Positions 1 through 64,000 of a stretch of 64,000 bases of DNA are shown here, piece after piece (the stretch's first letter is position 1; the number at the start of each line of letters is the position of its first letter). This stretch comes from an uncultured Aquimarina sp. GTDB taxonomy: Bacteria; Bacteroidota; Bacteroidia; Flavobacteriales; Flavobacteriaceae. The stretch is from assembly GCF_947492965.1 (NCBI RefSeq), contig NZ_CANLOZ010000003.1, forward strand, positions 434,001 to 498,000, written 5' to 3'. The notes beneath the pieces were generated by a model that did no database searches, was not told where the DNA came from, and saw only the letters and a list, made by a program, of their open reading frames with translations. Position numbers and translations under genes: made by a program.

Positions 1-771
1 GATAAAAATAATGAAGTAATCGCGGCTCAAGGTATCGTAAGAGATATTACAAGCCAGATAGAAGCACAGCAACTAAAAGAAGAATTACTTAGGAATCTCG
101 AACAAAGTAATAAAGAGCTAAATGATTTTGCACACGTGGTGTCACATGATTTAAAATCACCACTTCGTAGTATGAATGCTCTGATTACCTGGTTCAAAGA
201 AGACTATGAAGATAAACTAGACGAAGGAGCTATGAAATCATTCGATTCATTACTCAATAAAATTGAAAAAATGGATCATATGATCGACGGGATTTTAAGC
301 TATTCGAGTATTGATAAAAACGAGAAGGAGAAGCAGAAAGTCAATCTTAATAAAATTGTATCCGATATATTAGAAATGATTTTCATCCCAGAAACTTTTA
401 GCGTAAATATCCATGATATGTTACCAGTTGTAATGGGAGATAAGTTTAGATTTCAACAATTGTTTCAGAATATTATTAGTAATGCAATAAAATATAATGA
501 TAAAGAAAAAGGTGTTTTAGATATCAAATGTAGAGAGATTGGTGGTTTTTGGGAGTTTACGCTTGCAGATAATGGACCAGGAATTCCAAAGGCATACCAC
601 CGCAAAATTTTTGAGATTTTTCAAACAGCACAGGATAAAACTAAGTCTACCGGTATTGGATTATCGATCGTAAAAAAGATCGTTAATATGTATGGCGGAG
701 AAGTACAAGTTTCATCCGAAGAAAATAAAGGCACAACATTTTTATTCACTCTTAAAAAAACCTCTAAATGA
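1..771 (+). CDS. Sensor histidine kinase, 5'-truncated by window edge (PAS/PAC tail plus HisKA and HATPase_c)
   Basis: Frame is open from base 1 (DKNNEVIAAQGIVRDITSQIEAQ.., PAC-like); H-box VSHDLKSPLR, N-box NIISNAIKYND, G-boxes DNGPGIP and GIGLSIVKK. The listed ORF start at 136 is internal. Confidence 0.9.
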   Translation, partial: DKNNEVIAAQGIVRDITSQIEAQQLKEELLRNLEQSNKELNDFAHVVSHDLKSPLRSMNALITWFKEDYEDKLDEGAMKSFDSLLNKIEKMDHMIDGILSYSSIDKNEKEKQKVNLNKIVSDILEMIFIPETFSVNIHDMLPVVMGDKFRFQQLFQNIISNAIKYNDKEKGVLDIKCREIGGFWEFTLADNGPGIPKAYHRKIFEIFQTAQDKTKSTGIGLSIVKKIVNMYGGEVQVSSEENKGTTFLFTLKKTSK

Positions 772-1901
772 AAATTCAACAATACGAAAGAAACGGACAA
801 GGTGAATGGGTAGCTACCCAATCCTATACCGAAAAGTTACGGAACCCGTTGGTTTTAGTATTTGGAAATCGATTCATTTTAGAAAAAGAACCGATTTTAG
901 AAGAGGTATCAGGACTTTTTGGAACCAGTGAAATAATTATTGGCTCTTCTGCTGGAGAAATTTTAGGAGGTAATGTTTCTGACAATACAGTTTCACTAAC
1001 AGCTATAGAATTCGAAAGAAGTACCATAAAACTAAGTCGTCAAAATATTCTGGATAATGATAAGAATACCTTTGAAACAGGAAAAAAATTAGCAGCTGGA
1101 TTACCCGCCGATAACCTGAAACATATTTTTATTGTTAGTGAAGGAAGTTTTGTAAATGGTTCTGCACTAATTGATGGTATCGAAGAAGTATATAAAGACA
1201 TTCCATGTACTGGAGGACTGTGTGGTGATGATGCAAGGTTCGAAAAAACACTAGTCGGATATAACGAAAAGCCCAAAGAAGGAGAAATTGTTGCAGTTGG
1301 ATTTTATGGAGATACCTTACAGATTACGAGTGCTCAATATGGAGGATGGAATCCATTTGGTCCAGAAAGAATTATTACAAAATCAGTAGATAATATTTTA
1401 TACGAGTTAGACAATCAACCAGCGCTGGATTTGTACAAAAAATACTTAGGAGATAAAGCATCAGAATTGCCACAGTCCGCTCTTTTATATCCACTAAGTG
1501 TGAAAACGGAAGGGCGTAAAGAAGCAATCGTAAGAACGATACTAAATATCGACGAAGAAAAAAATGCCATGATTTTAGCAGGTGATGTACCAGAAGGATC
1601 TGTGGTGCAGTTGATGATGGCTAATATCGATAAAATTGCGGAAGGAGCTTCGAAAGCAGCAGAAATTGCTATGGAGTCTCGTGATAAAGATCCACAATTA
1701 GCGCTATTGGTAAGTTGTATCGGAAGAAAATTGGTAATGGATCAACGAGTAGAAGAAGAGATAGAGGAAGTCATTGAAGAGGTAGGTAAAAATGCAGCGA
1801 TTACAGGTTTTTATTCTTATGGAGAGTTAGCACCTTTTAGTAATAGTACAAGATGCGAACTCCATAATCAAACCATGACCTTAACCTTATTGAGTGAATA
1901 A
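768..1901 (+). CDS. FIST-domain (FIST_N/FIST_C) sensory protein 1
   Basis: 377 aa; GGLCGDDARF.., GWNPFGPERIITKSVDNILYELDNQPALDLYKKYLG, C-terminal GFYSYGELAPF; ATGA overlap with the upstream HK. Confidence 0.85.
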   Translation: MKIQQYERNGQGEWVATQSYTEKLRNPLVLVFGNRFILEKEPILEEVSGLFGTSEIIIGSSAGEILGGNVSDNTVSLTAIEFERSTIKLSRQNILDNDKNTFETGKKLAAGLPADNLKHIFIVSEGSFVNGSALIDGIEEVYKDIPCTGGLCGDDARFEKTLVGYNEKPKEGEIVAVGFYGDTLQITSAQYGGWNPFGPERIITKSVDNILYELDNQPALDLYKKYLGDKASELPQSALLYPLSVKTEGRKEAIVRTILNIDEEKNAMILAGDVPEGSVVQLMMANIDKIAEGASKAAEIAMESRDKDPQLALLVSCIGRKLVMDQRVEEEIEEVIEEVGKNAAITGFYSYGELAPFSNSTRCELHNQTMTLTLLSE

Positions 1902-1903
1902 CA

Positions 1904-2947
1904 ATGAATTCATTATTGAAGCGACAGATAAGAAAACACTTATCTGAAGAATTAAAAAATAATCCTGAGATACAAAGCTTTTTAGCCGCAATCGAAGGTT
2001 CATATAACACCTACGAAGAGCAATTTTCGATGCTGCAGAGGGCGATGTCGATAAGTTCACAAGAGTTGTTTGACGCTAATAAAAGACTAACAGAAGAAGC
2101 CAAACAACAGCGAATGGTGATAAAAAGATTGAATGATGTTATAAAAACACTTCAATCTATAGGTAACAAAGAAGTAACCAAAGAAATCAAAGATCTTACA
2201 GGAATTGAGTTAGCCACATTGATAGAAGAACAAGCGGCTAAGATTTCTGCCTTTGAAAAGCAAAGAGCAAAGATGCTCAGGGATTTAGAAAAAAGTAATG
2301 AAGAGCTTACAAGCTATGCACAAGTAGTATCGCATGATTTAAAATCGCCTTTGCGCAATGTAAGTGCCCTGATTTCTTGGATAAAGGAAGATGCTGAGCA
2401 AATGGGAGGAACTGCATTAAGTCATCTTGCTCATATCGAAAAGAATATAAGTAAGATGGATAATATGATCGGAGGAATTTTGGAATATTCGCTGGTCGAC
2501 AAAAAGGATAAAATTGTAAATCTGGTAGATTTAAATGTATTGATATATCAAACGATTGAGTCACTACACGCCCCAGATTTTATAGAATTTAGTATAGATA
2601 ATAGGCTTCCTACAATAAAAAAGGATCCGCATAGAATCAAGCAATTATTTCAAAACTTGATTAGCAATGCGATTAAGGGAATGGATAAGGAAGAAGGGTA
2701 TATCTATATTGGCTCTAGAGAAGAAGAAGAGTATTGGGAATTTTACATAAAAGACAACGGAAAGGGGATTCCGGAAAAGTATCACACAAAGATTTTTAAA
2801 ATGTTTCAGAGTATCGACTCCACAAAAGAGTCTACTGGAATTGGATTATCTATTGTTAAAAAGATCATAGATTACTATGAAGGAAAAATTTGGTTGGAAT
2901 CTGTCGTCGGTGAAGGAACTACCTTCTACTTTACGATAAAAAAATGA
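1904..2947 (+). CDS. Soluble histidine kinase with N-terminal coiled coil
   Basis: VSHDLKSPLRNVSALISWIKED H-box, NLISNAIKG, DNGKGIP, GIGLSIVKK; no TM segments seen. Confidence 0.88.
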   Translation: MNSLLKRQIRKHLSEELKNNPEIQSFLAAIEGSYNTYEEQFSMLQRAMSISSQELFDANKRLTEEAKQQRMVIKRLNDVIKTLQSIGNKEVTKEIKDLTGIELATLIEEQAAKISAFEKQRAKMLRDLEKSNEELTSYAQVVSHDLKSPLRNVSALISWIKEDAEQMGGTALSHLAHIEKNISKMDNMIGGILEYSLVDKKDKIVNLVDLNVLIYQTIESLHAPDFIEFSIDNRLPTIKKDPHRIKQLFQNLISNAIKGMDKEEGYIYIGSREEEEYWEFYIKDNGKGIPEKYHTKIFKMFQSIDSTKESTGIGLSIVKKIIDYYEGKIWLESVVGEGTTFYFTIKK

Positions 2948-2954
2948 AAAAAGT

Positions 2955-4055
2955 ATGTTAATAAATTCTACAGACCCCCATAATGTAGCAAAAACAATTA
3001 AAGAAAAATCAAAAGGTCGAAACGTTGTACTATCAATACCAGATAATTATCCGGTAGATGTCGAAATGCTTATCGAAGAATTGAACAAACTCGATGTGCA
3101 GTTCATGGGAGGAATTGTTCCCAAAATCATTTATCAAAATATGGTGTTAGATGAAGGTGTGGTTGCTAATTTTTTAGACCACGTAGTAACTCAGTTTGTG
3201 ATAGAAAACATTAGAGAGAAAGATTTTACTATTCCTCAAATTCCATTTGAAAGAGAAAAAGATTATTGCGCTTTTACCATGCTAGATGGTTTAACTGGTA
3301 ATATATCCCATTATTTATCAGAAGTATATCGGGTGCTCGGTAATAATTGCCTATATCTAGGCGGAGGTGCCGGAAGCCTTACTTTGGAACAAAAACCTTG
3401 TGTTTTTAGTAATGAAGGTTTTTTTATGAATGCAGCCATAACCGTAGTTTATGAAGGTTCAGGCAGTCTAGGTGTGCAACACGGATGGGAAAAAATTGAA
3501 GGTCCTATCATCGCTACAAAAACCGATAAAAATGTAATACAAGAACTGAATTGGAGAAATGCTTTCGAGGTATATAAAGAAATCGTAGAAGCAGATAGCA
3601 ATAAAGAAATAGGTAAAGAAAATTTCTTTGATATTGCAAAATCATATCCGTTTGGTGTTGTAAAAGATAACTCGGAATGTATCGTAAGAGACCCTATTGC
3701 TACAAATGAAAAAGGAGAATTAATATGTGTGGGTGAGGTATTTAATAACACCGTTGTGGATGTATTAAAAGGAAATCGATGTAGCCTGGTAAAGTCTGCA
3801 GAGAAGGCCGCGAAAATGGCCATTGAGAATTTTTCGGATCCCAGGTCTGGAGTCATCATCGATTGTATATCTCGTGCATTATTTTTAGAAGAAGAGTTTC
3901 AAAACGAATTAGATACCGTAGTAGATTTGTTGAAAGAGCAAAATGATCAAATGTTCATTGGTGGAGCATTAACATTAGGAGAAATATCTTCTTTTAATGG
4001 GTATTTAGAACTTTTTAATAAGACTATTGTAGTCGGACTATTTGGTAAAAAATGA
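2955..4055 (+). CDS. FIST-domain sensory protein 2
   Basis: 366 aa; KTDKNVIQELNWRNAFEVYKEIV resembles the FIST_C region of the 768-1901 product; C-term GGALTLGEISSFNGYLELFNKT. Confidence 0.8.
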   Translation: MLINSTDPHNVAKTIKEKSKGRNVVLSIPDNYPVDVEMLIEELNKLDVQFMGGIVPKIIYQNMVLDEGVVANFLDHVVTQFVIENIREKDFTIPQIPFEREKDYCAFTMLDGLTGNISHYLSEVYRVLGNNCLYLGGGAGSLTLEQKPCVFSNEGFFMNAAITVVYEGSGSLGVQHGWEKIEGPIIATKTDKNVIQELNWRNAFEVYKEIVEADSNKEIGKENFFDIAKSYPFGVVKDNSECIVRDPIATNEKGELICVGEVFNNTVVDVLKGNRCSLVKSAEKAAKMAIENFSDPRSGVIIDCISRALFLEEEFQNELDTVVDLLKEQNDQMFIGGALTLGEISSFNGYLELFNKTIVVGLFGKK

Positions 4056-5221
4056 GTGTAAATATCAACAAACATATCGCAGACATTCTTCAGCTCTACG
4101 AGTTTTCTATGTCCATAGGAAAGACGCTAGATTTTCATAAGAATTGTGATAACTTTCTGAAGCTATTGTTGGCCAGAAAAAACCTAAGTGGTTGCTGTGT
4201 AATCTCCAAAGAAGGAGATGACTTTACGAGATCTTATGCATATCCTGATGGATTGGTAGATGATAGAATGATAGAGCATAGTGGATTCCTTACAGATTGT
4301 TTTAAGGATGACACTATAAAAACCGGTATGTTTGAAGATAATACGAAGGAAATGGTTTCTTCCTGTAGAACACAAGGTTCCTGGTTGTTTTTTAACTTAA
4401 AAAACGATAAGGGATTGATGCTCATGAATCATAAAGGAACCCCATTTAATCAGGTAGAGATTAATCAGCTAACACCGATTATGGAAAAATTCTCGATTTC
4501 TCTAAAAGCCTGTGAATCCTTTATGAGAAGAGATAACTTACTAAAGAGATTAACAAAGCAAAATAAAGAGCTAAGAGAATATACACAGGTGATTTCGCAT
4601 GATTTAAAATCTCCACTAAGAAATATTGTTACTTTAATTGCCTGGACGAAAGAAGATGGAGAAAATCTTCAGGATGATGTTATGCAAAACTTAGAAAGTA
4701 TTGAGGATAACATCGAGAAAATGGATAACCTTATAAAGGGATTACATGCATATTCTACGATCGATAAGTTCGAAGAAAATGATAAAGAGATTGAGGTTGC
4801 AACATTTTTGGACGGAATTATAGAATCTTTAGAGGTTCCTGACAATATAGAAATCATGGTAGATAGTAATATCTCTACCTTATCGATACACCCAACACTC
4901 TTTCAAAACCTGTTTCAACATTTAATAAGTAATGCGGTCAATAGTATTGACGAGGAAAATAAAAAAGGAAAAATTAGTATTAACATAAAAGGAGAAGAAA
5001 CACAACTAAAATGTAGCGTTCAGGATAATGGAAAAGGAATACCAGAAAAATATCAAGAACGGGTTTTTGAGCTATTCGAAAGCATAGATTCTAAAAAGGA
5101 ATGCGTTGGAATTGGATTACCAATCATCAAAAAAATTATCGATTATTACGATGGTGATCTGCTATTAGAATCAGAAGAAGGTAAAGGAACCACATTTAGT
5201 TTCTCTTTAAAAAAAGAATGA
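4052..5221 (+). CDS. Histidine kinase with GAF-like N-terminal domain
   Basis: ISHDLKSPLRNIVTLIAWTKED H-box, DNGKGIP, GIGLPIIKK; ATGA overlap with the upstream FIST gene. Confidence 0.87.
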   Translation: MSVNINKHIADILQLYEFSMSIGKTLDFHKNCDNFLKLLLARKNLSGCCVISKEGDDFTRSYAYPDGLVDDRMIEHSGFLTDCFKDDTIKTGMFEDNTKEMVSSCRTQGSWLFFNLKNDKGLMLMNHKGTPFNQVEINQLTPIMEKFSISLKACESFMRRDNLLKRLTKQNKELREYTQVISHDLKSPLRNIVTLIAWTKEDGENLQDDVMQNLESIEDNIEKMDNLIKGLHAYSTIDKFEENDKEIEVATFLDGIIESLEVPDNIEIMVDSNISTLSIHPTLFQNLFQHLISNAVNSIDEENKKGKISINIKGEETQLKCSVQDNGKGIPEKYQERVFELFESIDSKKECVGIGLPIIKKIIDYYDGDLLLESEEGKGTTFSFSLKKE

Positions 5222-5224
5222 ACT

Positions 5225-5545
5225 ATGAACGAAGCCCCAAATTTGTCGTACATTAAAGAATTATCAGCCGGATCAGAAGAATTTGAAGAAAAAATAATCG
5301 GATTGCTCAAAAGAGAATTTCCTGAGGAAAAAAATGAATTTTTGAATAATTACAACAGTAGTGTATTTAAAGCAGCAGCAGAAAATGTTCACAAATTAAA
5401 GCATAAGATCGGAATGCTTGGTTTTGAAGATGGATACCAGACTACGATCGCCTTTGAAGAAGGCTTACTTAAGGGAGAATATTCCTTATTTTCAAAATTT
5501 ATGCTTATTTTAGACTCCATTGATGAATTTCTTAAAAATTTATAA
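5225..5545 (+). CDS. Hpt (histidine phosphotransfer) domain protein
   Basis: 106 aa; ENVHKLKHKIGMLGF is an Hpt-like HxxKHxxG motif; sits between HK and response regulator. Confidence 0.75.
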   Translation: MNEAPNLSYIKELSAGSEEFEEKIIGLLKREFPEEKNEFLNNYNSSVFKAAAENVHKLKHKIGMLGFEDGYQTTIAFEEGLLKGEYSLFSKFMLILDSIDEFLKNL

Positions 5546-5550
5546 GGAGA

Positions 5551-6273
5551 ATGAATTGTATTATTATAGACGATGAAGAAGCAGCGAGGTTAATTATTGG
5601 TCAATTATGCACTCAGGTAGATGATCTGGATGTAATTGAAGAGTTTCCCAACGCCATTCAAGCTATCAAATTCTTGAATAAAGAGTCTATAGATCTTATA
5701 TTTTTGGATATTCATATGCCTGATTTTACAGGGTTTGATTTTATTCAAACCCTTAAGAATCCGCCTAAGATCATTCTAACTACCTCAGACAAGAATTTCG
5801 CTTTAGAAGCTTTTGAATATGAGTGTATTGTAGATTATCTAATCAAGCCTGTAACCTTACCGAGATTTTTAAAAGCCATTCAAAAAGCGGAAAGTACTCC
5901 TGCTTTGGATGTAGCTGCATCTTCATCGAGTACGGGAGAAGCTAAAGGCACAGGTTCTGAAGAAAATGATCTATATATCAATATTGATCGTAGATTAATT
6001 AAAATAGATATTCCTACTATTAATGTGATAGAAGCCAAAGGGGATTATATTCTTATTAAAACAGAAAAGCAAAATTATACAGTGCATTCTACTTTAAAAA
6101 AGATCGAAGAAAAACTTCCTGAAGATGTTTTTTTAAAAGTACATAGATCCTATGTGATTAACTTCAAGAAAATCATCGATATAGAAGATAACAGTGTATT
6201 AATCGCCAAAGATGTGATTCCTGTGAGTAGATCTAAGCGTCCTGAATTAATGAGACGATTAAATCTTCTATAA
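5551..6273 (+). CDS. LytTR-family response regulator
   Basis: REC domain IIIDDEEAA..LIFLDIHMPDFTGF..K; C-terminal LytTR domain YILIKTEKQNYTVHSTLKKIEEKLPEDVFLKVHRSYVIN. Confidence 0.95.
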   Translation: MNCIIIDDEEAARLIIGQLCTQVDDLDVIEEFPNAIQAIKFLNKESIDLIFLDIHMPDFTGFDFIQTLKNPPKIILTTSDKNFALEAFEYECIVDYLIKPVTLPRFLKAIQKAESTPALDVAASSSSTGEAKGTGSEENDLYINIDRRLIKIDIPTINVIEAKGDYILIKTEKQNYTVHSTLKKIEEKLPEDVFLKVHRSYVINFKKIIDIEDNSVLIAKDVIPVSRSKRPELMRRLNLL

Positions 6274-6299
6274 CAGCATCAAAAAATATATTTTTATTT

Positions 6300-6327
6300 A
6301 GATCGTGTTCTACACGATCTTTTTTTA
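6300..6327 (+). terminator. Rho-independent terminator after the LytTR operon
   Basis: agatcgtgttctacacgatctttttttat hairpin plus T-run. Confidence 0.8.
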
Positions 6328-6830
6328 TGCTTAATAATAAAGTTACCTTGGAGTATTCAAATCAATCAGTTTAAAAACACATAATTTTGATTTAATAGAG
6401 ACTATAATCATATATTCTTAGGATAAAATAGTTGCAGTTTTTGTTTTGGAAAAACATCTTCCCCCTTTTCTACCTAACAAGTTGGCATCATCATTATCAA
6501 TATTTCTTTTTAAAGGAAAGAAGCCAAAAGTCCTCCAGTAACTGAGATAGTCACAATAAAAAAATGTATGCATCTATTCTAGTATTAAAGTATCTCTTTT
6601 GTATTAATAAACGTACTATAAACTTTTCATTATCCTTAATTCGTCTTGAAATTGTTCTTTTAAATGATCGAAATTATTGTGCAGTTCGAAGATCGTTTAC
6701 TAGAATTACTTGTATATAAAAACAGTTTGTCGAATTTATAAAATTGATGGTTAAACAAGACGAATGCCATTTATCGAAAGTTTGCTGCTGTTAAACAGTT
6801 AATTACTACCATAAATCGAGTTTCGACGAA

Positions 6831-6904
6831 AATTTTCGTACACAATAACTTACATTTCGTCGATAGACATCTACCATTCGTCGAAAAATACAACCGTTAA
6901 TCGG
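6831..6904 (+). promoter_or_regulatory. Candidate LytTR box array, phased 21/21/20 bp
   Basis: aattttcgtaca (6831), acatttcgtcga (6852), accattcgtcga (6873), accgttaatcgg (6893); accgttaat fits the published LytTR consensus [TA][AC][CA]GTTN[AG][TG]. Confidence 0.6.
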
Positions 6905-7003
6905 TTATCTGAGTAATTTCATTGTAGGAAAAATATGGTATGCGCACTTTATGATTCCACGTTCTATTTTTTATTTACTAATAACCCTAAAAAGACATTT
7001 GCT

Positions 7004-7609
7004 ATGAGATATTTACTGTTTTTATTTTTACTGTTCTTATTACCTTCATGTGCTGTAGAAGACGACTACGTTCCAACATCTATAGAACCAATATTTATGG
7101 ATAATCCATCAGCAAAATTATTAGTTGATATTATCTATGTAGTACCTTCAAAAAACTATAATCAGTCAAAGTACGCAATGGATGAAACTAGATTTATGGA
7201 TTTTATCAATGGTTGTTTTTTTAATAGACATAACATTGGTTTCGAGATGGGAGAATCCAGAGTTCTTATTAATAGCGAGTTATACGATCTTAAGGATAAC
7301 AGAGATCAAGAATCCTCGGTATTCAATACAGAAACTCAGGATTCTTATAGACAAGATAGAATGAACATATATATCATTCCAAGAACAAATACGGTTGCTA
7401 TTGCAGGAATTGGACTGAAGCAAAGAGCATTAATAACTGATGAATTTTTATTCACTACGACTGCTCCACATGAAATAGGGCATGCATTAGGACTTTCTCA
7501 CAAAGAGGTAGAAGGAAACATTATGTGCAGAGTAAAACCTTACTTACGTAAAGAATTTGATAGTGATCAAGTAGATACGATGTATAATAAGATTTTAAGT
7601 ATCAACTAA
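7004..7609 (+). CDS. Metzincin-like zinc metalloprotease lipoprotein
   Basis: HEIGHALGLSH zinc motif, NIMC Met-turn; lipobox LLPSC with start at MRYLLFLFLLFLLPSCA (7004) rather than 6935. Confidence 0.8.
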   Translation: MRYLLFLFLLFLLPSCAVEDDYVPTSIEPIFMDNPSAKLLVDIIYVVPSKNYNQSKYAMDETRFMDFINGCFFNRHNIGFEMGESRVLINSELYDLKDNRDQESSVFNTETQDSYRQDRMNIYIIPRTNTVAIAGIGLKQRALITDEFLFTTTAPHEIGHALGLSHKEVEGNIMCRVKPYLRKEFDSDQVDTMYNKILSIN

Positions 7610-7693
7610 TCTAATAGATCTTATTACTAATAAACCCAGTACAAAATATAAAGAGTATAATAAAATAATGTGTTTCGATTTTTATGTTTACCT

Positions 7694-7730
7694 AAAACGG
7701 TAGGATTTTGATCTCTTCCTACCGTTTTTT
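7694..7730 (+). terminator. Rho-independent terminator
   Basis: aaaacggtagga..tcctaccgtttttt. Confidence 0.8.
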
Positions 7731-7750
7731 AAATCGTTTTAAGCACATTT

Positions 7751-7804
7751 TACCTTTATCGAGGTCAGAAAACCACTCACCTAATCAACAAAACCATTCA
7801 TCGA
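7751..7804 (+). promoter_or_regulatory. Candidate LytTR box array, phased 21/21 bp
   Basis: tacctttatcga (7751), accactcaccta (7772), accattcatcga (7793); followed 29 nt later by TACTTTTG (7834-7841), a Bacteroidota -7 element. Confidence 0.6.
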
Positions 7805-7868
7805 GTAATTCTTTTTAGAGGCTTCATCTTCAATACTTTTGAGATATAGAAACCAAATATTTAAAGCC

Positions 7869-10800
7869 GTGAAAAATACTATTACCTTTTTATTAGCCTT
7901 AATTTGCTTCGCAGCAAATGCCCAACAAACGTTCGAATGTAACGATGGAACTTTTTACCAGGTAATCTCTGGATCAATGAAAGCCTACGATCCTATTACA
8001 GGTTCTTATTCTGAAGCCTTACATTCTTATGATACTTATAACGCTGGTGGTTATAACGTAGTGGATAACTACTTATATGCTATTAAGAAGAGTGATAAAC
8101 ACTTATTACGTATCGCAAAAGATATGGTGATAGATTTAGGAGCAGTTGCTCCAAACGGAACTACAGTTTTTGGAGGTGGATATGCAGCTGATGTAGATCC
8201 AGATGGTAACTTATGGGTATTCCAAAATAATACAAAAAGAACTTTCCATAAAATAATAAATCTTAAAGACTATGATGGTAGTTATTCTCCGCAATTCGAG
8301 ATTGTAGAAGCAGATGTTACTGCGCCAAGTACATGTGCAGACATCGTTTATGTAAATGGAGCTTTTTACGGAGGTAGTAGAGGTAAGATTTTTAAATGGG
8401 ATCTATCTTCAGGAACTCCTGTGTTTTCGAGTAAATCAGTAGCCAATTTACCATCCAGTACGTTTGGAGCTGCTTATGCGGATACAGATAATAGATTATA
8501 TTTTTCAGACAATAATGGAGGTTTATATTTAATCAATGATTATGAAGGCGCTAATCCTTCGGCAACTCTTTTAAACTTAACAGAAACTACCAATTCCAAT
8601 GACGGTTTTAAATGTGCAAGTGGTATTTCTCCTTTAGATAAAGACGCAGATGGTATTTTGGATTCTATGGATGCAGATGTAGATGGAGATGGTTTATCTA
8701 ACGTATTTGAGTGTAATGGTACAGATCCTTATGGAGATATAGATGATGATGGAATGTTTAACTACTTAGATAATGATATCAGTGGTAACGGAGACAATGT
8801 AGTACAAGATGCATTTGATAGAGATAGTGATGGGAATCCAGATTTCTTAGATATCGATTCTGATAATGATGGTATTTATGATATCGTAGAAGCAGGTGGA
8901 GGAGCTAATGATACCAATAATGATGGTGTGTTTAATAATCAAGATATAAACTATCAGGATACAGATAATGATGGAATCGCTGATACGTATGATGTAGATC
9001 AGTTAGGTACAGAATTTATTCCTTTAGATACAGATAATGATCAGGTATATGATTGTTATGATATCGATTCTGATAACGATGGAATTATAGATCTAATAGA
9101 AGGTCAGGAAGAGAACTCCTTTTTAGGACTTTCGGGTAACGATGAAGATGCGGACGGAATGGATGATAACTTCGATCCTGATTTTGGTGGAACTACAAAT
9201 GGAACAGTGAATACAGATAATACCGATGCGTATGATCATTTAGATACGGATTCTGATAATGATGGGATTTCTGATCATATAGAAGCTTATGATAGTGATG
9301 GTGATGGTGTAGCAGAAACAGAAGCTTCTGGAGTAGATTCTGATAATGATGGATTAGATGATCACTATGATCAAAGAAAAACAGGTTTTGATTCTGAAAA
9401 TGGAGGTCAAACACCAGCCAATTTTCCAATACCAGCAATTTGCGATAGATATAACTACTTAGGTGAATTTAATTCCAATGGAAAACCATTGTATTTAGAT
9501 GGACAAGATGTGGTTTCTCAGGAAACAGTAGATATGATACATAATGCATTGCCAGAAGGATATCCAGTTCCTGATTTTAATCCTCATTATATCTCATCAG
9601 GGTATGATACGGATGTAGTAGTACAGGAAAATGCTGAGATTTGGGTAACTTTTGTAGGAGAAGGAGCTGGATATAAAAATACACTTGGATTCTATACGTA
9701 TGATGCAGACAATCCATATACTACCGTTCCGCAGCCAGAAGACATTACAGTAATTTTTCCGAATGTATCTGCCGTAGGTAGTGGAGGTGAGTTAGAAATA
9801 GGGGATAAAGTAAAAATAGGAAGTTTTCCTCCTAATACAGGTATTGGATGGGTATTATTAGCAGATGCATGGAAAGATGGATGTGTAGATACAGGAAACT
9901 GGCAATTATACTCTAATCCTGATTACAACCCAGAAAGTGATGAAACTTTACGATACCATAACGTATTGCTAAACGATCCGGATTCTGAAAGAATAATTCT
10001 TGGATTCGAAGATATTAGAAGAGATTATGCGTCTTGCGATCAGGATTTTAATGATGCATTATTCTATATCACTGCAAGTCCTATTACAGCAATAAAAACA
10101 GATAATTATGCAGATATTAATAGTGCTACAGATGTTACATCGGCAAATGATGGAGGATTAGAAAGTAACGGAGATTTAGCTAGCTTAATTGCTAAGCGTA
10201 ACTTTAATAGAACAAAATCTAATTCGATTTTTAATACTAAAAAATCGCAGAGAAGCTTTCAGCCAGGACTTGTTTCTTATAACTCAAAAAATAATGGAAA
10301 TTTAAGTACATATTTCCCTGCAACGGGAGTACTTGGATCTGAGTCAGCATATGTGTCTAGTCCAGAAGATTTATTAGAAATTACAAATGCAAATACGGTA
10401 TTTTCAGTTGATTATTATAATAACGAAAAAAGAGTGGCAGCTGCTTTAGCAACTTCTACTACAGGTAAGATATATGATCATTCTAAAACAATCTGTGATC
10501 GTCTTAACGGATCTAAATTGTTAGACTTAAGAACTGTAGCTATCAGAAACCATACGATCATTAGTACGCGAATTGAGAGAGCTTCTGGTGAGATTGAGTA
10601 CGCACTTACATTCTCTATCAAAGAAGGAGAATCAGAAAATGAAATTTATAGCCTTTGGAATATAGATAGCTATCCAGAAGGAGATTATACCAATTTCCAG
10701 GTGTGGGGCGGTTCTGTAGCACAAGTAGCTAATATTGCGAATCATATCTTAGATACTTTTATCGCAGAAAAGCCAATGAGAAGTCACGAAGTAGCTGATA

Positions 10801-11828
10801 GAATTCCGACAGTGTATGTAGAAAAAGGAAACTATACAAATGGAGAACTTACATTAAGTATAGTAAATACAACAGGAGCTTCTTCGATGGACTTTAATGG
10901 AAATATTAGAAGAACTGAATTATCAGCAGAAGTACAACTGAACCAAGCAATAGCATTGTCTGGCGAGTATAGAGAAGAAATCAAAGTAGCAACTGGATTC
11001 TTATTCGATATCGGATTCTCAGTAAATGGAACAGAATCTACACAACTAGATGCATTATACCTTGCAGATGGTCCTTGGGGAATTGATTATACAGAAGAAG
11101 GAGTGATTATAGAATCATTCGAAGTGTTAGAGCAAATAGAAGGAGCTACAGAAGAGAACCATACGATAGAAAGAGGCATTACAGTGAGCGGAGAAGTAAA
11201 AGAAACAATGAATATCTTCAGAAATATTGTAGCAGGAGAAGGTACATTGAATGTAGAAGCTTATGATGCATTACAATTCCAAATGAATACAGACAGAGAC
11301 ATTGAAGTAATCTTAGTAACAAAAGATCTTGTAGATTGGAATAACAGATTAAGATATACTGTAAAAGCAGGTGCTAAAAGTAAAATGCATACAATAGCTT
11401 TCTCAGATTTTGTAGATGGACAAGGAGCAAGTACAGAAGTTGCAGATGTAAGAAGTATCGTATTCTCTATACAAGGAGACTATCAAAACTTCGAACTGTT
11501 TGATGTAGCTATTACAGAAGTAGCATTTACAAACAGCTCTGTACTAAGCGTAGATGAGTATGAGATTGAGGATAAGCTGACCAAAGTAATGAATTATCCA
11601 AATCCATTTCAGATGACCACTTCTATTAGAGTGCCTGAAACAATGCAAGGAAATATTCAAATCACAGTAGTTGATATGCTAGGAAGAGTAATTAGAAATG
11701 AAAAACTAGAAATGGTAGCTCCTAATGTAGCTAGATTCAACGGAGAAGAGTTAACAGCAGGATTATATAAGTATATCGTATCAGATGATCACAAGAAAAG
11801 TTACCAAGGAAGTTTTATGAAAAAATAG
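7869..11828 (+). CDS. Large secreted T9SS substrate with thrombospondin type-3-like Asp-rich repeats, DUF4114-like region and type A sorting domain
   Basis: Signal peptide VKNTITFLLALICFAANAQ; repeats DSDNDGIxD; C-term NYPNPFQMTTSI..GLYKYIVSDDHKKSYQGSFMKK. The supplied start (TTG 7839) lies inside a probable -7 element, so GTG 7869 is preferred. Confidence 0.85.
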   Translation: MKNTITFLLALICFAANAQQTFECNDGTFYQVISGSMKAYDPITGSYSEALHSYDTYNAGGYNVVDNYLYAIKKSDKHLLRIAKDMVIDLGAVAPNGTTVFGGGYAADVDPDGNLWVFQNNTKRTFHKIINLKDYDGSYSPQFEIVEADVTAPSTCADIVYVNGAFYGGSRGKIFKWDLSSGTPVFSSKSVANLPSSTFGAAYADTDNRLYFSDNNGGLYLINDYEGANPSATLLNLTETTNSNDGFKCASGISPLDKDADGILDSMDADVDGDGLSNVFECNGTDPYGDIDDDGMFNYLDNDISGNGDNVVQDAFDRDSDGNPDFLDIDSDNDGIYDIVEAGGGANDTNNDGVFNNQDINYQDTDNDGIADTYDVDQLGTEFIPLDTDNDQVYDCYDIDSDNDGIIDLIEGQEENSFLGLSGNDEDADGMDDNFDPDFGGTTNGTVNTDNTDAYDHLDTDSDNDGISDHIEAYDSDGDGVAETEASGVDSDNDGLDDHYDQRKTGFDSENGGQTPANFPIPAICDRYNYLGEFNSNGKPLYLDGQDVVSQETVDMIHNALPEGYPVPDFNPHYISSGYDTDVVVQENAEIWVTFVGEGAGYKNTLGFYTYDADNPYTTVPQPEDITVIFPNVSAVGSGGELEIGDKVKIGSFPPNTGIGWVLLADAWKDGCVDTGNWQLYSNPDYNPESDETLRYHNVLLNDPDSERIILGFEDIRRDYASCDQDFNDALFYITASPITAIKTDNYADINSATDVTSANDGGLESNGDLASLIAKRNFNRTKSNSIFNTKKSQRSFQPGLVSYNSKNNGNLSTYFPATGVLGSESAYVSSPEDLLEITNANTVFSVDYYNNEKRVAAALATSTTGKIYDHSKTICDRLNGSKLLDLRTVAIRNHTIISTRIERASGEIEYALTFSIKEGESENEIYSLWNIDSYPEGDYTNFQVWGGSVAQVANIANHILDTFIAEKPMRSHEVADRIPTVYVEKGNYTNGELTLSIVNTTGASSMDFNGNIRRTELSAEVQLNQAIALSGEYREEIKVATGFLFDIGFSVNGTESTQLDALYLADGPWGIDYTEEGVIIESFEVLEQIEGATEENHTIERGITVSGEVKETMNIFRNIVAGEGTLNVEAYDALQFQMNTDRDIEVILVTKDLVDWNNRLRYTVKAGAKSKMHTIAFSDFVDGQGASTEVADVRSIVFSIQGDYQNFELFDVAITEVAFTNSSVLSVDEYEIEDKLTKVMNYPNPFQMTTSIRVPETMQGNIQITVVDMLGRVIRNEKLEMVAPNVARFNGEELTAGLYKYIVSDDHKKSYQGSFMKK

Positions 11829-11865
11829 AGTATTGATTTCGGTTGGGTTTTTGGGGTCTACTAAG

Positions 11866-11910
11866 AATAGCGAGGATAGGTGTTGTTTCCTCGCTATTTT
11901 TTTATGCTTT
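11866..11910 (+). terminator. Rho-independent terminator
   Basis: aatagcgagga..tcctcgctattttttt. Confidence 0.75.
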
Positions 11911-11957
11911 ATTCCTTATGGAAATCTTTTAATTTTTTATTAGCAATTGTTATCAAA

Positions 11958-14030
11958 TTACAATCTTAATTTTTCAATCTTTTTATTAAAAAGTGGTTTT
12001 TCTAAGAAGTACCATTTTAGTTTAAAACCAATTTCAGTAAATTCAAAACCGGCAGCAGTTGCAGAAGCTATATTACTATACTTTCCATAAATGTGAGCCA
12101 TAAATCTTTCAGAAAAATGATGACCAATTTTTCCTTCTGCTCTAAAGGTAGTAGAAGCAGGATCTTCTTCTACAAACTGGCGTCCTACAGCTGCACTTAA
12201 ACTATAAAACCAATCATTATTCTGGTCATTCAACAATTCAGCAAAAACTTCTACTAAATGAAATGATGACGGACTGAAATAAATGGTTGGTACTTGATCT
12301 TTAAAAGAAATATACTGATAATTAATACCGGTTTTTAGAACAGGTCTGTTTAAAATATTATAGTATAATGAAGTGAACAATAAATTTCTGGTATTATCAT
12401 CGGATTGAGTTGTATATATGGCCTGAGTATACCATCCTAAATTAATGTTGGTACCAAGGTTATAATTTATGGAGTAATTATTCATGATAATTTCTCTATC
12501 AATAAGATCTGCATTAAAATTTTGTAATTCTCTTTTGTAACCAAAATCTAAACTCTGAAGTCTGAAAGGTTTGGTGCTAATAATCACTTCACCAATGACA
12601 CCTGTATAACTGGTTGTATTTGCATCAGATGCATTAAATCCAAGATTTGCTTTTAATCCTATCCTGCCTCCAAATTTATAATCCAACCCAATTAGAGCTT
12701 CTTGGGACTCGGCTTTACTACCTGTTTCAGTATTTTCTGTAGTTCTAAAAGAATAGCTGCCTCTTATTTTTAGTTTTGGAGATAGTGGTATTTCAGTATT
12801 AAAATTGGTACTTATGGCTTCATTATTGCCATTATCAAAAGTATATGCCGTCCTATTTTCTATAAAAGGCGTATGAGATTTTTTTAAGGTAGCGATTAGT
12901 TTTTCTGCATCGGGTTGTTTTGGATAAAAGAATAAAGTTTTAAAGGCAAATTCATAAGACTTCATGTCTAAACCAGATGCTCTATATGCATTGGCGATTC
13001 CCAAATTACCATCGAATGAGCTTTCGCTTTTAGCAAGAATTTTTTGATATTGATCCAGACTCAGTCCAAAATCACTAGTATACATTCCTAAAGTAGCTCG
13101 TAAACTTAAAAGGTTAGTACTTTCTGGATATTGTTTTTCAAATTCTAATAATGTGCTCTTTGCTTCTTTAAACTTTTTATTCCAGAATAAGGCCTGGATA
13201 TAGCGTTCGTAGGATGATATCAGAAGATTCTCATCTGATGGAGATAATTTTTTCGCTTTACGAAGTGCTTCACTTGCCTGTTCTAATGCTTTCTTTTCTT
13301 TAAATCTTTTGTGAGATACTAACGATAGTCCTTGTAAAGAGGTAATACTATCTTTAGGGTTTGTAGCAATCGTACGGTAAGCTTTTTCTGCATTATCATA
13401 CTGTTCTAGAATGATATAGATATTAGCTTGATTTAGCAAGGTGTCTTTATCTTCAGGGAAATCATTTAGATTTTGCTCTAATAGGTTTAATGCTTCTTCG
13501 TATTCTTTATTCTGGGATAGTGTGAAAGCATATCCTAGTCTAATGTATTTTCTAGAAATCAGAGCATTTGGATTTCCTGCTTGTATCGATAATGCTTTAT
13601 TAACAGTCTCCAGCGCTTGGGGATATTTTTTTAGGTTAGAAAGGGTATTTGCATATCCTAGTACCGCTGCAAAACTAGTACTGTTTTCTTCCACTATAGT
13701 TTGATAGTAGGTTTCCGCTTTTTCATAATTCTTATTCCATAATAAAGACTCTGCATAGTTTAGTTTTATTTCATAGTCATTTGGATATATACTTTTTAGT
13801 TCTGTAAAAAGAGCAACTGCTTTTTCCGATTCTCCTAATAGTCCTATTGCACGCCCATAACATAATTTTGCAGTTCTGTTATCGGGATAATTTTTAAGGA
13901 TACCTTCAAAAAAGGACTTGGCTTCTTGGTAGCGACCATTTTCTAGATAACCAAACCCTTCTTTCATATCTTGACCATTGGTCAAGGTTATTACAAAAAG
14001 AAGGAAAACCAAAAGTATTTTTTTGTTCAT
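11958..14030 (-). CDS. TPR-repeat protein with C-terminal outer-membrane beta-barrel (YaiO-like)
   Basis: Signal peptide MNKKILLVFLLFVITLTNGQ (start 14030, not 14084), multiple TPRs, barrel-like C-term ending FTEIGFKLKWYF. Confidence 0.75.
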   Translation of the reverse strand: MNKKILLVFLLFVITLTNGQDMKEGFGYLENGRYQEAKSFFEGILKNYPDNRTAKLCYGRAIGLLGESEKAVALFTELKSIYPNDYEIKLNYAESLLWNKNYEKAETYYQTIVEENSTSFAAVLGYANTLSNLKKYPQALETVNKALSIQAGNPNALISRKYIRLGYAFTLSQNKEYEEALNLLEQNLNDFPEDKDTLLNQANIYIILEQYDNAEKAYRTIATNPKDSITSLQGLSLVSHKRFKEKKALEQASEALRKAKKLSPSDENLLISSYERYIQALFWNKKFKEAKSTLLEFEKQYPESTNLLSLRATLGMYTSDFGLSLDQYQKILAKSESSFDGNLGIANAYRASGLDMKSYEFAFKTLFFYPKQPDAEKLIATLKKSHTPFIENRTAYTFDNGNNEAISTNFNTEIPLSPKLKIRGSYSFRTTENTETGSKAESQEALIGLDYKFGGRIGLKANLGFNASDANTTSYTGVIGEVIISTKPFRLQSLDFGYKRELQNFNADLIDREIIMNNYSINYNLGTNINLGWYTQAIYTTQSDDNTRNLLFTSLYYNILNRPVLKTGINYQYISFKDQVPTIYFSPSSFHLVEVFAELLNDQNNDWFYSLSAAVGRQFVEEDPASTTFRAEGKIGHHFSERFMAHIYGKYSNIASATAAGFEFTEIGFKLKWYFLEKPLFNKKIEKLRL

Positions 14031-14785
14031 ATACCGTATTTGGAATAACAAGTTACTAATATTTTTTGAAGATAAATTCTCCATAGAATATAATACTTGT
14101 AAGTTAAGTTTTTGAGTTAATATTAAAAATATAAACGTACTTTTTTTGAGGGAATATTCAACTTTATAAGACGGAATTCTCCCTTTTAGTAAAAAAAGAT
14201 TCAGTTTTAAATGTTAAAAAAAGAGGTAAAAAGAGGTTTTTTATACTTTAAAAAGTTAATTAAATGTTAATTTTATCGATTAAAGGCATTTAAAACCGTT
14301 GTAATACATGATTTCTTGTCAAGACCTTACTAAAATTACGGTTTTACAGTATTTATTTAAAAGATAATACATTTAACTTTACAGTAAGTTGATTCATAGT
14401 TATTTATATTCAGCTTAGTCGTCATAAATTAAAAGAATAAATCTTCGGTTGCCCTTCGAAGAAAGTAGAAATTAAAATGATTAATTTATAACAACAACAA
14501 CACTTTTACCTTGTTTTTTACAACAAATAAAAGCAAGGCCCCAAAATCTTAAACAACAATGAATACAATCCACATCATTATTCCTTTTCGCGACACATAG
14601 TTTTATAGGATCTAGCAAAAGTTTTGGAATGAAGAAATCCTTTGCTAAAGTGCTTTTGAAGAACGTATATGATTTAAAAATATATGTTATGTATTCTTTA
14701 AAAAACTTTTAGACCAATTTATGATAGTATATAGTTCTATTGCACAATACCATAGATGTTTGTTTTAAAATGGCGCTGATGGTAA

Positions 14786-14818
14786 ATACTTCATCTAATG
14801 ATATTTGTCATTCGTCGA
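14786..14818 (+). promoter_or_regulatory. Candidate LytTR box pair (21-bp phase) upstream of the STAS/flippase genes
   Basis: atacttcatcta (14786) and gtcattcgtcga (14807). Confidence 0.45.
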
Positions 14819-14900
14819 TCATAAAAAGTATCTGGTCTAAAACAAGAGAATATTGTAGAAAAGAATAAAGATATTGAGAGTAATCAAAAACTAAATTATT

Positions 14901-15197
14901 ATGGCCCTAAAAATAACACACCGATACGGAATTTTTGAACTAGAAGGAAATGTAGTAGGTAAGAACGCTTTATCTGTAAAAAATCATTTCGAACAATTAA
15001 TGCTTTCGTCAGAGCAAATCGTATTATCCTTGGATAAGGTAAAGAGGATTGATACGCAAGGAATCCAAGTACTTAGCAATTTATACAGAAGAGCAGTTAA
15101 AAACAATAAGATATTCTATTTGATTGGAGCAGAGAATGCCATTATAAAAAAGGCCTTTGGTAAAGTAAATTATGTTATAAGAAAGGAGTCTCTGTAA
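14901..15197 (+). CDS. STAS-domain (anti-anti-sigma-like) protein
   Basis: 98 aa; VVGKNALSVKNHFEQLM..IVLSLDKVKRIDTQGIQVLSNLYRRA, STAS-like pattern. Confidence 0.65.
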   Translation: MALKITHRYGIFELEGNVVGKNALSVKNHFEQLMLSSEQIVLSLDKVKRIDTQGIQVLSNLYRRAVKNNKIFYLIGAENAIIKKAFGKVNYVIRKESL

Positions 15198-15225
15198 TTA
15201 TTACTAATCCCAAAATTAGCCCCAA

Positions 15226-15525
15226 ATGGAATTAGAAATAAATAATGTAAGAGGACGCATGGAAGTAGTAGGAGATTTTACTTCCGAGAATGTCCATAAG
15301 GTAAAAGATCATTTTAATTACTTATTAGATCATTATGAAGAAGTAGTAATGTGTCTAAAAAAAGTAAAGAAGATAGATAAAAAAGCTTTACAGGTGTTAC
15401 AAGGCATTTATGCCAAAGCGCAGCGTAGAAAGAAAGTATTATTTGTATTAGGAAAGAAAAATAAGAAGGTGTTTATGACCTTAAAATCAAATAAACTCAA
15501 CCATATTTTTAGAAATGACTATTAG
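15226..15525 (+). CDS. STAS-like protein, paralogue of the upstream gene
   Basis: VVGDFTSENVHKVKDHFNYLL..EVVMCLKKVKKIDKKALQVLQGIYAKA. Confidence 0.6.
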   Translation: MELEINNVRGRMEVVGDFTSENVHKVKDHFNYLLDHYEEVVMCLKKVKKIDKKALQVLQGIYAKAQRRKKVLFVLGKKNKKVFMTLKSNKLNHIFRNDY

Positions 15526-16744
15526 CACATTGGTTCCAAAACTAACATCAGAGCAAAAATTTATGCTTAGTGTTATCGTAGTGAATGCTGGGAATTATCT
15601 TTATAACCTTTTGTTAGGAAGAATTCTTGGTCCAGAAATGTTTGCAGATGCAGCCTTGTTGATCACTTTTTTGTTAGTGTTATCCTTTGTTGCTATGACT
15701 TTTCAATTAGCTACGGCAAAATTTTCTGTGTTGTTTGAGAATGCTACTTTTAAAAGTTTCATTGCTCTTATTTATAAATATGCAGGTATTACTGGTATTG
15801 TCATCGGAGCCGCTATGGTTGTATTTTCTGGAGAGTTACAGCAATTATTTAATACTAAATCTTCTTTGATGTTTACCATTTTTGGATTGGGAGTACCTGT
15901 GTATTTTATCATGAGTGTAAATCGTGGTTTTTATCAAGGTACCAAACGATTCGAAAAACTTGCCTGGACCTATCAGGGAGAAATGTTTAGTAGATTAGCC
16001 ATTACACTTTTATTGATTTTTACCATCACTACCGTAAGCTCATCAATTTTAGTAGTCATAGGAATCTTTGCATCCTTCTTTTTTGGGTTATTACCATTTA
16101 AGAAAGAAAACTTTGTGCTTAAGGTAAAGAATGTACTAAGTAAAGAGCAGTCTAGTCAGATTAGTAAGTTTTTTGTGCTTACTGCATTTTATGAGTTGAC
16201 TCAGATCATTATCAATAATAGTGATATCTTATTAGTGAAGCATTATTTCCCAGAATATGATGCAGGATTATACGCCTCTTTAGCATTAATCGGACGTGTA
16301 GTCTATTTTGTTACCTGGATGTTTGTAATGCTATTACTTCCAGCGGTTATAGAAAAGAAAAAACTAGGAGAAGCTACTGCACCAATTTTGGTTAAATATG
16401 TTGGTTATGTAGTAGGTCTAGCATCCGTTGTTGTTTTAGGATGTTATCTATTTCCAGAATTAGCGATTCATTTATTATTTGGTGATGCATACCTATCTAT
16501 GGCTCCTTTATTATGGAAATACGCTATAGCAACAGCATTATTTGCGGTGTCTAATATATTCGCGTACTATTTTTTGTCATTGGATCAATATATGCCTGTA
16601 GTCGTTTCTGGTTTATTAGGAATTTCACAGATTTTACTCATCGTATTTTTTCATAGTTCTTTATTAGAAGTGGTGGTTGTGCAGATAATTGCGATGGCTG
16701 TTTTATTAGTAATTCAGTTGATATACTTCTTTTTTAAAAAGTAG
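15515..16744 (+). CDS. Polysaccharide flippase-like (Wzx/MATE-type) integral membrane protein
   Basis: 409 aa, about 12 hydrophobic segments, N-term NAGNYLYNLLLGRILGPEMFADAALLITFL. Confidence 0.75.
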   Translation: MTISTLVPKLTSEQKFMLSVIVVNAGNYLYNLLLGRILGPEMFADAALLITFLLVLSFVAMTFQLATAKFSVLFENATFKSFIALIYKYAGITGIVIGAAMVVFSGELQQLFNTKSSLMFTIFGLGVPVYFIMSVNRGFYQGTKRFEKLAWTYQGEMFSRLAITLLLIFTITTVSSSILVVIGIFASFFFGLLPFKKENFVLKVKNVLSKEQSSQISKFFVLTAFYELTQIIINNSDILLVKHYFPEYDAGLYASLALIGRVVYFVTWMFVMLLLPAVIEKKKLGEATAPILVKYVGYVVGLASVVVLGCYLFPELAIHLLFGDAYLSMAPLLWKYAIATALFAVSNIFAYYFLSLDQYMPVVVSGLLGISQILLIVFFHSSLLEVVVVQIIAMAVLLVIQLIYFFFKK

Positions 16745-16865
16745 TAATGAAATAGATGAAAGAAGTAAAAATGTTATTGATCGAAGTAAAACGGTAACCC
16801 AACGAATATCAAAAGACAAATAGATAAATAAAAAAGAAATTTACATCAACATACAATCAAAACAC

Positions 16866-18089
16866 ATGAAATTAGCAATCGTAACAGCATATCCACCAAG
16901 TAAGGTGACTCTAAATGAATATGCATTTCATTTAGTAAAACATTTTAGACAGCAAGCGGAAATTACAGAATTGGTTTTATTAACTGATATTACCGAAGAA
17001 GAAGCAAATTTAGATTTTGAAACAGAAGGTTGCAGCGTTACTGTAAAACAATGTTGGAAATTTAATAGTTATAAGAGTATTAGAACTGTCATGAAAGCAG
17101 TTAAAGAGACAAAACCTGAAGCTATTTTATTCAATCTTCAGTTTATGAAGTTCGGAGATAAAAAGATAGTTGCGGCACTAGGACTGCTATTACCGTTCTT
17201 ATGCAAAATGAAAAAGATACCAACGATTGTCTTATTACATAATATCATGGAACAGGTAGATCTAGGCAAAGCTGGTTTTACAAATAATGTTTTCTTAAAA
17301 GCAATTTTCAATTTTATTGGAACAGTCTTAACAAGGTTTGTTTTAGCTTCCGATCGTGTGGCAGTAACGATTAGTAAATATGTGGAAATATTAGAGAAAA
17401 AATATAACGCGAAGAATGTGGTTTTGATTCCTCATGGAACTTTCGAAATTCCCAGAGAACCTTCGTACGAATTACCAGAAGGACCATTAAAAATAATGAC
17501 TTTCGGAAAGTTTGGGACTTATAAAAAAGTAGAAATCTTAATCGATGCTGTTAAAAAAGTGAGAAAAGAAACCGGAGTGGATCTGGAAGTGGTCATCGCG
17601 GGAACCGATAACCCGAATACACCAGGATATTTAGAAAATGTACAAAAACAATATCAGGATATACCACAGCTAACATTTACAGGCTATGTAGAAGAAGAAG
17701 ATGTGCCAGTAATTTTTGGAGAAAGTGCTATGGTAGTATTTCCATATACATCTACTACTGGAAGTTCTGGAGTATTACATCAGGCAGGAAGCTATGGGAA
17801 AGCAGTGGTAATGCCGGATTTAGGAGACCTGAGCATATTAGTAAAAGAAGAAGGATATAGAGGTGAGTTTTTTGATCCTCAAAGTACGGATAGTTTGGCT
17901 ACAGCAATACAAAAGATCGTGGTAGATAAAGCATATAGAAATCAATTGGCAAAAGCAAATTATCAAGCGGCTACCGCATTTCCAATGAGCAGGATAACCA
18001 AAATGTATATAGACTCATTTAAAAGTATTAAAAACGGAAAAAGTAAGAAAAAGAAAGAGGAAAAAGAATTACAAGGAATATCGGTTTAA
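16866..18089 (+). CDS. GT4-like glycosyltransferase
   Basis: GKFGTYKKVEILIDAVKKV..VVIAGTDNP..FTGYVEEEDVPVIFGESAMVVFPYTSTTGSSGVLHQAGSYGKAVV. Confidence 0.85.
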   Translation: MKLAIVTAYPPSKVTLNEYAFHLVKHFRQQAEITELVLLTDITEEEANLDFETEGCSVTVKQCWKFNSYKSIRTVMKAVKETKPEAILFNLQFMKFGDKKIVAALGLLLPFLCKMKKIPTIVLLHNIMEQVDLGKAGFTNNVFLKAIFNFIGTVLTRFVLASDRVAVTISKYVEILEKKYNAKNVVLIPHGTFEIPREPSYELPEGPLKIMTFGKFGTYKKVEILIDAVKKVRKETGVDLEVVIAGTDNPNTPGYLENVQKQYQDIPQLTFTGYVEEEDVPVIFGESAMVVFPYTSTTGSSGVLHQAGSYGKAVVMPDLGDLSILVKEEGYRGEFFDPQSTDSLATAIQKIVVDKAYRNQLAKANYQAATAFPMSRITKMYIDSFKSIKNGKSKKKKEEKELQGISV

Positions 18090-18166
18090 GTACTGTCATT
18101 ATCTTAATAGAATGACTTAAGCCATAATAATTAAGTGTTTTGATGTTTTTTTCAAAAAGATGTTTT

Positions 18167-19711
18167 TCAATAACTTATAAATTGGAAAGCATCTTTTTTA
18201 TTTCCATCTGCATCAATAAATCCAAAATGCTTTTGTGCATTTTTTCTCCAAGGCAATCTTCCAACTACATCTGTTGGGATTTTATTAAAATCATACAATG
18301 TCCAAGATAAATAGTGTAATTCATGTTGTTGGATGATTTTTAAAAATGCCTCATGATACGCTGCCTGATCTTCTTCATTATTCCCGAAGGGAGCCCACAA
18401 TCCTTTATCAGAAGACAACCCAAATTCTTGCAAAACGAGTGGCTTTTCTAAAGATGATATAGTTTTAAAGATATCCTGAAACTGAGTCAAATCTTTATAA
18501 TAATGAAAAGATACAATATCCACATCTTCACTCAGAATATCTGCAGTTTCTATAGAAGACCAACCAATAGTTATGGGATGTTCTGTATCTATAGTGCGTA
18601 TTTGATGAATCATTTCTTTTAACCAGGCAAGAACGGTTTCTTTTGTTCTGCTTTCAAAATCAAGATTAGGTTCGTTTTTTATATCCCACATAAGAAGCGC
18701 TGGGTGCTCTTTGATACTACTTACGATTTGCTCAGCATGTCTATGCGTAAAGGTCCAATCGTTTATATCATAATTACCATAGAAATCGAAGAGCGTAAGT
18801 ACGACTTTTAGACTATTCTTTTCTGCCAGATCCATCACTTCTTTTAGCTTTATGAGTTTGTCTGCTAGTACATATTCTTTGCCAAAATCTTCGTAGGGAA
18901 CAAATATTCTGATGGTATTTAATCCAGCATCTTTAATAATTTTAAAATCCTTTTGGATAATATCAATATCAAATTCTTCACCAAACATATTCCATGGAGT
19001 ATCTTGCGGATAATAATTGATACCTTTTATTTGATAAGGTGTATTGTCTACAATAATTTGGTTTCCTCGGATATATGGAGATTCTTTTTGTGTATTGGTG
19101 TCAATAACTGTGATATTAGGTTGTTTTACAATATGTCGTACTCTCCAAAACCCGTCTTCTAGAAGCATTGCAATTTTATAACTTGCTACCGAAGTAGTTT
19201 CATATTGCAAGTTGTTTTCTTTAAAACTTTGGGTGTAAGATCTTACGTTTTGATCTTCAAATACTACTAACTGCCCATCTGCGCTATAAAAGTCTAGAGC
19301 AAGATGATGGTCTAATGTGGTACTCACAATTTGTACGTCATTTGTCTTATTAAAATGAATTCCATCAACTAAGTTCTTTCGGGCGCTTTCGGTATAAAAA
19401 TCAAAAATACCTAAGGAGTCATAAGTAGCATATCCTACGTTTCTAACGTACCACGAATTCACATAATCTTTTTGGATATCATACATGGTTTGTTTTTCGA
19501 TCGGTCGAGCAGGATTTATAGTGTCTTTCCATTCGACTTTGGGAATATACGCTTGCTTATTTTTCACACCGATATGTAGCATCATAGAACGATCTGCACC
19601 AGTGCTAAGAAATGATAACGTTTGACTTATTCCAAAAAGGATTAAGGCATTTATAGCAATAAATGATGTGATAATGAAAGACCTGTATATCATTTTATTC
19701 TTTTTCTTCAT
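18167..19711 (-). CDS. TIM-barrel glycoside hydrolase (GH5/GH2-like) with N-terminal membrane anchor
   Basis: GINYYPQDTPWN, DIKNEPNLDFE (acid/base), LVLQEFGLSSDKG (nucleophile); N-terminal TM segment. Confidence 0.75.
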   Translation of the reverse strand: MKKKNKMIYRSFIITSFIAINALILFGISQTLSFLSTGADRSMMLHIGVKNKQAYIPKVEWKDTINPARPIEKQTMYDIQKDYVNSWYVRNVGYATYDSLGIFDFYTESARKNLVDGIHFNKTNDVQIVSTTLDHHLALDFYSADGQLVVFEDQNVRSYTQSFKENNLQYETTSVASYKIAMLLEDGFWRVRHIVKQPNITVIDTNTQKESPYIRGNQIIVDNTPYQIKGINYYPQDTPWNMFGEEFDIDIIQKDFKIIKDAGLNTIRIFVPYEDFGKEYVLADKLIKLKEVMDLAEKNSLKVVLTLFDFYGNYDINDWTFTHRHAEQIVSSIKEHPALLMWDIKNEPNLDFESRTKETVLAWLKEMIHQIRTIDTEHPITIGWSSIETADILSEDVDIVSFHYYKDLTQFQDIFKTISSLEKPLVLQEFGLSSDKGLWAPFGNNEEDQAAYHEAFLKIIQQHELHYLSWTLYDFNKIPTDVVGRLPWRKNAQKHFGFIDADGNKKDAFQFISY

Positions 19712-20940
19712 TCTAATTCGATGCGATCATATTTTTTATGTACTCCCATTCCCTTGATCTCTAAGGTATAAATTCCCTTTGGAAAGAAATCCTCGGATAG
19801 GTGAAAATTCACAAATCCTTTGGATGAAAATTCAGTTATCGTTTCAATTAATTGATCATTCTGATAGATATCCAAAGTGATTAGAGCTCCATCTGGTATG
19901 ATTTGATCCATGAAACTTACAATAGGACCAATTTCTATAGTTCTATTTTGTTCTTTAAAAAAGACCTTATAATCAGAAACGGCAGCTTCAAAATTTAGTT
20001 CGATACTATTACTTTCTGCCATTTCAGGAATAAAAGCCTGAGCATTCCAGGTTGATTTTTGATCAGGATGCACCATAAAGCCTTTTGCTACACCATCTAT
20101 GGTAGTTCCTGAGGTGCGTAACCTTTCTTTATTGTCCTTTAGAATGCTAAATTCTACAATACGACCATCACTGATAATGTTCCCAAATTCATCTTTTATT
20201 GTTGAGGTAAAAAATTCTGCAATTTGATTGCCGTCAGCATAATTATGTTTTGTGTTCACAAATAATTCAAAATCCTGTCCTTGAGAAGGGAATACATCCA
20301 ATGAAAACTCTTTAGAGGGGATGTTATCCAAATTTGCACTTACCAGTATTCTTCCAGATTTTTCATAGGAAAATATGTTTTTCCAAACGATAAAATCTTT
20401 ACTGTAAATATCATCGTCAATTTCTTTGTCTAAGAATTGATGTTTGACGACGATTAGAGTGCTATCCTTCACAGGATTATCGTAGCGATCTGAAGCAATG
20501 ATGGAAAGCATACTGTAATCAGTACCTCCTGCAGTAATGCTTGGAGGACCTAAGTAAGATTCTAATGGTTCTTTTATATCAGTCATCGCAGTAATGTAGC
20601 ATTCTCCAGTATATATGTTTTTTTTGTTTTTAACGAGATGATAATTAAGTATTCCTCTCTTTTTAGATACAAATTCTGGGATTTTAAAAACTACAAAATC
20701 AAGCTGTTTTTCTGGTGTAAGTAATGTAGTGCCATAAGAACTTTGGATTGCTAATACCAAATTTTCTATGGTATCGTATTTAAATTTTAAAACGATTTCT
20801 TCTCCGGCGGTATATTCATCTTTTGCATCGAATAGAACAATTTCCTTATCCATAACAGTATCCGTATGGGTTGTGTGGATCGTAAATCCAAAAACCAATA
20901 CAATTGCAACTAACAGATATGGATAAATATTTAATTTCAT
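19708..20940 (-). CDS. Secreted/anchored Ig-like-fold protein of the exopolysaccharide operon
   Basis: N-terminal signal/TM, repeated beta-rich segments; ATGA-type overlaps with both neighbours. Confidence 0.5.
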   Translation of the reverse strand: MKLNIYPYLLVAIVLVFGFTIHTTHTDTVMDKEIVLFDAKDEYTAGEEIVLKFKYDTIENLVLAIQSSYGTTLLTPEKQLDFVVFKIPEFVSKKRGILNYHLVKNKKNIYTGECYITAMTDIKEPLESYLGPPSITAGGTDYSMLSIIASDRYDNPVKDSTLIVVKHQFLDKEIDDDIYSKDFIVWKNIFSYEKSGRILVSANLDNIPSKEFSLDVFPSQGQDFELFVNTKHNYADGNQIAEFFTSTIKDEFGNIISDGRIVEFSILKDNKERLRTSGTTIDGVAKGFMVHPDQKSTWNAQAFIPEMAESNSIELNFEAAVSDYKVFFKEQNRTIEIGPIVSFMDQIIPDGALITLDIYQNDQLIETITEFSSKGFVNFHLSEDFFPKGIYTLEIKGMGVHKKYDRIELE

Positions 20941-23900
20941 TAATAAGGAGCTCCGATATAATTGTTTATTTCTACTTTTATATAATCATATCCTTTGCCT
21001 TCGATAGGGATGAGGATATAATCATCTTGTTTAATTCGTCTATTAGGTGTTACTTTATGACTGATTGCTTTATTAGGTAATCCATTTATATAAATATTTT
21101 CCATATCCTGACTTAAGGAATTGATACATTCTAACTCTTTTAATTCAAATTCGAACACCTTTTTACGTTGAGGTCGGATACCTTCTCTTACATAAGAATG
21201 ATCAACCCAAATGAGTTCTTTATCACTGTTGTAATAAGAAATAATTAATTGAGGTATAGTAACTTCTTGTAAACCAGAGTTGAATAAAATACCTCTAACT
21301 TTCTTGTTACTTATTTTAATTTCAGAGATCGATAGTCCTTTGTACAAATCAGTGGTAGCAACATTTCCTGCGCATTGCAAATTAAAAGTGGTCGGTATAT
21401 CAGCGAGTTCTATAGCTGTAAATTCATCTGGGTTAAAAGTTTTAGGTTTATCAGAATTCATCCAGGCAATTCCCTCAAAATTAACTCTAAAACTGGTAAT
21501 CTCTTTAGGTACAAGTTTGTGTTTTATTTGATCTTTAGCATTATAAATAGCTAATTCTTCATTTTCCTTATTATATAAAGTTGCTTTTATAACTACGTCT
21601 GCAGGCACATTGTCAACATTTTGTATCTCACCTACAATGGTATAGGTAGTGTCATTCTGAATTAGATTGGCTTTCAGAACCTCCAGCACTGGTTGTTTCA
21701 ATACATCTTCATGGAAAGTTTGTTCAGAAGAGATTCGTCTTCTTCCATGGTTATAGAATTGCGTTTTGTTTTGCGAAAACAATTGATCCGGTGGAATATC
21801 AAGATCATAATTAGGAGGTTTTACAAACCACTTTCCTTTATGCTTCACCAATTCATGATAAAATACTTTATCAATACGTTCTAATGGAGTAATCCAGTAG
21901 GTAGTAGCTTTGGCTTTTGCTGTACTATCTGTTTGTTCCAAAATATCAACAGTAATCTCATCCATTTTGGCATAAGAACTTAATAAACCATCCGTTACTG
22001 CTATTTCTAGCATATATTGTTCTTCCTTTTTATCACTTTCGGGATCTATATAGCTGTAAGCTCGTTTAAATTCTTTAAAATCCAGCGCATCATAATAGGA
22101 TTTGACTATGTTTTCTGGACTAATTTGTGTGGCATTTTTGAGATAGAAAATATAAAATCCAAAAGCTATCACACCTAATAGGAAAACAACCCAAATATGT
22201 TGTAGACGGATCATATAATTTTTGAAATCACCATATTGAATACGATAATTATAAAAGTCAAGGAGACTTCGTTCTTTTGTTTTTAAGGCTCTTATCCAAA
22301 TGAATTGTATGTTGATGATAAAGGCAATAAGTACAGTAGTTACAGGAATAAGTCCCCACATTAATTTTAGAGGTAATGCCACATCATCTTTAGGGATAAT
22401 ATTAGGAATGGGTGGGACATTTAGTTTTTCCCATACCATAATCCCATTTTCTAGTTGTCTTAGACGTTGCCAACCACAGAAGAAGAGAACTGGATCATAA
22501 AACTTATCATTGGAGAATACGTATTTGAGATTGTATTTCTCTGGTACAGTTAAGAATTGCTGTAAAGAGCCAATGCCTTCTACGCCTCTAAATTTAGAAT
22601 TCTCTAATCGTTCTACGGCTCTCGATGTTAGTTCGGGAAGTCTTCTTGCAGAGTGGTAGTTACCATCTACGGTCATGGCATTCGTTTGCGCAGAAAGCCA
22701 TGCCATCTGATCGCCAAACCCCAACGGAAGGTACCGCCAGTGATCGTGTTGATCTTGTTTTAGGAAATTTAAGATTGGAAGCATTTTAATTTTCTGTGGC
22801 TGCGAAGGTCTAAAATAACCCAAACTCATCGTAAAAATGCAGACAAAAATATAAGCTCCAGCAAAAGCTCCTCCGAGGATTCGGTGATACACGCTTCCAA
22901 ATTTTTGTTGAATTTTATTTTTTATATCACCTTCTATAAATCGATAACAAAATTCACCGAAGATAGGAAGTGCCATAATAGAACCCCAAAGAGTAAATCT
23001 ATCCAACGTAAGAATATTAAAGGCATTATCCCCCAACATCATTTTTGGGATTGGAGTGGTGCCACCAGTTCCTAGAATACTTAATAAGGTAAGTGAAAGG
23101 CCAAAAAACAAGTATCGTTTACTATAATATCTATAAAATAAATAGGGGAAAATAAATAAAATAATACCCCAAGGAATTGTGAAAAACACCAATCCAGAAG
23201 AAGTAACTTCTAAGAAATTATCTCTTGAACCATGAGGAATAGGGACCTGAGTGATAGGGTTATTCTTGGTATTAATCCAGTAGGGTAGGATACAAAAAAT
23301 AATAAGGAATAAAGAACCGAAACCAAAACTTACAATTCTCCAAAACAGCTTAAAGAAAGTTTGTAGAAAATGTTTAAATCGTACTGCTCGATAGGAATCA
23401 ACCTTGTCTTTTGCACTATCCATGATTACCATACCGATTAACGGAAATATAAAAAATACCATTCCAAAAATAGGAGTAACATGATGCGAGGTAACAGTAA
23501 CCGCTAATAAACTAAATGCTCTAATTAAATAGGTATACTTACCGGTTTTAATCCATAAATATATTTCTGGTAATGCGTGCATTAAAACGGAAACACCTAC
23601 AATACTTGGCAGTTGTCCGAAGATATGAAGCGTTTCTACAAAAGAAGATGAAAATACTGCAACAAGTGCAGCATAACCCGCCACATTCCTTTTGCCAGTT
23701 ATTAGAAGAGAATATCGATATACTCCGGTTATAAAAAGTAAAATAGCAATGAAAGCCACAGAAAATAGACCAAACTTAAGTCCGCCGATTAATGAAAACA
23801 GTCCAATGCTTTGATGTACCAGAGGAGGATATCCCTGAACCGTAAACCCTGTATACCAACTATAACTCCATGGATCGAACCAGCTATTGGCATAGTGATC

Positions 23901-24026
23901 GGCAAAGAAAAGATGAATTAAGGCATCATAAGTAGTTTCTATGGTAAAGAAGATACTAGATCCATGGAATAAGATCCCAATAAGTATTGCACTAATTAAA
24001 TATTTGTTTGTGTTTTTTTTATCCAT
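20940..24026 (-). CDS. Large polytopic membrane protein (GT-C/6-pyruvoyl-tetrahydropterin synthase-related type) with soluble C-terminal region
   Basis: 1028 aa; N-terminal multi-TM block with WSYSWYTGFTVQGYPPLVHQ, later TM pair and NTF2-like/Ig-like C-term. Confidence 0.55.
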   Translation of the reverse strand: MDKKNTNKYLISAILIGILFHGSSIFFTIETTYDALIHLFFADHYANSWFDPWSYSWYTGFTVQGYPPLVHQSIGLFSLIGGLKFGLFSVAFIAILLFITGVYRYSLLITGKRNVAGYAALVAVFSSSFVETLHIFGQLPSIVGVSVLMHALPEIYLWIKTGKYTYLIRAFSLLAVTVTSHHVTPIFGMVFFIFPLIGMVIMDSAKDKVDSYRAVRFKHFLQTFFKLFWRIVSFGFGSLFLIIFCILPYWINTKNNPITQVPIPHGSRDNFLEVTSSGLVFFTIPWGIILFIFPYLFYRYYSKRYLFFGLSLTLLSILGTGGTTPIPKMMLGDNAFNILTLDRFTLWGSIMALPIFGEFCYRFIEGDIKNKIQQKFGSVYHRILGGAFAGAYIFVCIFTMSLGYFRPSQPQKIKMLPILNFLKQDQHDHWRYLPLGFGDQMAWLSAQTNAMTVDGNYHSARRLPELTSRAVERLENSKFRGVEGIGSLQQFLTVPEKYNLKYVFSNDKFYDPVLFFCGWQRLRQLENGIMVWEKLNVPPIPNIIPKDDVALPLKLMWGLIPVTTVLIAFIINIQFIWIRALKTKERSLLDFYNYRIQYGDFKNYMIRLQHIWVVFLLGVIAFGFYIFYLKNATQISPENIVKSYYDALDFKEFKRAYSYIDPESDKKEEQYMLEIAVTDGLLSSYAKMDEITVDILEQTDSTAKAKATTYWITPLERIDKVFYHELVKHKGKWFVKPPNYDLDIPPDQLFSQNKTQFYNHGRRRISSEQTFHEDVLKQPVLEVLKANLIQNDTTYTIVGEIQNVDNVPADVVIKATLYNKENEELAIYNAKDQIKHKLVPKEITSFRVNFEGIAWMNSDKPKTFNPDEFTAIELADIPTTFNLQCAGNVATTDLYKGLSISEIKISNKKVRGILFNSGLQEVTIPQLIISYYNSDKELIWVDHSYVREGIRPQRKKVFEFELKELECINSLSQDMENIYINGLPNKAISHKVTPNRRIKQDDYILIPIEGKGYDYIKVEINNYIGAPY

Positions 24027-24134
24027 CCAATAACCGTAAGCGGAAACTTCCCTTTAAATATAAACTAAAGTTTGCTAAAACTAAATATACAATAAAGCTT
24101 TTGGATTCGACGAGTGGTATGTCTTTAGACAAAA

Positions 24135-24146
24135 ACCATTCGTCGA
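24135..24146 (+). promoter_or_regulatory. Candidate LytTR-like box accattcgtcga, with divergent copy accactcgtcga at 24107-24118 (minus)
   Basis: Identical to the 6873 box; sits between divergent genes 24026(-) and 24230(+). Confidence 0.4.
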
Positions 24147-24229
24147 TAGCTTTTTTTCAGTGATCGAAATAGTCCAATATTCGGTGCCGCTTCAACATAC
24201 TTTTGAATCAAAACCCAAAAGAATGTATC

Positions 24230-25048
24230 ATGAAAACTGGAATTATTATACCATGTTATAACGAGGAAAAAAGATTAAATAAAAATGCGTTTATCAAATT
24301 TGTACAACAGGAAAATGAATATTATTTATGTTTTGTGAATGATGGAAGTAAGGACAACACCATCCATGTGTTAAAGGAAATACAAGAAGCAAATCCATCT
24401 AAGGTGAGTATTATAGATATGAAAAAAAATGGAGGGAAAGCCGCCGCTGTAAGATCAGGATCTAGATATTTTTACAGCAATCATCATATAGATTATATAG
24501 GATTTATTGATGCTGATCTCTCTACTGATTTTGAGGATTTTGGTGACTTAGTAAAAACTTTGGAAATAAATAATGAATTAAATTTTGTATTTGGTTCTAG
24601 AGCTAAAAATGCATCTAAAGCCATAGAAAAAGATAAGATACGAGCGCTGATCTCTAAAGTAATAAATATATTAATTGTTTTAATCGTGGGTTTGTCCATT
24701 AGCGACACACAATGTGGAGCAAAAGTTTATAAGGCAGAATTAGTACCTATTCTATTTACCGAGAGCTTTTTGAGTAAATGGCTTTTTGATGTAGAAATGT
24801 TTATTAGAATGAAACGGTATTTTGGAAAATCCAAAATAACCAAAGCGATATATGAACAGCCTCTAAAAAGATGGGTGCATATTGAAGATTCTAAATTAGG
24901 GTTGAAGGATTCTTTAGAAATTCCATATCGGTTAATCTTGATTTGGTTTAATTATAATGTGATATCAACATTTACCATTAATCCTTCTATTACTTATGAG
25001 CCTTTGTTGGAAATATATGGAAATACAACGCAGCCAATTGCAGCATAG
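24230..25048 (+). CDS. GT2 (dolichyl-phosphate glycosyltransferase-like) glycosyltransferase
   Basis: MKTGIIIPCYNEEKRL, DDGS-like VNDGSKDNT, DADLSTDFED, TQCGAKVY. Confidence 0.85.
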   Translation: MKTGIIIPCYNEEKRLNKNAFIKFVQQENEYYLCFVNDGSKDNTIHVLKEIQEANPSKVSIIDMKKNGGKAAAVRSGSRYFYSNHHIDYIGFIDADLSTDFEDFGDLVKTLEINNELNFVFGSRAKNASKAIEKDKIRALISKVINILIVLIVGLSISDTQCGAKVYKAELVPILFTESFLSKWLFDVEMFIRMKRYFGKSKITKAIYEQPLKRWVHIEDSKLGLKDSLEIPYRLILIWFNYNVISTFTINPSITYEPLLEIYGNTTQPIAA

Positions 25049-25222
25049 TATTCTTCAATAATCAGAAAAGAAAGAGAAATAATTATCTAATACAAAATTA
25101 TACTATATGAAATAGAAAATTACATAAGTTGAGGTTGCGGTAATGTACTGTTTGTAGAATATTAGTAAATAATGGGTTAAGTAAATAAGAAATAGAGTTT
25201 TACCGCAAGCATAGTTAAAGTG

Positions 25223-25261
25223 AAAACCAGCTAACTTTTGGAACGGGTTAGCTGGTTTTGT
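25223..25261. terminator. Bidirectional terminator between convergent genes
   Basis: aaaaccagctaac..gttagctggtttt. Confidence 0.75.
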
Positions 25262-25264
25262 AAT

Positions 25265-26323
25265 TTATATGTGTTTCACCAACCAATCTCCAACTTCACT
25301 AGTTTTGTAGGCTTTAGCATCACCAGCTAAATCTTCGGTAACAATCCCTTCTTCTAGAGACTTATCCACGACATTTTTAATAGCTTGCGCTTCTTCTTGA
25401 AGCCCAAAAGCAGTTTCAAACATCATAGCAGCAGATAATACGGTAGCCAATGGATTGGCAATATCTTTTCCTGCAGCCTGTGGATAGGATCCGTGTATCG
25501 GTTCGAATAAAGATGTTTTCTCTCCAAGCGAAGCGGATGGCATTAACCCCATAGATCCAGATATTACAGAAGCTTCATCTGTTAGAATATCTCCAAATAG
25601 ATTTTCAGTAATTAATACATCATAAGAATTTGGCCATTGCACTAATCTCATAGCTACAGCGTCTACAAACTCGTAGCTAACCTCCACTTCAGGATAGTCT
25701 TTTTCCATGGCTTGTACCGTTTCTCTCCACAAACGAGAGGACTCTAATACATTAGCTTTGTCTACACAACATAATTTTTTGTTACGAGCCATTGCCATTT
25801 CAAACCCTTTTTTGGCTAATCTTTTTACTTCTTCGCGGGTATACGTGCAAGTATCATAAGCTGTCTCACCATTGTCTTCTCTTCCTCTTTTTCCAAAATA
25901 GATACCACTTGTTAATTCACGCAAGAATACTAAATCTGTTCCTTCAATACGTTCTTGTTTTAAGGGAGATTTATCTATTAATGATGGAAATGTAAATGTA
26001 GGACGTACATTAGCGAATAATCCAAGTTTTTGACGCATTTTTAGTAATCCTTGTTCTGGGCGTACTTTTGCTGAAGGATCATTATCAAATCTAGGATGAC
26101 CAATAGCTCCAAACAATACAGCATCTGCGTTGGTGCATATTTCATGGGTTTCATCAGGATAAGGTTCTCCTACAGCATCAATAGCAGCTGCACCCGTTAA
26201 TGCGGATGTCCAGTTAATTTTGTGGTCGTATTTTTTTGCAACGGCATCACATACTTTTACAGCTTGATCGATTACTTCGGGTCCAATACCATCTCCGGCA
26301 AGTAGCGCGATATTTAATTCCAT
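25265..26323 (-). CDS. leuB: 3-isopropylmalate dehydrogenase
   Basis: LLAGDGIGPEV, ELTSGIYFGKRG, ITENLFGDILTDEASVISGSMGLMPSAS; adjacent to leuACD. Confidence 0.96.
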   Translation of the reverse strand: MELNIALLAGDGIGPEVIDQAVKVCDAVAKKYDHKINWTSALTGAAAIDAVGEPYPDETHEICTNADAVLFGAIGHPRFDNDPSAKVRPEQGLLKMRQKLGLFANVRPTFTFPSLIDKSPLKQERIEGTDLVFLRELTSGIYFGKRGREDNGETAYDTCTYTREEVKRLAKKGFEMAMARNKKLCCVDKANVLESSRLWRETVQAMEKDYPEVEVSYEFVDAVAMRLVQWPNSYDVLITENLFGDILTDEASVISGSMGLMPSASLGEKTSLFEPIHGSYPQAAGKDIANPLATVLSAAMMFETAFGLQEEAQAIKNVVDKSLEEGIVTEDLAGDAKAYKTSEVGDWLVKHI

Positions 26324-26358
26324 TTTGTTAATTCTAATTTATAGTAATTTACTAGTTA

Positions 26359-26426
26359 TGTCATACTGAGCTTGTCGAAGTATTATATTCTGATTCCAAA
26401 TCGTCTTCGACAAGCTCAGACTGACA
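26359..26426. repeat. Long inverted repeat in leuA-leuB intergenic region
   Basis: tgtcatactgagcttgtcgaag .. cttcgacaagctcagactgaca, 22-nt arms with 2 mismatches. Confidence 0.8.
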
Positions 26427-26444
26427 ATTTGGTTTTATATATTA

Positions 26445-28004
26445 TTATAATTCAATAATGTTCAGCATTTTTTCTGTTGCTTTTATTGCGGAAACCGTTT
26501 GATCTGAATCTAATCCTCTGGTGGCAAATTCTTTGCTTTCGGTTCTCCAGGTAATTACTGTTTCACATAAGGCATCAGAATTACTTCCTGGTGGTATTCT
26601 TACTGCATAATCAATCAATTTAGGAAGCTTTTTGTCTTTTCGTTGATATACTTTAGCTAAAGCATTCATAAAAGCATCGTACTGACCATCACCTTGTGCA
26701 TGTTCTTCGATTACTTCATCATCCAATTTAATAGCCAACGTGGCAGAAGGGTTTAAGCCTTTTGCATGATTGAGAACATAAGATTTGATTTTTACCTTTT
26801 TGGTGTATAGGTTACTATCTAGTACATCGGAAATAATATAAGGTAAATCCTCTTGAGTCACTACCTCTTTTTTATCTCCCAGTTTGATGATTTTCTGTGT
26901 AACTTTCTTGATATCTTCTGGGCTTAGTTTTAGTCCAAGTTCCTGAAGGTTTTTTTCGATATTCGCTTTTCCAGAAGTCTTGCCAAGGGCATATTTTCGT
27001 TTTCTTCCAAAACGCTCTGGCATGAGATCATTAAAATAAAGATTATGTTTATTATCGCCATCAGCATGTATTCCGGCTGTTTGGGTAAACACATTATCTC
27101 CAACTACAGGTTTATTAGCTGGGATTTTAAACCCTGAAAAGGTTTCTACCAATTTACTTACCTTATATAAAGCTAATTCATTTACATTGATATGCACCTC
27201 AGGAAGATAATCGTTAATCACCGCAACGACACTTGCTAATGGTGCATTTCCTGCTCGTTCTCCCATACCATTCATAGTAAGGTGTAATCCATTAACACCA
27301 GCTTTTACACCTTCTATTGCATTGGCTACTCCTAAATCATAATCATTGTGGGCATGAAAATCAAAGTGCAAATCAGGATATTTATTTCTTAAGGCCGACA
27401 AATAAGTGTTTGTTTCAGAAGGAATCAGAACTCCCAATGTATCCGGTAATAAAACTCTTTTTACCGGTTGTGTAGCTAAAAAGTCTAAAAACTGATATAC
27501 ATATTCTGGAGAATTACGCATACCATTACTCCAATCTTCTAGATATACATTAGTAGTAATCCCTTCTTCTTTGGATTTTTTGAAAACTTCTGCGATATCT
27601 TTAAAATGTTCATCAGGAGTTTTTTTTAACTGATACGTAAGGTGATTTAAAGATCCTTTGGTTAATAGGTTTTGCACTTTAGCTCCGGTATCTTTCATCC
27701 ATTGGATAGATTTACCACCATCCACAAAAGTTAGTATCTCTACCTGATCAATGTATCCATTGTTAGTTGCCCAATCGATGATATTTTTTACCGCATCAAA
27801 TTCACCTTTTGATACCCGAGCAGAAGCCACCTCGATACGATCTACTCCTAATTCTTCTATCAAAAGTCGCGCAATGGTTAGTTTTTCTGAAGCAGAAAAG
27901 GATATCCCAGAGGTTTGTTCTCCGTCTCTGAGGGTAGTATCCATAATTTCGATTGATCGTATACTCATATTCAGCATCTTTTGCGTTAGGGATAGTAGCG
28001 GCAT
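26445..28004 (-). CDS. leuA: 2-isopropylmalate synthase-like (alpha-IPM synthase with regulatory domain)
   Basis: IEIMDTTLRDGEQTSGISFS, HAHNDYDLGVANAIEGVKAGV, C-terminal LeuA dimer-like domain; likely start at MSIRSIEI downstream of the listed Met. Confidence 0.88.
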   Translation of the reverse strand: MPLLSLTQKMLNMSIRSIEIMDTTLRDGEQTSGISFSASEKLTIARLLIEELGVDRIEVASARVSKGEFDAVKNIIDWATNNGYIDQVEILTFVDGGKSIQWMKDTGAKVQNLLTKGSLNHLTYQLKKTPDEHFKDIAEVFKKSKEEGITTNVYLEDWSNGMRNSPEYVYQFLDFLATQPVKRVLLPDTLGVLIPSETNTYLSALRNKYPDLHFDFHAHNDYDLGVANAIEGVKAGVNGLHLTMNGMGERAGNAPLASVVAVINDYLPEVHINVNELALYKVSKLVETFSGFKIPANKPVVGDNVFTQTAGIHADGDNKHNLYFNDLMPERFGRKRKYALGKTSGKANIEKNLQELGLKLSPEDIKKVTQKIIKLGDKKEVVTQEDLPYIISDVLDSNLYTKKVKIKSYVLNHAKGLNPSATLAIKLDDEVIEEHAQGDGQYDAFMNALAKVYQRKDKKLPKLIDYAVRIPPGSNSDALCETVITWRTESKEFATRGLDSDQTVSAIKATEKMLNIIEL

Positions 28005-28105
28005 CCTTTTTTACTTCTGGTCTAGAAGTCTAATTTTGTATTAAGACGTTTCTACAATAAGAAAAAAGATATAGCGTATAGCCCGCTCGAACGCCCAAAC
28101 TCTAA

Positions 28106-28702
28106 TTAAAAAGGACGTGCAGCAGCAAATTCTTGAATCTCTGATTTCATTTTTGTGAGATAGTCAATATCATCATATCCATTAAGCATATTCTCTTTTT
28201 TATAACTATTAATCTCAAAGGATTCTGACGCTCCAGTAGCTTTGATAGTAATGGTTTGTTCTGGTAAACTTACTTCTATTTCAGTTTTAGGATCTGCTTC
28301 GATGGCACTGAAGATTTGTTCTAAAAACTCTGGACTTACCTGAACGGGTAATACCCCAATATTTAAACAATTACCTCTAAAAATATCTGCAAAGAAACTA
28401 GAGACTACACATCTAAAACCATAGTCATAAACTGCCCAAGCAGCATGTTCTCTGGAAGACCCTGAACCGAAGTTTTTACCACCCACTAGTATTTTACCAC
28501 TATAGGTAGGATTATTTAATACAAAATCTTCTTTAGGGGTATCATCATTATGATATCTCCAGTCTCTGAATAAGTTGTCTCCAAAACCTTTACGTTCGGT
28601 AGCTTTTAGGAAACGAGCTGGTATGATCTGATCTGTATCTACATTTTCTATTGGTAATGGAACCGCTGTAGATGTTAGTATGTTGAATTTATCGTATGCC
28701 AT
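28106..28702 (-). CDS. leuD: 3-isopropylmalate dehydratase small subunit
   Basis: [30 protein letters not shown]. Confidence 0.96.
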
Positions 28703-28743
28703 TTTAATTGCGAATTATATCGATTAAGAATTTCGAATTCGAT

Positions 28744-30156
28744 TTATGCTAATGTTTGTTCTTTTAAAAGTGTTCTAGGATCTGTTACGACACCAGTTAC
28801 TGCAGTGGCAGCAGCCACTAGTGGGCTAGCCAATAAAGTTCTGGATCCTGGTCCTTGTCTTCCTTCAAAATTTCTGTTGGAGGTGCTAACAGCAAGTTTT
28901 CCTGCAGGGATTTTATCCGCATTCATTGCTAAACAAGCTGAACATCCAGGTTCTCTAAGTGTAAATCCAGCTTCTTTTATAATGTCTAGTAAACCTTCTT
29001 CTTTGATCAGGTCTTCTACTTCATGAGATCCTGGAACTAACCAGGCTGTAATGTTTTCTGCTTTCTTTTTTCCTTTTACAATAGAAGCAAAGGCTCTAAA
29101 ATCTTCGATTCTACCGTTGGTACAACTTCCTAAGAATACATAATCCACAGGTTTGCCAATCATAGCGTCACCCTCGTTAAAATCCATATATCCTAAAGAT
29201 TTTTTATAGGTGGCAACACCTCCCTCTACAGTAGATGCATCCGGAATATGATTGGTAATTCCGATTCCCATTCCTGGATTCGTACCATAGGTAATCATAG
29301 GTTCTATATCCGCACCATTAAAAGTCAATTCTTTATCAAAGACTGCATCCTCATCGGTATAAAGTGTTTTCCAATATTCCATAGCAGTATCCCAAGCTTC
29401 ACCTTTTGGAGTTAGTGGCTTTTCCTTTATATAATCAAATGTTTTGTCATCGGGAGCTACCATTCCTCCTCTTGCACCCATTTCGATACTAAGATTACAA
29501 ACCGTCATACGACCTTCCATGGTCATATTTCTGAAAACGTCCCCTGCATATTCTACAAAATATCCTGTCGCACCGGAAGTGGTTAGCTGAGAAATTATAT
29601 ATAAAGCAACATCTTTTGGTGTTACCCCAAAACCAAGATCACCATTTATATTGATCCGCATTTTTTTAGGTTTAGGCTGCATGATACATTGTGTAGATAG
29701 CACCATTTCAACCTCTGATGTTCCTATTCCAAAGGCAATAGCCCCGAAAGCTCCGTGTGTTGAGGTGTGTGAATCTCCACATACAATCGTAGCTCCTGGA
29801 AGTGTAATTCCATTTTCAGGACCTACTACATGAACAATTCCATTTTTTTTATGTCCTAATCCCCAATGTGAAATACCCCATTCGGCTGCGTTTTCTTCTA
29901 AGGCTTTTAGTTGATTCGCAGAAAGCGGATCTTCTACTGGTAAATGTTGATTAATAGTTGGAGTATTATGATCTGCGGTTGCAAATGTGCGTTCTGGATA
30001 TAAAACTGTATTCCCTCTACTTTTTAATCCTAAAAATGCTACTGGGCTAGTTACTTCGTGAATGAAATGACGATCAATAAAAAATACATCGGGTCCATTT
30101 TCTATTTTACGAACTACATGGGAATCCCATACCTTATCAAATAATGTCTTACTCAT
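28744..30156 (-). CDS. leuC: 3-isopropylmalate dehydratase large subunit
   Basis: [69 protein letters not shown]. Confidence 0.96.
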
Positions 30157-30478
30157 TTTTACGATCTTTTCTGCAATACAATCGATGCATTTAGCATCTT
30201 GTTATTAAAATGTTAAAAAGGAGGTGAATTTACGAGTTATGGAAGATATCAGCTAATAAAATGGTAAAGTAAGGAGTAGTTTTAAATATATCTCAAAATT
30301 CGCTTAAATTTTAGATGATTTGATAAAAAAGATAGAGGTTTTGGGAAAAACCAATATTTTTTGTTTTGGTATTTGATTTAAAATCAGGTTATAAGAAATG
30401 ATAGGATAAAAAAAATGTTACTTTTTGTTAATTATCCTTTGTAAAGCTAAAAAAGGTTGTATATTTGCCGTCCAATAG

Positions 30479-30551
30479 CGCGGGATAGAGCAGTAGGCAG
30501 CTCGTCGGGCTCATAACCCGAAGGTCGCAGGTTCGAGTCCTGCTCCCGCTA
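30479..30551 (+). tRNA. Initiator tRNA-Met (CAT)
   Basis: cgcggga..ctcgtcgggctcataacccga..gttcgagtcctgctcccgcta; unpaired first base and GGG:CCC anticodon stem are initiator features. Confidence 0.93.
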
Positions 30552-30552
30552 C
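30510..30552 (+). repeat. attL-like direct repeat (43 bp, tRNA 3' half)
   Basis: ctcataacccgaaggtcgcaggttcgagtcctgctcccgctac, identical to 43344-43386. Confidence 0.9.
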
Positions 30553-30556
30553 GAAG

Positions 30557-30600
30557 AAAGCTAAAATATTGAATTTCAGTATTTTAGCTTTTGTTTTTTT
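30557..30600 (+). terminator. Terminator-like hairpin downstream of tRNA-fMet (island side)
   Basis: aagctaaaatattgaatttcagtattttagctttt plus T-run. Confidence 0.7.
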
Positions 30601-30749
30601 GGCCAGTTTTGTCCGAAAATGAGTGTGACTTTCGTCTTCTCCACCCGAAGGACACAAATTTTTTTTATCCTCATTTTGAATATAAATAATTGATAATGAA
30701 TATTTTGATTTCTGTTTAAGGCAAGGGTTTAGTTGATTTATATAATATA

Positions 30750-30771
30750 GGTGGGGGGATTTGGTGGGGGG
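30750..30771 (+). repeat. G-rich doublet near left island end
   Basis: ggtggggggatttggtgggggg; near copy at 43239-43259. Confidence 0.75.
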
Positions 30772-30970
30772 TATTTTTAATTTTTTCTCAAAAAGATGCT
30801 TAATTTTTCTTTCCTGGGATATTGATAAAATAAAAGTAAAGAATTCAAAAAAATGTTTGTATTAGTATTGTTAACATTAATTAGGAAACCTGTAATTTAT
30901 CAAATCTTAAGAAGTTAGTTTAAAAATAGTTTTATTAAATTTCGTAGTTTTGTATTAGACTTTTATTCAA

Positions 30971-31975
30971 ATGAATCAAGCGCTACTTACTCGATTATTT
31001 AAATCCATTGAGGGAAACAAAGACACTCCTTTGATCAAGATAGCGTACAGTATTATTAGAGCCGAAGAGGAAAAAGGACATTCTAAATTAGCAAATAAAC
31101 TTAGTAATATAATAGAAAGCAATATAGCTAAGTCAGAAAAATCAGCTATAAATAAAGGATTCAAAATTGCTAAGCAAGCTGATTTTAAAATTCCTGCTGA
31201 TAGAAGATATAAGTTACCTCTAGCTACTCATATTGAGCATGATCATTTAAGACATCAAATGATACTTTCTCCAGAGGTAGAAAATAAAATTCTACGAATT
31301 GAAAAAGAATATCTAGCGAGAGAAAGACTAGCTCATCACGGATTAAAACCTAGAAAGAAGATTTTGCTGTATGGAACATCTGGATGTGGAAAAAGCATGA
31401 CTGCAGAAAAAATTGCTTGGGATTTAGGTTTACCTTTTTATAAAGTACGTTTTGACTCAATTATATCTTCTTATTTGGGAGAATCTGCTGCTAACCTTCA
31501 AAAGCTATTCGAAAGTATTAAAGATTATCCTTGTGTGTTACTTTTAGATGAATTTGACATAATAGGTAAGCAAAGAGATGTTAAATCTAGTGATGTTGGA
31601 GAAATTCATCGTATTGTGAACATTCTATTAGGTTTACTAGAAGAGTATGATGGAGAAGGCATCTTAATTGCTACAACTAACTTAGAAGATAGTTTAGATA
31701 ATGCTTTATTTAGAAGGTTTGATGATTTTATTGAGTTGCCAAAACCAAATAAGAAAGAAATAGTGAATTTACTAACTACTACTTTTTCCGCCTTAAAGCT
31801 TAGTAAATCCATCAATTTAAGTGATTTCGCCGAAAGAATGCAGGGTCTATCTTATGCAGTGATAGTAAAAATTGCCATTGATGCTGCTAAAAATTCCATT
31901 ATTAGTTCTAATAATGAAATATCACCAGACGATTTATTAAAAGCTCTAGAGGAAAACTTAGCTTTTAATAAATAA
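30971..31975 (+). CDS. AAA+ ATPase, IetA-like partner of the downstream subtilase
   Basis: Walker A LLYGTSGCGKSMTAEKIA, Walker B CVLLLDEFDIIG, sensor ATTNLEDSLDNALFRRFDD; TAGTTTTG -7 element at 30945; 3-nt gap to the S8 protease gene. Confidence 0.88.
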   Translation: MNQALLTRLFKSIEGNKDTPLIKIAYSIIRAEEEKGHSKLANKLSNIIESNIAKSEKSAINKGFKIAKQADFKIPADRRYKLPLATHIEHDHLRHQMILSPEVENKILRIEKEYLARERLAHHGLKPRKKILLYGTSGCGKSMTAEKIAWDLGLPFYKVRFDSIISSYLGESAANLQKLFESIKDYPCVLLLDEFDIIGKQRDVKSSDVGEIHRIVNILLGLLEEYDGEGILIATTNLEDSLDNALFRRFDDFIELPKPNKKEIVNLLTTTFSALKLSKSINLSDFAERMQGLSYAVIVKIAIDAAKNSIISSNNEISPDDLLKALEENLAFNK

Positions 31976-31978
31976 TAC

Positions 31979-34444
31979 ATGGAAAAATTTCCACATTTAA
32001 AATTTGTTCAAAAAGTTATAGGAAAACCTCGATTATATGGAGGTGGAGAAACTAGTGAAAGAACTGCCAAAAATAAAGACAATAGACAAGGGCATAGTGA
32101 CTTTCTTTTCAACAAGACTGGCAATATTAAAAAAGACTGGAATACAATGCTTTCAGAGAGAAAAGATCAAGGTTTAGCTCCAATAGATTCTGAGGTAGTT
32201 CCTATTTTTTTACAGATAAATCCCGATATATTAACAAGTGACTTTGAACTAAAACAATTTGGTATTGAAATCATTTCTGAGGAAGAAAATGGTTTTATTA
32301 TTGGTGCATCTCTTGATAAATTACAATCTTTAGAAGAAAAGATTAATGGTTTCATCGAATCTAAACATGGTACTGGTAAAATTGCTGAGTTTTGGGAAAT
32401 TATTGAAGGAAATGATACTAATTGGAAAGCTGAACATATATTATCAGAAGAACTTCTATCCAAATGGCCTAATATTGATGACAACGATATATTTCTTTTA
32501 GAAGTAAGTATTGCATTTGACAAACCTATCGGAAAAGAACCTGACCCTGAAAAGCGAGGAGGGGTAGATCGTCTTGAAAGGTATAGAAATCAATTAATTG
32601 AAAGGGATGAACTGCTAATGGATCGTGAAGAAGGCTTTGAAAATTTTATAAATCATTATGGTGAATTAAGAAGTAGTATTATTCATCTTTCTGACAGCTT
32701 TGGTTGTGAAGTTGAAATTAATGGTAAGGGACTAAAAGATTTAGTTCAAAATTATCCTTTTGTTTTTGATATTTCTGAAGTAGAAGAAGTTGGAGGTGTT
32801 GATGGGAATGTTAAGGAAGGAGAGGACATAGATTTCAATATTCTGCCTCCTGAAGTAGGGTCGCCAGAAATAGGAGTTATTGATAGTGGTATTATGGAGG
32901 AACACAAATATTTAGCACCTGCCATAGTAAACGATAATTCTAAATCATATGTAGAAGGTGATCCTTCAACTATGGACAAAGTTTTAGGAGGTGGACATGG
33001 CACAAAAGTCGCAGGCGCAATTTTATATCCATATGGTATATCAGAAATAGATGCGGATTATCAACTTCCTTGTTTCGTAAGAAACCTTCGTGTTTTAAAC
33101 CAAGATAATACCCTTGTAAACAAATTTCCCGCAGAATTAATGATGAAAATTGTGGAAGAAAACAAAGATTGCTCAATCTTTAATCTTTCTATAAATTCTA
33201 AAGTTCCTTTTCGTAAAAAACATATGTCATTATGGGCTGCAACAATTGACTCTCTAATCCATGACAATCGTATTTTATTTGTAATATCTGCAGGTAATAT
33301 TGGAAAACCTGATATCAGAAATTACATAAATAATGGAGTTTCTTATCCGGATTATTTAGATAAACCCTTCTGTGGGTTAGCTAATCCAGCACAAAGTAGT
33401 TTTGGGTTAGTCGTTGGCTCTATTAATCATACCTCATTTGAAGATGAAAATTGGTATTCATTAGGAAGTGAATATGATGTTTCTGGCTTCTCAAGAATTG
33501 GTTCTGGTATTTGGGAGCATATCAAACCGGATGTAGTGGAATTTGGTGGAGGACTTATCCGTTCGAAAAACGGAATTAACTCTATCAATGAGAATGAGTT
33601 TACTTCTACAGAATTAATACGATCCACATTGCATGGTGGCAATGCCTTCGGCAAAGATACTGTAGGAACTTCTTTTGCTACTCCTAAAGTAAGTCATATC
33701 GTTGCTCAATTAAGGAAAATATATCCTGATGAAGATATTAACCTTATTAAATCACTTGTAGTGCAAGGATCACGATTGCCTAACGATTTCTTTTTAAATC
33801 CTACAAATAAAAGTGTAAAACACTTTGGGTATGGATTACCTTCAATAGATAGGGTTACGAACAACAACGCACAAAGAATTACTTTTTATAATACGGATTC
33901 AATAGCAGCTGAAGAAGGGAAAATTTATTCTTTAAGGATACCTGAAAATCTAAGGAATCAAGCGGATGAATATGATATATTGATTGAAGTAACGTTATCA
34001 TATACCGCAAAAGTTAGAAGAACAAGACAAAAAACAAAATCTTATCTGGCTACCTGGTTAGATTGGACCAGCTCTTATTTAGGGGAGTCTCAAGAAAACT
34101 TCACCAAAAGAGTTGTAAAAGAGATAGAAGATCAAGAAATACAAATTCCTGAAAATGTAGAACGGAATATTATTCCATGGAAAATTAGAGAAAATAGGGA
34201 TTGGGGTACTGTGGAAGGATTTAGTAGAAATAATAGTACGGTTCAAAAAGACTGGGCTATTCTAAAATCCTATGATCTTCCTGAAGAACTTAGTTTTTCG
34301 GTAAGAGGTCATAAAAGCTGGGATAAAAACCTTGAGGCTGTTCCATATGCTATAATTGTGTCAATAGAAGTTTTAAATGAAAATATCGATGTTTATGAGT
34401 CGATAAGAATCGAAAATGAAATTGAGTTGCCAATTGAGGTGTAA
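31979..34444 (+). CDS. Subtilisin-like (S8) serine protease, IetS-like
   Basis: Triad motifs IGVIDSGIM (D), GGGHGTKVAGAI (H), VGTSFATPKVSH (S); directly follows the AAA ATPase. Confidence 0.88.
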   Translation: MEKFPHLKFVQKVIGKPRLYGGGETSERTAKNKDNRQGHSDFLFNKTGNIKKDWNTMLSERKDQGLAPIDSEVVPIFLQINPDILTSDFELKQFGIEIISEEENGFIIGASLDKLQSLEEKINGFIESKHGTGKIAEFWEIIEGNDTNWKAEHILSEELLSKWPNIDDNDIFLLEVSIAFDKPIGKEPDPEKRGGVDRLERYRNQLIERDELLMDREEGFENFINHYGELRSSIIHLSDSFGCEVEINGKGLKDLVQNYPFVFDISEVEEVGGVDGNVKEGEDIDFNILPPEVGSPEIGVIDSGIMEEHKYLAPAIVNDNSKSYVEGDPSTMDKVLGGGHGTKVAGAILYPYGISEIDADYQLPCFVRNLRVLNQDNTLVNKFPAELMMKIVEENKDCSIFNLSINSKVPFRKKHMSLWAATIDSLIHDNRILFVISAGNIGKPDIRNYINNGVSYPDYLDKPFCGLANPAQSSFGLVVGSINHTSFEDENWYSLGSEYDVSGFSRIGSGIWEHIKPDVVEFGGGLIRSKNGINSINENEFTSTELIRSTLHGGNAFGKDTVGTSFATPKVSHIVAQLRKIYPDEDINLIKSLVVQGSRLPNDFFLNPTNKSVKHFGYGLPSIDRVTNNNAQRITFYNTDSIAAEEGKIYSLRIPENLRNQADEYDILIEVTLSYTAKVRRTRQKTKSYLATWLDWTSSYLGESQENFTKRVVKEIEDQEIQIPENVERNIIPWKIRENRDWGTVEGFSRNNSTVQKDWAILKSYDLPEELSFSVRGHKSWDKNLEAVPYAIIVSIEVLNENIDVYESIRIENEIELPIEV

Positions 34445-34508
34445 CAATTTATTTTAATCTATAGTTAGAACTCAATTTTATATCATTTACTCTAAAATAT
34501 GTTTTGAA

Positions 34509-37280
34509 GTGCCCAATATACTCACTACTTATTTTCTTTTATTTTCTGTCTTAATCTGCAATAGTCAGAACATAGTATTAGACTCTGTCAATGTTCCTAA
34601 AAATTTCAAAAATCATTACCATATTTCGAAAGAAGAACTTACTATAGATGATATTTTAAAAGTTGACAAAAAAGAATTTTCAAATAGGGAGATAAAAAAT
34701 GTTGAAATAGGCACTTCGTATTGGAATATCTTTTCTTTTACCTTAAATACTGATGTACCACCAAAGTATATTGAGTTTAGCTTTGCTGTAACTGATAAAA
34801 TTACACTATACATCCCTAGAATAAATGAAGAATATGATCATTTTGTAACGGGACTTTCCTATCCGACCCAAAAAATAATTTCGCTACAAGAATCTTCAAA
34901 AATACTGGTAAGGGCAAAAGATATTGATTTTTCAAAACTCTTTTACACCCATAATAAACCAATGACTATTTATGGGCTACAGTCGGTAAACGAACAAAGT
35001 AATGTAGTAGCCTATAATAAGAAACCTCTATATGAAAATATAGGGTTTCGAAAAAGATTGATTGATCATACAACATTTGATTTTCAGTTTTTTCTGTTGA
35101 TTGGGATGATAATGATATCTTTTGTTTTTATGCTTTTGCACTATTTGATTATGGGGAAAGTATATTTTCTGTCTTACGCTTTGTACCTCTTTTTTCTAAT
35201 ATTTAATTATGGTTATAGGACTCCGTATTTCTATAATTTTTATTCAGAAATACATCCAAACTTGTATTTCTATTTGAATCAAAATTGCCAAATGCTGGCA
35301 AATTTGAGTTATATGTTTTTCGCTAAACAGTTTATTGATATCAAACAGTATTATCCAAAACTTAATCCGGTTTATAATTTTGCGATTTATCTCTTTATAA
35401 CATTCATAATTATCTATAATATTATAATTATCACTAATCCCTTTTATCCTTATCACGAAGATATAATGAAAACCTCTGTGTATATTTTATCACTGATAAG
35501 TTTAGGATTTGTAGTATATATGTTTGTAAAGAGAAAACTCACATATACTGCAATTATTTTTATAGGAAGTATCATGTTACTTATCGGTTATGTACTATGT
35601 CTTGTATTAGACAACTTCTTTATTCTGGTACCTCTTATAGTTATAGAAACGACGCTTTTTATGAGTGTAATATCATATTTGGATCTTAGAAACTTTAAAA
35701 AAGCATTAGAGAGTGACAAACTAAGACAGATTAATGAATTTAAAAGTAAATTCTTTTCAAGTATATCACATGAGTTTAGAACACCATTGACTTTGATTTC
35801 AGTACCTATCCAGGAAAAGTTGGAAGACAATAGTATTTCTGAAAAAGATCGTTCTGATTTTGAAATGATCAACAGAAATAATGAGCGTTTATTGAATTTG
35901 GTTGATCAATTACTTGATTTGTCAAGAATAGAAGCAGGAAGTCTTAGTCTTAAGGTTAGGAATGGTAATATTCATAATCTCCTAAATCTCATAGCAAATT
36001 CTTTCATTCATTTGAGTAATAAAAAGAACATTTCTTATGATATAAAAATTCCTGAAGGCGAAGGTGCTAAAACCCGTTTTGATCCTGATGTAGTAGAGAA
36101 AATTGTAGTTAACCTCTTATCAAACGCTTTTAAGTATACTCCGATTAGAGGTTCGGTTATTCTGAAAGCAAGTACAAGTAGTGATGATAATTGGTTAAAT
36201 CTTGAAATAAAAAATACTGGAAGCGGACTATCTAAAGAACAATTAAACAGGATATTTGATAGATTCTATCAAGTAGATGAGAATAAGGAAGGATCGGGTA
36301 TAGGTTTAACTTTAGTTAAAGAATTAGTAGAATTACATAAAGGCTCAATTGAAGTTGATAGTAAGCTTAATAAATGGACTTGTTTTAGTATAAAAATTCC
36401 AATATCTAACGATGTTTATCTGAAGGAAGAAATACTGAATGCTGAATTAAATGAAAATAAAAATTTACAAATTCATTTGGATCCATCATTACCGATTAAA
36501 TCAAATAAAATAAGTTCTGAAGATGTTCCGGTTTTATTAATTGTAGAAGATAACGTCGATCTTACCAAAATTCTTAAAGAAGCTTTTGAAAACAGTTTTA
36601 ACGTGGTAATAGCAAATAATGGACAGAATGGTGTAGAGCTAGCTTTAGAGTATATCCCTGATATTATCATTTCGGATATTATGATGCCTGTAAAAGATGG
36701 TGTCACTCTAACTAAGGAATTAAAAAACAATGAATCTACTAGCCATATTCCTGTGATACTTTTAACTGCTAAGGTAGGTGAAGAAAATGAACTTATGGGA
36801 ATTGAGACTGGAGCGAACGACTATATCTATAAACCTTTTAGTAAAAAAATTTTAGTAGCCAAAGTCAAAAACGTACTAGAATCCAGAAAAAAGCTGCAGG
36901 AAAAGTATAGTGGAAAATCAATCTTCAAAATAAATCCTTTGGACATCTCTCCAATGGACAAAGAGTTTTTGAAGAAAATTGAAATTGTTTTTAATGAAAA
37001 GCTGACCGATCCTTCATTTAATGTAAAAGAATTTAGTAGACATCTTAATCCCAGTTTAAGAACCATAGAACGTAAGTTAAAATCCCTAACCGGGTTAACT
37101 CCTGTAGAGTTTATTGAATCTCACAGACTTGAATTAGGAGCTGAACTACTAAAAAAAGATTCGAGTATCAGAATTCAAGAAGTAGCGTATGATGTGGGTT
37201 TTAATAGTCCGTCCTATTTTTCCGAGCGATTTAAATTAAAGTATGGATGTAGTCCTACCGATTACCAATATAAAAACTAA
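34509..37280 (+). CDS. Hybrid two-component sensor/regulator: extracellular 7TMR-DISM-like region, 7 TM, HisKA/HATPase, REC, HTH_AraC
   Basis: ISHEFRTPLTLISVP, GSGIGLTLVKELVELH, LIVEDNVDLTKIL..IISDIMMPVKDGV..K, AraC tail IQEVAYDVGFNSPSYFSERFKLKYGCSPTDYQ; GTG start. Confidence 0.9.
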   Translation: MPNILTTYFLLFSVLICNSQNIVLDSVNVPKNFKNHYHISKEELTIDDILKVDKKEFSNREIKNVEIGTSYWNIFSFTLNTDVPPKYIEFSFAVTDKITLYIPRINEEYDHFVTGLSYPTQKIISLQESSKILVRAKDIDFSKLFYTHNKPMTIYGLQSVNEQSNVVAYNKKPLYENIGFRKRLIDHTTFDFQFFLLIGMIMISFVFMLLHYLIMGKVYFLSYALYLFFLIFNYGYRTPYFYNFYSEIHPNLYFYLNQNCQMLANLSYMFFAKQFIDIKQYYPKLNPVYNFAIYLFITFIIIYNIIIITNPFYPYHEDIMKTSVYILSLISLGFVVYMFVKRKLTYTAIIFIGSIMLLIGYVLCLVLDNFFILVPLIVIETTLFMSVISYLDLRNFKKALESDKLRQINEFKSKFFSSISHEFRTPLTLISVPIQEKLEDNSISEKDRSDFEMINRNNERLLNLVDQLLDLSRIEAGSLSLKVRNGNIHNLLNLIANSFIHLSNKKNISYDIKIPEGEGAKTRFDPDVVEKIVVNLLSNAFKYTPIRGSVILKASTSSDDNWLNLEIKNTGSGLSKEQLNRIFDRFYQVDENKEGSGIGLTLVKELVELHKGSIEVDSKLNKWTCFSIKIPISNDVYLKEEILNAELNENKNLQIHLDPSLPIKSNKISSEDVPVLLIVEDNVDLTKILKEAFENSFNVVIANNGQNGVELALEYIPDIIISDIMMPVKDGVTLTKELKNNESTSHIPVILLTAKVGEENELMGIETGANDYIYKPFSKKILVAKVKNVLESRKKLQEKYSGKSIFKINPLDISPMDKEFLKKIEIVFNEKLTDPSFNVKEFSRHLNPSLRTIERKLKSLTGLTPVEFIESHRLELGAELLKKDSSIRIQEVAYDVGFNSPSYFSERFKLKYGCSPTDYQYKN

Positions 37281-37470
37281 TATCTGTCTTAAATTCTTAC
37301 TGTTTTCTGTATAATTCACCTACTGATTTCTTTGTTAAGCACTGTTGTCATTGACTTGTCGTAGTTCTGATAGATTATGTCGTATTTCTGATAATTGGAT
37401 TGTCATTATAAGATTTATTTTGAAGATATCTCACCCCGTTTTTTTGCATAAATTATTAAATTCATACTGT

Positions 37471-40400
37471 ATGGCTTCTTTACAATATACCTTTAATACT
37501 GAAAACTTAGAAAATTCTTCAGAGATTCAAAGCTTAATTATTGAAGTAGAATTTCCTCGATTTTCATTTATTAATGATCATGGAACTCTTCGAAGGTTTA
37601 CAAATGGTATTAAAAAATTTAAGGCATCACATCAAATAACTGATAAAGAATATTTTGTTGATTTGCCTTTATCAGAGATCGTTGGAAATAAACTTGAAGA
37701 TATTTATGGTTTTTTTAGATATTATTTTATCGATGTATTGAACCCTCAGATTGATATCAATGATTTTTCAGTTCAATTTAAGATAAACATTAAGGATAGT
37801 TTTGGACAATTAATCAAATCTGAGATGTTTGAGGGGATTTTTTATCAAAAAGCTTCAATTTCTTCAGATTTTGATGAGAGAAATTTTAACCAAGAACTTT
37901 CTGATTACGAAAATTCTTATAGACCTTATGATAAAAACTCGCAATTAGGGAGGATATACAACATCGAAGCATTACAAAATTTAGCAAAAGAAAGAAATCC
38001 GAATGTTTTTATTTTAAACAAACAGGTTTTTGAGTTTTTCAAATTAGACATATATACTAAATCAAAAACTATTCGTACTGATGATTTTAGTCGTCTTTCT
38101 TCAATTTCCGAAGCTCAAATTTTGGATTTGTTACAAATTGTTGTAGATCTAAAACAGGACCACGTAAATCCTGATATTTATCTCGTTCAACTTAATGATT
38201 ATTTAAAAAATATATTAAAGATCAATGTGAATTACGATTCAAATAGCCCAGTTATCGCTTTTCTATATGAGAGCATAAATAAATATCAGAATTTCTTATT
38301 GGATTTCCCTCTCACGCTTGCTAAAATAAAAACGGTTTCAGTAAAAGGAAACCTAGAATTTCTAACAGATAAGGAAGTGGCTAATAAAGATTTAGATTTT
38401 TACAGTTTAGTTCTGGAAGCCCCGAGAATAGATAATACTCCATTGATATTAAAGTACATTTGGAATTCATCTAATGATACTATTTCAAACAATAAGATTG
38501 ATTTTTCATTTGATAACAGTACTCCAATTATTACTAATAGTCTATCTAATTTTGTTACTGTAAAATTGAAAGGATTTGACGGAACTACTTTGTGGAATGA
38601 AAGATTTAGTCCTAATGATAAAAAATTACAAAACCTTTCCATAGAAATAGAAGAGTATTTCCCAGGGAATATCAACTTAGGATCAAATATAGGTTCTAAC
38701 AAGGGTATAAAAAAAATTAGAGGTAAAGTTTTACAGAATAGTAATAAGCATAAATTGAAAGACCTTACAATAACCATTAAGGCAAAAAAAGAAATAGATA
38801 GTGAATCACAAATTGTAGCAGTAACAACTACAGATAAATCGGGAAATTTCTTTATGCCTTATCCTTATGGTAATTATACGGAAGCTCAAATTTTTGTATC
38901 ATTAATGCCTAACAGTCCGGCAGAAATAAAAATATATCCGGATAATAATAACGAAACAATTTCTGATGATTTTATTTTTTTACTTTTAGATGAGGAAAGT
39001 GTAATTGATCTAGATAAGGAAAAAGAAGACGATTGTGGATGCAATGAAACCAAAAAAGCAAAGCGACTTCCTGATCAAGCAGATTTAATTGAGTCTGATG
39101 AATATTCACAAGATATTGGAGGCACTTGTCTTAATTTATCTACACCAAACAGAACACTTCGTGAGTATAGTTACAATGCAATAGTAAGGATTACAGATCC
39201 TGAAGTGTCAAATTACACTTTTAAAAAGATTGAAGGAGAAGATGGAACCATACGCTACAATTTAACTCCCGGAGATGGAGAAGAAGCTTATAATCGAGAA
39301 GAAATAGGTTTGAACAATCCTGTAAATTGGCAAGATTCTCCATTGGTAACAAAAGCTTCTAATTATCCAAATCAAGACTCTGATTTATCCTTCTATCAAG
39401 CTGTGACTGTAGCTACTGGTCATATATTGTATTTTAAATCTGTATTTAAAGCAGATGGATATTCATTAGGAGATTTGGTGTATTCACTTCCATTAGCACC
39501 GGGTCAGAAAAAGCAAATTGTAGTTTTTGAATCCTCGCATGCATTACAAGGTGCAGAATCACAATCTCTATCACAAGGAGAAAGTCTTACTGCAGGGTTA
39601 ATTAGCGATAGATTCATAACAGACCAACTTAGTGGCGGGATTAATGAATCTTTAAATGGACAAAGTAAAGCACATACCTCTGGGATGTCGGCAGGTCTAG
39701 GTGCTGCAGGTTCTTATGGAGGCATTGGTGCTTCATTGGGAGTAGCTGGTGGATTTTCGAATTCGAATTCTTCAGCATCTCAAAATAGCTCTAGAAACAT
39801 CTCTCAGTTCTTTGGAGAAAAATTAAGACAATCTTTAATGCAAAATGCAGAAAGTTATAGAGCGTTAAATGCCTCTGTTGTCACCACAGTTACTCAAGAC
39901 CAAAATTATGGCGTTACAGCAGAAACTATAGCGAATCATAACCATTGTCATTCTTTAACAATGATGTATTTTGAAGTTCTTAGGCACTATGCCATTTATC
40001 AAGAAGTTTCTCATGTAGAAGAATGTGTTTTCATTCCTCTTTTGTTAACTCATTTTACAACAGAAAATATTAATAAGTGGAAAGATATATTGGCAACGAA
40101 TTTATTACCAATACCTTCTAATACATATTTAGGTAAGTTTTCATATTTCTTTGGAAAGAGAAATCATCCACTGTTGAAAGCTTTTGATGCTAATAAAAGA
40201 ATTCAAACAAACTATGATCGTGTAGATTTTCCTAAAGAAGGAGAAACTTATGCAGATGGAGATGTTGAAAGTATTCAGGGAAGATTTTCCATGAATGTAA
40301 ATATGCCAAGACCAAAAACAAAATACGATAGAATAAAGTCCTTACCAATTATTACAAAAATAACGAAACACAGTGAGTTTGATGCTTTAGCAACGGCAAA

Positions 40401-43134
40401 AGCTTTCGCTAGTCCTTGGCCTTGGGATTGGGGTCCAAAATTCAAAGAAGTTGAAACTCGAACATTAGAAAAAGCTAAAATGTTTGATCATTTTATGATA
40501 ATGGATGATAATTTTCAATCAGTGCCAGCTGCACAATGTATAAGAGTTGTCAATTTTCATAGGCCATATAATGTTGAAAATAATGGAGTGAATTTTTCAA
40601 TACAAAGAGAAGAATTCTTTGATGGAGGACACATAGATAAATTGTTATGGGAATCCTATGCCAAGATTTTGGGTTATACAGGTGAGGATGCCGTTTATGA
40701 TATGTTAGACTATTATTTTAAAGGGCGATTAATTGCAGAATGGGATGAAATTTTCTATAAAGATATTTTGCCTATTGTTTTTTCTAAAATAGTCGATTCC
40801 ATTTCAATCCATTACGGTTCGGTAACCACTTCAGAAATTAAAAAGACAGTTACAATTAATGGAGAATCAAAAATTGTTACTGATTATAAATTTAAACCGG
40901 AGGGAGCGGGATTACCTTTAGACTTTTCTACAGAAACAAAATATACTGGAGGGCATAAAAAAATAAATGTAAACTTTCGATCAACAGGGTCTATTGGACA
41001 AACGAGAAAGGATTTGGGAGGAGATGAAAAGTATTTAAGCATTATTTCTAATAATGAGGATATATACGATTTAAAAAATCATATCAAATTAAATTTAGGA
41101 AGAGTGAGTTTGCACTATTCAACTGCCCATTTCACAGGAAGAATTTTTAATGGTTATGTAAATGATGATCTTTTAGATGGCACTAATCTTTATATTCCTC
41201 TAACAAGAAGGGATAAAATAAATCCGCGAAAAGAAGACGAATACCTAGTAAATGAACTTATTGAACATCTTAATAGCAATTTAGAGTATTATAATAAAGT
41301 GTTGTGGAAAAATTTAGATCCAGATAGGCGTTATATGTTGTTAGATGGATTTTCGATTCAAACTTACACTTCCTCAGGTCATAAAGGCAAAATGAGAAGT
41401 ATAGCCTCTGTTGTAAAAAATGAACTAATAAATATTACAGGTAACTCTTTGGTATTTCCAGTAGCTGATGGGTATAAAGTTGGACAGAATGTAATTCTTG
41501 AAACTATTGGTGATAATGTAACCCAAGAAATTTCTTTATTAGATTATTATAAACCCTTAACACCTATCCCTCCTTATAGAATAAGCGTGCCAACACGAGG
41601 CGTCTTTATGGAAGCGGTTCAAGGTTCTTGTGATGCATGTGAAATGGTTAAGGAAAACTCTTCTCAAGATTGGGATAAATTTAGAACTGAAGAGACAACA
41701 TCTATCTCTCCTATCATAACCCCAACACCAACCATAAATCAATATACACCTAAATACAAGGATTTTGCTCAACCTTTAGTAAATATTCAAAATGCTCCGG
41801 ATGCCCCAGCACCTGCTACAGGATTATCCGGTATAAATCAATTACTCGGCAAATCCGATGTATTTAAAGATATTACTGGCTTAGCCGCTAATCAAAGTAA
41901 TGCGATTGAAACCTTTAAGGCAAATACTGAAGCCGCACAGAAATATGCAGAAATGGCATCTAGTTTAGCAAAACAACAGCATAATACTAAAAATGCTAAA
42001 GGAATACAAGGTGATATAAACAAGGCTAAGAACGAAGGTGTTATATCTGATGAAGATGCCAAAAAATTAACAAGACAACATTTACAACAACAAATCGATG
42101 GTGGCGAAAGTATTCGCAATGAGGCTAAATTTGAAAGAGAGCAAAGCAGGCCATCACTTTCTGAGATTGCTTCGGAAGCTGTAAGTAAAGGTCAGTCTGT
42201 TGAGGCTGAAAGGACAGATTCTGATGGAGTTCAAGAGTCTTTTAAAATTCAAAAGTTAATTTCTAGCGTGAATAATGATAATCAGGAAGTTGAAATTTCG
42301 GAAAATGCTCTTTTTACAAATATATGGAGCTGGACTCGAGCACGTATGCCTTACAAAGATGATCTTAGAAAAGAAGGGATTCAAATGATAAAGAATACTG
42401 GAATAACTGATGTTGTTTTTCACTTGAACTCAATTAACTCTCCTAATTCATTTGAGTTTTTGGATAATAAAAGTCAAAATCAAATTATTGATGGATTAAG
42501 AACAACCCTCGATAGCTTCCAGAATGAAGGGTTATATTTGAATATTCACTTAATGTTTTTTCCACGTCCTTTTAGAGGTTTTATAAGGGATGCTGTAGAT
42601 CAAATTTTACCAATTGTTCAAGAATTTAGAATAAAGTCTGTCCTTCTTGATGCAGAGAAGAATTGGAGAAAAATTGGAAGTCAACATCAATGGTGTTCAA
42701 ATTATTTAAGAGATAATTTTAAAAATCAATTAGGTGATACTAAACTTGGATTTACTTCAGATGTAAAACTTACTGGGAGGGGAGCTCTTTTAGCTAGAAT
42801 TTGTGATTATTTAATGCCTCAAGCTTATAGTACATCCGGAACTAAACATAATGATGCTCATCTTCGAAGACCAGGGGAGATGCAGGTGGGTCGATATAAC
42901 TCCTATAGTACTTTAAACATTCCAATAATTTTTGCTCTTGCTGCTTGGGACTTACAAAAGCCTCGAAATATTCCTAATGCATCTGATTATGATACCATGG
43001 CTTATACGATAAATAAAATTTTAGAAATTGAAAATTATGATCCAAGAGAAATAGCCTATTGGACATTGCCTTTAGTACAGCATAATTCCGAGATAGAAAG
43101 ATTTATTAAAGAATTAAAAGTGGCCATTGTTTAG
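37471..43134 (+). CDS. Giant (~1890 aa) multidomain protein: Cna-B/carboxypeptidase-regulatory-like domain, Gly/Ser-rich central segment, C-terminal TIM-barrel glycoside-hydrolase-like domain
   Basis: Likely start MASLQYTFN at 37471 (not 37345); GKVLQNSNKHKLKDLTITIKAKK..; SGMSAGLGAAGSYGGIGASLGVAGGFSNSNSSAS; C-term TDVVFHLNSINSP..LLDAEKNW..YLMPQAYS. Confidence 0.75.
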   Translation: MASLQYTFNTENLENSSEIQSLIIEVEFPRFSFINDHGTLRRFTNGIKKFKASHQITDKEYFVDLPLSEIVGNKLEDIYGFFRYYFIDVLNPQIDINDFSVQFKINIKDSFGQLIKSEMFEGIFYQKASISSDFDERNFNQELSDYENSYRPYDKNSQLGRIYNIEALQNLAKERNPNVFILNKQVFEFFKLDIYTKSKTIRTDDFSRLSSISEAQILDLLQIVVDLKQDHVNPDIYLVQLNDYLKNILKINVNYDSNSPVIAFLYESINKYQNFLLDFPLTLAKIKTVSVKGNLEFLTDKEVANKDLDFYSLVLEAPRIDNTPLILKYIWNSSNDTISNNKIDFSFDNSTPIITNSLSNFVTVKLKGFDGTTLWNERFSPNDKKLQNLSIEIEEYFPGNINLGSNIGSNKGIKKIRGKVLQNSNKHKLKDLTITIKAKKEIDSESQIVAVTTTDKSGNFFMPYPYGNYTEAQIFVSLMPNSPAEIKIYPDNNNETISDDFIFLLLDEESVIDLDKEKEDDCGCNETKKAKRLPDQADLIESDEYSQDIGGTCLNLSTPNRTLREYSYNAIVRITDPEVSNYTFKKIEGEDGTIRYNLTPGDGEEAYNREEIGLNNPVNWQDSPLVTKASNYPNQDSDLSFYQAVTVATGHILYFKSVFKADGYSLGDLVYSLPLAPGQKKQIVVFESSHALQGAESQSLSQGESLTAGLISDRFITDQLSGGINESLNGQSKAHTSGMSAGLGAAGSYGGIGASLGVAGGFSNSNSSASQNSSRNISQFFGEKLRQSLMQNAESYRALNASVVTTVTQDQNYGVTAETIANHNHCHSLTMMYFEVLRHYAIYQEVSHVEECVFIPLLLTHFTTENINKWKDILATNLLPIPSNTYLGKFSYFFGKRNHPLLKAFDANKRIQTNYDRVDFPKEGETYADGDVESIQGRFSMNVNMPRPKTKYDRIKSLPIITKITKHSEFDALATAKAFASPWPWDWGPKFKEVETRTLEKAKMFDHFMIMDDNFQSVPAAQCIRVVNFHRPYNVENNGVNFSIQREEFFDGGHIDKLLWESYAKILGYTGEDAVYDMLDYYFKGRLIAEWDEIFYKDILPIVFSKIVDSISIHYGSVTTSEIKKTVTINGESKIVTDYKFKPEGAGLPLDFSTETKYTGGHKKINVNFRSTGSIGQTRKDLGGDEKYLSIISNNEDIYDLKNHIKLNLGRVSLHYSTAHFTGRIFNGYVNDDLLDGTNLYIPLTRRDKINPRKEDEYLVNELIEHLNSNLEYYNKVLWKNLDPDRRYMLLDGFSIQTYTSSGHKGKMRSIASVVKNELINITGNSLVFPVADGYKVGQNVILETIGDNVTQEISLLDYYKPLTPIPPYRISVPTRGVFMEAVQGSCDACEMVKENSSQDWDKFRTEETTSISPIITPTPTINQYTPKYKDFAQPLVNIQNAPDAPAPATGLSGINQLLGKSDVFKDITGLAANQSNAIETFKANTEAAQKYAEMASSLAKQQHNTKNAKGIQGDINKAKNEGVISDEDAKKLTRQHLQQQIDGGESIRNEAKFEREQSRPSLSEIASEAVSKGQSVEAERTDSDGVQESFKIQKLISSVNNDNQEVEISENALFTNIWSWTRARMPYKDDLRKEGIQMIKNTGITDVVFHLNSINSPNSFEFLDNKSQNQIIDGLRTTLDSFQNEGLYLNIHLMFFPRPFRGFIRDAVDQILPIVQEFRIKSVLLDAEKNWRKIGSQHQWCSNYLRDNFKNQLGDTKLGFTSDVKLTGRGALLARICDYLMPQAYSTSGTKHNDAHLRRPGEMQVGRYNSYSTLNIPIIFALAAWDLQKPRNIPNASDYDTMAYTINKILEIENYDPREIAYWTLPLVQHNSEIERFIKELKVAIV

Positions 43135-43238
43135 TTAGTGACTTAGGCTTAAAAAGAACCTTTTCTAGATCAAACATAAACCCAAATAAAGTGAATATAT
43201 TGATTTGGTACATGAATACCTGTTTTTTTAACTTTTCA

Positions 43239-43259
43239 GGTGGGGGGTTCTGGTGGGGG
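43239..43259 (+). repeat. G-rich doublet near right island end
   Basis: ggtggggggttctggtggggg. Confidence 0.75.
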
Positions 43260-43343
43260 TTTTTTTACTGTTTTTTCATGTTTTTACAACTTTAAAGAAT
43301 TTAAATTATTGATAATCAATACTTTATTTTGTGAATATTCACC

Positions 43344-43386
43344 CTCATAACCCGAAGGTCGCAGGTTCGAGTCCTGCTCCCGCTAC
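43344..43386 (+). repeat. attR-like direct repeat (43 bp, partial tRNA-fMet)
   Basis: Perfect copy of 30510-30552. Confidence 0.9.
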
Positions 43387-43390
43387 TAGG

Positions 43391-43425
43391 AAAAAGCTTC
43401 AGAAATAATCTGAAGCTTTTTTTAT
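43391..43425 (+). terminator. Terminator, probably the ancestral tRNA-fMet terminator displaced by the island
   Basis: aaaaagcttcagaaataatctgaagctttttttatt. Confidence 0.75.
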
Positions 43426-43500
43426 TCTCAAAATTAGATGTGCGGTATTTTGGTTTTCTTCGCATAAGCTCACATAAAATTCAAAAACATAACACATTCA

Positions 43501-43512
43501 TGATAAATGTCA
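43501..43512. promoter_or_regulatory. CRP/FNR-type palindrome upstream of hpf/raiA-like gene
   Basis: TGATAAATGTCA; exactly 23 bp before TACTTTTG (43536-43543). Confidence 0.75.
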
Positions 43513-43560
43513 TATTTATCGGATTCTACAGGAATTACTTTTGGAGTATATTTTAAAGTA

Positions 43561-43869
43561 ATGCCTATGAAAACAAATATTCAGTTCGTGCAGATGCCAA
43601 CCAGTGAAGCTATGGAGGGTTATGTGCATGAAAAATTAGAAAAACTCTACAGGAAATACGATTGGATTATTAAATCCGATGTTTTTTTCAAAAAAGAAAA
43701 TGATCCCAAAGGAAAAGGGAAAATTTGTGATATAGAACTAAGTATTCCTGGTCCTAGAATTTATGCTACTTCCAATGAAAATAATTTTGAAATGGCATTT
43801 AAAGAAACTCTTAAGGATATCGAGACACTGCTTAAGAAAAAGAAGCAGGAGATGAAACCATATCATTAG
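43561..43869 (+). CDS. HPF/RaiA-family ribosome-associated protein
   Basis: MKTNIQFVQMPTSEAMEGYVHEKLEKLYRKYDWI..; start at 43561 or 43567, because the listed start 43507 lies inside the palindromic operator. Confidence 0.8.
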   Translation: MPMKTNIQFVQMPTSEAMEGYVHEKLEKLYRKYDWIIKSDVFFKKENDPKGKGKICDIELSIPGPRIYATSNENNFEMAFKETLKDIETLLKKKKQEMKPYH

Positions 43870-44073
43870 TACCATTTACAAATTTGATAATATTCGATTC
43901 TAAAGGGCGCTATCTATCAATATACCTATTTAATTAGTCTTGCTCTATGAATTTATTTATAAATCCATGCATCTAAACCCATGAAATAAGCCATAACAAT
44001 TAAGTTGATATTCACCGATATGATTAGATGGTCATTCCATCTAACCATTAAAAAACAACAAAAATATAAACAG

Positions 44074-44913
44074 ATGAAAAAAATTCTTGTCCCTGTAGAT
44101 TTTTCGGAATATTCCGAATACGCTTTAGAAGCCGCAGCTATTATTGCTAAAAAATTAAACTCAGAAATTATCGTATTACATATGCTTGGTTTATCAGAAG
44201 CCATTCTTACCAAAGATGAAAGTCAGGAAGTAGCAGAAGCTATGTATTATATGAAACTAGCAGAAAAAAGATTTAGCACTTTTTTAGATAAACCGTATTT
44301 AGAAGGAATTAAAGTTTCCGAAACAGTTCAGAACTATAAAATCTTTAGCGAGGTAAATAAAGTGGCTAAAGAATATGATGCAGATCTCATCGTAATGGGA
44401 TCACACGGAACAAGTGGAATGAGCGAAGACATATTCGTTGGTTCGAATACAGAGAAAGTTGTACGAACTTCGGATGTACCCGTATTGGTAATTAAGCAAG
44501 CGGTCACAGATTTTAAGATACAAGAAGTGGTTTTTGCCTGCGATTTCAAAATAGAAAATATTCGTCCTTATGTAAATGCGATTAACTTGTTCGAAGCTTT
44601 TGGAGCTAAAATACACCTATTGTATATTAATCTTCCTGGAGATAGTTTTAGAAGCTCTGACCAAATAGAAGAAAGGGTGAAAGAGTTTTTGTTTAAAGCT
44701 GCTACTGGAAGTATTGAAAGGTTTAAGGATGTTGTTTTTTATAATGATTATACCGTAGAAAATGGTATTTACAAGTATAGTAATCAGGTAGATGCCGATG
44801 TGATTGCTATTCCAACTCATGGAAGAAAAGGACTTTCACACTTTTTTAATGGAAGTATTGGAGAGGATATAGCAAATCATGCTAATAGACCTGTGATTAC
44901 ATTTAGAATTTAA
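44074..44913 (+). CDS. Universal stress protein (two Usp domains)
   Basis: MKKILVPVDFSEYSEYALEAA; MGSHGTSGMSEDIFVGSNTEKVVRTSDVPVLVI (G2xG9xGS). Confidence 0.92.
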   Translation: MKKILVPVDFSEYSEYALEAAAIIAKKLNSEIIVLHMLGLSEAILTKDESQEVAEAMYYMKLAEKRFSTFLDKPYLEGIKVSETVQNYKIFSEVNKVAKEYDADLIVMGSHGTSGMSEDIFVGSNTEKVVRTSDVPVLVIKQAVTDFKIQEVVFACDFKIENIRPYVNAINLFEAFGAKIHLLYINLPGDSFRSSDQIEERVKEFLFKAATGSIERFKDVVFYNDYTVENGIYKYSNQVDADVIAIPTHGRKGLSHFFNGSIGEDIANHANRPVITFRI

Positions 44914-44943
44914 ATCACATATAAAATAAGTTGAGTTTGTATC

Positions 44944-44979
44944 ATAACGGTTGACAAATAGTCAACCGTTATTTTTTTA
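44944..44979 (+). terminator. Rho-independent terminator
   Basis: ataacggttgacaaatagtcaaccgttattttttta. Confidence 0.8.
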
Positions 44980-45060
44980 TCTATTATTGGAAGGATATAA
45001 ATTTTCTTTCCTAGTATATTAATTAGTACACTAGAACTGTTTTCAATCTAATGAAAACTG

Positions 45061-45948
45061 CTAGTTACCTATCATAGGAATGTCTTTATAATTCCTAATT
45101 AAATGCATAACCGTTGTTATTGGAATTTGGATACTATACGTTCCGGTGTAGGATGGACAAATAATGCAATCATCAAAATAGTAAGTGATAGTTTCGTCAT
45201 TGATCACAAAATTGTTTTTATAAGCATTAAAATCTGATTCGGAGATTTCCCAACAGTCGTAATACATTTCTCCAGAATGGATAGCTGCTTTTATTTCATC
45301 ATTCAGAATACTCAATAATTCTTTTTCAGAGCCTAGATCAAAGAAGTCATTGTAATATATAAATTGATGTGTATCCATTTCATAATTAAGACATTCAAAC
45401 ATATACGTAGAATGTTTCATACCCGAATAATAGTTTTCTTTATAAATAACTACACTGACTAAGTCGTTTTTGGCATTGTATATTTTGTAATCGATCAATC
45501 TTTTATCCATACATCGTCCTATTTGCATACTGTCGCAAAAGATTACGTTATCCTCCATGATTTCATTTTCAGTAGCTTCAATGTTTAAATAAGTTTCACT
45601 TATATAAGTGTTAAAGACAGCATACCCTTTATTAATGTCTTCGTTCAGATATGGATAGGTATAATCCAAAACATAATAATCTTCTGCCTTGTATAATTTT
45701 TTATTAATAACTAAATCTTGCAGCTGTGCTTTATCATCGGGAGCAGTAATTAATTTTTTTCTTTTGATTGCCTTCGTTTTTTCTTGGTGCATTTCTAGAT
45801 TTTCTTCAGAAAAAACAGCTATAGAATCGATATCATCACTATTTGTATCGTGATTAGTAGCTTTTGTATGAGAAGGTTCGGGATGAGAAGATGCTTTTGG
45901 TTTACAACCTATAGTACATATAATCAGGATAAGAATTAAATATTTCAT
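45061..45948 (-). CDS. DUF3298/RsiV-like lipoprotein
   Basis: Lipobox LIICTIGC; C-term domain FNTYISETYLNIEA..YYFDDCIICPSYTGTYSIQIPI. Confidence 0.65.
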   Translation of the reverse strand: MKYLILILIICTIGCKPKASSHPEPSHTKATNHDTNSDDIDSIAVFSEENLEMHQEKTKAIKRKKLITAPDDKAQLQDLVINKKLYKAEDYYVLDYTYPYLNEDINKGYAVFNTYISETYLNIEATENEIMEDNVIFCDSMQIGRCMDKRLIDYKIYNAKNDLVSVVIYKENYYSGMKHSTYMFECLNYEMDTHQFIYYNDFFDLGSEKELLSILNDEIKAAIHSGEMYYDCWEISESDFNAYKNNFVINDETITYYFDDCIICPSYTGTYSIQIPITTVMHLIRNYKDIPMIGN

Positions 45949-45997
45949 AAGTATAATTTTATAATATCAATGTAAATCGGATATGCTAGAATAAAAA

Positions 45998-46009
45998 TGA
46001 CTTTTATCA
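45998..46009. promoter_or_regulatory. CRP/FNR-type palindrome upstream of 45948(-)
   Basis: TGACTTTTATCA; minus-strand TACATTGA at exactly 23 bp (45967-45974). Confidence 0.55.
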
Positions 46010-46038
46010 TCTTAATTATCGAACAGATTTTAAAAACA

Positions 46039-46076
46039 AAAAAGAGTGAACCTTAATAAAAGTTCACTCTTTTTTC
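46039..46076. terminator. Terminator-like hairpin between 45948(-) and 46097(-)
   Basis: aaaaagagtgaacctta.. aagttcactctttttt. Confidence 0.7.
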
Positions 46077-46096
46077 AAGTTTATTAATAATGTAAA

Positions 46097-46381
46097 TTAA
46101 AAGAGAGTATTGATAAGAATAATTAATGAGTTTATTGCTAAGCTGGTGATCAAAAGATCTAATACCAATTTTGGTTTTTGTACGGTTAATATAGCTGCAT
46201 TATGAGCACTACAAATCGCTACACTTAGAAATACCGTAAACATTTCTACAGCGCCATGACCACCCATTAAAGTAGACATAATTGCTACAGAACCTAGACA
46301 GGTGGAAGCGATAATTGCTAAAGCAGAATATCCAATGTAATTTTCAGAAAAGTCGGTGTTTATTTTTGCATATAGTGTCAT
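46097..46381 (-). CDS. Small (94 aa) integral membrane protein, unknown function
   Basis: Two to three hydrophobic segments; own palindrome/-7 promoter upstream. Confidence 0.65.
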   Translation of the reverse strand: MTLYAKINTDFSENYIGYSALAIIASTCLGSVAIMSTLMGGHGAVEMFTVFLSVAICSAHNAAILTVQKPKLVLDLLITSLAINSLIILINTLF

Positions 46382-46436
46382 AATAATTTGGTTTTTAATT
46401 TGTTGTAAAGGTATATCAGGTCTCAGAACTGAAATA

Positions 46437-46448
46437 TGATATTTGTCA
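46437..46448. promoter_or_regulatory. CRP/FNR-type palindrome upstream of 46381(-)
   Basis: TGATATTTGTCA; minus-strand TACCTTTA at exactly 23 bp (46406-46413). Confidence 0.65.
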
Positions 46449-46465
46449 GTAATGGAAAAAAAAGA

Positions 46466-46870
46466 TTAGTTCTCGAAAAGCAATTTTAATTTCCCAAGCA
46501 TCATTAATTCAGATTTATTTTTTCCTGAGAAAGCACTGGCAATGGCATTACAGGTAGACCATACAAGTTCTTTGATCTGATTGGAAAACATGGAAGTGTG
46601 TTCCGTATAAAAGTTTTGGAACTCCTCAAAACAGTCTTCTGCATTAGGTGTTTCATAATCTAACCAATCAAAAACAATTTCTATTTGAAACGCTGCATCT
46701 ATTCCAAATTCATCTTCGAGATCATCTAGTGGCAACCATTCTGATTGTACAATCTTATGCAAAGATTCATATTCTGAAACGCGTACTACCTTGTCGGATG
46801 CAGCAATGGCATAAAATAGTTTACCTAAGCTTTGATACAATGCTACTCCAATATTTTGTGTTGTATTCAT
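46466..46870 (-). CDS. TerB-like helical protein (tentative)
   Basis: 134 aa all-helical; LGKLFYAIAASDKVVRVSEYESLHKIV resembles TerB repeats. Confidence 0.5.
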   Translation of the reverse strand: MNTTQNIGVALYQSLGKLFYAIAASDKVVRVSEYESLHKIVQSEWLPLDDLEDEFGIDAAFQIEIVFDWLDYETPNAEDCFEEFQNFYTEHTSMFSNQIKELVWSTCNAIASAFSGKNKSELMMLGKLKLLFEN

Positions 46871-46924
46871 GGTGTATTTTTTTAATATTGAAGTAAAAGT
46901 AATAGGTGTTACGGAGAAAAATTA

Positions 46925-46936
46925 TGACATAAATCA
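46925..46936. promoter_or_regulatory. CRP/FNR-type palindrome between divergent 46870(-) and 46995(+)
   Basis: TGACATAAATCA; minus-strand TACTTTTA at exactly 23 bp (46894-46901); plus-strand TAAATTTG at 18 bp. Confidence 0.6.
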
Positions 46937-46994
46937 GGTTGCTGTTTTTTTGTGTAAATTTGTGGATACACCCAAAAAAACAACCTCCATTTAT

Positions 46995-48143
46995 ATGTCA
47001 TTAACCGGTGATAACACTTTTGATATTCTTTCTGAAGCGATTTCTGAAGGAGTAATTATTGTAGATGAAAATCAAATGATTGTTGCCACAAATAGTGCTT
47101 CAGAACAAATTTTTGGTTATGAAAAAGGAGAACTTAAAGGACAATCGCTAAATATTCTGATTCCACAACAATATAGAGGAAATCATGGAGGACATTTCCA
47201 AAGCTTTATGAAACATAGTCAAAAACGGCAAATGGGAATTGGGAGAGATATTCATGGAGTAAAAAAGAATGGAGATACCTTTCCTGTAGAAGCAGGATTA
47301 AGCCCATTTCAGATATATGATAAAACATTTGTCATGGCATTGGTAATGGATATCACAGAACGCAAAAACTATACAGAAAAACTGGAAAGCACTGTAAAAG
47401 AGCGAACCAAACAGTTACAGGAAGCTTTAGAGAAAGAAAAGGAACTAAATGAGTTAAAAACAAAGTTTTTATCATTAGTATCACACGAATTCAAAACCCC
47501 TTTAAGTGGCATACTAACTTCAACTACTTTGATCGGTAAATACCAAAAAACAGAACAACAAGAAAAGCGAGAAAAACACCTTCATACTATTAAAAGTAAG
47601 GTGAAGTACCTTGATAATATCTTAACAGATTTTTTGTCTATAGAAAGGCTAGATAGTGGAAAAGTAAATTATAAATTTTCCACTTTTCCTTTGAGCAAAG
47701 TAATTAACGAAGTAGTCTACGATGCCAATATGCTGCTAAAAGATGGACAAAAGATCAATTATCCTCAGGATATTGATGAATATACCCTAGAGTTTGATGA
47801 AAAAATATTGGAGTTAACACTAACCAATTTAATAGGAAATGCGATCAAATATTCTGGAGAAGGTACTACCATAGATTTGCAAGCTTATCCAGAAAAAGAG
47901 ACCTTCGTTTTTAAGGTAATTGATCAAGGTATCGGGATCCCAGAAAAAGAACAAAAGTTTATCTTTAACAGATATTTTAGAGCAGAAAATGCATTATTGG
48001 ATCAAGGGACTGGCATAGGACTAAATATTGTAAAAAGTCATATAGAAAATCTTGGAGGTTCTATTACTTTTTTAAGTGTAGAAAATCAAGGTACTACCTT
48101 TACTGTTACAATTCCTACAACTATAAAAGCAATACACAAATAA
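46995..48143 (+). CDS. PAS-domain sensor histidine kinase (FixL-like PAS)
   Basis: PAS LSEAISEGVIIVDENQ..LIPQQYRGNHGGHF..GIGRDIHGVKKNGDTFPVEAGLS; VSHEFKTPLSGILTSTTLI; GTGIGLNIVKSH; start moved from 46869 to 46995. Confidence 0.9.
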   Translation: MSLTGDNTFDILSEAISEGVIIVDENQMIVATNSASEQIFGYEKGELKGQSLNILIPQQYRGNHGGHFQSFMKHSQKRQMGIGRDIHGVKKNGDTFPVEAGLSPFQIYDKTFVMALVMDITERKNYTEKLESTVKERTKQLQEALEKEKELNELKTKFLSLVSHEFKTPLSGILTSTTLIGKYQKTEQQEKREKHLHTIKSKVKYLDNILTDFLSIERLDSGKVNYKFSTFPLSKVINEVVYDANMLLKDGQKINYPQDIDEYTLEFDEKILELTLTNLIGNAIKYSGEGTTIDLQAYPEKETFVFKVIDQGIGIPEKEQKFIFNRYFRAENALLDQGTGIGLNIVKSHIENLGGSITFLSVENQGTTFTVTIPTTIKAIHK

Positions 48144-48147
48144 CTAA

Positions 48148-49203
48148 ATGATGAGTAAGGTTTTATTAATAGAAGATGATACAGCATTACGAGAAAACAC
48201 AGCAGAATTACTGGAATTGTCTGACTATGATGTTACTACTGCACCTAATGGCAAAGTAGGTATAGAAAAAGCAAAAACCGAAAATCCAGACATTATTGTT
48301 TGTGATATTATGATGCCCGAAGTGGATGGATACGGAGTGCTAGAAGCACTATCATTACATAATCATACGCATCAGATTCCTTTTATCTTTTTGTCGGCAA
48401 AAACAGAACATAAAGAAATACGCAAAGGGATGGATCTGGGAGCTGATGATTACCTTACCAAACCTTTTGAAGAAGAAGAATTAATAAGTGCAATCGAAAG
48501 TCGCTTGGCTAAAGCAGCGATTTTAAAAAAGATGATGACAGGTAGTGCTGTTGCTTCAGAAGATCAAGAGGATACGCTGCGAAACTTACATGAATTGAAG
48601 AACTTTTTTGATGATCAAGGTGAGATTTCTAATTATAAAAAAGGAGAAGTTATATATAAAGAAGGAGATCATTCTAATAAAATTTATCTCATCCTAAAAG
48701 GAGTGGTAAAAACTCATAAAATGGATGAAAGTGGGAAGGAATTGATCACAACTTTGTACAAACCCGATGATTTTTTAGGATTTACTTCTTTCATGGATAA
48801 TATCCCGTATCAAGAATCTGCAACAGCAGTAGAGGAGACCGAACTCGCTGGAGTTTCTAAAAATGAACTAAAAGATATTTTAGCAAAAAGCAATAATATA
48901 TCCTTGGAACTAATGGAGCTCCTTACAGATAATCTTTCAGATATCAAGGAACAATTATTACAGATGGCCTATAGCTCTGTACGCAGAAAAACAGCACAAA
49001 CAATACTTCAGTTTGCAGAAATTTTAAATAAAAAAACTGAGGAAAACATTAAAATTTCACGAAACGATTTAGCTAGTGTGGCAGGAATAGCCACTGAAAG
49101 CTTGATACGTACACTGTCTAGTTTTAAAAAAGATGGTCTAATAGAAATTGAAGGCCGAAATATCAAGATATTAGATTTATCTGCATTACAATTGATGGAA
49201 TAA
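48148..49203 (+). CDS. Response regulator with CRP/FNR-type output (REC, cNMP-binding fold, HTH_Crp)
   Basis: LLIEDDTALREN..IIVCDIMMPEVDGYG..LSAKT..K; cNMP-like YKKGEVIYKEGDHSNKIYLILKGVVK; HTH ISRNDLASVAGIATESLIRTLSSFKKDGLIEIEG. Confidence 0.93.
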   Translation: MMSKVLLIEDDTALRENTAELLELSDYDVTTAPNGKVGIEKAKTENPDIIVCDIMMPEVDGYGVLEALSLHNHTHQIPFIFLSAKTEHKEIRKGMDLGADDYLTKPFEEEELISAIESRLAKAAILKKMMTGSAVASEDQEDTLRNLHELKNFFDDQGEISNYKKGEVIYKEGDHSNKIYLILKGVVKTHKMDESGKELITTLYKPDDFLGFTSFMDNIPYQESATAVEETELAGVSKNELKDILAKSNNISLELMELLTDNLSDIKEQLLQMAYSSVRRKTAQTILQFAEILNKKTEENIKISRNDLASVAGIATESLIRTLSSFKKDGLIEIEGRNIKILDLSALQLME

Positions 49204-49225
49204 TTTTTCAATAAATTTCCAAACC

Positions 49226-49237
49226 TGACATTTGTCA
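49226..49237. promoter_or_regulatory. CRP/FNR-type palindrome upstream of USP-hemN
   Basis: TGACATTTGTCA (perfect palindrome TGACA-NN-TGTCA); TATATTTG at exactly 23 bp (49261-49268). Confidence 0.8.
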
Positions 49238-49291
49238 TATTTCGGGAGGTAGCGACCAGATATATTTGTATATAACTAGGTGGCGAAAGAC

Positions 49292-50125
49292 ATGAATAAT
49301 ATATTAATTCCGACTGATTTTTCTGATAATGCATGGAATGCTTTGGATTATGCCATTTCTTTTTTCAAGAAAGAGGAATGTTCTTTTTATTTACTTCATG
49401 TTTCCGCTTCCGAAATGGTGGCATCAGGAATCACTTCTGAAATTATCATGAATCCTTTTGAAGAAAAAACAACAGTATCAAAACGTTTCATAGATCTTCG
49501 AGAAAAAATCAAACAGTTTTCCACCAACCAAAAGCACCACTTTTTTACGCTTCATGAATATGGTTATTTAGTAGATACTATACGAAATATTGTATCCGAA
49601 AAGTCTATTGATTATATCGTCATGGGTACAAAAGGGGCGTCTGGATGGAAAGAAAGAACGATCGGAAGCAATACTGGAGATGTAATTACCAAAGTGAAGT
49701 GTCCGATTTTAGTAATACCCGAAAAAGCAACTTATATAAAACCAATAGAAATAGCTTTTCCTACAGACTATAATCTACAGTATAGAAGCAAAGTTTTAAA
49801 TACCATTAGAACTGTTGTTGCCACTAGTGATGCAAATTTTCGAATACTTCATATTGCCAAAAAAGAGAAAGAACTTTCTGAATTACAAAAAGGAAATAAA
49901 AACCTTCTTGATGATTATCTGGGAGATACTCTAAAGCACAGTTTTCATTTTCTTTCTACCGCTAATATCGAAGAAGGAGTTCAATCTTTTGTAGAAAGTA
50001 GTAATATAAATATGATAACGATGATTGCAAAAAATGTGAATTTTTTTCAGCGAATTTTATTTCGTCCTACAGTAGAAAAAATTAGTTATCACACCCATAT
50101 TCCTTTTTTTGTTTTACACGAATAA
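49292..50125 (+). CDS. Universal stress protein
   Basis: MNNILIPTDFSDNAWNALDYA; MGTKGASGWKERTIGSNTGDVITKVKCPILVIP. Confidence 0.92.
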   Translation: MNNILIPTDFSDNAWNALDYAISFFKKEECSFYLLHVSASEMVASGITSEIIMNPFEEKTTVSKRFIDLREKIKQFSTNQKHHFFTLHEYGYLVDTIRNIVSEKSIDYIVMGTKGASGWKERTIGSNTGDVITKVKCPILVIPEKATYIKPIEIAFPTDYNLQYRSKVLNTIRTVVATSDANFRILHIAKKEKELSELQKGNKNLLDDYLGDTLKHSFHFLSTANIEEGVQSFVESSNINMITMIAKNVNFFQRILFRPTVEKISYHTHIPFFVLHE

Positions 50126-50148
50126 TAAACCCTAATAATTTCTAACGA

Positions 50149-51513
50149 ATGTGTACAAGTTTAATCACCAAGTATAATGTGCCAGGACCTAGGTATACAA
50201 GCTATCCAACAGTGCCCTATTGGAACAATGATATGTTTTCGCTTAAAAAGTGGACAGAATCAGTTCAAAAATCTTTTCATGTTACCAATAATTCTAAAGG
50301 AATCAGTATCTATATACATTTGCCATTTTGTGAGAGTTTGTGTACTTTCTGTGGCTGTCACAAACGAATTACCAAAAGACACGAAGTAGAAATACCTTAT
50401 ATTAATGCCGTTATAAAAGAATGGCAATTGTATGTTGACCTATTTGGAACCAGGCCAATAATTAAAGAACTACATTTAGGAGGAGGTACTCCTACATTCT
50501 TCTCTTCTGAAAATTTGCAATACTTACTACAAGGTATCTTTTCCTTTGCAAAAAAAGCAGAAGGATTCGAGTTTAGTTTTGAGGGGCATCCTAATAATAC
50601 AACACGAGAACAGTTACAGGTCTTATACGAAGTAGGTTTTAGAAGAGTAAGTTTTGGGGTGCAGGATTATGATGAAACGGTACAGAAGGCTATCCATCGT
50701 ATTCAGCCCTTTGAAAATGTGAAATATGTTACAGAAGTTGCCAGAGAAATTGGTTACACATCCATAAGTCATGATATCGTATTTGGATTGCCTTTTCAGA
50801 CAGAAGAAGCAATTATCAGAACAATCAAAAAGACAAAAGAATTACTGCCTGATCGATTGGCTTTTTATAGTTATGCACACGTTCCTTGGCAAAAAGGGAA
50901 CGGTCAACGTGGCTTTAAAGAATCAGATCTTCCTACAGCTGCTCAAAAAAGAAGACAATATGAAATAGGTAAAGAATTATTAACGAATGAAGGGTATATA
51001 GAAATTGGAATGGATCATTTTGCACTCAAAAGTGATGCACTTTATACATCCAAAATGGAAGGAGATATGCATCGTAATTTTATGGGATATACCATTTCTA
51101 ATACCAAATTGATGATTGGTTTGGGCGCTTCTTCCATTAGTGATAGTTGGTATGGTTTTGCTCAAAATGTAAAAGGTGTTGAAGCTTATCAGAACTTAGT
51201 TCATGAAGGAATCATACCCATTTATAGAGGTCATATGTTAACGAAAGAAGATGAAATCATCAGAAGGCATATACTGAATTTGATGTGTCATTTTGAAACA
51301 GATTGGAGTATAGATAATCTTCATTTTGATGAATTAGCAGATGTATCTGATCGATTAGAAGAAATGGAAAGTGATGGATTAGTAGAAGTGACAAATCATA
51401 ATATAAGAATTACCAAAAAAGGACAACCTTTTGTTCGTAATATTTGCATGGCATTTGATTTAAGATTGCAGCGCAATAGACCAGAAACGCAATTGTTTTC
51501 AATGACAATCTAG
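50149..51513 (+). CDS. hemN: Oxygen-independent coproporphyrinogen III oxidase
   Basis: YNVPGPRYTSYPTVPYW, IYIHLPFCESLCTFCGCHKRIT (radical SAM CxxxCxxC), LHLGGGTPTFFS. Confidence 0.96.
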   Translation: MCTSLITKYNVPGPRYTSYPTVPYWNNDMFSLKKWTESVQKSFHVTNNSKGISIYIHLPFCESLCTFCGCHKRITKRHEVEIPYINAVIKEWQLYVDLFGTRPIIKELHLGGGTPTFFSSENLQYLLQGIFSFAKKAEGFEFSFEGHPNNTTREQLQVLYEVGFRRVSFGVQDYDETVQKAIHRIQPFENVKYVTEVAREIGYTSISHDIVFGLPFQTEEAIIRTIKKTKELLPDRLAFYSYAHVPWQKGNGQRGFKESDLPTAAQKRRQYEIGKELLTNEGYIEIGMDHFALKSDALYTSKMEGDMHRNFMGYTISNTKLMIGLGASSISDSWYGFAQNVKGVEAYQNLVHEGIIPIYRGHMLTKEDEIIRRHILNLMCHFETDWSIDNLHFDELADVSDRLEEMESDGLVEVTNHNIRITKKGQPFVRNICMAFDLRLQRNRPETQLFSMTI

Positions 51514-51573
51514 AATACGAAGAAGCTTCAATATTGAAGTGTAACAAAAACCAGTATAGTTTTATTCAATTTT

Positions 51574-51606
51574 AACCCGAATTATATACCGTATGATTCG
51601 GGTTTA
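51574..51606. terminator. Terminator-like hairpin between convergent hemN and cbb3 operon
   Basis: aacccgaat..attcgggtt. Confidence 0.65.
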
Positions 51607-52308
51607 ATGACATTCAAAATTGGTAGAGACAATAGGGGATGCTTGTTTTGGAGAAACATAAGGTATTCCTAGTCCCATTCCTCTTAAAATAAAAAGTAAT
51701 CCCATTACAATGATAAATATAGGGATCATCTTTTGTATCCGTTGTCTTATCCAAGTTCCTTTGAATATGTTGTTTGCAAAGACTATTGCAGTCATCAATG
51801 GAATTGTACCCAATCCAAAAAGAATCATATATAAACTTGCTTGTAATATGTTTGAAGAAGTGATAGCACCAAAAACAGCCATATACACAAGTCCACAAGG
51901 TAAAAAACCGTTTAAAAAACCGATGGTTAAAAAGGTATCTGTAGTTTTCTTTTGCAAATTATGACCAAGAGCAGCTTTTACTTTTGTAATTGCATAATAA
52001 ATTGGTCGGGTAAAAGTTTTTTTCTTGGCTTTAATTGCTGGTACTAGGACTATAAGAATCATTAAAATTCCGATGACGATCGATAATCCTTGTTGTAGAT
52101 TAAAAATATGAAAACTTTTCCCCAGTAAACCAAAGAAAAAACCTATCATTCCATACGCTAATAGCCTACCAGAATGATATATTAAAACCTGAAATAGTTT
52201 TTTAGCACTATTGGAATTATGTACTGGGAGCATAAATGCGATTGGCCCGCACATTCCTATACAATGAAAACTGCCTAAAAAGCCTAATATGAAAGCAGAT
52301 ATTAACAT
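51604..52308 (-). CDS. Sulfite exporter TauE/SafE-family (CcoH2/YfiT-like) membrane protein
   Basis: MLISAFILGFLGSFHCIGMCGPIAFML, FLNGFLPCGLVYMAVFGAI; cbb3 operon context. Confidence 0.85.
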   Translation of the reverse strand: MLISAFILGFLGSFHCIGMCGPIAFMLPVHNSNSAKKLFQVLIYHSGRLLAYGMIGFFFGLLGKSFHIFNLQQGLSIVIGILMILIVLVPAIKAKKKTFTRPIYYAITKVKAALGHNLQKKTTDTFLTIGFLNGFLPCGLVYMAVFGAITSSNILQASLYMILFGLGTIPLMTAIVFANNIFKGTWIRQRIQKMIPIFIIVMGLLFILRGMGLGIPYVSPKQASPIVSTNFECH

Positions 52309-52755
52309 CTAATATGTAAATGATTTTTTATATAAGTAATGGATATCTTCATACTTCCAATCTATTGTAATTTTCCATTTTCCTTCGATCATATTTTCGT
52401 CTGGAATTATTATGGTATTTCTTTCAAGATTAATTGGAATAGAAAAATCTAGTTGCTTATTTGATGGACGATATAATGAAATTACTCCACTGATTTTTTG
52501 AAATTCCTTTTCTTCAGGAAATGTGATGGACAGACCTATAGGTGTTTTTTTAATAAAAACGTCATTAGGCAAAGCTCTTGCATTTTTCTCAGCGTCAATT
52601 TCCTTCTGAAAAGCTAGTTCTTTTTTGTAATATTCCTCGGTTACGAGGTCGTGCTCATATTTCTTGTTGGTATTCATACGTACTACGAAGTACATAATAA
52701 AGGTTATGAATCCTATAAATACCAATACGATTGCGGTTCCCCAGTTTATTTTCAT
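52309..52755 (-). CDS. ccoH: FixH/CcoH family protein
   Basis: N-term TM, TEEYYKKELAFQKEIDAEKNA; position after ccoG. Confidence 0.85.
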   Translation of the reverse strand: MKINWGTAIVLVFIGFITFIMYFVVRMNTNKKYEHDLVTEEYYKKELAFQKEIDAEKNARALPNDVFIKKTPIGLSITFPEEKEFQKISGVISLYRPSNKQLDFSIPINLERNTIIIPDENMIEGKWKITIDWKYEDIHYLYKKSFTY

Positions 52756-52774
52756 AGTCTTAGGTTTTTAATTT

Positions 52775-54196
52775 CTATCTATAACTTCTTGGCCCCAAAA
52801 AAGCCGCATAAGTTGTTTCTATTAGTGTATCATTGCTATAAACTCCTATTTTTAGTTTGTCTTTATCCCCACTTAGCACAGATGCATGAACCTCAATAAA
52901 CAATGTTCCTTCGGCCAGTCCTTGTCTAGGCACAACAAAGTTTTTATGTGTTACTTGTTCAATTTTTCCTTGATGTGATAACAACTCAAAATGTACATCT
53001 ACAATGTCCTCAGTGGTTTTGTTTACCAACTTATACGTAAATACATTACTAATCATATTATTTTCCTTTCTTTCATAAAGTTGACCAGGTAATCGGAGGA
53101 TATTGGCTTCTACGTCATTTCTTAAGAATAACATTCCAGTAAGTACACCTGTCAGAATCAATAATACACCGGTATATCCTTTTAATCGGGAAGTAAATTC
53201 GAATTTCGCTTTTTTTGCAATATTCTCCTCACTTGCATATCGAATAAGTCCTTTAGGTAGGTTCACGCTTTCCATCATATGGTCACAAGCATCTATACAG
53301 GCAGTACAGTTAACACATTCTAGCTGGGTGCCGTTACGAATATCAATACCGGTAGGACATACATGTACACATTGAAAACAATCTATACAATCTCCTTTTC
53401 CAGTACTTTGGCGGTCTTCATTTTTTTTAAACTTGGCTCTGCCTGTCTCTTTTTCTCCACGTTTGTAGTCGTACGCAACTACAATCGATTTTGAGTCTAA
53501 TAATACTCCCTGTAATCGACCATAAGGACAAGCTATAATACATACTTGTTCTCTAAACCATGCAAAAACAAAATAGAAAACAGCCGTAAAAATCAGTAAT
53601 GAAATTAGAGTGCTAACATGTTTTAAAGGGCCATCAATGATATATTGTAATAATTGATCACTTCCTATAAGATAAGCCAAAAATACATTGGCGATTAAGA
53701 AGGAAATGATAAAAAATATAATCCACTTTATTATTCTTTTTCTGATTTTTTCTGCATTCCAGACTTGCTTATCAAGTCGGATTTGTTTTCCTCGATCACC
53801 TTCTATCCAGTATTCGATTCTTCTAAAAACCATTTCCATAAAAATCGTTTGTGGACATGCCCAACCGCAGAATAATCTCCCGAAAGCCACAGTGAATAGG
53901 GTGATGAATATAACTCCTATAATCATGGAAATCACAAACAAATGAAAATCCTGAGGCCAAAAAGGAGCTCCAAAAATATTGAATTGTCTTTCCAGGACAT
54001 TAAAAAGCAGGAATTGATTTCCGTTGATCTTAATAAAAGGAGCAGAAAACAGAAAGATTAATAATCCGTAACTTACCCACTTTCTATATTTATAGAATTT
54101 TCCACTTGGTTTTTTTGGGTATACCCATGCTCGTTTTCCTTCTGCATTTACAGTAGCAATCGAATCTCTGAATTTTTCATTTGTTGGTGTTTCCAA
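52775..54196 (-). CDS. ccoG: Cytochrome c oxidase accessory protein CcoG (4Fe-4S)
   Basis: GRLFCGWACPQTIFMEMVFRRIEYWIEG; CIDCFQCVHVCPTGIDIRNGTQLECVNCTACIDACD. Confidence 0.96.
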   Translation of the reverse strand: METPTNEKFRDSIATVNAEGKRAWVYPKKPSGKFYKYRKWVSYGLLIFLFSAPFIKINGNQFLLFNVLERQFNIFGAPFWPQDFHLFVISMIIGVIFITLFTVAFGRLFCGWACPQTIFMEMVFRRIEYWIEGDRGKQIRLDKQVWNAEKIRKRIIKWIIFFIISFLIANVFLAYLIGSDQLLQYIIDGPLKHVSTLISLLIFTAVFYFVFAWFREQVCIIACPYGRLQGVLLDSKSIVVAYDYKRGEKETGRAKFKKNEDRQSTGKGDCIDCFQCVHVCPTGIDIRNGTQLECVNCTACIDACDHMMESVNLPKGLIRYASEENIAKKAKFEFTSRLKGYTGVLLILTGVLTGMLFLRNDVEANILRLPGQLYERKENNMISNVFTYKLVNKTTEDIVDVHFELLSHQGKIEQVTHKNFVVPRQGLAEGTLFIEVHASVLSGDKDKLKIGVYSNDTLIETTYAAFLGPRSYR

Positions 54197-54212
54197 GAGT
54201 TTTGATTTTCAA

Positions 54213-55169
54213 TTATTCATTCAGTGCGACAGAGGTTGAATCTGATACTAATTCTTGTGTTTCTTCCTTTGATTGTTCTTTTTTTGGAGTATCAGGATCT
54301 ATCCATAGTTCTCCTTGTGCTTCTTTCGGTTCGGCAGGAGTTGTTCCTTCTAAGGTGATGATATAACTAGCTACCTGAGCCATTTCTGCAGGTTTTAATG
54401 TTTGTTTCCAGGCCACCATTCCTTTACCATCTCTACCTCCTTCAGAAATGGTACGAAATATGTTCTTAATTCCACCACCCAAAATCCAATATCTGTCAGT
54501 TAAATTTGGACCAATTCCACCTCCGCCATCAGCGTTGTGACAGGCAACGCAATTCGCTGTGAAAATAGCTTTTCCTGCACTCATGTCCGAAGCATCAGTT
54601 AATAGTGTAACCGTATTTACATCGACTAAATCTTTGGCGGTTTTTTTGTATTCTTCGATCGCAATTTTAGCTTCAGCCATTTCTGTTTCATACTCTTCTC
54701 TTTGGGTGTAGTCATTAAACACATGGAAACGTATCATATAGATCATGCCGAATACGATGGTAGCATAAAATCCATATACCCACCAAGGAGGAAGATTATT
54801 ATCTAATTCTTTAATGCCATCGTAATTATGATCTAGGATGATTTCATCCTCTTGTGCTACCGGTTTACTATCAAGAAGCTTTAGATAGATATCTTTTAAC
54901 CATTTGAATTGTTTTTCTTTCTTAATCTTTTGAGCAAGTACATAACGTTCTTGGGCATCTGGTTTTAGAGATAGGAATAGTATATTTTGTAATGCAGCTA
55001 AACTAATTTCTATCGCAATAGCAAATAACGCAATCATACCTAATACTAACCAGCTAAGAGGTTCTTCAATAAATGCTGAATTGCCGTTAGTTTCAACTGT
55101 AAGTTCTATTAAAATATACGCAATGAGTAAAAAGGTACATACTCTTATATATGATGCGGTTGTTTTCAT
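54213..55169 (-). CDS. ccoP: cbb3-type cytochrome c oxidase subunit III
   Basis: YDGIKELDNNLPPWWVYGFY; CVACHNADGGGGIGPNLTDRYWI. Confidence 0.94.
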   Translation of the reverse strand: MKTTASYIRVCTFLLIAYILIELTVETNGNSAFIEEPLSWLVLGMIALFAIAIEISLAALQNILFLSLKPDAQERYVLAQKIKKEKQFKWLKDIYLKLLDSKPVAQEDEIILDHNYDGIKELDNNLPPWWVYGFYATIVFGMIYMIRFHVFNDYTQREEYETEMAEAKIAIEEYKKTAKDLVDVNTVTLLTDASDMSAGKAIFTANCVACHNADGGGGIGPNLTDRYWILGGGIKNIFRTISEGGRDGKGMVAWKQTLKPAEMAQVASYIITLEGTTPAEPKEAQGELWIDPDTPKKEQSKEETQELVSDSTSVALNE

Positions 55170-55357
55170 AATGTTAGGTCTTTATCAATTTCTGTTTCTA
55201 ATGGTATATGACTTACTTCTTTGATGTGTTCTTTTTTTGCAGAAATAACCCACCAAAATAATGCGGTAAAGAAGATGAAAAATATCAGGAGAGAAATCAT
55301 AGGATAGATTTCTATTCCCTCGATACTTTCCATATGACCTTTTATAAATTTTAGCAT
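55166..55357 (-). CDS. ccoQ: CcoQ-like small membrane subunit
   Basis: 63 aa, one TM, between ccoP and ccoNO. Confidence 0.75.
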   Translation of the reverse strand: MLKFIKGHMESIEGIEIYPMISLLIFFIFFTALFWWVISAKKEHIKEVSHIPLETEIDKDLTL

Positions 55358-55361
55358 AGCT

Positions 55362-57569
55362 TTATTCTTTAGTTTGTACTATCGTTTCTTCGTCTTGATT
55401 TTTAACTTTAATATCTGTTCCTAATCTTTGAATGTAGGCGATAAGTGCTACTACTTCTCGATGTCTCATCTCTATGAAGTCTAACCCATTTTCTTCGGCA
55501 TATTTCTTATCGGCTTCATAGGTCTTTGCAAAATCAGGATCGGTATATAGATTTTTTTCAATTTGTATAGCTTGCTCGTCCATCCATTCTTGTGCTCTTG
55601 CAATCTCCTCTGGAGTATAGGGAACTCCTAGGGTTACCATAGCTTCCATTTTTATCTCTGTTTGAGATCTGTCGAGCTTATTTTTTATCAACCATTTGTA
55701 GCTAGGCATGATAGAACCAGAAGAGGTGCTTTGTGGATCGTAGAAATGATTAAGATGCCAATTATCAGAATATTTTCCTCCTATCCTCATAAGATCTGGT
55801 CCTGTACGTTTACTACCCCATAAGAAAGGATGATCATATATATATTCTCCTGCTTTTGAATATTCTCCATAGCGTTCTACCTCACTTCTAAAAGGCCGAA
55901 TCATCTGAGAGTGACAAGAAACACAACTCTCTCTAATATAAAGATCACGTCCTTCTAACTCAAGAGGCGTATAAGGTTTCACGCTTGTGATAGTAGGAAT
56001 ATTAGAATCAACCATTAATGTGGGAATGATTTGTACGGCTCCTCCAATAAGAATAGCGATAGTTGCAAAAATGGTAAGCTTTACGGGTCTTCTTTCTAAC
56101 CAGGTATGGTACCCTTCTTTAGCTGTTCTGTGTCGTGTTACCTTAGTAAGAGGAGCTGCTTCGGCAAGTTCGTCTGCAACTTTGCTTCCACTTTTCACTG
56201 TTTTCACAACATTATAGAGCATAATGAATATTCCTAATATGTAGATGCTTCCACCAATAGCACGCATCCAATACATCGGTATAATTTCATTTACGGTTTC
56301 TAGAAAATTTCCATATACCAGGCTACCATCAGGATTAAATTGCTTCCACATAGAAGCTTGAACAAATCCTGCTACATACATAGGTAATGCATACATGATA
56401 ATACCAAGAGTACCTAACCAAAAGTGAGCATTTGCCAATCCTGTAGACCATAATTTGGTTTTGAAGAGTTTAGGAATTAACCAATATGCCATTCCAAAAG
56501 TTAAAAATCCATTCCATGCTAATGCGCCCACATGAACGTGAGCGATCACCCAATCACTAAAATGGGCAATGGCATTTACATTTTTAAGAGATAACATTGG
56601 ACCTTCGAAAGTCGCCATTCCGTAACCAGTGATGGCAACTACCATAAATTTAAGTACAGGATCTGTACGGACTTTGTCCCAGGCTCCACGAAGAGTTAAT
56701 AAACCATTGATCATTCCACCCCATGATGGAGCGATAAGCATTATAGAAAAAGCAACTCCAAGATTTTGTGCCCAATCTGGTAACGAAGAGTACAACAAAT
56801 GATGAGGACCAGCCCAGATATATATGAAAATAAGGGACCAAAAATGTACTATCGATAATCGATATGAATAAATAGGTCTATTGGCAGCTTTAGGAATGAA
56901 ATAATACATTAATCCTAAGAATGGAGTAGTAAGGAAAAAAGCCACTGCATTATGACCATACCACCATTGTACCAATGCGTCTTGTACTCCTGCATACACT
57001 GAGTAACTTTTTAATGCACTTACAGGAAGTTCCAGACTATTAAAAATATGGAGTACTGCCACAGTTACAACGGTAGCGATGTAAAACCAAATGGCGACAT
57101 ATAAATGACGTTGCCTTCTTTTTAATATTGTTCCAATAAGGTTCCAACCAAAAACAACCCATATTACTGCTATAGCAATATCAAAAGGCCATTCGAGTTC
57201 TGCATATTCTTTGGATGTTGTAAAACCTAAAGGAAGCGTAATGGCAGCACCAACAATAATTAATTGCCATCCCCAGAAGTTAATATTACTGAGAATATCG
57301 CTGAAAATTCTTGCTTTTAATAAACGTTGTGTAGAATAATATACCCCTGCAAAAATGGCATTTCCTACGAAGGCGAAGATTACAGCATTGGTGTGTAGCG
57401 GTCTTAGTCGACCAAAACTCAACCATGATATACCATCGGTAAGGTTAGGGAATAAAAACATGAACGCCAGAAGTAGACCAACTGACATTCCTACAATACC
57501 CCATAGCATCGTAGCGTACAAGAATTTTTTTACGATTTTATTATCGTAATAGAACTGTTCCATTTCCAT
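55362..57569 (-). CDS. ccoNO: cbb3 oxidase fused subunits I and II (CcoN-CcoO)
   Basis: CcoN HTNAVIFAFVGNAIFAG..WWYGHNAVAFFLTTPFLG..; C-terminal CcoO CVSCHSQMIRPFRSEVERYGEYSKAGEYIYDHPFLWGSKRTGPDL. Confidence 0.96.
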   Translation of the reverse strand: MEMEQFYYDNKIVKKFLYATMLWGIVGMSVGLLLAFMFLFPNLTDGISWLSFGRLRPLHTNAVIFAFVGNAIFAGVYYSTQRLLKARIFSDILSNINFWGWQLIIVGAAITLPLGFTTSKEYAELEWPFDIAIAVIWVVFGWNLIGTILKRRQRHLYVAIWFYIATVVTVAVLHIFNSLELPVSALKSYSVYAGVQDALVQWWYGHNAVAFFLTTPFLGLMYYFIPKAANRPIYSYRLSIVHFWSLIFIYIWAGPHHLLYSSLPDWAQNLGVAFSIMLIAPSWGGMINGLLTLRGAWDKVRTDPVLKFMVVAITGYGMATFEGPMLSLKNVNAIAHFSDWVIAHVHVGALAWNGFLTFGMAYWLIPKLFKTKLWSTGLANAHFWLGTLGIIMYALPMYVAGFVQASMWKQFNPDGSLVYGNFLETVNEIIPMYWMRAIGGSIYILGIFIMLYNVVKTVKSGSKVADELAEAAPLTKVTRHRTAKEGYHTWLERRPVKLTIFATIAILIGGAVQIIPTLMVDSNIPTITSVKPYTPLELEGRDLYIRESCVSCHSQMIRPFRSEVERYGEYSKAGEYIYDHPFLWGSKRTGPDLMRIGGKYSDNWHLNHFYDPQSTSSGSIMPSYKWLIKNKLDRSQTEIKMEAMVTLGVPYTPEEIARAQEWMDEQAIQIEKNLYTDPDFAKTYEADKKYAEENGLDFIEMRHREVVALIAYIQRLGTDIKVKNQDEETIVQTKE

Positions 57570-57570
57570 G

Positions 57571-57765
57571 TTAAGATTGTTTGGTTTTAGAAGGTGTTGA
57601 AGATTTTTCTTGGCCTTCTTTTACGAGTTCGTCTTCAAAAAGCATGCGAATAGATGGCGTATAAACGTCATCGTATTGTCCATTTTTTATAGAAAATATA
57701 AAAGCAATAAAAAAGACAATCGCTACTAGAATACTAATCGTTAAGAGCACATAAATAACACCCAT
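57571..57765 (-). CDS. ccoS: cbb3 oxidase assembly protein CcoS
   Basis: MGVIYVLLTISILVAIVFFIAFIFSIKNGQYDD; start 57765 preferred over 57786 because -7 TACTTTTG overlaps 57784-57791. Confidence 0.88.
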   Translation of the reverse strand: MGVIYVLLTISILVAIVFFIAFIFSIKNGQYDDVYTPSIRMLFEDELVKEGQEKSSTPSKTKQS

Positions 57766-57814
57766 ACTTATTTTATTATGCATCAAAAGTATGTGCCAAC
57801 CTTTTCTTAAAAAA

Positions 57815-57826
57815 TGACATTTATCA
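57815..57826. promoter_or_regulatory. CRP/FNR-type palindrome upstream of the ccoS-ccoNO operon
   Basis: TGACATTTATCA; minus-strand TACTTTTG at exactly 23 bp (57784-57791). Confidence 0.8.
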
Positions 57827-57931
57827 GGTTTCGAAATCCATCTTGTAAAAAGTATTTTTGTATGGAATACAGATTTAGAATTTTAGCCGCACTAGAAACA
57901 AATAGTTTTTAATACAGGTATAAAGCTATAA

Positions 57932-58531
57932 TCAAAGGAATCTATATGAACTGGTTTTACACCAATTATAATCTTGTTGGAGTGTATATTGAATAACCTT
58001 ATTTGCTTTAGTGAATGCGTCGTATTTTATAAATTCCATATGAATAGGCTTAAGAATATAACCACCCCAATAGGGTGGTTTTGGAATTTCTTTGTTTTGG
58101 AATTTCTGTTCCAATTGTTCCATACCTCTGTCCAGAATTGTTCGAGATGGTATAATAGTACTTTGTTCAGAAACCCAAGCTGCAAGTTTGCTACCTCTAG
58201 GACGAGATTCGAAATATCCTTCTGATAAATTTTCAGGTATTTTTTCGGTATGGCCGTAAATATGTACTTCTCTTTGCGATTTATTCCAGTTAAACAATAG
58301 TGAAGCTCTATTGTTGTTTGCAAGCGCTTTTCCTTTTTCACTCTTATAATTGGTGAAAAAGATAAAACCTTCCCAAGTAAATCTCTTTAATAAAACAATC
58401 CTGGTTTTTGGAAAACCATCTATTCCAATGGTAGAAAGTTGCATAGCATTTATTTCATCTCCAGTATCCAAGTTTTTTATTTCATAAAACCACTGTTGGA
58501 AGTGTTCTATGGGATTATAATGCTTCGACAT
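57932..58531 (-). CDS. Pyridoxamine 5'-phosphate oxidase-like flavoprotein with divergent C-terminus
   Basis: TRIVLLKRF..FFTNYKSEKGKAL..RASLLFNW..RQVHIYG-like REVHIYGHTEKI; SRPRGSKLAAWVSEQS; overlaps the 3' end of the P-type ATPase gene. Confidence 0.8.
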   Translation of the reverse strand: MSKHYNPIEHFQQWFYEIKNLDTGDEINAMQLSTIGIDGFPKTRIVLLKRFTWEGFIFFTNYKSEKGKALANNNRASLLFNWNKSQREVHIYGHTEKIPENLSEGYFESRPRGSKLAAWVSEQSTIIPSRTILDRGMEQLEQKFQNKEIPKPPYWGGYILKPIHMEFIKYDAFTKANKVIQYTLQQDYNWCKTSSYRFL

Positions 58532-60923
58532 CTCCTTTCTTTTTATGGTATAGCTTAAAACTCATAAAATTTGTAAGTACCGTCACATAAATTACTATAG
58601 AAATTGAACTTAATGGCATTAGAATGGCAGCTACGATAGGAGATAATTGACCTATTACAGCAAAATACAAGCCAATTATATTATAGAAAAATGATATAAT
58701 AAAGCTTGATTTAATTACTTGGATTGTCTTTTTTGAAATATGTAAAAGATCACTGATTTTTTCAAATTCTGATGCATCTAAAATTGCATCACAAGCTGGA
58801 GAAAATACATTCACATTTTCTGATATAGCGATTCCTACGTTACTTTGTGCCAGTGCTCCGGCATCATTAAGACCATCTCCAATCATCATTACGTTTCGAT
58901 GGTTTTCCTGCAAGTTCTTGATATGGTTAAGTTTGTCTTTTGGTTTTTGATTAAAAAGTAATGAAGTCGTTTTAGGAAGTATTTTCTGTAAATAAGATCT
59001 TTCTCCCTGATTATCACCAGAGATTATTGATACTTCGTAAGTAATAGATAACTTTTTAAATAATTTTTCGAGTCCTTTTCGATATTGATTGTAAAAAATG
59101 AAATGGCCTCGGTAATTATCATTTGTGCTTATATGTACGGAAGTGTTAAGCTGTTTTTCGTTATCAGGATTTCCTACAAAATTCGTAGAACCAATTTTAA
59201 TGGAGTTTTCGGCATGTTTTCCTTCTATACCACTACCGATATACTCTTGATATTCATCTAAAGTCATAATTTCATATGCTGCAAGTGTATCGTATAAAGA
59301 TCTGCTTAACGGATGGTTTGAAGCCCGTAGAGTGTTTTTTAATAATGCTTCTTCGGTATGTGATAAAGGTTGCCCATGATATTCAATATTATTTTTTTTA
59401 TGTACTGTAATCGTACCTGTTTTATCAAACAGAATGGTATCTGCATTTGCCATTTGCTCGATAACGTCAGCATTTTTGAGATAAAATTTATGCTTACCGA
59501 AGAACCTTAGTACATTTCCTAGTGCAAATGGTCTGGCTAATGCTAATGCGCAAGGGCATGCAATGATTAAGACTGCTGTAAAAACATTCATGGCTTTGGA
59601 TGCATCCTTAAATAACCAGTAACTAGTTGCAATAACTGCGATACATAAAATGATTATGGTAAAATATTGGCTTACCATATCGGTAAGATTGGTAAAAGAA
59701 TCGGCTTTGTTCTTTTTAAAAATATCATTACTCCATAATTGAGTTAGATAACTTTGTTCTACGGATTTGAGCGCTTCAATTTCTATTGCTCCGTTCATCT
59801 GTTTTCCTCCTGCAAAAAGTTTATCTCCAGATCGTTTAGAAACAGGCTCACTTTCTCCAGTAACAAAACTGTAATCTATCCTTGCATTACCATTAATTAA
59901 TATGCTGTCTACAGGAATTAATTCCTCATTTCTAATTAATAAACGATCTCCTTCTTTAATTTCATATACCTGAATGTTCTCTTCTAGTTTCTGGTCTGAA
60001 GAAATTCTGGTGACTGCAATGGGAAAATAGGATTTATAATCTCTTTCGAAGGATAAGAAAGTATATGTCTTTTGTTGAAAAAACTTCCCTAATAATAGGA
60101 AGAATATCAAACCGGTGAGGCTATCAAAAAAACCGGTGCCTAGATCAAATATTATTTCTACAGTACTTCTAATGAAGAGTACTAAAATACCTAAGGCAAT
60201 AGGTACATCGATATTTAATATGTTATTTCGTAACCCTTTATAGGCAGAAATTAGATATTCCTGACCCGCATAAAAAACAACAGGTATCGAAAAAGCAAAC
60301 ATTAACCATCTAAAAGCATGTTTATATTGTTCTAACCAATATTCTGACACTTCAAAATATTCAGGGAAAGATAAAAACATCACGTTTCCAAAAGCAAAAC
60401 CTGCAACTCCTAATTTATAGAATAAACTTCGGTTAATATGTTGATTGCCCTTAGTATAATCCTCTAAGCTAATATAAGGCTCATATCCTATGGAGTTAAG
60501 TAAAGTAACAACTTCTTTTAGGGTAGTTTCTGAAGTATCAAAAGTTACTCTTACCGTTTTTTTCGGAAAATTTACTTGTGATGCAGAAATCGATGTATGA
60601 AGCTTATGCAAATTTTCTAAAATCCAAATACAGGAACTACAATGTATATGAGGGATATATAAGGTAACTATCTGGATATTTTCATTGCTGAACTCGATTA
60701 ATCTTTCAATAATATCAGGATTATCGAGATAATCGTACTTTCCTTCGAGCTCTTTGGGAATGGCTCCAGGAGTAGATTGTAAATCATAATAGCAGGATAA
60801 ATTATTGGTGGAAAAAATTTCATACACTGTTTTGCATCCATTACAGCAAAAAGTTTTATGATCAAATTTCACAATTGTTTTATCACATTCATTGCCGCAG
60901 TGAAAACATTTTGTAGCTATCAT
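58515..60923 (-). CDS. ccoI: Heavy-metal (copper) P-type ATPase for cbb3 assembly, CcoI/FixI
   Basis: CFHCGNECD..CCNGCKTVYEIF; HCSSCIWILENL; IACPCALALARPFA; FDKTGTIT; GDGLNDAGALAQSNVGIAI. Confidence 0.93.
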   Translation of the reverse strand: MIATKCFHCGNECDKTIVKFDHKTFCCNGCKTVYEIFSTNNLSCYYDLQSTPGAIPKELEGKYDYLDNPDIIERLIEFSNENIQIVTLYIPHIHCSSCIWILENLHKLHTSISASQVNFPKKTVRVTFDTSETTLKEVVTLLNSIGYEPYISLEDYTKGNQHINRSLFYKLGVAGFAFGNVMFLSFPEYFEVSEYWLEQYKHAFRWLMFAFSIPVVFYAGQEYLISAYKGLRNNILNIDVPIALGILVLFIRSTVEIIFDLGTGFFDSLTGLIFFLLLGKFFQQKTYTFLSFERDYKSYFPIAVTRISSDQKLEENIQVYEIKEGDRLLIRNEELIPVDSILINGNARIDYSFVTGESEPVSKRSGDKLFAGGKQMNGAIEIEALKSVEQSYLTQLWSNDIFKKNKADSFTNLTDMVSQYFTIIILCIAVIATSYWLFKDASKAMNVFTAVLIIACPCALALARPFALGNVLRFFGKHKFYLKNADVIEQMANADTILFDKTGTITVHKKNNIEYHGQPLSHTEEALLKNTLRASNHPLSRSLYDTLAAYEIMTLDEYQEYIGSGIEGKHAENSIKIGSTNFVGNPDNEKQLNTSVHISTNDNYRGHFIFYNQYRKGLEKLFKKLSITYEVSIISGDNQGERSYLQKILPKTTSLLFNQKPKDKLNHIKNLQENHRNVMMIGDGLNDAGALAQSNVGIAISENVNVFSPACDAILDASEFEKISDLLHISKKTIQVIKSSFIISFFYNIIGLYFAVIGQLSPIVAAILMPLSSISIVIYVTVLTNFMSFKLYHKKKGDVEAL

Positions 60924-60971
60924 ATCTATTAGATTTTGTACAAAAATCATAAAGACTACGTTCGTATCATA

Positions 60972-60983
60972 TGACAAAAATCA
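60972..60983. promoter_or_regulatory. Bidirectional CRP/FNR-type palindrome between ccoI(-) and USP(+)
   Basis: TGACAAAAATCA; 23 bp to TAGTTTTG on plus (61007-61014) and 23 bp to GATTTTTG on minus (60941-60948). Confidence 0.8.
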
Positions 60984-61039
60984 TAGTTTGGAGAAGGCAA
61001 ATAAAATAGTTTTGAGATATCAACATAATACTAAAAACC

Positions 61040-61966
61040 ATGAAAAAGATTTTGCTACTTACCGATTTCTCAGAAAACTCCTGGAATGCTATTGATTATG
61101 CTACAGAACTTTTTAAGGAAGAATCTTGTACATTTTATATAGTAAATGCTTACAGCAAAATTATTTATGAAGCTATTCATCTCTCCGATCATCCATCTGA
61201 GCGTAGTGTAGAAAATACAGTACAATTAGATGTTTTAACAAACCTGAAACACATAAAGAAAAGCTTGGAGTATGCGAATGTTAATAAGAACCATTATTTT
61301 GAAATCATTGCAGTTTTTGGCACGATCACTGAAGTAACATCAGAAATAGTAGCATCCAAGAAAATAGATCTTATCGTTATGGGGACTAAGGGAACTACTG
61401 CTGCAAAAGAAGTATTTATAGGTAGCAATGCTGTACGAATCATAAAAGCTATCAAAAAATGTCCGGTTGTAGTCATACCATCTGGTTTTTCCTTGATAAA
61501 CCATCCTTTGCATATAGCATTTGCAACAGAATTTACACATTTTTATAGTAAGGAAGAATTAACACCTTTAATAGACCTAGCTATACATAAAAGTGCGAAA
61601 ATCGATATTGTACACATTCCGAAGCAAGCAGGTTCTTTATCAGAGGAACAAAAATTTAATTCAGAAATATTACAAGAATATTTTAATGCTATAGATAGTT
61701 ATGTGCATACCATAAACATGGGTGATTCTATAGCTTCAACTTTACAAGGTTTTGCAGAAAAATCGAATGTAGATCTATTAGCAATGTTGAATTATAGATA
61801 CAGTTTTTTAGAAAAATTAACCAGAGAACCTGTCATTAAAAATATAGCGTTTTATTCAAAAATTCCTTTTATGATACTACCAGAAATAGGAATGAGTACT
61901 TCATTCTCTAAAATAGGTAAAGACGTATCTAAAAGATATCAAAATCTGATAAAAGATACGGTATAA
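61040..61966 (+). CDS. Universal stress protein
   Basis: MKKILLLTDFSENSWNAIDYA; MGTKGTTAAKEVFIGSNAVRIIKAIKKCPVVVIP. Confidence 0.92.
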   Translation: MKKILLLTDFSENSWNAIDYATELFKEESCTFYIVNAYSKIIYEAIHLSDHPSERSVENTVQLDVLTNLKHIKKSLEYANVNKNHYFEIIAVFGTITEVTSEIVASKKIDLIVMGTKGTTAAKEVFIGSNAVRIIKAIKKCPVVVIPSGFSLINHPLHIAFATEFTHFYSKEELTPLIDLAIHKSAKIDIVHIPKQAGSLSEEQKFNSEILQEYFNAIDSYVHTINMGDSIASTLQGFAEKSNVDLLAMLNYRYSFLEKLTREPVIKNIAFYSKIPFMILPEIGMSTSFSKIGKDVSKRYQNLIKDTV

Positions 61967-61967
61967 C

Positions 61968-61979
61968 TGATATTAGTCA
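61968..61979. promoter_or_regulatory. CRP/FNR-type palindrome upstream of USP
   Basis: TGATATTAGTCA; TAGTTTTG at exactly 23 bp (62003-62010). Confidence 0.78.
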
Positions 61980-62032
61980 TAGTTCATCTCCTAGACAGGA
62001 CTTAGTTTTGGATATAATAAAAACTATTTATC

Positions 62033-62881
62033 ATGAGAAAGGTTCTAATCCCCACAGATTTTTCAGAGAATTCTTTAAACGCATTAAAATATGCTGTTGA
62101 GGTTTTCAAATATGAACAGTGTGATTTCTTTATACTACATGCCTATGCGGACGAAGTATATGATCAGAATGCTCATATGGCTCGAGAACTTTTTAATGAA
62201 ATAAAAGACAATGTCTATCAAAACTCGGAAAAAGAATTGACCAAAATAGAGGAGATATTACAACAGATTTCTCCGAACCCAAGACATTCTTATAAAACAC
62301 TATCTAAGTTTGGTCAGTTGGTAGATGAGAGTAATGAAATTATAGAGGAAGAAAATGTAGATATTGTTGTCATGGGAACCAAAGGAAAAACGGATAACAG
62401 CAAAATAACCTTTGGAAGTAATACACTACAGGTAATTAAATACGTTAAAAGTCCTGTTTTGGTAATTCCTAATGGTTGTACATATACGTCTCCGAAGAGT
62501 ATCTTATTTCCATCAGATTATCAATTACCATACAAAAGAAGAGAGTTGAAGTTATTGTATACAATGGCTAGAAGTTTTAGATCTAAAATTAACTTTTTAT
62601 GGGTATCTACTAATGATAAGTTGTCCATACGACAAGAAGACAATAAAGAGTTTTTAGAAACAAGTTTATCAGGTGTTGAACTAGAATCTCATAGGATCTC
62701 GTCAAAGAGTTTGACTATAGCAATTAATGAATTTATCGAGCATAAAGGAATAGATTTTTTGGTGATGGTAAATTCTAGACATTCCTACATGGAGAACATA
62801 TTGTATACATCTACAATAGATACAATAGGATTAGAGATCAAAATTCCATTTTTGGTGATGCAAAATGTACCAAGAATCTAA
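62033..62881 (+). CDS. Universal stress protein
   Basis: MRKVLIPTDFSENSLNALKYA; MGTKGKTDNSKITFGSNTLQVIKYVKSPVLVIP. Confidence 0.92.
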   Translation: MRKVLIPTDFSENSLNALKYAVEVFKYEQCDFFILHAYADEVYDQNAHMARELFNEIKDNVYQNSEKELTKIEEILQQISPNPRHSYKTLSKFGQLVDESNEIIEEENVDIVVMGTKGKTDNSKITFGSNTLQVIKYVKSPVLVIPNGCTYTSPKSILFPSDYQLPYKRRELKLLYTMARSFRSKINFLWVSTNDKLSIRQEDNKEFLETSLSGVELESHRISSKSLTIAINEFIEHKGIDFLVMVNSRHSYMENILYTSTIDTIGLEIKIPFLVMQNVPRI

Positions 62882-62980
62882 CTTCTAAAAATAACAAGGA
62901 AAAATAGACCACAAGAATTATGAGAAGGTATAATGGTTTGTCATGATGTGGTGATTTAGTAAACAATAAATGTTGAAAAG

Positions 62981-63832
62981 ATGAAAAGGATATTATTACC
63001 AACAGATTTTTCGGATAATGCATATAATGCTATAAAATATGCAGTACAGTTTTTTAAAGACGAAACCTGTACGTTCTATTTGCTAAATACATTTACTCCT
63101 ATTTCATATACAGCAGAATACCTTATAGAGAATCCTGCACCTTATGGTATAGAGGAGGTTGCACTTGGACATTCAAAAAAAGAAATAGAAAAAGTAGCAC
63201 AAAAGATTCAAATAGAATTTCCAAATGAGAAGCATCAATTTATAAAGCTTTCTGCTTTTAATATGTTGATTGCTGAGATAAAGGATGTTATTGAAACGTA
63301 TAATATTGATCTTATAATCATGGGTACAAAAGGTGCAACAGGACTTAAAGAAGTATTGATAGGGTCCCAAACTATGTATACCATGAAAAAAGTAAAATGT
63401 CCGATTATTGCTGTCCCAGATGGATTTGTTTACGAAAAACCTAAAGAAATTCTGTTTCCGACAGACTATAATCTCAATACTTCAAACCCAATTTTATTTC
63501 CATTAATTAAGAGTATATGTGACATCCATAACTCGCGGTTACATATTTTAAATGCATATTATGGTGTTCCCTTAGTTACACAACAGAAGGATACAAAAGT
63601 ATATTTAGATACTTATTTCGAAGAGAATGCTCATGTTTTTGAAATTGCAGACGGCATGGATGTTATAGAAGCTATTGAAGACTATCAGAAATATCATATT
63701 ATCAACTTATTAGTGATGGTTCACAATAAGCATTCATTTTTTGAGAACCTTTTGTTTAAACCGGTGATCAATCAGATTGCATATCATCTAAACGTTCCTT
63801 TTTTAGTGATTCCTTCAATAGAAAGACAATAA
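62981..63832 (+). CDS. Universal stress protein
   Basis: MKRILLPTDFSDNAYNAIKYA; MGTKGATGLKEVLIGSQTMYTMKKVKCPIIAVP. Confidence 0.92.
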   Translation: MKRILLPTDFSDNAYNAIKYAVQFFKDETCTFYLLNTFTPISYTAEYLIENPAPYGIEEVALGHSKKEIEKVAQKIQIEFPNEKHQFIKLSAFNMLIAEIKDVIETYNIDLIIMGTKGATGLKEVLIGSQTMYTMKKVKCPIIAVPDGFVYEKPKEILFPTDYNLNTSNPILFPLIKSICDIHNSRLHILNAYYGVPLVTQQKDTKVYLDTYFEENAHVFEIADGMDVIEAIEDYQKYHIINLLVMVHNKHSFFENLLFKPVINQIAYHLNVPFLVIPSIERQ

Positions 63833-63866
63833 TAAATTTATGATTAGATCTTAAAAATATAACGAT

Positions 63867-64000
63867 ATGAAACGTATATTAATTCCAACAGATTTTTCCG
63901 ATAATTCATGGAATGCAATAGTGTATGCTTTTAATTTCTTTGAGAATACTCCATGCGAATTTCATATTGTAAATGCCTATGATTTAGCTGCGACACAATT
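63867..64000 (+). CDS. Universal stress protein, 3'-truncated by window edge
   Basis: ATG at 63867: MKRILIPTDFSDNSWNAIVYAFNFFENTPCEFHIVNAYD.. Confidence 0.88.
   Translation, partial: MKRILIPTDFSDNSWNAIVYAFNFFENTPCEFHIVNAYDLAATQ

Follow-up and report, generated by a model that had tools for sequence, protein, structure and literature searches.

A FixL-like kinase and a receiver-CRP fusion regulator as a candidate low-oxygen control system in Aquimarina

The window, a stretch of 64,000 nucleotides (C3:434001-498000) from the 5.54 Mb genome (40 contigs) of an uncultured Aquimarina sp., carries a histidine kinase gene and a response regulator gene among genes for ribosome hibernation, universal stress proteins (Usp) and a cbb3 oxidase. 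The regulator joins a receiver to a CRP-type output half (REC-CRP). A palindromic box recurs in front of several of these genes, and "in register" below refers to its fixed distance from the -7 element. The features are:

43501-43512, + strand: box before hpf, in register
43507-43869, + strand: hpf, ribosome hibernation factor (Ribosomal_S30AE), start probably at 43561 or 43567
45998-46009, - strand: box before the DUF3298 gene (45061-45948), with an imperfect -7 element, TACATTGA
46437-46448, - strand: box before the gene of a 94-aa membrane protein (46097-46381), in register
46466-46870, - strand: gene of a conserved 134-aa protein, divergent from the kinase gene; in 61 of 69 relatives its box comes with a complete -7 element in register
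46925-46936, no strand assigned: palindromic box between divergent gene and kinase gene, in class II register towards 46870, not 46995
46995-48143, + strand: PAS histidine kinase, FixL-like; H64 and R84 match H200 and R220 of BjFixL; phospho-acceptor H164
48148-49203, + strand: response regulator REC-CRP; receiver D53/S83/K105, cNMP-type fold without cAMP contacts, HTH_Crp helix ATESLIR
49226-49237, + strand: box before the usp gene 3' of the regulator, with TATATTTG at 49261-49268 in register
49292-50125, + strand: Usp gene, predicted target, ATG start at 49292
50149-51513, + strand: hemN, oxygen-independent coproporphyrinogen III oxidase, without a box of its own
51604-57569, - strand: cbb3 oxidase cluster (ccoN, ccoP, ccoG, ccoH, DsbD_2-type protein)
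57574-57774, - strand: ccoS (FixS), first gene of the cbb3 cluster
57815-57826, - strand: box before ccoS-ccoN, in register
58515-60977, - strand: fixI/ccoI-type heavy-metal P-type ATPase
60972-60983, no strand assigned: divergent box, in register with usp 61040 (TAGTTTTG) and, at one mismatch, with fixI
61040-63832, + strand: three usp genes (61040-61966, 62033-62881, 62981-63832)
61968-61979, + strand: box before usp 62033, in register

An earlier sequence-only reading of this DNA had proposed a PAS kinase and a receiver-CRP fusion in the two adjacent frames; both open reading frames are where it placed them, and the Pfam matches agree: PAS_9 (4.5e-12), HisKA (1.8e-12) and HATPase_c (2.2e-23) in the kinase, and Response_reg (6e-30), cNMP_binding (2.8e-20) and HTH_Crp_2 (1.7e-13) in the regulator. 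Conservation was counted over the proteins of the window together with those of the fetched Flavobacteriaceae loci, 81 regulators and 80 kinases in all. The receiver residues D53, S83 and K105, to which that reading had also drawn attention, and H164 of the kinase are essentially invariant; D10 and D11 are likewise kept among REC-CRP orthologues, as in a two-component receiver. The kinase gene lies immediately 5' of the regulator gene in 79 of 80 fetched loci. The evidence supports a two-component pair in which the kinase would pass its phosphate to the regulator. The recognition helix (T316-E317-S318-L319-I320-R321) is also essentially invariant, and its glutamate and arginine, correctly recognized earlier as spaced as in CRP and FNR, are present in all 81 regulators (E317, R321). 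The pair is usually followed by usp genes and then, in most Aquimarina loci, by hemN and the cco cluster. The nearest relatives of the regulator are nearly all from Aquimarina, relatives at 36-47% identity extend to several further families of its class, and 57 of 393 genomes across the phylum gave a match. Many genomes contain REC-CRP paralogues, at about 42-46% identity, and in one locus (L076) a second REC-CRP, diverged and with a kinase of its own, lies close to the main pair.

The output half appears to have lost the switches known from its family, in keeping with the earlier view of a Crp/Fnr output controlled neither by a ligand nor by an Fe-S cluster. No Fe-S cysteines are conserved in the CRP part of REC-CRP, which thus lacks the cysteine ligands of FNR, and the sole invariant cysteine, C52, sits in the receiver beside D53. 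In alignment with CRP of M. tuberculosis, the cAMP-contacting Glu and Arg are replaced by F212 and Y221 (each kept in 79 of 81), and the Ser/Thr positions after the pocket Arg by Q222/E223, so that no cAMP binding is expected. Because both the Fe-S cysteines and the cAMP contacts are missing, phosphorylation is the likely switch of REC-CRP. A structure prediction, suggested earlier for the interface of receiver and cNMP fold, yielded a regulator model of pLDDT 77.9, but its pTM of 0.50 and weak domain-domain confidence do not fix the arrangement of the domains. A fold search with this model returned only single CRP-type proteins as top matches.

The window contains 13 copies of the palindrome TGAYNNNNRTCA where 5.6 would be expected, and none of 100 shuffles reached 13. 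Among the 80 fetched loci, a box lies within 200 bp 3' of the regulator gene in 76 of 79, and upstream of the divergent gene in 69/69, of hpf in 20/22 and of usp 62033 in 45/47; two control regions inside genes have one in 2/79 and 0/79. The distance from the box centre to the first T of TAnnTTTG, the Bacteroidota -7 box, is 29.5 bp in 180 cases, with 0.6 expected. All 73 boxed usp promoters 3' of the regulator have the full registered -7 element, for which the random rate is 0.3%, as do all 20 boxed hpf promoters and those of three other genes (21/21, 34/34 and 27/27). At mapped start sites of Flavobacterium psychrophilum, TAnnTTTG spans -12 to -5 (PMC9723704), and the 29.5 bp spacing would therefore centre the box at -41.5. 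We conclude that the box is a real promoter element and, by the geometry of the F. psychrophilum start sites, should occupy the position of a class II activator. The palindrome regulon that had been proposed is thus conserved across loci and registered to the promoter, and stands more firmly than could be seen from the window.

A genome-wide search for the composite of box, 23 bases and TAnnTTTR found 13 perfect copies, nine of them within 29.5 kb of the 5.54 Mb (C3:477501-507036), where they precede hpf, five usp genes, two small uncharacterised genes and ccoS-ccoN. In the window and the 14.5 kb downstream, each of the 13 composites with at most one mismatch precedes a start codon, at 37-69 bp counted from the centre of the box; at ccoS, the closest ATG lies upstream of the likely start. 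The predicted targets are hpf, the DUF3298 protein, two small uncharacterised proteins, six usp genes, ccoS-ccoN, fixI and Hsp20; hemN is probably expressed by read-through from usp 49292. The Hsp20 gene (L252:3645-4088) lies just beyond the window and has a near-perfect box and -7 element, so that the regulon extends past the window. A wide regulon across the genome was rejected, as most strict boxes outside the cluster sit inside genes. The FNR-type sequence TTGAY..RTCAA was dropped as a definition of the box; it occurs at 91 places genome-wide, and the local sites have A or C before TGA. One composite with TTGAC..GTCAA flanks was seen on another contig (G000:C5:383722-383764, L232) upstream of a ribB-like gene; it may be due to chance or be the site of another Crp protein.

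The palindrome reported between the kinase operon and the divergent gene is present (46925-46936). The description of that gene as TerB-like was not borne out: the product of 46466-46870 matches no Pfam family at E <= 0.001, and matches up to 0.5 are noise only. Together with the product of 46097-46381, likewise conserved and with a box in class II register, it is likely to be an uncharacterised member of a low-oxygen regulon. Autoregulation of the kinase operon, which had been called likely, is weakly supported. The box required for it exists, but its class II register faces the divergent gene; towards the kinase, the first TAnnTTTG in the window is 24.5 bp away, 5 bp off register, and class II autoregulation was consequently rejected for the window. 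Across 86 boxes between kinase and divergent gene, the full registered -7 element is found towards the divergent gene in 63 and towards the kinase in 21, and class II autoregulation may hold in this minority of relatives.

The likely signal emerges from the kinase PAS domain, which the earlier reading had recognized as PAS without noting its likeness to FixL. Among solved structures its best relative is FixL (1.6e-16), followed by DosP, and both proteins sense oxygen through heme. H64, at the position of BjFixL H200, is found in 80 of 80 kinases amid variable neighbours, and R84, at that of R220, in 76 of 80. Of the 15 PAS_9 domains of the genome that we aligned, that of the kinase alone combines the His and Arg of FixL with the same length of loop. 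The kinase does not reach the NCBIfam FixL equivalog cutoff (89 bits vs 850), and its pocket departs from BjFixL at I215 (Q), I216 (M) and L236 (A). From these residues the domain likely binds heme, in a pocket partly different from that of FixL, and probably senses oxygen. The predicted targets agree with the response of F. psychrophilum, in which oxygen limitation induces the cbb3 oxidase and heme synthesis, with no regulator named (PMC9723704).

An unlikely but serious alternative keeps the same architecture and regulon and gives the kinase another cue, such as redox state or a metabolite, or mere tuning, in place of heme-based oxygen sensing. The partly unlike pocket would fit such a role, as would the two or three PAS domains of several orthologous kinases; moreover, the His and Arg pair of FixL recurs in PAS domains that are not known to bind heme. 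Against it, H64 never varies while its neighbours do, and none of the genome's other PAS_9 domains that we compared has it. The targets, too, are low-oxygen genes, and elsewhere the same boxes are accompanied by an FNR-like protein with Fe-S-type cysteines.

Those FNR-like proteins bear on the question of which protein reads the box. Among 151 Flavobacteriaceae genomes, 78 encode a full-length REC-CRP and 100 an FNR-like protein (two of these weak matches). Every one of the 125 ccoN-positive genomes has at least one of them (29 REC-CRP only, 51 FNR-like only, 45 both), and the 19 genomes with neither all lack ccoN (Fisher 1e-18, ignoring phylogeny). The idea that the box requires REC-CRP was rejected, since 16 of 17 genomes without REC-CRP retain the ccoN box. 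It is also present in 11 of the 12 REC-CRP-only ccoN-positive genomes examined, and its register is identical in the two groups (offset 35 in 16/16 and 11/11 boxes, respectively). Wherever the whole locus was read, the gene of the FNR-like protein adjoins fixI divergently, with boxes in between. Its product has the helix ATES-x-IR, which ATESLIR of REC-CRP matches. The output domains of the two group together against the six other Crp proteins of the source genome (95/88), a weak statement on distance, given the long branches of those six, and one silent on the order of descent. The earlier proposal that the pair controls the palindrome regulon is therefore supported as to the two-component pair and the regulon, but REC-CRP may not be the sole reader, as in many relatives an FNR-like protein with the same helix goes with the same boxes.

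In the source genome the FNR-like protein is absent and REC-CRP has the only ATES-x-IR helix, which makes it, judged by sequence, the leading candidate for reading the boxes. Another Crp/Fnr protein of the genome had been named as the possible rival claimant; none of the FNR-like kind is present here, but L090 and L093 are formal rivals, their helices (SREVISR and SREVVSR) having the Glu-x3-Arg spacing. We consider it improbable that the boxes are read by a protein of this type, with REC-CRP lying next to them and acting on different targets. Both have a CRP-like Arg before the Glu, group apart from REC-CRP and the FNR-like proteins and are encoded on other contigs, whereas ATES-x-IR is common to the two proteins that account for every ccoN-positive genome. 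Least probable of all is a REC-CRP that acts at the boxes as repressor or anti-activator, for although its coexistence with the FNR-like protein in 45 genomes makes competition for boxes conceivable, REC-CRP stands alone in 29 ccoN-positive genomes, the boxes found in 11 of the 12 examined all keep the exact -41.5 register, and -41.5 is the standard position of an activator.

A close functional parallel to a REC-CRP activator under a FixL-like kinase is the FixL-FixJ-FixK system of rhizobia and Caulobacter, where the Crp/Fnr activator FixK coexists with the Fe-S protein FnrN on near-identical boxes (PMC4999443). Shared with it are the FixL-type PAS kinase, a Crp/Fnr activator without Fe-S cysteines, cco and hemN targets (PMC4999443) and the coexistence with an Fe-S FNR-type protein. 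The boxes read TTGANCNNGATCAA in the rhizobial system and MTGAY..RTCAK here. The transcriptional cascade runs there through two distinct proteins, FixJ, with a LuxR-type output, and FixK, whereas here receiver and Crp/Fnr output form one protein. REC-CRP has cNMP_binding and HTH_Crp_2 in place of the LuxR/GerE-type output of FixJ, and its fusion to a receiver sets it apart from FixK, which is standalone, sensorless and under transcriptional control by FixJ. With FNR it shares the CRP fold, the Glu-x3-Arg helix and, in its predicted binding, the TGA-N6-TCA core and class II position, but not the Fe-S cysteines; helix and boxes are common to REC-CRP and the flavobacterial FNR-like proteins. With CRP it shares fold and HTH, but not the cAMP-contacting Glu and Arg of the pocket. 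In Mycobacterium tuberculosis, the hypoxia system DosS/DosT-DosR consists of GAF heme kinases and a NarL/LuxR-type regulator, and the DosR regulon includes usp, small heat-shock protein and ribosome-hibernation genes. The predicted heme-sensor kinase logic and regulon content are alike, while the output domain is not homologous. The REC-CRP system would work like FixLJ-K, and REC-CRP belongs to none of the kinds FixJ, FixK, FNR and CRP as these are defined.

We put at roughly 0.62 the probability that a FixL-like kinase drives an FNR-derived, phosphorylation-switched low-oxygen activator. The kinase would be a soluble FixL-like sensor of low oxygen, most likely a heme-PAS protein, that phosphorylates the receiver of the adjacent regulator. 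As the FNR-related output half has no sensor of its own, phosphorylation of D53 would stand in for a ligand and switch the DNA-binding dimer. Once active, the dimer would bind MTGAY-N4-RTCAK boxes whose centre lies at -41.5 and, in the manner of a class II activator, turn on a local low-oxygen and dormancy regulon comprising the cbb3 oxidase, the metal pump, hpf, several Usp, Hsp20 and, by read-through, hemN. The rhizobial cascade from FixL through FixJ to FixK would thereby shrink to a pair, FixJ and FixK being combined in one protein. The odds seem to us even that an activator of the FNR family gave up its Fe-S oxygen sensor, retained its boxes and came, by way of a receiver, under the control of a FixL-like heme kinase, so that two oxygen sensors would be interchangeable at the same class II promoters within one family.

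The literature searched, which covered few subscription papers, contained no description of a REC-CRP fusion or its regulon and no paper naming a low-oxygen regulator of Flavobacteriaceae. New here is that relatives without REC-CRP keep the box and its register and carry an FNR-like protein with the same recognition helix. Flavobacteriaceae are a major part of marine and freshwater communities, and the system offers a concrete candidate for their low-oxygen regulator, together with a defined box, set at a constant distance within its promoters, and a small number of targets. Genomes with the FNR-like protein only, the phosphorylation-driven fusion only, or both, and with boxes equally placed, amount to a natural rewiring experiment. 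How phosphorylation switches a CRP fold would be directly accessible to experiment.

The standalone FNR-like proteins share invariant C4, C7, C53, C59 and C106 (33/33). Those at L142-L147 have an N-terminal CxxC and no cysteine at the usual third FNR spacing, and C29, C53, C59 and C106 may serve as alternative ligands. Immediately before TGA, 9 of 11 ccoN boxes from genomes with REC-CRP only carry C, compared with 2 of 16 from FNR-only genomes (p = 9e-4, ignoring phylogeny), which points to a possible shift in box specificity between the two groups of genomes. In the upstream regions L096-L140, most FNR-only ccoN boxes have A at this base.
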